This document shows positions 1 to 26,901 of a stretch of DNA of 26,901 nt, piece by piece. This DNA comes from a virus, in IMG/VR virus record IMGVR_UViG_3300047440_000155, positions 1 through 26,901 of that record; one strand, written 5' to 3'. A program made the translations under genes and the position numbers. Numbering within the stretch: the stretch's first letter is position 1; each line of letters begins with the position of its first letter. The notes below the pieces were generated by a model. The model did no database searches and was not told the DNA's origin. It worked only from the letters and a program-made list of their open reading frames with translations.

Positions 1-231
1 CGATGCACCGGTTTCACCGCAGATGTGTTCGTGGTTGCCGTGGAAGAGGCGCCAGTTCCCGCCCTTGACCTGACCCCAGCGGAGGTTGCCAAGCCCGCAG
101 GCTCGGCAAACTTTGGCTTTGATAGGTCGAGGGTGGTAACGGTAGGGGCCGGGCTCGTCGCCCGACCCTCCCGTCAGCCAGTCATCGAACTGTGCCCACG
201 CATCTGCTTCGTGGTCGAAGCAGTCAGACAT
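1..231 (-). CDS. Partial phage protein with zinc-ribbon-like Cys/His pattern
   Basis: The reading frame starts with ATG at 231 and stays open for 77 codons to the left edge of the window, so the C-terminus is missing. After an acidic N-terminus (MSDCFDHEADAWAQFDDW) comes a Cys-X2-Cys-Gly pair followed by HGNHEHICGE. That spacing suggests a small metal-binding fold, which is inference. It lies 2 nt downstream of the stop codon of the preceding leftward gene, so it is probably co-transcribed with it. No function can be assigned. The start is supported by tight spacing and an AAAAGG sequence about 14 nt upstream, which is a weak ribosome binding site. Confidence 0.6.
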   Translation of the reverse strand, partial: MSDCFDHEADAWAQFDDWLTGGSGDEPGPYRYHPRPIKAKVCRACGLGNLRWGQVKGGNWRLFHGNHEHICGETGAS

Positions 232-233
232 GA

Positions 234-575
234 TTAGCCAGCGGCCTTTTCGGGCCACTGCTCCTTGTGGTCGGGGCAATCACAGGTTGCCTCCATATCG
301 AACGCGCCGGCCTTCATCGAGAAGATGACGCTGTGGTGCTCGTCCACCACGATGGTGTATTCGGCGTCCTGCGTGCCCTTCTCGAACACGATGTCCTTGA
401 GGGTGTCCACAAGGCACTCGCGAACCAGCAGCAGCGGTTCGATCTTCTTTTCCATCTGACGCAGCAGCTCGACTGCCTTCATGATGGTAAAGTCCTTCGG
501 CGTGACTTCAACCAGCTTGACTTCACCGCGGCCCATGCTGATGCCAATTTCACGGACGATATCTTCGATGTTCAT
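234..575 (-). CDS. Hypothetical phage protein (113 aa) with C-terminal CDCPDH motif
   Basis: A 113-residue leftward gene with a strong ribosome binding site (AAAGGA, about 8 nt before ATG). The N-terminal two thirds look helical and charged (IVREIGISMGRGEVKLVEV, LLRQMEKKIEPLLLVRE). The middle looks like beta strands (AEYTIVVDEHHSVIFSM). Near the C-terminus is a short CDCPDHKEQW motif that could bind a metal. It sits 16 nt after the upstream gene and 2 nt before the next one, in the operon driven by the promoter near 1103. I do not recognise the family. Confidence 0.7.
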   Translation of the reverse strand: MNIEDIVREIGISMGRGEVKLVEVTPKDFTIMKAVELLRQMEKKIEPLLLVRECLVDTLKDIVFEKGTQDAEYTIVVDEHHSVIFSMKAGAFDMEATCDCPDHKEQWPEKAAG

Positions 576-591
576 GATTTTCCTTTGGTGT

Positions 592-1062
592 TTACTTGAC
601 CCTGCGTGGCTTCACAATTTCCAGCGTCGGCGCCCCGTCGCTGGACGTAATCATTTGACGCAGCACCGTGCCAACCGTCTGGTTGAGTTGCTCGTCCTTC
701 ACGATCTCGTTGTACTTGCCTTCGGCGAGGCTGTAGGACACGCGCAGGAAGTCGTCGAGGGCCACGTTCATGGAGGCCAGCCCTTCGCGCACCTGTGGGA
801 ACAGCTCTTTGTCAACCGTGTAGTTGATCTTGCCCGTGCCTTTCAGCAACCAGCCGTTCATGAGCGGGTAGTTGTTCACCCCGATCTTGTAGCTGGGCCA
901 GGCTTTCTTGAAGACGGCTTTGCGTGCCATCATTTCAAGGGACTTGAGCTTACCGAGTTCGACTTCCAGCTGCGACCACAACAGTAGGCCGGCGGTCATA
1001 TCGAATTCGGGGTCTTGGAAGAAAGCTTCCGTTGCTTCAACGTCAAACTGAGACTGATTCAT
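592..1062 (-). CDS. Hypothetical phage protein (156 aa), DUF7173-like
   Basis: First gene of the leftmost leftward unit. A candidate promoter lies at 1103-1145 and an AGGTGA sequence precedes the ATG. The central part (LEVELGKLKSLEMMARKAVFKKAW followed by GVNNYPLMNGWLLKGTGKINYTVD) resembles a widespread family of phage early proteins. That family has a helical hairpin followed by a small beta sheet around a G-W-x-L-K-G motif. I recall it as DUF7173-like, but this is from memory and unverified. The C-terminus is basic (KPRRVK). No enzymatic residues are evident; a role in early takeover or in replication accessory functions is only suggested by position. Confidence 0.75.
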   Translation of the reverse strand: MNQSQFDVEATEAFFQDPEFDMTAGLLLWSQLEVELGKLKSLEMMARKAVFKKAWPSYKIGVNNYPLMNGWLLKGTGKINYTVDKELFPQVREGLASMNVALDDFLRVSYSLAEGKYNEIVKDEQLNQTVGTVLRQMITSSDGAPTLEIVKPRRVK

Positions 1063-1102
1063 TGCTGTTCACCTATTCAAACGTTCACGGGTTGGAAGCC
1101 CT

Positions 1103-1145
1103 ATAGTACCATACTAAGGGCCACCGCCAAATGATTTATTGTAAC
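1103..1145 (-). promoter_or_regulatory. Leftward promoter region with element shared with 7311-7355
   Basis: On the minus strand a -10-like TACTAT (1108-1103), inside GGTACTATAG, lies about 35 nt upstream of the ATG of the 156-aa gene. Upstream is GTTACAATAAATCATT (1145-1130). That element recurs with one mismatch (GTTACAATAAAGCATT, 7355-7340) upstream of the orphan leftward gene at 7010-7297, again 21-23 nt before a GGTACAATAG box. Sequence conservation between two otherwise unrelated gaps supports a regulatory role. The -35 match is poor, so an activator site or a phage-specific promoter is possible. Confidence 0.55.
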
Positions 1146-1151
1146 TTTTAG

Positions 1152-1406
1152 CTATGGGCACTCTGTATGGATGTGTCGGATGAACGACATGCCACAGAGC
1201 TTACAGTTAGTAGGCTCACCGCATTCACCATCGTAAGCCCATTCGTGCTTGCAAGCACCAGCAGGATAGTGAGGCGCAACGTGGATAGTCACATCTTCAC
1301 CACCTAGTAGATCGAAAGCCCACTTTGCTCCATCCACAAAGACTTCGGGATCTCGATTACTGCGGGCACGTTGCCGTGCCAGCTTCTCAAAATCTGCGTC
1401 GGTCAC
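1152..1406 (-). CDS. Small zinc-ribbon-like phage protein (84 aa)
   Basis: Starts with GTG at 1406. The start overlaps the TGA of the upstream membrane-protein gene in a GTGA arrangement, which is typical of translational coupling and decides the start. The N-terminus is helical and basic (FEKLARQRARSNRDPEVFVDGAKWAFDLL). The C-terminal third has ACKHEW, GECGEPTNCKLCG and HIHTEC, that is Cys-X-His, Cys, Cys-X2-Cys and His/Cys groups that probably form a zinc site. Many phages encode such short zinc proteins; function is unknown. It is the last gene of the long leftward operon before a new promoter region. Confidence 0.65.
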   Translation of the reverse strand: MTDADFEKLARQRARSNRDPEVFVDGAKWAFDLLGGEDVTIHVAPHYPAGACKHEWAYDGECGEPTNCKLCGMSFIRHIHTECP

Positions 1407-1549
1407 TTCGGCTTGGCGTCCTTCAACGCCGCCTCGAGTTTGTCAGCGATCCAACGGATCCATTGGGGGATGCCACCGAACCACGCGCCCACTTGAACGC
1501 CACTCAGGAAGACGACGCAGAAGAGGATGAAGAGGAGGAAGTCGAGCAT
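1403..1549 (-). CDS. Small single-pass membrane protein (48 aa)
   Basis: A short frame starting at ATG 1549 with GGAG about 6 nt before it. It encodes a hydrophobic stretch right at the N-terminus (MLDFLLFILFCVVFLSGVQV) followed by a short amphipathic, basic tail ending KDAKPK. It overlaps the downstream gene by GTGA and lies over the Ser-rich 3' end of the upstream gene in another frame. The membrane segment, ribosome binding site and stop/start overlap support a real gene. Possible roles include membrane-targeted takeover or lysis modulation, but nothing in the sequence decides. Confidence 0.6.
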   Translation of the reverse strand: MLDFLLFILFCVVFLSGVQVGAWFGGIPQWIRWIADKLEAALKDAKPK

Positions 1550-1746
1550 GGGGAGCTCCAAAGTTGAATACGATTGTCGAGGCAGTTACGGTACCACCGC
1601 ATAGCCAGTAGCTGGTCCAGCATTGCAGCTTGTTCCAGATCGGGTAGAGTGAGGAACGTAGATGTCAGCACGAACGACTCGAGCTTCGTGATCTTGTCTT
1701 GAAGATCGCGTCGTTCGTGCGACACACGCTCTTGATAGTTATTCAT
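1504..1746 (-). CDS. Phage protein resembling the crAss001_48-related family
   Basis: Begins MNNYQERVSHERRDLQDKI and continues as a short helical hairpin containing KLESFV, LPDLEQAAMLDQL and MRWYRNCLDNRI. This matches the layout I know for the small crAss001_48-related family found in many phages: basic N-terminal helix, Phe in the turn, acidic E/Q-rich helix and a terminal Tyr-X3-Leu-X2-Arg-Ile. The C-terminal Ser-rich tail arises where the frame overlaps the 48-aa membrane gene. The start overlaps the upstream stop (ATGAATAA). An ATG two codons earlier is an alternative start. Biochemical role unknown. Confidence 0.7.
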   Translation of the reverse strand: MNNYQERVSHERRDLQDKITKLESFVLTSTFLTLPDLEQAAMLDQLLAMRWYRNCLDNRIQLWSSPCSTSSSSSSSASSS

Positions 1747-1858
1747 TTTCATCTGCATCGTCAGGATCTTTCCCGGTGCCCTCACAAGCTGGGCATGGTT
1801 GGGTAGTGTCTTCCGGGTCAACGCCGGAACCATCACAATGCGGGCAATCTGCTTGCAT
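1739..1858 (-). CDS. DnaJ-type zinc-finger micro-protein (39 aa)
   Basis: A 39-residue product with two CxxCxGxG-type repeats, CPHCDGSG and CPACEGTG, the signature of the DnaJ cysteine-rich zinc domain, followed by an acidic tail DPDDADENE. The start at 1858 is fixed by a near-perfect ribosome binding site (AAGGAGA, 7-8 nt upstream). The two CXXC pairs should bind a single zinc ion. It overlaps the next gene by 8 nt. Stand-alone zinc fingers of this kind are common in phages and may act as protein-protein adaptors; specific function is unknown. Confidence 0.75.
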   Translation of the reverse strand: MQADCPHCDGSGVDPEDTTQPCPACEGTGKDPDDADENE

Positions 1859-1903
1859 AAAGATTCTCCTTAGGTCACGTTGCTCCCTACGCACAACTTC
1901 GCA

Positions 1904-1959
1904 CGGGAACGCACAGCAATGCTGTGGCTCCCGGCGTTCTATTCTGCAATGGCAGAATA
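1904..1959. repeat. Two adjacent hairpins between the Acb2-like gene and the zinc-finger gene
   Basis: The first dyad has CACAGCA-A-TGCTGTG (1912-1926) with extra outer pairing CGGGA/TCCCG (1904-1908 and 1929-1933). The second is TATTCTGC-AATG-GCAGAATA (1940-1959). Neither is followed by a T-tract on either strand, so a standard terminator is not evident. They occupy the only gap over 100 bp in this leftward operon, immediately downstream of the sponge gene. They may act as an mRNA processing or stability element, or as a partial terminator. Confidence 0.6.
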
Positions 1960-1966
1960 TCATTGG

Positions 1967-2233
1967 TTAGAAGCTGTCGGGTTTCGCGATGCCGCGATTG
2001 ATTGCCATGAACCCTTGCTGGAGCTGGGTCTTGCCGATGGCAATCCACCGGGTATCCACAGTGCCGTCCAACATCAGGGCATCGACGGCAGCACCGACAT
2101 CGTTCGCCATCTTCTTGACGAGGTTCATCTTCTCGATTTCCACCTCGGTCAGCTTATGATAGCCAATGACCTCTGTGCCTTGTGAGACGCTCGGCGGGTG
2201 GCCGGTCATCTTGGCTTCGCCAGGTAAGCTCAT
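1967..2233 (-). CDS. acb2: Acb2/Tad1-like cyclic-nucleotide sponge (anti-CBASS/anti-Thoeris)
   Basis: This 88-residue protein ends with a block that closely fits the Acb2/Tad1 hairpin family: Ile-Gly-Tyr near residue 24, a Leu-Thr-x2-Glu-Ile-Glu-x-Met-Asn helix (28-37), and RWIAIGKTQLQQGFMAI (62-78), then RGIAKPDSF at the C-terminus. In the known family, Acb2 is a small hexameric protein that sequesters cyclic di- and trinucleotides made by CBASS cyclases. The related Tad1 sponges also bind Thoeris signals. The first roughly 20 residues are an unconserved tail. The start overlaps the upstream stop (ATGA). The family call rests on motif recognition; ligand specificity cannot be read from sequence. 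It sits in an early leftward operon, as expected for counter-defence. Confidence 0.8.
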   Translation of the reverse strand: MSLPGEAKMTGHPPSVSQGTEVIGYHKLTEVEIEKMNLVKKMANDVGAAVDALMLDGTVDTRWIAIGKTQLQQGFMAINRGIAKPDSF

Positions 2234-2439
2234 AGTCCCTCCGGAAGTCTGATGGTGGCGTAATACTTGATGTCGATTTCGTCCTCCTCGAAGTCTTCCG
2301 GCACATCGACCAACAGGTCATCACCGTCATAGACCGCGAAGAAGAGCGTGGCGTTCTTGTCGATGACAAGGAACTGCTCGTCAATGGGCAGGATGTCGAG
2401 GTCAGCGGGAATGGGAAGCCAGTGGAGTTTGGTTTTCAT
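2230..2439 (-). CDS. Small acidic phage protein (69 aa), DUF551-like layout
   Basis: A 69-residue acidic protein with N-terminal LHWLPIPADLDILPIDEQFLVID, a strand FFAVYDGDDLLVDVP and a C-terminal YYATIRLPEGL. The arrangement (Trp-x-Pro near the start, a Phe/Val-Leu-Val strand, then a closing L-P) resembles the small DUF551-type phage proteins. Similarity is weak and from memory. The start codon overlaps the 24-aa peptide stop (ATGA) and its own stop overlaps the next start, so it is tightly coupled on both sides. Function unknown. Confidence 0.7.
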   Translation of the reverse strand: MKTKLHWLPIPADLDILPIDEQFLVIDKNATLFFAVYDGDDLLVDVPEDFEEDEIDIKYYATIRLPEGL

Positions 2440-2510
2440 GAGTCAGTTTCCGAGAGTGTCCAAAGGAGGATGCCCACGGCAATGCCGATGACAATACCGA
2501 GGGCAATCAT
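2436..2510 (-). CDS. 24-aa transmembrane peptide
   Basis: A very short frame encoding MIALGIVIGIAVGILLW plus the tail TLSETDS, one complete hydrophobic helix with Gly spacing. It begins one base after the stop of the VWA gene (TAA-C-ATG) and its TGA overlaps the ATG of the next gene (ATGA). I see no strong ribosome binding site, so translation would depend on reinitiation. Precise abutment to both neighbours and the clean membrane helix argue for a real micro-gene, but the length makes this tentative. Confidence 0.45.
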   Translation of the reverse strand: MIALGIVIGIAVGILLWTLSETDS

Positions 2511-2511
2511 G

Positions 2512-3120
2512 TTAGCCGGCGATGGCGCCCATGATGAGGTCTTCAACGGTCAAGCCTTCTGCTTCGGCTTGCGTCTTGGCATCCACGATGTCGAACTTGC
2601 AACCCTTGAGGTCGTCGTCCAGCATCGTGAGGTACTTGGTGGCCGAAGGATCGTCGCCGACCTGGATGAACAGGATCGTGCACTCGTCGTCGGCGTTGAG
2701 CTTGTTCGACTTGGCGCGGATGACCGAGGCCACGCCCATCGGGTCGTCGGGGATGCCGTCCGTGAAGACGATGATGAAATCCTTCTTGTTGCTGACCTCG
2801 GACAGCTTGAAGACGGCTTGAAGAGCTTCCATCAACGGGGTCGAACCGCTTGGGCGATTGTCCGCGAACACCGATGCCACCTTGTCGGCGGTGGTGTTCT
2901 CGTAGCTGTTGATGGACGAGCCGCCGAACATGGTCACGGTGATGCCATCGGTGTCGATGGCAGAAACCTCGCGGGCGATCTGCGTGGCCGTTTCTTCCAC
3001 GGCTTGCCAGCGTGTGCGGGCGGAACCGGATTTGACGGGAGAACCCATCGAACCCGACTTGTCGATGACGATGTAGAAATCGTACTCGGTGAGGGCGGCG
3101 CGTTGTGCTTCGAGACTCAT
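2512..3120 (-). CDS. von Willebrand factor A (VWA) domain protein
   Basis: A 202-residue single-domain VWA protein. The metal-ion-dependent adhesion site is intact: DKSGS (Asp20, Ser22, Ser24), Thr94 in SGSTPL, and Asp121 in FTDG after a hydrophobic strand. The rest alternates strands and helices as expected of the Rossmann-like VWA fold and ends with the hydrophobic GAIAG. Start ATG at 3120 has AAGGAA about 7 nt upstream; longer upstream frames overlap the preceding gene. VWA domains mediate Mg-dependent protein binding. Phage versions exist, often of unknown role, and here it lies one gene cluster upstream of the cyclic-nucleotide sponge. No signal peptide, so probably cytoplasmic. Confidence 0.85.
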   Translation of the reverse strand: MSLEAQRAALTEYDFYIVIDKSGSMGSPVKSGSARTRWQAVEETATQIAREVSAIDTDGITVTMFGGSSINSYENTTADKVASVFADNRPSGSTPLMEALQAVFKLSEVSNKKDFIIVFTDGIPDDPMGVASVIRAKSNKLNADDECTILFIQVGDDPSATKYLTMLDDDLKGCKFDIVDAKTQAEAEGLTVEDLIMGAIAG

Positions 3121-3121
3121 T

Positions 3122-3286
3122 TTAGTTTCCTTGGTTGCCAGCATTGAGAGAAGGCTGCTGGGCGATGCCTTTAAGAGTTTCCTTGAGGTGGAGGACAGCA
3201 AGGTCGGCTGTTTCCTTAGCATGTGCGTTCGTGCCGAGGCGAATGGCTACGAGATACACTTGCTGCCAGAAGTCGATGTGAGACAT
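3122..3286 (-). CDS. Small phage protein (54 aa) with DFWQQVY motif
   Basis: From ATG 3286 the frame reads MSHIDFWQQVYLVAIRLG, then a helical segment ETADLAVLHLKETLKGI, and stops one base before the VWA start. The FWQQVY-x2-AI-x-G beginning followed by a helix with Ala-Asp-x-Ala-Val resembles a recurrent family of small phage proteins of unknown role. Its 5' end overlaps the C-terminus of the upstream gene by 40 nt. The ribosome binding site is weak. Confidence 0.6.
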   Translation of the reverse strand: MSHIDFWQQVYLVAIRLGTNAHAKETADLAVLHLKETLKGIAQQPSLNAGNQGN

Positions 3287-3456
3287 GATTGGTCTAGTGG
3301 TGGTTGAAGTTTGTCGTGAACACAACGCAACGCATCCATAGCGTTGAGTATCTTGTACATGATGACTACCTGACGTTCCTCGTGTAAGCATAAACGCTCT
3401 GCTTCATCGAGTAAGTCCATAGCCATTCGTAGCTGTTCGAGGGGTGTGGTGGTCAT
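3247..3456 (-). CDS. First gene of leftward operon, unknown helical protein (69 aa)
   Basis: Encodes a mostly helical N-terminal half (PLEQLRMAMDLLDEAERL, VVIMYKILNAMDALRCVHDKL) and a polar tail. A consensus-like promoter (TTGACA-N16-CATAAT) ends 7 nt before the ATG, so the message would be leaderless if this start is right. No Shine-Dalgarno sequence is present. The 40-nt overlap with the next gene suggests either a non-conserved tail or coupled translation. Function unknown. The Met at codon 11 is an alternative start. Confidence 0.55.
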   Translation of the reverse strand: MTTTPLEQLRMAMDLLDEAERLCLHEERQVVIMYKILNAMDALRCVHDKLQPPLDQSCLTSTSGSKCIS

Positions 3457-3462
3457 ACCCTA

Positions 3463-3490
3463 ATTATGCCTGTACCTTTCGGCCTGTCAA
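3463..3490 (-). promoter_or_regulatory. Leftward sigma70-like promoter (PL-type)
   Basis: On the minus strand TTGACA (3490-3485) is followed after 16 bp by CATAAT (3468-3463). This is a strong sigma70-type match in the divergent gap. The predicted transcription start falls on or next to the ATG at 3456. It would drive the accessory operon that includes the VWA and Acb2-like genes. Confidence 0.7.
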
Positions 3491-3506
3491 TTGATCCTTT
3501 ACTTTA

Positions 3507-3541
3507 GTATTGTACCTCTTAACCGAATGGTGGTATAGTAC
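3507..3541 (+). promoter_or_regulatory. Rightward promoter with two GTATWGTAC repeats
   Basis: On the plus strand TTGTAC (3510-3515), an 18-bp spacer and TATAGT (3534-3539) form a candidate promoter for the replication block. The leader contains AGAGAG before ATG 3572. The -35 and -10 boxes lie within near-identical nonamers GTATTGTAC (3507-3515) and GTATAGTAC (3533-3541), spaced 26 bp, which could also be operator half-sites. The leftward promoter lies 17 bp away in the same 115-bp gap. Confidence 0.55.
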
Positions 3542-3571
3542 AGTTTTTCACACACCCAAAGAGAGATCAAA

Positions 3572-3814
3572 ATGACGGAAGAGCTGTTCGACCAACCAAG
3601 CGAGCTGATGCTGGCCGTGGTCAATCACCTGAAAACGAAACGAGATAAGGATCTGCTAGAAGTCTGGAAAGAGACTGGCGTTCCGTATTTCTGGTTGCGC
3701 AAACTGGCAGCTGGTCGTATCCAGAACCCCGGTGTGAACCGGACCCAGTTTCTGTATGAGTATTTCACGGGCCGCAAGCTCGAGCTTCCAGGATTGCAGC
3801 TGGAACTGAAGTGA
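3572..3814 (+). CDS. Small HTH-like regulator (80 aa)
   Basis: First gene of the rightward replication block. The core LLEVWKETGVPYFWLRKLAAGRIQNPGVNRTQFLYEYFTG matches the short phage regulator type: helix, the turn TGVPYFWL as recognition region, the conserved K-L-A-x-G, then N-P-x-V-N and L-Y-E-Y-x-T-G. Such proteins resemble a minimal Cro/XRE DNA-binding domain. It may therefore bind the GTATWGTAC sites in the divergent gap, which is inference. Its TGA overlaps the GTG start of the primase gene (GTGA). Confidence 0.75.
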   Translation: MTEELFDQPSELMLAVVNHLKTKRDKDLLEVWKETGVPYFWLRKLAAGRIQNPGVNRTQFLYEYFTGRKLELPGLQLELK

Positions 3815-6099
3815 CATATAGCAACATCCCTGAAGAGCTCACGCAACTTAATCAGTGGATGGTGACTACAGAAGGCTCAAAGAAGCCACTTAGTCCTAAT
3901 GATTTAAGAGGAACTGAATGGGGAGATCCGTCATGCTGGGGCACGTTCTCAGCTGCGGTCTCCGCTGTTCGTTTCGGTTACGCTGAGCATATTGGTCTGG
4001 TTCTCCGAAAAGAGAACGGCATTGTTGCTATTGATTTGGATAATAAGCCAAGCAATCCGGCAACATCCCAACAGCTAGAGTATCATTCGGACGTTCTGGC
4101 CGGCTTTGGACAGTCGTACACTGAAAGGTCAGTGAGTAACACAGAGGACAATCCCTGCTACCACATCTTTGTACGTGGTACGATTCCTCGCTCTGTTAAT
4201 AAAGAGCATATCGAACTACGATGCGATAACTTCATCGTGGTTACAGGCGATGTAGATGGTGATGACCCAAAGCCTATTCTCAACGGCCATGAGATCACAT
4301 CGAGGTTGGCTGGACTAGCGCGGTTCCTTGGAGCTGAAGATACAGCCCTTGCCATAGTAGACGATTCACCACGACGATTCAGCACGGACCACATCGTAGA
4401 GAAGATGTTAGAGTCCAAGGGTGCCGATTACTTGAAGGCACCGATTGGCAAGTCAGAGACCGATTACACCATATTTGCGTGGATATGGGAATCGTGGACT
4501 CAGAATCGTGTGCAGGCCCTCGAGGTGTTCGACTCGTTTCCGTACAGCCAGCGCAAGAAGTCAGATGGTACGCCGTTGACAGCGTATCACAAGAACCTAG
4601 CTCTGGAGAAGGCGATACAGCTGGTAGAGAGCAAGAAAGTGCCGGTGGATATCGCCATGCTGATGAAGCCCAAGATGCTGTCAGCCCCTGTGGAAACAAA
4701 GAAGAGTAACCCGATGGCGATTGAGAAGATGCCAGATGGGTGGTGCAAAGAGTTTGCTAGGTTCACATTGGCTAATTCCAAATCACCATTGGAAGAAGCA
4801 GCTGTGTTCGCATCGTTCTTGCCAGTGTGCGGCATCGGTGGTAGAGTGTTCAGTGCTTCGGGTACTGGACTTAACCAGATGTTCACGTTGCTAGCGTTGA
4901 CAGGTACGGGCAAGGATGAAGCCGTGAACGCGGCGCAGCGTGTGTTGACCCGTGTGGCTATGGCTGGTGAACTTGGAGCCGGGGTGGCGATACAGGCATT
5001 CGTAGCGGACGACTTTGCGAGTGCACAGGGTATTCATCGGGCGCTAGCGGCTCAGCCAGTTATGTTCGGATACAACAAAGAGTCGGGCATGTGGATGGAG
5101 AGGATGGCAAAGTCCAATCCAGACGAGCACATGTTGATGATTAACAGTGTCATGTTGGATATCTACAATCTGCACGATGCATATCTGAAGGGACGGAAGT
5201 ACGCGAAGAAGGATAACGATTTGGATGCAGTGTATTCACCTACACTATCCACGTTGTCAGTATCCACGCCTCGACAGTTCTACGATTACATGAGTATCAA
5301 GATGCTGGACACAGGTATCACAGGGAGAGAGCTTATCTTCGAGTGTGAAGATACACAAGCCAAGTCGAGGCCATACAGCTATGTGGCACCAGAACCTCCG
5401 TATTACGTGGTGGAGGCAGTTATCAGGTTGGCTGTCGAGGCGAGGAAGAATATAGCGGATGTGCAGTACAGGTCAAAGCCAGTGCTGGCTACATCGGACG
5501 GTGAGACGGCTATGAACTGGTGGGAGATTGAATATCTGCGGTTGCAGAACATGGACAACGGAGATATCCACAGGGCGATATGGAGCCGGGCAAACCTCAA
5601 AATGCGGAAGTTGGCTGCTACGTTGGCTGTGAGTTATGCAATGATGTTCGATGTAGGTGATGGAATGCGGGCACCTATTATTACGCTTGAACATGTGGAT
5701 TATGCGGTCGCGGTAGTTAACTACTGTTCGCAGCAGTTGCAAGATAAGCTGAACAGGCGTGGGATTGGGAATCTGTATATACAGCAAGAGCAGATATTCG
5801 ATGAGGCTGTGGATTGGTATTTCAGTCCAGAGGCGAATCTGTTCACCAATGTGCGGAATCCAGAGATTAGGGCGAAGATGTATAGGGCGAGGGAAGATGG
5901 TGTGATATTCAAGAGTGCCATTATGACACGATGCGCAGGTAATGGGGCATTCAGTGGATATGGGAGGAGTACGGCAAATGAGTTGGAACGCACGTTGAAA
6001 AGTAAACTCGGAAGCGGTCTGTATCAAAGTATCACAACGGACGAGGTTTACAAGAGATACGGAACTCGGGCAGAGGCGTTTGGCAGGGTAGATACATAG
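3811..6099 (+). CDS. PrimPol-type primase fused to DUF3987-like helicase domain
   Basis: A 762-residue protein. The N-terminal domain (about 1-175) looks like an archaeo-eukaryotic primase/PrimPol: KKPLSP, DPSCWGTFSAAV, IGLVL, the metal-binding IVAIDLDN (Asp75, Asp77), CYHIFVRG (His118) and ELRCDNFIVVTGD. A helical linker follows (about 200-275), similar to helix bundles in NrS-1-type primases. The C-terminal part has a P-loop-like LALTGTGKDE (about 361-370), with Asp replacing the usual Ser/Thr after Lys, as I recall for DUF3987-type proteins. The protein probably primes and unwinds phage DNA. GTG start overlaps the previous TGA, which fixes it. A large inverted repeat follows directly. Confidence 0.85.
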   Translation: MTYSNIPEELTQLNQWMVTTEGSKKPLSPNDLRGTEWGDPSCWGTFSAAVSAVRFGYAEHIGLVLRKENGIVAIDLDNKPSNPATSQQLEYHSDVLAGFGQSYTERSVSNTEDNPCYHIFVRGTIPRSVNKEHIELRCDNFIVVTGDVDGDDPKPILNGHEITSRLAGLARFLGAEDTALAIVDDSPRRFSTDHIVEKMLESKGADYLKAPIGKSETDYTIFAWIWESWTQNRVQALEVFDSFPYSQRKKSDGTPLTAYHKNLALEKAIQLVESKKVPVDIAMLMKPKMLSAPVETKKSNPMAIEKMPDGWCKEFARFTLANSKSPLEEAAVFASFLPVCGIGGRVFSASGTGLNQMFTLLALTGTGKDEAVNAAQRVLTRVAMAGELGAGVAIQAFVADDFASAQGIHRALAAQPVMFGYNKESGMWMERMAKSNPDEHMLMINSVMLDIYNLHDAYLKGRKYAKKDNDLDAVYSPTLSTLSVSTPRQFYDYMSIKMLDTGITGRELIFECEDTQAKSRPYSYVAPEPPYYVVEAVIRLAVEARKNIADVQYRSKPVLATSDGETAMNWWEIEYLRLQNMDNGDIHRAIWSRANLKMRKLAATLAVSYAMMFDVGDGMRAPIITLEHVDYAVAVVNYCSQQLQDKLNRRGIGNLYIQQEQIFDEAVDWYFSPEANLFTNVRNPEIRAKMYRAREDGVIFKSAIMTRCAGNGAFSGYGRSTANELERTLKSKLGSGLYQSITTDEVYKRYGTRAEAFGRVDT

Positions 6100-6242
6100 G
6101 AGGGATTTAGGAATTTATGGATTTAGCCCATAGGGCAGGTGAGAAAAAAGAGAGTCATAAATTCCATAAATCAAACCCTGCTTCCTATAGAATATTTCAC
6201 CTGCCCTATCACATAAATCCATAAATTTCCTAAATTTCCTCC
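6099..6242. repeat. Long imperfect inverted repeat (about 46-bp arms)
   Basis: Left arm (about 6099-6145) starts GGAGGGATTTAGG and runs through TTTATGGATTTA to ATAGGGCAGGTGA. The right arm (about 6195-6242) is its reverse complement, with a few mismatches and single-base offsets: TCACCTGCCCTAT, TAAATCCATAAA, CCTAAATTTCCTCC. The loop of about 49 nt carries a third related copy, ATAAATTCCATAAAT. The repeat begins on the last base of the primase stop codon and ends 78 bp before the nuclease gene. It could be a replication origin, a retained RNA structure or a regulatory element. No T-tract follows the stem, so it is not a standard terminator. Confidence 0.8.
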
Positions 6243-6319
6243 GACTTTAGAGTAGAGTTTATAAATCTGTTATCAGGTAGCATGTTGCTATCGAATTTAT
6301 TATATCACAGGAGTCCAAG

Positions 6320-6808
6320 ATGAATGTTGCTTTGGGTACGATGGGGCCTCAACAGGTCAAGAGAATCAATGCTCGAAACAAGGGAAGGAGTGGGGAGCAA
6401 GAGGTGGCGACGCTGTTTAGAGGTTGGATCGAACAGGTGAGAGAGGAACTCGGGTTGAGCCCTGAACAGATGCCAGAGATTAAGAGGAACCAGATGCAGA
6501 CAGCGGGGCAACATCGGAGTGAGGGTCAAGCCGATATAGTGGGGATAGACTGGCTGAGCATTGAGGTGAAGCGGGTAGAGAACGACGGTAAGAGCAATAT
6601 GCAATCATGGTGGGAACAGTGTAAAAGCCAGGCGGCTCGCGGAGCGGATCCGGTTCTGTTTTGGAGGCTCAACGGCACACAATGGAGTGTGAAGATGTAC
6701 GGATGGCTGGCTCTGCCGAATGAGCGGCGCGTTCGAGCCCCTGTGGTAATCACAGACTCGATCTTCGCAGTCTGGTTCCGAGAACGCCTCAAGATGGACT
6801 ATAGCTAA
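6320..6808 (+). CDS. PD-(D/E)XK-type nuclease, Holliday-junction-resolvase-like
   Basis: A 162-residue protein with the restriction-like nuclease core: Glu26/Glu28 in GRSGEQEV on the first helix, Asp72 in GQADIVG, and IEVKR (Glu82, Lys84) on the next strand. WWEQC, DPVLFWRLNG and WSVKMYG follow, as in small phage recombination or resolvase nucleases. It probably cuts branched or recombining DNA during replication or packaging, inferred from family and its place after the primase-helicase. AGGAG stands about 6 nt before the ATG at 6320. Its stop codon lies inside the first 18-bp repeat of the next region. Confidence 0.75.
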   Translation: MNVALGTMGPQQVKRINARNKGRSGEQEVATLFRGWIEQVREELGLSPEQMPEIKRNQMQTAGQHRSEGQADIVGIDWLSIEVKRVENDGKSNMQSWWEQCKSQAARGADPVLFWRLNGTQWSVKMYGWLALPNERRVRAPVVITDSIFAVWFRERLKMDYS

Positions 6809-6865
6809 TCGGAAATCAAAACTAGATTAGCGGGCGCTGAGGCGTCCAGCTAATGATTAATCAAA
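6803..6865 (+). repeat. Repeat module A: paired AGCTAATC...ATCAAA elements
   Basis: AGCTAATCGGAAATCAAA (6803-6820) and the diverged AGCTAATGATTAATCAAA (6848-6865) lie 45 bp apart. The first is identical to a copy at 7369-7386, and the pair is mirrored there with nearly the same spacing. The rest of the gap 6866-7009 is GC-rich with short dyads such as GCGTG/CACGC and holds no gene I can support. Confidence 0.7.
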
Positions 6866-7009
6866 GCGCGGAGGCGCTGGGCGCAGCGGCGCGAGCCTTC
6901 GGCTGGTTGCGTGCCTGATACAGTCACGCAGCTTCCGTCCTGCGTTCCGCGTCACGCATGACTCTACTAGCCGAGGCTAAATCAGAGGCCCCGAGCCCCT
7001 GTGGTCAGA

Positions 7010-7297
7010 TCAATCTGCGAACGTGCAGTAGATCGTGCCGGGGTAGCAAGCGCCGTCGATTTTCAAGATCACGCAACCGGTGGTGTTGATGTCACAGTAA
7101 ATGCACTCAGCGCCTTTGATTGTCAGTCTGCCGTCGCTGCTTACACAGCCATTCATGATCCCGGCGATGTTGGTTGCGTTGATTTCTTGCACGTCGCTCG
7201 GCTGCATGAAGTGGCGGGTAGATTCGTCATCGACAAGGCAGATGATGATGGTTTGTTCAGAGTTCACGATTTGATTCCAGATGATGCACACCGTCAT
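7010..7297 (-). CDS. Orphan leftward gene, Cys-containing unknown protein (95 aa)
   Basis: A single leftward gene between two repeat modules. The product reads as beta-rich with six cysteines (MTVCIIW, TIIICLVDDE, NGCVS, ECIYCDINTTGCVILKIDGACY) and no membrane segment. The candidate promoter with the element shared with 1103-1145 lies just upstream; the -10 box is 13 nt from the ATG, so the leader is very short. The shared promoter and absence of rightward coding here favour the leftward frame. No recognisable family. It may be a cargo (moron-like) gene, which is inference from its isolation and flanking repeats. Confidence 0.55.
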   Translation of the reverse strand: MTVCIIWNQIVNSEQTIIICLVDDESTRHFMQPSDVQEINATNIAGIMNGCVSSDGRLTIKGAECIYCDINTTGCVILKIDGACYPGTIYCTFAD

Positions 7298-7310
7298 TCG
7301 GTGTAGGACT

Positions 7311-7355
7311 ATTGTACCAAATACTCAACTCCATCACCTAATGCTTTATTGTAAC
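7311..7355 (-). promoter_or_regulatory. Leftward promoter of orphan gene, copy of the 1103-1145 element
   Basis: Minus-strand TACAAT (7316-7311) in GGTACAATAG, preceded by GTTACAATAAAGCATT (7355-7340). Fifteen of 16 bases of the upstream element match the copy at 1145-1130. No good -35 box is present at 16-18 bp. Confidence 0.55.
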
Positions 7356-7368
7356 CGAATCGGATATT

Positions 7369-7432
7369 AGCTAATCGGAAATCAAAGCTAGGATCTGCTA
7401 GCGGATCAGCTACTAGCTAATCAAAAATCAAA
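7369..7432 (+). repeat. Repeat module B: paired AGCTAATC...ATCAAA elements
   Basis: AGCTAATCGGAAATCAAA (7369-7386) is an exact 18-bp copy of 6803-6820. AGCTAATCAAAAATCAAA (7415-7432) differs at two positions. The spacing of 46 bp matches module A (45 bp). Together the modules bracket the orphan gene and its promoter. Confidence 0.7.
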
Positions 7433-7440
7433 ACGCTGCT

Positions 7441-7519
7441 TTGCTGCGCCCTGCGCCGCAGGCGCTGAGGGGCGCGCGCTGCGCCCCGGCGCGCCGCGCA
7501 GCTCCTCGCCGCGCAGCTC
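7441..7519. repeat. GC-rich cluster of dyads and a 12-bp direct repeat
   Basis: Contains CTGCGCCGCAG, a GGGGCGC/GCGCCCC hairpin (7469-7475 and 7481-7487), GGCGCGCC, and two copies of GCCGCGCAGCTC (7493-7504 and 7508-7519). It lies directly after the end of the leftward three-gene cassette. On the minus strand the GC-rich stems are followed by GTTTTGATTTTTGATT, so a diffuse transcription stop is possible but not canonical. Confidence 0.5.
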
Positions 7520-7670
7520 AGCTCCCGTCGAGCGCCCAGAGCACGAAGCGCAGCGCCGCGATGCTCAGAATGATCACGCCGAGCACGCCGAGCCCGGTTG
7601 ATTCGGCGCTCGGCGGCAGGCCGAGCGCCTGCGCCAACCGCCACCCGGCGGTCAGGAGCAGGTCAGCCAC
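7518..7670 (-). CDS. Small membrane protein (50 aa), GTG start
   Basis: The frame from GTG 7670 encodes an N-terminal amphipathic part (ADLLLTAGWRLAQALGLPP), then a clear transmembrane helix (GLGVLGVIILSIAALRFVLW) and a short ALDGS tail. The GTG overlaps the previous TGA by 8 nt (GTGGCTGA), which favours this start over longer frames. It is the last of three leftward genes under the 8005-8033 promoter. Two consecutive small membrane proteins are compatible with a lysis or superinfection-exclusion role, but no specific signature is visible. Confidence 0.55.
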   Translation of the reverse strand: MADLLLTAGWRLAQALGLPPSAESTGLGVLGVIILSIAALRFVLWALDGS

Positions 7671-7752
7671 GCCGATCCCACCATTCGGCGGCGGCCCACG
7701 CCGCCACGCCGAGCAGGCCCCAAGCCGCCGCAGTTCCAAGGAATTCGATCAT
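7663..7752 (-). CDS. 29-aa membrane peptide
   Basis: ATG at 7752 opens a short frame with one hydrophobic, Ala/Trp-rich segment (MIEFLGTAAAWGLLGVAAW) and the end AAAEWWDRRG. It begins 5 nt after the stop of the upstream 71-aa gene and overlaps the downstream gene. No strong ribosome binding site. The hydrophobic helix and gene packing support it, but the length makes the call tentative. Confidence 0.45.
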   Translation of the reverse strand: MIEFLGTAAAWGLLGVAAWAAAEWWDRRG

Positions 7753-7757
7753 GGTGC

Positions 7758-7973
7758 TTACCAGCGGCTGTTGCGGGCGTCGGCTTGGCGTTCACGGTAG
7801 ACGCTTGCCACGGCTTCGTGCGTCTTCTGCGTCGCCGCCAGGTCGCCGCCGTGGCGTTCCAAGCTTGCCACGTATTCACTGCGCCCCCAGCATTCGACAA
7901 AAGTGTCGGCGCCGTTTTCGTAGTTTGCCTGCGCCCATGCTTGCAGTGCGGCAATTTTTTCGTCTAGGGTCAT
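7758..7973 (-). CDS. Small phage protein (71 aa), LQAWAQANYENGADTFVECW type
   Basis: The product starts MTLDEKIAALQAWAQANYENG and ends ASVYRERQADARNSRW. I recognise this pattern (Ala-x-x-x-W-A-x-x-N-Y-x-x-G-A-D-T-x-V-E-C-W ... ASVY-x-x-R-Q-A-D-A) from small uncharacterised proteins of proteobacterial phages. It is helical and has no catalytic motif. A near-consensus promoter (TTGACA-N17-TATACT) lies about 30 bp upstream, making it first in a three-gene leftward cassette. The ribosome binding site is weak (GAAAGA). Confidence 0.7.
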   Translation of the reverse strand: MTLDEKIAALQAWAQANYENGADTFVECWGRSEYVASLERHGGDLAATQKTHEAVASVYRERQADARNSRW

Positions 7974-8004
7974 GCTTGTCTTTCGGTTGGTTGCGGAAGA
8001 CTAT

Positions 8005-8033
8005 AGTATATGCCAATTTTCCCATGCTGTCAA
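8005..8033 (-). promoter_or_regulatory. Leftward sigma70 promoter of the 71-aa/membrane-protein cassette
   Basis: Minus strand TTGACA (8033-8028), exactly 17 bp, then TATACT (8010-8005). This is the best consensus match in the window. The leader to ATG 7973 would be about 25 nt. Confidence 0.8.
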
Positions 8034-8049
8034 ATTTCCACCAGCTGTT

Positions 8050-8225
8050 GGTTTGTAAAGTTATGTAAAGACGATTGGGCTTGACAAACGAATAACCCCG
8101 CACTGTGCTGTGGCTTTCCATTGACTTTCAGAATGTCAAGGAAAGCCCCCACGTTTCGTGCGGTCTCTTGACTTTCGGGCTGGACTATGGTAGGTGGAAC
8201 GTCATATGTAACGGTTTGTAAAGTT
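8050..8225. repeat. Repeat-rich control region: direct repeats and a 36-bp dyad
   Basis: GGTTTGTAAAGTT occurs twice (about 8050-8062 and 8213-8225). Between them lie GCACTGTGC (8100-8108) and a dyad at 8112-8147: GGCTTTCC-A-TTGAC, a 9-nt centre TTTCAGAAT, then GTCAA-GGAAAGCC. Its 13 paired bases are broken by a single bulged A. There is no T-tract. A second TTGAC-N9-GTCAA dyad occurs at 8989-9007 on the other side of the 8272-8844 gene. The layout suits operators of that gene or an origin; no coding frame here is convincing. Confidence 0.65.
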
Positions 8226-8258
8226 GGCTGCCAGCTGGCCGTTTGCCCTAAAAACCTA

Positions 8259-8296
8259 TATAATTCATAGCATGGCAACCGGGGAATGTTCCCCGG
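8259..8296 (+). promoter_or_regulatory. Rightward -10 box followed by palindromic operator-like site
   Basis: TATAAT (8259-8264) ends 7 nt before ATG 8272; the -35 is weak. The palindrome CCGGGGAATGTTCCCCGG (8279-8296, 8-bp arms, 2-nt centre) overlaps the start of the transcript and could be an autoregulatory operator or a 5' hairpin. Confidence 0.6.
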
Positions 8297-8844
8297 CCCA
8301 TACCGCAGAAAGCCTTCAAATGTCCTTCACCCATGTTACCCTTGCTGCCTACGTGGCACTGTCCGCCGACCACGCCGTGCTGTATGCAGTCCGCACCAAG
8401 TCGGGCGTGCTGGTTTCCCTGCAAGCCGCGGCCGAAGCCCCTGAACTGTCCAAGGGCCAGTCCTTCGGCGTCTTTGAACCGACCGAAGCCGAACAGGCGT
8501 TCATTGACTTGGCTTGCCCGAAGACGGCGCCGAAGGCTGACCCAATGGCCAACCGGCTGCGTAAGTCTGAAGTCGAACGCCCCGTACAGTTCGTGCTGCG
8601 GGTCGTACGGGAAAACCCGCTGCTGGAACGAAAGGCCCTTATTCAGCTGTGCATTGACTTGGGCGTGGCGGACTACACCGCCCGGACGCAGGTCCAAGTC
8701 GGCCTGAAACGCCGTAAGGCACTGGCCGCCCTGCTGGCTGCACAAGCCGCCGCCGCCCCGGTTGACGACGACGCCGAAGGCACCGCCGACGACGTTGGCT
8801 ATGGCGACAAGGCAGAAGAAGACGAACGCCAACAAGCGGACTAA
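8272..8844 (+). CDS. Putative DNA-binding protein with acidic C-terminus (190 aa)
   Basis: Unrecognised family. The middle (about 65-90) has FEPTEAEQAFIDLA. The region near residues 103-150 (RPVQFVLRVVREN, LLERKALIQLCIDLGVADYTARTQVQVGLKRRKA) looks like a helix-turn-helix or winged-helix unit with basic residues. The tail is Ala-rich then strongly acidic (DDDAEGTADDVGYGDKAEEDE). Flanking dyads suggest it regulates its own region or acts at an origin; this is inference. The start is uncertain: ATG 8272 gives a leaderless message, while ATG 8320 (MSFTHVTL) would leave the palindrome in a 5' leader. Two terminators follow. Codons are noticeably GC-rich compared with the primase gene. Confidence 0.7.
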   Translation: MATGECSPAHTAESLQMSFTHVTLAAYVALSADHAVLYAVRTKSGVLVSLQAAAEAPELSKGQSFGVFEPTEAEQAFIDLACPKTAPKADPMANRLRKSEVERPVQFVLRVVRENPLLERKALIQLCIDLGVADYTARTQVQVGLKRRKALAALLAAQAAAAPVDDDAEGTADDVGYGDKAEEDERQQAD

Positions 8845-8851
8845 CCCGCAT

Positions 8852-8880
8852 GGCAACCCTAACGGGTTGCCTAGTTCTTT
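8852..8880 (+). terminator. Intrinsic terminator after the 8272-8844 gene
   Basis: Perfect stem GGCAACCC-TAAC-GGGTTGCC (8852-8871) followed by TAGTTCTTT, 7 nt after the stop codon. Confidence 0.7.
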
Positions 8881-8930
8881 GGGTGCTTGTTCTGTGCCTT
8901 GACAACTAGGGGAAACCCGCATTGACGACT

Positions 8931-8955
8931 GGCCCGCTTCGGCGGGCCTTTCTAC
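8931..8955 (+). terminator. Second intrinsic terminator, TTCG loop
   Basis: GGCCCGC-TTCG-GCGGGCC (8931-8948) followed by TTTCT. A classic stable tetraloop hairpin that would stop rightward readthrough. Confidence 0.75.
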
Positions 8956-9289
8956 GCCCCAATAACCTACAGGTCAGAGGGTCTTCACTTGACATTCCAG
9001 AAGTCAAGCCATGTCCCCACAGTTCGCAGGGTCTTTCAAATGTCAAGCACGGCAAACCCTCTGAGGGTACGGGGGTGTTGTTTTTACCCCCACAGGAGGG
9101 TTTTCCCTCTTGCACCAAAATGGTGCGCGCGCGCGGGACCGTGTACGTCCAATCAAAATTTTCAAATCCATTTCCCCCTCTAGATCTAAATCACCCCCCC
9201 CCCTTAAGATATTTTTAAAAAAAAAAAATCCACCTCCATCTACATAAAGGGTGGTAGAATACTTACTTCCCTAACTAACTGAGGCCGCC
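8956..9289. other. Gene-free, hairpin-dense region with homopolymer runs
   Basis: No supported gene. In order: TTGAC-N9-GTCAA (8989-9007); the palindrome ACCCTC-T-GAGGGT (9056-9068); GGGGGT/ACCCCC (9071-9076 and 9086-9091); GAGGG-TTTT-CCCTC (9096-9109); GCACCA-AAA-TGGTGC (9112-9126); an alternating GC run to 9135; ten C (9194-9203); five T and twelve A (9212-9228). The density of dyads followed by an AT-rich stretch would suit an origin or a strong regulatory block. A GGTAGAATAC -10-like box (TAGAAT 9255-9260) precedes the next gene. Confidence 0.55.
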
Positions 9290-9679
9290 ATGTCAGACAC
9301 CCCCAAAGCTGTACTCCTCCAAGGTACTCCTCTGCTTACGGCAGACCAAGTGCAGACTCTGCTCAAGCCTGACGAACCCTACCGCCAACGCGTTGTGATT
9401 ACGTTGCTGGCAAGGGACAACGAGTTGCTGATCTTCCGTGGTCAGGTCGGAACCCCTGACATCTTCGAGGATGACATTGTGAACATCCTCCGTGGCCGTG
9501 CTGTCAACACCGGGGTGCCTCACTTCGCCGCACCAGATTCGACCATCAACGTGCTCTTCTATAATGGCCCACTGCTTGCCGTTGAATACTCGGCACCGGG
9601 CAGATTCGTCGAGCCAGAGGTCCGTGAGGAAGAGGTCTGGATTCAAGCTGCTGGCACTGTGGTGACATACGAGGTCTAA
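9290..9679 (+). CDS. Unknown beta-rich phage protein (129 aa)
   Basis: First gene of the rightward small-gene block, with a -10-like TAGAAT 30 bp upstream and TGAGG before the ATG. The sequence alternates predicted strands (RQRVVITLLA, NELLIFRGQVG, STINVLFYNGPLLAVEYSA, VWIQAAGTVVTYEV), suggesting a compact beta protein. The acidic segment is VEPEVREEEV. No catalytic motif or recognised family. The next gene starts 5 nt after its stop, so they form one unit. Confidence 0.65.
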   Translation: MSDTPKAVLLQGTPLLTADQVQTLLKPDEPYRQRVVITLLARDNELLIFRGQVGTPDIFEDDIVNILRGRAVNTGVPHFAAPDSTINVLFYNGPLLAVEYSAPGRFVEPEVREEEVWIQAAGTVVTYEV

Positions 9680-9684
9680 CCTCC

Positions 9685-9918
9685 ATGTCCGACCGATACG
9701 AACACCTTGCGGGCTATGCCCGTGACATCCTCCAGATGTTCAACGAACTCGAGGAGGCCAAGGCAGAGCTAGCCTCTCGTGAGTTCAAGAGGCAGGATGC
9801 CATGACCTGTGCCGCGGCGATCCTTAAGATCGTCCTTTCCAATTCTGGCATGCGGGCAGACCACCTGATCAGTGTGCGGACACAGCTCCAGTTACTTGGT
9901 GAGGCTCTAAAAAAATAA
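9685..9918 (+). CDS. Small helical phage protein (77 aa)
   Basis: A helical, coiled-coil-prone product: YARDILQMFNELEEAKAELASREFKRQD, then a hydrophobic stretch TCAAAILKIVL and a C-terminal helix LISVRTQLQLLGEALKK. It follows the previous gene by 5 nt with no separate promoter. Unknown function. Confidence 0.65.
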   Translation: MSDRYEHLAGYARDILQMFNELEEAKAELASREFKRQDAMTCAAAILKIVLSNSGMRADHLISVRTQLQLLGEALKK

Positions 9919-9923
9919 ATCAC

Positions 9924-9951
9924 TTGCCCCACCCGGCCAGTATGGTATAAT
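9924..9951 (+). promoter_or_regulatory. Rightward promoter for the 9958 gene cluster
   Basis: TTGCCC (9924-9929), a 16-bp spacer and a perfect TATAAT (9946-9951) within GGTATAATAC. The predicted transcription start coincides with ATG 9958, implying a leaderless first cistron. Confidence 0.65.
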
Positions 9952-9957
9952 ACTATT

Positions 9958-10119
9958 ATGCCAAGCTATAGCCACCTCCCCACTTCCGCCCTTCATCAAG
10001 CCCTGACTCAACTAGCCCAAGAGTCCCGGCTGTCAACGCTTGTCGAGTACGTCCTCATTGAACAGGAACTCAAGAAACGTCTCGGCACGACAGAACCTCT
10101 CAACCCCAACCGGATCTAA
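9958..10119 (+). CDS. 53-aa unknown protein, probably leaderless
   Basis: MPSYSHLPTSALHQALTQLAQESRLSTLVEYVLIEQELKKRLG followed by a short polar tail. Two amphipathic helices with the pattern of a small ribbon-helix-helix or dimeric helical protein (a guess). TATAAT ends 7 nt before the ATG and there is no Shine-Dalgarno. The next gene starts 2 nt after its stop. Confidence 0.55.
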   Translation: MPSYSHLPTSALHQALTQLAQESRLSTLVEYVLIEQELKKRLGTTEPLNPNRI

Positions 10120-10121
10120 CG

Positions 10122-10397
10122 ATGCCCACATTCAAAGGCGTTGGCTCAGGCGGCACTTCGCCAGTCCTCGAACCGCGCAAATCCCTTTCCGACACAGCTT
10201 ACCGCCTCACCTACGCTCATCATGTCATCGACAACGAGGCCGACGAGGTGGAATCGGCCATTACGGAGGAGGACACAGGCCACCGGAACATCCCACTGCT
10301 TGCAGCCATTCATCAACACCTGTCATCCGCCCAGGCTCATTTGGCGGAAGCTGTCAAAATGCTGGGTTCCAGCTTAACCGAGGAGAGTGAACGATGA
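10122..10397 (+). CDS. Small phage protein (91 aa)
   Basis: The N-terminus is Gly/Ser-rich and disordered-looking (TFKGVGSGGTSPVLEPRKS). Two helices follow: SDTAYRLTYAHHVIDNEADEVES and LLAAIHQHLSSAQAHLAEAVKML. No known domain. It overlaps the next gene by 4 nt (ATGA). Confidence 0.65.
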   Translation: MPTFKGVGSGGTSPVLEPRKSLSDTAYRLTYAHHVIDNEADEVESAITEEDTGHRNIPLLAAIHQHLSSAQAHLAEAVKMLGSSLTEESER

Positions 10398-10645
10398 ACA
10401 AGGAACGCCGCGCCGCCATTCAGGCTGTCATCGACAACCTGAACGAAGCGAAGGATACCATCGAGAACATCAAGGGTGAAGAGGAGGATTACAAGGAAAA
10501 TATGCCCGAAGGGCTCAAGAACTCAGAAAAGGGGGACAAAGCGGATGAGACGGTGCAACACTGCGAGGACGCTATTTCTACTCTCGAGGGCGTCATCACG
10601 GACCTCGAAAGCGTCATCGGCGAACTCGACGAGGCCAAGTCGTGA
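10394..10645 (+). CDS. Phage coiled-coil protein (83 aa), common early family
   Basis: The product follows a recurrent phage pattern: MNKERRAAIQAVIDNLNEAKDTIENI, an acidic EEEDYKENMPEGLKNSEKG segment, then a second helix with EDAISTLEGVITDLESVIGELDEA. It is an acidic two-helix coiled coil. I have seen many phage homologues without an assigned role. Its stop overlaps the following GTG start (GTGA). Confidence 0.75.
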   Translation: MNKERRAAIQAVIDNLNEAKDTIENIKGEEEDYKENMPEGLKNSEKGDKADETVQHCEDAISTLEGVITDLESVIGELDEAKS

Positions 10646-10824
10646 CACTCAACATCGACCCGGCAGACTATGCTACCAAGCTGGACTATTGGGAAGCTTT
10701 GGCACGAGCACTGGCAATGGCGGCCGAGGCAGATGGAGTCATTGTCACAATCCACCGCGAGCCTTCCTACCCGTTGGCGATGCGCAACCACTACCCATGG
10801 ATCGACGTAAGGGAGAAACGCTAA
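10642..10824 (+). CDS. Small phage protein (60 aa), GTG start
   Basis: A helix (TKLDYWEALARALAMAAEADGV) is followed by a strand and the motif VTIHREPSYPLAMRNHYPWIDVREKR. The Leu-Ala-Met-x-Asn-x2 ... V-R-x-x-R ending is recurrent in small phage proteins of unknown function. GTG overlaps the upstream TGA, and the downstream ATG overlaps its TAA (TAATG). Confidence 0.7.
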   Translation: MTLNIDPADYATKLDYWEALARALAMAAEADGVIVTIHREPSYPLAMRNHYPWIDVREKR

Positions 10825-11084
10825 TGCCTACACTTGGCGCTGTCATGCATCGTATGGAGCAGAAACAGAAAATCGTTGCCGATATGGTGCAAGACCGTAT
10901 CGAACTCTTCAAAGACTACGGCACTCCGGATGGCAACGACATCCACTCCGCCGGGTTCTACGAAGCTCAGCTTACGGAGCACCTGTTGCATCCGCACGAA
11001 CACGACCGGCAGCACTTCATCCGACTGGCCGCGTTCGCCTTTGCTGCCATCGAAGCCTTGGAGCGTGAAGATGGCAACGGTTGA
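10824..11084 (+). CDS. Small His-rich helical phage protein (86 aa)
   Basis: MPTLGAVMHRMEQKQKIVADMVQDRIELFKDYG, then a central part with HSAGFYEAQLTEHLLHPHEHDRQHF and a final helix LAAFAFAAIEALERE. The sequence recalls small phage proteins whose helix ends with an Ala-x-x-Ala-IEA motif. Clustered histidines (HPHEHDRQH) might bind metal. The start is set by the TAATG overlap, and the 3' end overlaps the next gene by 14 nt. Confidence 0.65.
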   Translation: MPTLGAVMHRMEQKQKIVADMVQDRIELFKDYGTPDGNDIHSAGFYEAQLTEHLLHPHEHDRQHFIRLAAFAFAAIEALEREDGNG

Positions 11085-11310
11085 CAAGGCATTCGCTGAT
11101 AAGATAATAGCCGGTGACGGTTATTACGACAACGACGACACGGATGACCTCGGCGACAACCCGCGGTGCGTCAAAATCGTGCGTTACATCAACGCTTGGG
11201 GAAATGAAGCTTACGGCCTCGTGATGGAGAGCGACCGGGATCCTGCCCGCTACGATCGGCACACCGAGTTTGTCGAGAATCCAACCGTCTATTGGGAGTA
11301 CAAAGCATGA
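11071..11310 (+). CDS. Small phage protein (79 aa) with AYGLV...YVWEY-type C-terminus
   Basis: Starting at ATG 11071: helix (VDKAFADKIIAGDG), acidic stretch YYDNDDTDDLGDN, then CVKIVRYINAWGNEAYGLVMESD and FVENPTVYWEYKA. This layout (IVRY-x-NAWG-x-x-AYG ... NP-x-x-YWE) is one I know from a widespread small phage family of unknown function. The stop overlaps the next ATG (ATGA). Longer upstream frames overlap real genes and are rejected. Confidence 0.7.
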   Translation: MATVDKAFADKIIAGDGYYDNDDTDDLGDNPRCVKIVRYINAWGNEAYGLVMESDRDPARYDRHTEFVENPTVYWEYKA

Positions 11311-11585
11311 TCTACAAGTACCCGTTGTCAGGGCCGGATGTCAAGATCCCGTTACCACAGGGGACGCGCATCCTGTGCGTTCAGGTGCAGTACGGCGTGC
11401 CGAGCGTTTGGGCTCTCATCCCCGATGTTGTGCAAACGGATGTCATGGAGTTTCGTCATCTGGTGATCGTCCACACGGGTGATGAGCAACCCTCCGGCAA
11501 GACAGCTTACATCGGAACCTTTCAACTCGCCGATGGAAACTACGTCGGCCATCTTTTCGAGGTGCTCAATGAAACCCCACGCTGA
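11307..11585 (+). CDS. DUF7352-like phage protein (92 aa)
   Basis: The pattern YKYPL, KIPLPQGTRILCVQVQYGVPSVWALI, HLVIVHTGDEQ, AYIGTFQLADGNYVGHLFEV matches the small phage DUF7352 family as I remember it. The family is a beta sandwich of about 90 residues with a conserved ILxVQxQxGxPxxWALV strand pair, H/VxTG loop and YIGTFQ. No enzymatic function is known. ATG 11307 overlaps the previous TGA and decides the start. Confidence 0.8.
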   Translation: MIYKYPLSGPDVKIPLPQGTRILCVQVQYGVPSVWALIPDVVQTDVMEFRHLVIVHTGDEQPSGKTAYIGTFQLADGNYVGHLFEVLNETPR

Positions 11586-11823
11586 CCACGTTGCGTCCCA
11601 GCTGACGCCCATTGGCGAGATCATCGAAGCTGCCATGGAGTTCAGGGACGGCAAGAGAGCCAACTTCCTCCTGCTCGTCTGGACGGAGGGCGTCGTGCAG
11701 GTCGTTGCTAACACTCCGAAACCCGGTATCCTCGAGGTCTTGAAAGAGCACATCGAGTACCTGGAGGGTGAGGGCCTGATTCCTGGTGCGTACCGTGATT
11801 CCGGATCTGCTGAACCGGTATAA
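11569..11823 (+). CDS. Unknown small phage protein (84 aa)
   Basis: ATG 11569 lies 17 nt inside the previous gene. The product has an N-terminal helix (LTPIGEIIEAAMEFRDGKRA), a strand pair (NFLLLVWTEGVVQVVANT) and a C-terminal helix (GILEVLKEHIEYLEGEGL). It is a compact alpha/beta protein without known motifs. Its tail overlaps the following frame by 38 nt. Confidence 0.6.
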   Translation: MKPHADHVASQLTPIGEIIEAAMEFRDGKRANFLLLVWTEGVVQVVANTPKPGILEVLKEHIEYLEGEGLIPGAYRDSGSAEPV

Positions 11824-12025
11824 GCAACTCGTAGCCATTGCGGCGGACCAGATGATCGTGTCTGTTCCGCCGCAAGACATCTACGAGGAACTTGCCCGCG
11901 AGTGGTTCCGGCGCCCTGTGGTGACGGCAGAGGATCGCCGTTTTATCATGGACAAGCTTAAAACTGAGCTTGATCGCATGGATATGTTCGAGGCGATGCA
12001 CAGAAAGTTTGGTCAGCATCCTTGA
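11786..12025 (+). CDS. Unknown small phage protein (79 aa), non-ATG start
   Basis: No ATG fits; the likely starts are GTG 11786 or GTG 11795. The product is helical (PDLLNRYKQLVAIAADQ, DIYEELAREWF, RRFIMDKLKTELDRMDMFEAMHRKF) with no recognised family. It is the last of the small-gene block. Its TGA overlaps TTG 12022, an alternative start for the terminase small subunit. Confidence 0.6.
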   Translation: MRTVIPDLLNRYKQLVAIAADQMIVSVPPQDIYEELAREWFRRPVVTAEDRRFIMDKLKTELDRMDMFEAMHRKFGQHP

Positions 12026-12051
12026 CACGGGCTGGTCGGCGCGGTTACATT
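12022..12051 (+). promoter_or_regulatory. Candidate late promoter before the terminase genes
   Basis: TTGACA (12022-12027), an 18-bp spacer and TACATT (12046-12051, four of six). The box ends 7 nt before ATG 12058, the same geometry as at 3456 and 9958. Confidence 0.45.
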
Positions 12052-12057
12052 GGATTG

Positions 12058-12600
12058 ATGGAATATACACCCAATGGAACGCCGTATCAGATCCGTCCGT
12101 TCACCAATGAGCGGTCAAATCCAGATACGCAGGAACTTCGTGCTCAAATTCTTGAGTATCGTACCGCGGGGATGTCCTTTGCGCATATCGCGAAGGTGCT
12201 CGGCTACACCGAACGGTACATTTTCAAGCAATATGAGGCATCTTTGGCTGCGATCATTGCGCCAGAGGTCGCCGAGTTGCGAAAACAGGAGGGCGAACGC
12301 CTCGATGTGATGCTCGTTCCAGCCATGGCGAAGATCATGGACGCACGGAACAAGGCTCTCACGGGCCAGAACTACGAAACGCCCATCAACGAGATGATGT
12401 TGGCCCTCCGAATCGCCGAACGGCGGGCCAAGCTCTTCGGAATCGACATGCCAAGTGATGTTCCGAGGGGTGTGGGCAACAATCCGAACCCTCTGGAGTT
12501 CTTGGCTGCGTTGAATCTGGCGACAATGGATCAAGGTGAGCTTACCCGGTTGCGTGAAATCCTGCAAAAGGCTCACGAAAGCAATGAACCGGCCTCATGA
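12058..12600 (+). CDS. terS: Terminase small subunit (probable)
   Basis: A 180-residue protein directly upstream of and overlapping the large terminase (ATGA). The N-terminal region has a helix-turn-helix (LRAQILEYRTAGMSFAHIAKVLGYTERYIFKQYE), typical of small terminase DNA-recognition domains. A long helical oligomerisation segment (ELRKQEGERLDVMLVPAMAKIMDARNKAL and RIAERRAKLFGID) and a C-terminal tail follow. The KLFG(I/L)D motif is common in such proteins. It would recognise the packaging site and stimulate the large subunit. TTG 12022 would add 12 residues (GRRGYIGL) and is possible; ATG 12058 is preferred here for the promoter geometry. Confidence 0.8.
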   Translation: MEYTPNGTPYQIRPFTNERSNPDTQELRAQILEYRTAGMSFAHIAKVLGYTERYIFKQYEASLAAIIAPEVAELRKQEGERLDVMLVPAMAKIMDARNKALTGQNYETPINEMMLALRIAERRAKLFGIDMPSDVPRGVGNNPNPLEFLAALNLATMDQGELTRLREILQKAHESNEPAS

Positions 12601-14195
12601 AGCCCACAACACAGCTCAGTTATCTCCGGCAGGCAATTGAGAATGAGTATCAACGCCGGGAATCGCTAAAATCACTGCATACCTTTCTACAGAGGTACTG
12701 GCACATTGTCGAACCGGGCACTGATTTCATTGATAACTGGCATTTACGTGCTATTTGTGAGCATTTGGAGGCTGTTACTCGGGGAGAAGTAAAAAGATTA
12801 GTGATAAATGTGCCATTTCGCATGGCAAAATCAACGATTGTCTCGGTTATGTGGCCCGCATGGACATGGGCTCAGAAGCCGAGTCATCAATGGTTGTGTG
12901 GGTCGTATGCCGAGAAGCTTGCCCTGCGTGATAACCTCAAAATGCGCAGGCTTATTAACTCTCCAATGTACCAGAGGGAGTTCGGTGATGTCTTCCAGCT
13001 CACAAGTGACCAAAACACTAAGCTTAGATTCGAGAACAATCGTGCCGGATACCGCATTGCTTTCGGCACACTGTCTGGAGTCATGGGTGACGGAGGAAAT
13101 ACGCTCCTTCTTGATGACCCACATGACAGACGAAGTGCTAACTCTGATGCGGAACGAGAAGATGCCATTACGACTTACGATGAGGCTCTTGTTAGCCGGC
13201 TCAACCAGCCCTCCCGAGATTCCATCGTAATCATCATGCAGCGGCTTCATCACTTGGACCTCACGGGCCATGTGTTGAAGCAGCCAGGATGGGTGCATCT
13301 GATGCTGCCCATGGAGTTCGAGTCGTCGCGCCGTTGCGTCACATCACTGGGTTTCAGAGACCCAAGGACGGAAGAAGGTGAGCTACTCTTTCCTGCGCGG
13401 TTCCCAAGGGCTACGGTCGATTCGCTTAAAATTACGCTTGGCGAGTACGGTACGGCTGGGCAGCTACAACAACGGCCATCGCCGGATGGTGGCGGCATCC
13501 TACAAACGAGCCACTTTCAGCTCTGGCCCGTCAAGAAACCGCTTCCGATCGTCCATTATGTTGTCCAGTCGTATGATACGGCATACACGGAGGAAACCCA
13601 AAACGATCCAACATCCGGTCAAGTATGGGGTGTCTTCGCGCAAATGGATCCCAAGACCAGAAAGATAAAGAACTATGCTTTGCTCATGGATGCATGGGAC
13701 GAGCATTATAAATACCCGGATCTACGGGCAAGGCTGATCAAGGACTGGAATCAGCAATACGGGGGTGAGAAGAAAGATCCCCTCAACAACCCACGCAAAG
13801 CGGACATCGTAATCATCGAAGAAAAGGGTTCAGGTCAGTCACTGATCCAGGATCTTCGGCAGGCCCGCGTCCCTGTGGTTGCGTACAACCCGAAGCGGGC
13901 CTCGAAGATCACCCGTGCCCACTTGGCTGCTCCTTTGCTGGAAACGGATGTTTTTTTCATTCTCGAGTCGAGCAAGGAGCCGGGCAAGCCTGTGATGTGG
14001 GCTCGGCCAATGCTGCTCCAGATGGAACAGTTCCCAGCTGGTGAGCATGACGACGCCGTGGACTGCTTCACACAGGTTGTGATCTACTTGCAACGGTCGG
14101 AGCACCTGCAAATCGAGAAAGCACCTCTGGACGAACCAGAAGAGCGAGATTACCATAAAGAGAAGCGCAAGAAACTAAACCCGTACGCCGCTTGA
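12597..14195 (+). CDS. terL: Terminase large subunit
   Basis: A 532-residue packaging motor. ATPase: Walker A-like VPFRMAKST (about 72-80, Ala where Gly is usual before Lys-Ser), Walker B LLLDDP (170-175), and coupling motif VIIMQRLHH (about 211-219). The HDL/GHV segment after it is typical. RNase H-like nuclease: SYDTAY (Asp327), IIEEKGSG (Glu408/409) and EHDDAVDC (Asp486/487). The length fits the T4-gp17-type/terminase_6 family. The start overlaps the small subunit stop. All main catalytic residues are present, so it is likely functional. Confidence 0.95.
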   Translation: MKPTTQLSYLRQAIENEYQRRESLKSLHTFLQRYWHIVEPGTDFIDNWHLRAICEHLEAVTRGEVKRLVINVPFRMAKSTIVSVMWPAWTWAQKPSHQWLCGSYAEKLALRDNLKMRRLINSPMYQREFGDVFQLTSDQNTKLRFENNRAGYRIAFGTLSGVMGDGGNTLLLDDPHDRRSANSDAEREDAITTYDEALVSRLNQPSRDSIVIIMQRLHHLDLTGHVLKQPGWVHLMLPMEFESSRRCVTSLGFRDPRTEEGELLFPARFPRATVDSLKITLGEYGTAGQLQQRPSPDGGGILQTSHFQLWPVKKPLPIVHYVVQSYDTAYTEETQNDPTSGQVWGVFAQMDPKTRKIKNYALLMDAWDEHYKYPDLRARLIKDWNQQYGGEKKDPLNNPRKADIVIIEEKGSGQSLIQDLRQARVPVVAYNPKRASKITRAHLAAPLLETDVFFILESSKEPGKPVMWARPMLLQMEQFPAGEHDDAVDCFTQVVIYLQRSEHLQIEKAPLDEPEERDYHKEKRKKLNPYAA

Positions 14196-14220
14196 CGACA
14201 GCATTAAACCGGTACACAAT
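14192..14220 (+). promoter_or_regulatory. Promoter upstream of the tail fibre genes
   Basis: TTGACG (14192-14197), a 17-bp spacer and CACAAT (14215-14220) lie in the 55-bp gap after the terminase stop codon, about 30 nt before ATG 14251. The -10 box matches four of six positions. Confidence 0.45.
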
Positions 14221-14250
14221 GGCCGGTCTAATCCTCTGGGAACACGTTTC

Positions 14251-16182
14251 ATGACGGATCTCAGTATCAATGGTCCCGGATCACCCTCGCTTACGGTGCG
14301 ACCGAAGTCGCCTCAAGATAAGCAAGTCTTGCAGCTTAAACCAGCTGTCCAAGTCACAACCATTCAGCAGGCTCCACCCCAAGTCATTGAGACAGGAACA
14401 CCGGGCATTGGAGAGGCTCCCCTAGACGGCGAACAGTACGCACGGGAGAATGGTCAATGGGAGATCGTTGAGGGCATTCCCGGTCCCAAGGGTGATCCGG
14501 GTGATAAGGGCGACAAGGGCGACAAGGGTGATACAGGTGACACCGGTCCCGTTAGCTTTCCCGATGCTCCAATCGATACCAAAGTATATGGCCGCAAGGA
14601 TGCTGGTTGGTCTCGGTCTGTAGCCGTTGCTGGCGACACCATGACAGGTGCGTTGGCGATTCCTGCTGGCTCTGCAGCGGCTCCAAGTCTCTTCTTTGCT
14701 GGTAATCCAACCTACGGCTTCTATCAGCAAAGCGCCGGGCGGCGGAGTTACGCGGCTGGTGGCATCGAGGTTGAACGTTTGGGTGCTAACAATCCGGCAC
14801 TCACAAACATGATTTATGCGCCGCAAACGGTGGGCTCCTCGCAGTTCACGTTCAGGCGCGATGCTCCCGGCACACCCAACACCAATTTGCTTGTGCTGGT
14901 GAATGATAACGCCAGCAACTCCGTTTACGTCCAGAATCAAGGTGTCGGCACGACACCGGAAGGAACACTCAAACTCATTGCCGGATCGACGGTTGTTAAC
15001 TCAGCGGTCAACGGTGATATCGCCACGTTCACAGGCGCTACCAAAACAAGCAGCTTTGCAGGCCCGGTGATACTGGCCGCAGACCCAACCGTCCCGCTGC
15101 AAGCTGTTACCAAGCAGTATGTTGATGCACTCTTCAGTGTATCACCGACGTTGCGGAATCTGATTGACAACGGCAATTTCAACGTCTCACAAGAGCTTGG
15201 TAGCACTGCCATCGCTACCGGCTTTTTTGCGGATCGTTGGAATATCTTCAATCAAGGAACGCAACGACTCTCCTTCCAACGTGCTACTACAGCCCTTGTT
15301 GATACAGGAGCGGTTAATAAAGCGGTGCTAACAGTTACGGCGACAGGGGCGCCGGCAGCAGACGATCTTCATGGGTTCTATCAAACGATTGAGAACCTTA
15401 CGACTGCACAGCTGCTATACGGTGGAGCCAACGCCAAGACTACGGTACTTAGCTTTTTTGCTCGTTGCTCTGTAGCCGGCACCTATTCCTTCGCTCTTCG
15501 CAGCGCAAACGGAACTCCTAATCGTAGCTATGTCAGGACGTTTACTCTAGCAGCAAATGTAATCACTCGGCTTGTCTTCGTGATTCCTGGCGATACCGGT
15601 GGTACAACTTGGAGTCTTTTCTCCACCTCACCCAACAACCAGTCCGTTGGAGATTTGAATCTTTTCATTTTTCCGGGGATCGGCACTACGTATGCCTCAC
15701 CTACTCTTGGATCTTGGGTGACTGGCAACTATGTAGCTGCTCAGGCACAAACAAATTTCACAGCACAAGCCAATGGCTCGACATTTGAGGTTTGGAGTGT
15801 GCAACTCGAATTAGGAAGCGCAGCTACTGCATTCGAGACGCTGCCGTTTGATTACGAACTGAGAAGGGCACAACGCTTCTACCAACCTCTCATCAACATA
15901 AGTCCTACTCGGATAGCCGGCTTTTTCTCGTCATCCAATTTCTTCACTGTCGGAGTAGTGATGCCGGTGTCGATGCGGGCAGCTCCTGCCGTGGTCTTTT
16001 CTCAAGCTAATCATTTTGTGATTAACACAGTTGGCGGCCTCTACACACCTAACGGAATTAGCATCTCGGCGGCTTACAATGCTGCGGCGGTACTGGCACA
16101 GATTCCAGGATCAGGATCAGGGCCGGGAACTTTCGAGGCGAACAACGCCAACGCCAAGCTGTTTTTGGATGCTAGAATATGA
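14251..16182 (+). CDS. Tail fibre/host-recognition protein with collagen-like segment (fibre 1)
   Basis: A 643-residue protein. The N-terminal anchor module (about 1-70, ending GIGEAPLDGEQYARENGQWEIV) leads into Gly-X-Y collagen-like repeats (about 75-100, GPKGDPGDKGDKGDKGD). SFPDAPIDTKVYGRKDAGW, the fibre repeat GDTMTGAL and ATKQYVDAL (a trimer-forming fibre motif) follow. From about 303, LIDNGNFNVSQ to ADRWNIF starts a jelly-roll, probably carbohydrate-binding, C-terminal domain. It likely forms a trimeric receptor-binding fibre. The next gene shares the N-terminal modules, so the two are paralogues. The stop overlaps the next ATG (ATGA). Confidence 0.85.
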   Translation: MTDLSINGPGSPSLTVRPKSPQDKQVLQLKPAVQVTTIQQAPPQVIETGTPGIGEAPLDGEQYARENGQWEIVEGIPGPKGDPGDKGDKGDKGDTGDTGPVSFPDAPIDTKVYGRKDAGWSRSVAVAGDTMTGALAIPAGSAAAPSLFFAGNPTYGFYQQSAGRRSYAAGGIEVERLGANNPALTNMIYAPQTVGSSQFTFRRDAPGTPNTNLLVLVNDNASNSVYVQNQGVGTTPEGTLKLIAGSTVVNSAVNGDIATFTGATKTSSFAGPVILAADPTVPLQAVTKQYVDALFSVSPTLRNLIDNGNFNVSQELGSTAIATGFFADRWNIFNQGTQRLSFQRATTALVDTGAVNKAVLTVTATGAPAADDLHGFYQTIENLTTAQLLYGGANAKTTVLSFFARCSVAGTYSFALRSANGTPNRSYVRTFTLAANVITRLVFVIPGDTGGTTWSLFSTSPNNQSVGDLNLFIFPGIGTTYASPTLGSWVTGNYVAAQAQTNFTAQANGSTFEVWSVQLELGSAATAFETLPFDYELRRAQRFYQPLINISPTRIAGFFSSSNFFTVGVVMPVSMRAAPAVVFSQANHFVINTVGGLYTPNGISISAAYNAAAVLAQIPGSGSGPGTFEANNANAKLFLDARI

Positions 16183-18089
16183 GTTCCAAGATCACCATCT
16201 CGAAAGGTAAATCGCCTGCCTTGCTGCTCCAGGTTCAACCGGGGACGCAAGTTACCACAGTGCTCCAGAAGCCGCCGGCTGTGATAAACGATGGCAGCAC
16301 TGTGGGTATCGGCGAGGCACCGATGGACGGTGAGCAGTATGCTCGTGAGAACGCACAATGGGAAATCGTGCGTGGCACTCCGGGGCCGGAGGGTCCAGAG
16401 GGTCCGCAAGGTGAACCGGGCTCCTCTACCTCTGTCTTCAATTACAAGGTTGACACACACTCTACTGCTCCGAATGATCCCGGAACCGGGTTGATGAAGT
16501 ACAACACGGTGGATCAGACGCAGGCAACAAAGCTCTATTTTGACTGGCTGACGACAGACGGATTCAATCCAGTATTGCTGTTTCAGATCACGCATGTGGA
16601 CGATCAACTTGTCCTTCAAGACAAGGATTTGGCTGTCAACTATCAATTGTTCAAGCTTCTTGGCCCGGCAATCAACCATCCAGATTGGTTCGAGGTTCCC
16701 GTTGCTTTCGTAGAGGGAACAACTACTTTTGATTTCAAGCAAAACATCGTTGCACTCGTTCGCTCTGTAGGTCAGAAAGGTGATACAGGCCCGGTAGGCC
16801 CGCCTAGCTTCCCTGATGCTCCGGTTGACACAAAGATTTATGGACGTAAAGATGCCGCTTGGACGCAGGTGCCGTCTGCTACGGGCGCACCTGGCGTATG
16901 GAAGCTACAGGACGGTACGGTGCCTGCTCCTGGATTGGCTTGGGCAAGCGAAGCAACAATGGGATGGTATCGACCGGGTGCAGGTAGAGTAACGTTTGTG
17001 GCTGGTGGCGTGGAGATTGAACGCACAGATACGACTACCACGGAGACGTTCACGGAGCTCTTTCCGAAGGCTACAGGTGGCGCTTCATCCATAAGTCTTT
17101 ACTCTACGACTGCGGCAAATTACGCTAATTATCAAGGATTCGGTCTCTACATGGATCCTAACGGTGCGAACATATCCACGTTTGCGCAAGGTACAGGCGT
17201 AGTGCTTCCGATGGTGTGTGGCGCTTCGAGATTTATATTCAACAGCAGTATCGCAGTAGCTCCAGCAACTGGTGGATCTACAATCTTGTTGGACAAGCCT
17301 GCTTCTGGTCAAGAAGCAGCTATTTACGGACGAGTAGGAGCTGGCATAACTCGTTGGGGGATGTCGCTTGGAAATACAGCCGCAGAATCGGCTCCGGCGA
17401 ATGGTTCCGACTTCATGCTGTCGCGTTTTGATAATACTGGTGCTTTTTTAGCTAATCCAGTACACGTTAACCGAGCGACTGGCGCAGCCACACTTACTTG
17501 CACCTCTACTGGCACAGCAGCTAGCGACCGCAATCTAAGTCTTAATCAAGCATCAAGTGGCTGGGCTCAACTTGCATTCACTGCCGCAAGCGCCGTCAAG
17601 ACTCTTCGGATGGGTAGTGCTGGCAATCTTGAGATTGTCAACACAGCCAACAGTCTTGTGCTCCTTGATTTGAAAGATTCTGGTGCTTTTGTCTTACCAG
17701 CTAATCCAGCTTTTATTGCTTCTGGAGCAAGTACCGCTGTAGGTGATTTGACATGGGTGACAGCTAATGTAAATATCGGTGGAAATTTCAATCCCGGTAA
17801 CGGAAGATTTACAGCTCCCGTAACAGGCACCTATCTTTTTTCGTACCATCAATTGATGCCGAATGCTCCTGCCGGTGAATTCCGTATCGGCCTTTATTTG
17901 AACGGTTTCGGATACTATGGGAGCAGAGTTATCTTTAATAAGGCAGCTGGTCAATGGCAATCAATACAAATTACTGCTCACGTGCGTATGAGTGCCAACG
18001 ATTACCTAGTTGTGCGTTACGAGAGCGGTCCGGCGGACCTCTACACGGATGGTGCGTACATTCAATTTGATGGTAATCTAGTGGGGTAA
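16179..18089 (+). CDS. Tail fibre/host-recognition protein with C1q-like tip (fibre 2)
   Basis: A 636-residue paralogue of the preceding fibre. It keeps GIGEAPMDGEQYARENAQWEIV and has two collagen-like pieces (about 65-82 and 198-206) separated by a domain absent from fibre 1 (VFNYKVDTHSTAPNDPGTG to FKQNIVAL). SFPDAPVDTKIYGRKDAAW and a beta-rich shaft follow. The C-terminal about 100 residues (NFNPGNGRFTAPVTGTYLFSY, RIGLYLNG, SANDYLVVRYES) look like a C1q/TNF-type trimeric head. It probably recognises a different receptor from fibre 1, or serves as the distal tip. Confidence 0.85.
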   Translation: MSSKITISKGKSPALLLQVQPGTQVTTVLQKPPAVINDGSTVGIGEAPMDGEQYARENAQWEIVRGTPGPEGPEGPQGEPGSSTSVFNYKVDTHSTAPNDPGTGLMKYNTVDQTQATKLYFDWLTTDGFNPVLLFQITHVDDQLVLQDKDLAVNYQLFKLLGPAINHPDWFEVPVAFVEGTTTFDFKQNIVALVRSVGQKGDTGPVGPPSFPDAPVDTKIYGRKDAAWTQVPSATGAPGVWKLQDGTVPAPGLAWASEATMGWYRPGAGRVTFVAGGVEIERTDTTTTETFTELFPKATGGASSISLYSTTAANYANYQGFGLYMDPNGANISTFAQGTGVVLPMVCGASRFIFNSSIAVAPATGGSTILLDKPASGQEAAIYGRVGAGITRWGMSLGNTAAESAPANGSDFMLSRFDNTGAFLANPVHVNRATGAATLTCTSTGTAASDRNLSLNQASSGWAQLAFTAASAVKTLRMGSAGNLEIVNTANSLVLLDLKDSGAFVLPANPAFIASGASTAVGDLTWVTANVNIGGNFNPGNGRFTAPVTGTYLFSYHQLMPNAPAGEFRIGLYLNGFGYYGSRVIFNKAAGQWQSIQITAHVRMSANDYLVVRYESGPADLYTDGAYIQFDGNLVG

Positions 18090-18091
18090 AG

Positions 18092-18346
18092 ATGGATTAC
18101 ACAGTAACACTCACTGACGCCGAAGACAAAGCTCTCGGCATCGTCGCCATTTCACAACAAGAGTGGATCGATAACGCGGTTCACAATCGTTGTCGGATCG
18201 CTATGGACGAAATCGTGGAGCAAGAGATCAAAAGACTTTGGGCTGCTGACTTGCCAATCCCTCATTCTAGGGATACACTTATCCTGAATGCAAAGATTCC
18301 ATCTGCAGCTGAGGCAGAGGCCAACCGTCCCCCGTTACCTACTTAA
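18092..18346 (+). CDS. Small fibre-adjacent phage protein (84 aa)
   Basis: The N-terminal MDYTVTLTDAEDKALGIVAISQQEWIDNAVHNRCRIAMDEIV is a pattern I know from small phage proteins encoded next to tail fibres: beta strand, then W-I-x-N-A-x-x-N-R and a helix. The C-terminus is polar and Pro-rich. It starts 2 nt after the fibre stop. A chaperone or capping role for the fibre is possible but unproven. Confidence 0.7.
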   Translation: MDYTVTLTDAEDKALGIVAISQQEWIDNAVHNRCRIAMDEIVEQEIKRLWAADLPIPHSRDTLILNAKIPSAAEAEANRPPLPT

Positions 18347-18356
18347 GGAGCAAATC

Positions 18357-18509
18357 ATGGCAACCATCGGTCTCATTCTCATGGTCGCAGCTTTCATCCT
18401 GTTCCTGCTGTCCGCCATCGGGGTTCCCACTCCGCCGCGTTTCAGTCTGATCGCCGGTGGACTGGCCTGCTGGACACTCGCCATCATCCTTGGCGGATTG
18501 AAGATGTAA
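18357..18509 (+). CDS. Two-helix membrane protein (50 aa), holin-like size
   Basis: Two hydrophobic helices (GLILMVAAFILFLLSAIGV and SLIAGGLACWTLAIILGGL) joined by a short turn PTPPRF; the tail is just KM. ATG 18357 has AAGGAG 7 nt upstream. Class II holins have a similar topology, but small membrane proteins of this type are common in phages and no endolysin is next to it, so a holin role is only a possibility. Confidence 0.7.
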   Translation: MATIGLILMVAAFILFLLSAIGVPTPPRFSLIAGGLACWTLAIILGGLKM

Positions 18510-18510
18510 C

Positions 18511-18774
18511 ATGAAAGCACTCTTCCTACTCCTCGCTTTCCTCTGTGCTCCAGCCTTCGCCCAAAGGCCGGAACCTCCGCTGTATCCGCCGCCTCCGAAT
18601 CACGAAGGCCGACCGAATCAGAATCCCGGCACTCCGGGAGGCTACTATCCCCCGCGCTGGTGCCAAGGCTACAGCTGGCATGACTACCGGCGCGATATGC
18701 GGCGTTGTGGCTTCGAGCAACAGTGCCGCCGTTATTACCGCAGCAAAGCCAACCGCTGCGGAATTGGACTTTAA
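18511..18774 (+). CDS. Secreted Cys/Pro-rich protein with signal peptide (87 aa)
   Basis: A clear Sec signal peptide: MK, a hydrophobic core ALFLLLAFLC and a cleavage site APAFA-Q. The mature part starts Pro-rich (RPEPPLYPPPP), then has a basic region with four cysteines (RWCQGYSWHDYRRDMRRCGFEQQCRRYYRSKANRC). Four Cys suggest two disulfides in the periplasm. No lipobox, so not a canonical outer spanin. Candidate roles include superinfection exclusion or lysis. It starts 1 nt after the membrane-protein stop. Confidence 0.7.
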   Translation: MKALFLLLAFLCAPAFAQRPEPPLYPPPPNHEGRPNQNPGTPGGYYPPRWCQGYSWHDYRRDMRRCGFEQQCRRYYRSKANRCGIGL

Positions 18775-18784
18775 GGAGAACATC

Positions 18785-19195
18785 ATGGCAGGAACAGTAA
18801 TCCTTACCGCAACTCAGATGTTGAAAGAGGTGGAAAAGATCTACCAAGAAGCTTATCCGCTGGTGGTCTGCGGCGGTGGCCTCCAAGATCCCGCGAATAC
18901 TTGGCCGTTCCCCGATCCCGGTGCCCATTCCCACGGCATCACCGATCCCGGCCACTGCCACGGCGTCTGGACTCCTCCGGAGCAGCCGAAGCCCTACACA
19001 CTGGCTATGATGCAAGCCATGAAGGCGACCAAGCAGGACATCGAGAAGTGTCTCGGCCAGATTACACAAGCTCCCATCACGAAGTCGGCGGCTCCCGTGA
19101 AGAGCGCCCCACAACCCTGTGGTAAAGCGCCGCCGAAGGGTATAAACTTCTGTCCAGCGGTCGGCGGACGTTACCAAGCTTGGATCGGAGATTAA
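18785..19195 (+). CDS. His/Cys-rich phage protein (136 aa)
   Basis: AAGGAG stands 6 nt before ATG 18785. After an N-terminal helix (ATQMLKEVEKIYQEAY) comes VVCGGGLQDPANTWPFPDPG, then HSHGITDPGHCHGVW, a dense His/Cys cluster that probably binds metal. The C-terminal part has another helix (MMQAMKATKQDIEKCLGQI) and two further Cys (QPCGK, NFCPA). It has no signal peptide. No family recognised. It sits between the secreted and the beta-type small genes. Confidence 0.65.
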   Translation: MAGTVILTATQMLKEVEKIYQEAYPLVVCGGGLQDPANTWPFPDPGAHSHGITDPGHCHGVWTPPEQPKPYTLAMMQAMKATKQDIEKCLGQITQAPITKSAAPVKSAPQPCGKAPPKGINFCPAVGGRYQAWIGD

Positions 19196-19198
19196 CTC

Positions 19199-19489
19199 AT
19201 GAAGCCACAGTATCTTACGGTAGCTGGTACACCGGTCGCCGTTCCACTCGACAACAACGTTGTAGAGTTCGATGTCACGATCCGTTGTGCAGCTGGTCAG
19301 ACGGTAGATGCTACTCTGGACGACCCCAAGGATCCTATCTTCGCACCGGGTGCACCTGCTGCGCAGGTCTGGTTCCCGTTGACCGCATCGCCGCTGGGTG
19401 CCACGATCTTCACGCTCACCAATCCTGTGCGTCAGGTCCGCATTACGGGGGCCGGTCAGACGACGATTTTGCAACAAGGCGGAATCTAA
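19199..19489 (+). CDS. Small beta-type structural-like protein (96 aa)
   Basis: The product consists of short strands: QYLTVAGTPVAVPL, VVEFDVTIRCAAGQTVDAT, AQVWFPLTASPLGATIF, QVRITGAGQTTILQQGGI. This is typical of small phage virion beta-sandwich proteins such as tail or head decoration elements. No specific family is recognised. It starts 3 nt after the preceding stop and ends 1 nt before the large downstream gene. Confidence 0.6.
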   Translation: MKPQYLTVAGTPVAVPLDNNVVEFDVTIRCAAGQTVDATLDDPKDPIFAPGAPAAQVWFPLTASPLGATIFTLTNPVRQVRITGAGQTTILQQGGI

Positions 19490-19490
19490 C

Positions 19491-22400
19491 ATGTCAGCTC
19501 CTATGGGTCGTTGCGCTTGTGGTGGTGCTCTCCACATGGCAGAAGGCGGCTCAGTGGATGACGAGGACTTGACGAAGCCAAGCTTTCGTAAGCCACTGAT
19601 CTCAAAGCGCCGGGAAGATCGTCAAGATCGCAAGGGTGCGTCAGAAGCTCCCTTGTCCTTGGCCCGCGGCATTGTAGCAGGATCGTTGGGAATGCCTGGC
19701 GATATCGAGACTTTGGTACGATGGGCGGCCAACAAAGCTGGTGCAAATGTTGACGATCAAAGCCTGTTCAGAACCTCCGAGGGGTTCAACCAGTCACTAC
19801 CACTAAGGGCACCCGAGAGCCGCGGCCGTGGGGCATGGGAAGGGGCCGGGAATATGGTAGCACCGGGGCCACTGACCGCGGCATTGAAGGGCGCCCGAAA
19901 CGTCGCCCCGGCACTCGAAAGAATCGCAGAACATCTTTCAGCACCGGGTGAAGCACTCATCCCCGGTCGAACAGGTGCTCAAGCACGCCAAACAGGTGCC
20001 GTGCGCCTTGCTGGTGGAAATTGGGCGCCCGGGCAAGGGCCAAAGGAGCTTGTCAGAGAGTTTGATGAAGCTCAACAAGCCACTTTGCCGGAAGACGTAT
20101 CCAACTTGTTTAACAGCAAGATTTCCAAGTACATTCAGCAGGATCTCGGCACACCGACTGATCCGCTGCGCACAAAAGAGTTGACAGGTCCGAATACCGC
20201 CAAATACATCTACAAGATGCAACCGGACGGAACACGCAAACTCATGCGTAAGGAGCAAATTGCGGAGCCCGTGGACACGAGTGGTCAGCTGCACATGACG
20301 CAAAAAGATCTCAACCGAATGAATAATCAGTTCGGTGAGACATCACCACGCGACAAAGATTACATCGAGATGGATTACGCCGGGAATACGCGGCGTGGCT
20401 TTGGACCGAAGTTCAAGCAATCTTATTCACAGGGTGATGAAAGCCGTGATCTCTTCCGCAAGGCCGATAAGGTTGTGCCGGAAGCACGCACTGGATGGGA
20501 AAATCTGTCTGACGCGCACGTCAACATGATGACGCCGGAAGATTTGAAGTATTACGCTAGAGGTCCGCTCCCGAAGTGGGCGAATGCTCTTCCCGACGAC
20601 ACGCAACTGGCTCGTCTGAGTGGCGACGCCATGGAGAACCTCGGTTTTGGCAACATCCGCCAGTACATGAAAGAGGCAACAGCGCCACCGCGCCCTGCGG
20701 ATTACGTGGGGCCGTTGTCGCCAGAGCAGAAGGCCATTCAAGATCTGAAGCTCAACATTCAGGGCAATCCGGAGAAAGGCATCAGTCCTGCTGATCGCAT
20801 GAAGCAAATGTCGATCAGCGACTTGGTGGATAACACCGGTCAGATGGCGAACAGAGCAGCTCGTGAACGGTTGCTTGGTGATCTGCGTTCCACAGAAGCA
20901 CGCAAGGTCTATGAGAACGACCAGCACTACATCTCCGAACTCAAGCCCGAAGGATTGAAGCACGAAACTGAAGCACTCGGGAACTGCGTCGGAGATAGCT
21001 GCGACTATGAGAACGCTATTCGCGATGGAAACTCCCGGATTTATAGCTTGCGTGACAAAAAGACCGGCGAGCCCGGTGTTACGATTGAAGCACAGCGGGA
21101 AGTGCCTGAAATCAACGATCTACCAGAAGCCGAGCAAGCTCGTCTTTGGCATGAGGCAGAGGTCGAGGCCGGTCGGACAGATGCTGACCCCAAAGAGGTT
21201 TATTGGAGCAAGTATCAGAAGGCAATGGATGAAATCCAGCCGAAGCCTGTCTGGAACATTTCTCAAGTGCGCGGTGTTGACCAAAATGCGGCGGTGGCTC
21301 CTCACTACGCAGAATCTGTCATTGATTTCCTGAACAAAGGTGATCCGGAGGGCGGTGCCGCCAAGTGGGCGTATGTCGAGCCAGAGGAGTTCACGAATCA
21401 TGGACTCCAGAATGTAGGCTCTTACAAGGGCCAGTTCATGCATCGTCCGATGGCTGAGGATGCTGCCAAGAAGTTTGGCAAGCTTGACATGGCGACGGCC
21501 TACGGAGGTGGAGTCTACGATTGGGACAACTACCTCAAGAGCATGATGACCGACCCGGTGCTGATCAAGAAGCACGATACACCGGAAAAGTTGCAAGCTG
21601 CAATCTACAATGATTTCAGCAGAATGCTTAAAGATGACAGGAACAGTGCCATCAAACCCATTCTCGAGGATATCCCAGCTGGTTGGGAAGATCAATGGAA
21701 AGCTGATTACAAAGCCAAGTTGGATGCACAGAAGGCGGCTGCTTCTGCTGATGCACAGAATACGTTGCCGCTTATCGAAGAGCCAGGTGAGCCTGGCGGC
21801 ATGTTCCGCGGCGGCCGAGTTGGTTACGCACAAGGTGGTTCGATTTCAGCTGGCAATACTGTCGGCCTCGGAACATTCGGACAAGGTGATCAACAGGTCT
21901 CGTCGGGCGGTGGCGGTGGCATGGGCAATCCGTTCGGCGGAGGCTACGGTCTGACCGCTGGAACACCGCCACCCGCTCCGGCGTCAGCTGCTGCCCCTGT
22001 GGTAAGCACACCGAATGGTCCGATGACCATGCGCAACGGTCAGAATGGATGGACGTTTGAGAACGGAAATCTAGCTCAAGGTGATGTTGGCAACGCACCT
22101 ACGTATGATGATGTGTTCTCGACATTCCTCGGCCAAACCTACTTCACTCCAGGCAAGTACGATCCTGCACTGGCAATGACTCTGAATGCTGGTAATCAGG
22201 GCATGTTGCGTCAAGGACTGGATGCGTTCATCGGTCACGGCACGGATGATCCGAACGGTACCGATCCACTGTCACAGGCCGCAGCAGCTGGCTACCGGTC
22301 AGATGACCTCAAGAATCTGGCTCGTAATTTCGGTCTGAACGCAGACGCGACTGACCTCGAGACACAGTTGCGTGATCGCACGAAAGATTACTACGGCATC

Positions 22401-23060
22401 GGCGGTATGAGTGCCGGCTGGAATGGTTCGCCTGATGCACGTATCGGAAACATGACGTTGTATCAGCGTAAGGACGGCAAGCTGGTTCCGATTCAAACCA
22501 ACTCCGGACATCTGCCGGAACAGGGTAGCTTTATCGAAGAGCACCCCGGCGTGTTGGCTCCGTTGGCTGTGGTCGGGGGTGGACTGGCAGCGGCCTATTT
22601 TGGTGCTGGTGCGGCGGGTGCTGGTGCCGGTGCAGCAGAAGGCGCCGGCGGTGCTGGTGCCGCCAGTGGTTTGGGAAGCTACTGGAGTTCTATGCCAGCT
22701 TGGGCTCAAGGTGCTGCTCAAGGTGCAGCTTCTGGTGCTCTTTCGTCTGGTGTCCAAGGGCAAAATCCTATCAAAGGCGCAGCCATGGGCGCACTCACTG
22801 GTGGTGTCGGTGGTGCCGCAGGTAGTGCCTTGGCGGATGCTGGAGCCGGGAGTACCTTGTCGAGTCTCGGTGGCAAAGCCGCCAGCATGGGCACGGGGAT
22901 GGCCGCACGTAGCATTTTGTCGGGAGATCCACAACAACAGCAAGCACGGGCACCGCTCTACAGTCAGCCGGCACAGTCGCAGATTCCCACAGCGGCACCG
23001 GCTCCAGCACCGGCCAATACTGGCATCCTCAACTCGAAATACTTTACTCAGGCTGGATAA
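19491..23060 (+). CDS. Large virion-associated protein (1189 aa), probable internal/ejected protein
   Basis: ATG 19491 directly follows the previous stop; a longer in-frame extension overlaps that gene and is rejected. The N-terminus has CACGGALHMAEGGSV and ARGIVAGSLGMPGDIE. Around residue 497 is EALGNCVGDSC with RIYSLRDKKTGEPGVTIEA, a block resembling the PcfJ-type motif known from conjugation-associated and phage proteins. At about 777-823 is RGGRVGYAQGGSI and a Gly-rich linker. At about 1017-1103 an Ala/Gly-rich hydrophobic region (LAPLAVVGGGLAAAYFGAG) could insert in membrane. The tail is Gln/Pro/Ala-rich. It probably lies inside the capsid or tail and is ejected; this is inferred from composition and position before the portal. 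Confidence 0.7.
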   Translation: MSAPMGRCACGGALHMAEGGSVDDEDLTKPSFRKPLISKRREDRQDRKGASEAPLSLARGIVAGSLGMPGDIETLVRWAANKAGANVDDQSLFRTSEGFNQSLPLRAPESRGRGAWEGAGNMVAPGPLTAALKGARNVAPALERIAEHLSAPGEALIPGRTGAQARQTGAVRLAGGNWAPGQGPKELVREFDEAQQATLPEDVSNLFNSKISKYIQQDLGTPTDPLRTKELTGPNTAKYIYKMQPDGTRKLMRKEQIAEPVDTSGQLHMTQKDLNRMNNQFGETSPRDKDYIEMDYAGNTRRGFGPKFKQSYSQGDESRDLFRKADKVVPEARTGWENLSDAHVNMMTPEDLKYYARGPLPKWANALPDDTQLARLSGDAMENLGFGNIRQYMKEATAPPRPADYVGPLSPEQKAIQDLKLNIQGNPEKGISPADRMKQMSISDLVDNTGQMANRAARERLLGDLRSTEARKVYENDQHYISELKPEGLKHETEALGNCVGDSCDYENAIRDGNSRIYSLRDKKTGEPGVTIEAQREVPEINDLPEAEQARLWHEAEVEAGRTDADPKEVYWSKYQKAMDEIQPKPVWNISQVRGVDQNAAVAPHYAESVIDFLNKGDPEGGAAKWAYVEPEEFTNHGLQNVGSYKGQFMHRPMAEDAAKKFGKLDMATAYGGGVYDWDNYLKSMMTDPVLIKKHDTPEKLQAAIYNDFSRMLKDDRNSAIKPILEDIPAGWEDQWKADYKAKLDAQKAAASADAQNTLPLIEEPGEPGGMFRGGRVGYAQGGSISAGNTVGLGTFGQGDQQVSSGGGGGMGNPFGGGYGLTAGTPPPAPASAAAPVVSTPNGPMTMRNGQNGWTFENGNLAQGDVGNAPTYDDVFSTFLGQTYFTPGKYDPALAMTLNAGNQGMLRQGLDAFIGHGTDDPNGTDPLSQAAAAGYRSDDLKNLARNFGLNADATDLETQLRDRTKDYYGIGGMSAGWNGSPDARIGNMTLYQRKDGKLVPIQTNSGHLPEQGSFIEEHPGVLAPLAVVGGGLAAAYFGAGAAGAGAGAAEGAGGAGAASGLGSYWSSMPAWAQGAAQGAASGALSSGVQGQNPIKGAAMGALTGGVGGAAGSALADAGAGSTLSSLGGKAASMGTGMAARSILSGDPQQQQARAPLYSQPAQSQIPTAAPAPAPANTGILNSKYFTQAG

Positions 23061-23063
23061 CTC

Positions 23064-25934
23064 ATGGCACAAGACGTAAAGGGCATGATGCCCGAGGACA
23101 TCGAGGATGACGAAACCCCTGACTATCAGGTAATCGAAAACCCGGATGGTTCGGCCGATGTGATGGATCCTGAGGAAGCAGAGCCACGTGATTCATCGTT
23201 TGATGAGAACATGGCTGAAATCTTCGACAAGGGCTATCTGATGCAGATGGGCACCGACTTGATGCAAATCATTGAGAAGGATGTCGAAGACCGCCAGAAG
23301 CGTGACGCACAGTACGAGGATGGTATCCGTCGCACCGGGTTGGGCAAAGACGCACCCGGTGGTGCTGATTTCGAGGGTGCCAGCAAGGCTGTTCACCCGA
23401 TGCTTGCCAAGGGATCGGTGGACTTTGCCTCACGGTCGGTCAAGGAACTGATGCCCTCCAATGGCCCGTGCAAGACACAGATTATCGGGGAGCAAACGCA
23501 AGAGAAGGTCGATAAGGCCGAACGCAAGCGCAAGTACATGAACTGGCAGTGCACGACTCAGATCGAAGAGTACCGTGCAGAGCTTGAACGTGTGCTGTCG
23601 CAAGTGCCTCTTGGCGGTGCGCAATACAAGCGTTGGTGGTGGGATCGCCAGCTGCGCCGTCCACGGACGGAGGCAGTGTTCATTGATAACGTGTTCATGC
23701 CGTATGGAAGCTCTGATTTCTACACGGCACCACGCATTGCCTACAGGCAAATGATTACGCAACAAGAGTACGAAAGCCGTGTGCGGGATGGCCTGTATAT
23801 CGACACTCCGGAAGCGGACAACCCGACTTCACTGAGCTCTGGAGATTTGTCCAAGTCGCAAGTGGCTGCGGACAAGGTAGAGGGCGTGGACGACTCCAAC
23901 GCACTGATCTACAATGAAGACGGCCTCCGCCGGATGTGGCAGGTCGAAATCTTAAAGATTGAAGAGCAAGATGACCTGTTCGGAGAGCCGCAACTGGCGC
24001 CGTACATCATCCACATTGACGACTCATCGAAGATGGTAGTCGGCTACTTCCGCAACTGGAAGGAGCAGGATGACCGTTTCCGCAAGAAGCACTGGATGAC
24101 CGAGTGGCCCTTCATCCCGTGGCGCGGTGGCCCGGCCATCGGCCTGGCTCATTTGATCGGAACACTGGCCGGTGCCTCCACGGGTGCACTGCGAGCGATC
24201 CTGGATTCCGCACACATCTCGACGTTCCCGGGCGCAGTCAAGCTGGCAGGTGGCCGTTCTGCGGGTGAGTCCATTCAGGTAAGTCCGACCGAGATCAAGG
24301 AAATCGACGCACCCGCCGGTGTGGATGACATTCGCAAACTCATCATGCCGTTCCCGTTTCCGGGGCCGAGCACGGTGCTGTTTCAAATCATGGAGTGGCT
24401 CACCCAACAGGCTGAGATGGTCGTCGCCACGGCCTCGGAGAAGATTGCCGACGCCGGCAACAACATGCCCGTTGGCACAGCTCTGGCACTCATTGAGCAA
24501 GGGTCTACCAATTTCTCAGCTGTCCATGCGCGCCTGCACAACTCGATGAAGCGCGACCTGGAGATCCTGCACCGGCTGAACGCCGAAAACATGGCGGATC
24601 AAGAGACGGTGGAAGACCTCGGGGAGCTTGTTGTCGGTCGCGAAGATTTCCAAGGTCCGATGGACATCATCCCGGTATCCGACCCCAACATCTTCTCCGA
24701 AACGCAACGGTACGCCCAGCTGCAAGCTGTCATGCAGTTGAAGCAAGATCCTGCGTTCCAACAGTATTTCAAGCAAGATGCCCTCTTGGCCCGCTTCTTG
24801 AAGCTGCTGAACGTGCCGGATGTGGATGGCATTGCCAATCTGCCCAAGGAAACCAAGCGGATGAGTCCGCTGGACGAAAACTACTCGCTTGGGATGCAGG
24901 AACGGCCGCTCAAGGTGTACCCGGAGCAAGACGATCTGGTGCACTTGAAAGCACACATCCAGTTCGCCACATCTCCCATGTTCGGGGCTAATCCACTCAT
25001 TGCAAGTGGGGTCATGGCACCTATGCTCCAACACTGCAAGGAGCACATAATGGCCTTGTATCGGAAGCATACACGGGCCGCTACAGACCAATTCAAGCTC
25101 GAGGCACGGAACCGCAACATCCCGATGGATGATGACGAAGCCGAGCTGTACGGGGCCGCTTTCACCGATCAATTGTTGTCACAGATGCTTGGCGACGTAG
25201 TGATGCCCGGTTTGCAGCAGATGCAGAAGGCTGTTAGCGACATCGCTATGTCGTCGGCACCGAAGCCGGATCCAAACATCGTCACGCAAGTCGAGGGCCA
25301 AAAGGCCATTGAAGCAGCCAAGATTGCTTCTCAAGAGAAGAAGCAAACTGAACAGGCAGAACTCAAGAAGCTGCTGGAGTTGAACAACAATCAACAAGAG
25401 GAGGCGAATCGTGCTTCTCAGGAACGATTGGCGCAACTGGCTACCACTGTGGAAATGGTACGGGATCAGCAAAATAACGGTGCGAAGCAAATGCTTACCG
25501 AATTCCAAGCTGCGCATGAAACACAGTTGGCTGTGCTCAACCAAGTCCTTACCGCCGCACTTACGCAGATGTCCACAGCGGCCTCCGAAGGCGCCGCCGG
25601 TGCGGTTGCTGAACAAGCTCCAAGCGGAGACCTCGCCCAGCAGATCCTGGAGCCCTTGCTTGGTTCCCTGCAAACTACTCTTTCCGATTCGATCGGTGGG
25701 TTGTCTGCACCGAATAGCCCGATGGCTCAAGCCATTATGGGCTTGGCAAAGCAGCAAAGCAACTTCGAGATGATTCTCGAACAGCAGCGCAAGACGATGG
25801 AACAAGCCTTTGGAAGCATCAATCAAAGCCTCCAGGGTCTGTCGAGTCAACAGCAGTACGATGTAGAGCTTTCGACTGACCCGGTAACAGGGGTCAAGCG
25901 TGCTCGTCGTGTCCCTTCTCAAACTAGGAGTTAA
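23064..25934 (+). CDS. Portal protein with extended C-terminus (956 aa)
   Basis: A portal by pattern: SKAVHPMLAKGSVDFASRSVKELMP, the stem region FPFIPWRGGPAIGLAHLI, and PFPFPGPSTVLFQIMEWLTQQAEMV leading to SEKIADAGNNMPVGTALALIEQGS, typical of podovirus-type portals. From about residue 735 a long Gln/Ala/Glu-rich helical extension (EEKKQTEQAELKKLLELNNNQQEEANR) with coiled-coil character resembles the helical barrel seen in some long portals. At 956 residues it is longer than most. The portal forms the dodecameric DNA channel and docks the terminase. It starts 3 nt after the previous stop. Confidence 0.85.
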   Translation: MAQDVKGMMPEDIEDDETPDYQVIENPDGSADVMDPEEAEPRDSSFDENMAEIFDKGYLMQMGTDLMQIIEKDVEDRQKRDAQYEDGIRRTGLGKDAPGGADFEGASKAVHPMLAKGSVDFASRSVKELMPSNGPCKTQIIGEQTQEKVDKAERKRKYMNWQCTTQIEEYRAELERVLSQVPLGGAQYKRWWWDRQLRRPRTEAVFIDNVFMPYGSSDFYTAPRIAYRQMITQQEYESRVRDGLYIDTPEADNPTSLSSGDLSKSQVAADKVEGVDDSNALIYNEDGLRRMWQVEILKIEEQDDLFGEPQLAPYIIHIDDSSKMVVGYFRNWKEQDDRFRKKHWMTEWPFIPWRGGPAIGLAHLIGTLAGASTGALRAILDSAHISTFPGAVKLAGGRSAGESIQVSPTEIKEIDAPAGVDDIRKLIMPFPFPGPSTVLFQIMEWLTQQAEMVVATASEKIADAGNNMPVGTALALIEQGSTNFSAVHARLHNSMKRDLEILHRLNAENMADQETVEDLGELVVGREDFQGPMDIIPVSDPNIFSETQRYAQLQAVMQLKQDPAFQQYFKQDALLARFLKLLNVPDVDGIANLPKETKRMSPLDENYSLGMQERPLKVYPEQDDLVHLKAHIQFATSPMFGANPLIASGVMAPMLQHCKEHIMALYRKHTRAATDQFKLEARNRNIPMDDDEAELYGAAFTDQLLSQMLGDVVMPGLQQMQKAVSDIAMSSAPKPDPNIVTQVEGQKAIEAAKIASQEKKQTEQAELKKLLELNNNQQEEANRASQERLAQLATTVEMVRDQQNNGAKQMLTEFQAAHETQLAVLNQVLTAALTQMSTAASEGAAGAVAEQAPSGDLAQQILEPLLGSLQTTLSDSIGGLSAPNSPMAQAIMGLAKQQSNFEMILEQQRKTMEQAFGSINQSLQGLSSQQQYDVELSTDPVTGVKRARRVPSQTRS

Positions 25935-25936
25935 TC

Positions 25937-26401
25937 ATGGCAGCAGGCCCATTTGTTATCCCGGATCTCCCGAAGCTCAACTATTTCAACCTCACCAATC
26001 TGCTTGCGGCGACAGTAGCCAACTACCGTCTCGCATTGGTGTCATCCGCATGGACGCCGAACAACGCCACGGATGAACTGTGGGCCGTCGCCTCGGGAAG
26101 CGAGATCGCCAACGGCAACGGCTACACCACGGGCGGGCTCGTGGTGCCGTCCATCACGTTGACGCAAACAGCTGGTGTGGTCAAGTTCACGGGCAATCCT
26201 GTGATCTGGACCGCTTCCGGCGCAGGCATTCCCGCATGGCGTCGGATGGTGCTGTACTACCTCGGCACGCTGAATGGCAAGGTGAACCCGATCGTGGCTC
26301 ACGCCTTGGGTGATTCGACACCGGCGGATATCCCGCTCACCACGGCGCCGAACACGCTGACGATCACCATGAATGCTTCGGGCATCATCAGCGCGACATA
26401 A
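25937..26401 (+). CDS. Small phage structural-type protein (154 aa)
   Basis: AGGAG 7 nt before ATG 25937. The sequence NYRLALVSSAWTPN, GNGYTTGGLVVPSITLTQTAGVVKFTGNPVIWTASG and RRMVLYYLGTLNGKVNPIVAHALGD, PNTLTITMNASGIIS matches a small virion protein pattern common next to portal and capsid genes. In that pattern GY-x-x-GG is followed by repeated beta strands and a C-terminal T-L-T-I-x-x-x-x-x-GI. It may be a head or tail decoration protein; exact place unknown. Confidence 0.75.
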   Translation: MAAGPFVIPDLPKLNYFNLTNLLAATVANYRLALVSSAWTPNNATDELWAVASGSEIANGNGYTTGGLVVPSITLTQTAGVVKFTGNPVIWTASGAGIPAWRRMVLYYLGTLNGKVNPIVAHALGDSTPADIPLTTAPNTLTITMNASGIISAT

Positions 26402-26403
26402 TC

Positions 26404-26901
26404 ATGGCTATCACCACCCAAGACGGTGCTCTTGCGGGGATGCAGACACCTCGGATGTTCGCGAAGGCGGTGACGCCGACGCTGGTAGCCGGGCGGCCTG
26501 CGTCCCTGTGGACACTAGCTGGTGCTCCAGGAGCTGGCGCCTTAGATACCACGCTTAACGGCGCGGTACTGTCCTCGTCATCGGCTATGGTGGCAGGACA
26601 GATTCCACACGTAAATCCACCATCGGGTAACTCCTATCTGGCGCGGTTTCAAGCCATGGCGACGATTCCGGGCACCTTGATGCTCTGTGATCGGTTATGG
26701 AACAATCAGGTGAGTGCCACAAGTACAACGTCGCAAACTATCGTCTCCCCAACATGGCCGGCTCGAGATGCGAATGCTTCTACAAACGGAGATGGTGTTT
26801 TGGTTGGTATAGAGGTATCGGTGGCGACAGGTGCAGCTGCGCCTTTTACCACCTTAAGCTACACGAATCAAGCCGGTGTAACGACCAGATCATCCAACAT
26901 A
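26404..26901 (+). CDS. Partial structural-type protein, open at right edge
   Basis: ATG 26404 follows the previous stop by 2 nt. The frame is open for 166 codons to the end of the window. It starts MAITTQDGALAGMQ and continues with LVAGRPASLWTLAGAPGAGA, GQIPHVNPPSGNSYLARFQAMATIPGTLMLCDRLW and a Ser/Thr-rich beta-type region. The composition suits a virion (head or tail) protein; similar genes occur after portals in phages. The C-terminus is not in the window, so the product cannot be named. Confidence 0.7.
   Translation, partial: MAITTQDGALAGMQTPRMFAKAVTPTLVAGRPASLWTLAGAPGAGALDTTLNGAVLSSSSAMVAGQIPHVNPPSGNSYLARFQAMATIPGTLMLCDRLWNNQVSATSTTSQTIVSPTWPARDANASTNGDGVLVGIEVSVATGAAAPFTTLSYTNQAGVTTRSSNI

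Follow-up and report, generated by a model that had tools for sequence, protein, structure and literature searches.

The locus analysed here raises the question of whether a short leftward open reading frame of an uncultivated tailed phage encodes a sponge of the Acb2 family, whose members are phage proteins that soak up the cyclic-nucleotide alarm signals of bacterial anti-phage defence, and whether that sponge is also of the Tad1 (Thoeris anti-defence 1) type, as the label "Acb2/Tad1-type" of the initial annotation would have it. We analysed the frame within its window, a 26,901-nucleotide stretch of viral DNA, by comparison of sequences, predicted structure and gene neighbourhoods. The features discussed are collected in Table 1.

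Table 1 Features of the acb2 region, with positions in the window and the evidence for each
Feature	Position	Strand	Evidence
acb2, 88-aa Acb2-family protein	1967..2233	-	PF24729 match, PDB profile matches, fold match to 8h2x, 8h2j, 7uq2
N-terminal tail of Acb2, residues 1-24 before Y25	2162..2233	-	comparison with 66 homologues; pLDDT
Ribosome-binding site AGACTTCCGGAGGGACT directly 5' of acb2 ATG	2234..2250	-	sequence
Upstream ORF, 69 aa, without family match (Pfam, PHROGs)	2230..2439	-	ATGA overlap with acb2 start
Possible single-pass membrane peptide, 24 aa	2436..2510	-	translation only
VWA-domain protein, 202 aa, MIDAS motif DKSGSMGS	2512..3120	-	PF13519 E 4.8e-7
ORF, 69 aa, first gene after promoter-like site	3247..3456	-	ORF list; Pfam search
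Leftward promoter-like site TTGACA-16-CATAAT	3490-3463	-	11/12 consensus matches
DUF7173 protein, same leftward run	592..1062	-	PF23791 E 8e-21; also near acb2 in three other viral contigs
Phage transcriptional repressor, divergent	3572..3814	+	phrog_9425 E 1.3e-8
Phage primase, divergent	3811..6099	+	phrog_3022 E 3e-74

The open reading frame has the signals of a translated gene

The frame begins with an ATG preceded by CCGGAGGGACT, in which the ribosome-binding site contains GGAGG, and that ATG overlaps the end of the preceding gene in the sequence ATGA. Judged by these two signals acb2 is a real gene and, because both are found at this ATG, the full-length form with its N-terminal tail is the likely product. 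All of the motifs that had been quoted for the protein were present in the 88-residue translation: the C-terminal block (RWIAIGKTQLQQGFM, residues 62-76), IGY (residues 23-25) and the L-T-x-x-E-I-E-x-M-N helix, which reads LTEVEIEKMN (residues 28-37).

The protein belongs to the Acb2 family

The hidden Markov model search proposed as a check on the family assignment gave a significant match. PF24729 (Acb2_Tad1_hairpin) was the single Pfam-A family matched (E 1.2e-16), and its score of 61.1 bits is over twice the cut-off of 27. In PHROGs the match was to phrog_717, which carries no name, and searches of PADLOC and NCBIfam gave no match for the protein. When the 88-residue sequence alone was searched against all PDB sequences only Acb2 p26 was matched (E 2e-9). 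A profile of 42 sequences matched PaP2 p26 (1e-29), 8ixz (1e-28) and T4 Vs.4 (5e-9), and the remaining PDB matches all had E >= 0.46, the level of chance.

Among phages, 92 records of the collection searched were matched at E <= 0.01. The closest named relatives come from jumbo phages CBB and GAP32; these homologues are 50% identical over 72 residues, start MDNQH without an extra tail and are annotated only as hypothetical proteins. Pseudomonas phages PaMx33 and PaP2, the sources of studied Acb2 proteins, were found at 5e-7 by tblastn, with about 34% identity. A scan of viral contigs with the 88-residue protein itself returned zero relatives, its short peptide patterns probably being too divergent; the same scan run with the closest named relative gave 98 relatives, and 80 of these were retained.

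The Acb2 proteins of PaP2 and PaMx33 (p26/gp24; PDB 8H2J, 8H2X, 8IXZ) have the same two-helix hairpin. The blocks GY...MN..K and RWxAIGKTxxQxGxMAxxRxIAxPDSF are common to both sides of this comparison, as is the PDSF end, whereas the inter-helix loop is about 19 residues shorter and the N-terminal tail 14 residues longer in the protein studied here. Acb2 of Escherichia phage T4 (Vs.4; PDB 7UQ2) shares the fold but is remote in sequence.

The hairpin occurs in other settings. In Caulobacter phage Jess A (L007:2264-2830) it forms the C-terminus of a 188-residue protein, whose roughly 100 extra N-terminal residues matched no Pfam family. In Rhizobium phage RHph_X2_26 (L006:3465-4270) acb2 lies directly 3' of a gene annotated as a TIR domain, which Pfam called DUF1937/DUF4406 instead, and in a Thiohalocapsa phage (L009) acb2 follows two genes after a nucleoside 2-deoxyribosyltransferase.

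The predicted fold is an Acb2 hairpin without the Tad1 beta domain

AlphaFold2, given homologues from the viral contigs, predicted a single-chain helical hairpin with no other domain, the helices spanning residues 30-55 and 61-83 with pLDDT 95-98. Foldseek against the PDB placed Acb2 or Vs.4 structures, 8h2x, 8h2j and 7uq2 included, at ranks 1-9 with probability 1.00, and the next match had E 1.4. The helical hairpin and the likeness to Acb2 structures that had been anticipated were thus both recovered. Whole-chain TM-scores for the Acb2 and Vs.4 matches were modest (0.51-0.65), which we attribute to the N-terminal tail and the shorter inter-helix turn. By analogy with characterised members, the chain would be expected to assemble into a hexamer.

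A sponge that resembled Tad1 could bind the Thoeris signal gcADPR as well, and the name of PF24729 covers Acb2 together with the C-terminal hairpin of Tad1. However, Tad1 has four N-terminal beta strands ahead of its two helices (PMC12043709), and here only 29 residues precede helix 1, with no strand predicted by AlphaFold2; nor was any Tad1 structure among the PDB profile matches or the Foldseek matches. Sharing of the Pfam hairpin name notwithstanding, the N-terminal beta-sheet domain of Tad1 is absent, and for that reason the protein is Acb2-like rather than Tad1-like, a sponge that also takes up gcADPR being extremely unlikely. Of the double label, the Acb2 half stands on the family match and the hairpin fold; the Tad1 half, and with it the binding of Thoeris signals, is unsupported. 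We consider it very probable that the protein is an Acb2-family sponge that, like the characterised members, would form hexamers and bind ligand.

Residues of the putative ligand pocket are conserved

In the T4 Vs.4 hexamer cGAMP is contacted by Y8, F82, H11, K23 and R79, and the Y8A substitution lowers binding more than fivefold (PMC10097602). Three of these contacts, Y8, K23 and R79, align to Y25, K40 and R80 of the protein studied here. Conservation at these positions is nearly complete among 41 homologues (Y25 and K40 in 41/41; R80 in 40/41), and R62 is kept in 40/41. The other two differ: F82 corresponds to A83 and H11 to L28, and neither residue is kept in PaMx33 Acb2, which is reported to counter CBASS (PMC12043709). 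Since PaMx33 Acb2 and 41/41 homologues have Ala at the F82 position too, A83 does not predict loss of function.

Other positions depart from the family. Residue 26 is His where 40/41 homologues have Arg, Asn79 replaces a usually hydrophobic residue and was seen in none of the 41, and SQGTE stands in place of the usual NQH at the start. As H26 and N79 deviate from the homologue set, ligand preference could differ. The protein might even be a divergent member, such as a decayed sponge, in which ligand binding has been lost or altered and which now has a different role: acb2 of PaMx41 has an early stop and that of T2 a probable binding-site mutation (PMC12657218), and the changes to H26 and N79 fall at two near-fixed positions. 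Against decay, every family-invariant residue is retained, and the reading frame is uninterrupted and preceded by a strong ribosome-binding site; we regard such a loss as very unlikely. The reading we prefer is a functional sponge, one that in hexameric form probably captures the cyclic di- and trinucleotides of CBASS. Panoptes is a decoy system that senses Acb2 activity. That the longer tail without NQH, together with H26 and N79, would alter the ligand range or let the sponge evade decoys such as Panoptes is a conjecture to which we give very little weight.

Tail length varies across the family

Before the conserved tyrosine of the GY motif the protein has 24 residues, whereas most of 66 homologues have 10 (starting MDNQH), and residues 1-16 of the tail are predicted to be disordered (pLDDT < 50). 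The tail, described in the initial annotation as an unusual one of 20 residues, is indeed about 14 residues longer than is typical, but it is not unusual, other members having tails as long or longer. A tail unique to this protein was rejected: several of the 66 homologues have 14 residues before the tyrosine, and two (L087 and L088) have 35. Tail length therefore varies across the Acb2 family, and on sequence the tail here is unremarkable.

The gene lies in a putative phage early region

The placement of acb2 is phage-like. It is about the fifth gene of a leftward run that follows the promoter-like site, and the repressor and primase genes diverge from that run; the primase shares only about 25% identity with its closest phage matches. 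In two other viral contigs (L039 and L053) primase and repressor likewise point in one direction and DUF7173 and acb2 in the opposite one, and a third (L089) has such a divergent layout with no repressor detected. The "strong leftward promoter" claimed for the run exists as a putative site defined by its match to consensus, but the count of such sites in positions 1-4000 (1 observed against 1.7 +/- 1.5 in shuffled sequence) is not above that of shuffles.

A VWA gene does lie near acb2, as had been noted. Its product is a stand-alone VWA protein of the phage early region with an intact MIDAS motif; its three closest relatives in viral contigs are 51-57% identical, and distant ones, of which some carry a CobT-like annotation, occur in Streptomyces phages. 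PF24729 was not found in the records of the three closest relatives, some of which may be fragments, and no VWA match was present at the other acb2 loci compared. On these two results a functional link between the VWA protein and acb2 was rejected.

Other genes of the window were noted in passing. The 24-residue hydrophobic peptide upstream (MIALGIVIGIAVGILLWTLSETDS) overlaps the next start by ATGA and is too short for usual annotation. Directly 3' of acb2, positions 1739-1963 (-) encode a small protein with two CxxCxGxG-type motifs, which resembles the DnaJ zinc domain or anti-TRAP in weak matches. Two very long open reading frames of 1220 and 956 residues at 19398-25934 (+) matched neither Pfam nor PHROGs; they lie after genes for a tail-fibre-like protein (14251-16182) and a C1q-domain protein (16179-18089).

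Proposed action and significance

By analogy with characterised Acb2 proteins, we propose that the phage would make the sponge early in infection. Its two long antiparallel helices would form the hairpin, and six copies would be expected to assemble into a hexamer whose inter-protomer pockets, lined by Y25, K40 and R80, would bind the cyclic dinucleotides of CBASS, 3',3'-cGAMP for example; cyclic trinucleotides, for instance cA3, may occupy a second site. With the signal held rather than degraded, the CBASS effectors (phospholipase, nuclease and others) would stay off.

The protein is a new but ordinary Acb2 of an already known and well-studied family. With it an uncultivated phage gains one well-supported Acb2, and the understanding of Acb2 is left unchanged. 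The recurrence of acb2 in the repressor-primase-DUF7173 early region of several contigs could help to place other counter-defence genes.
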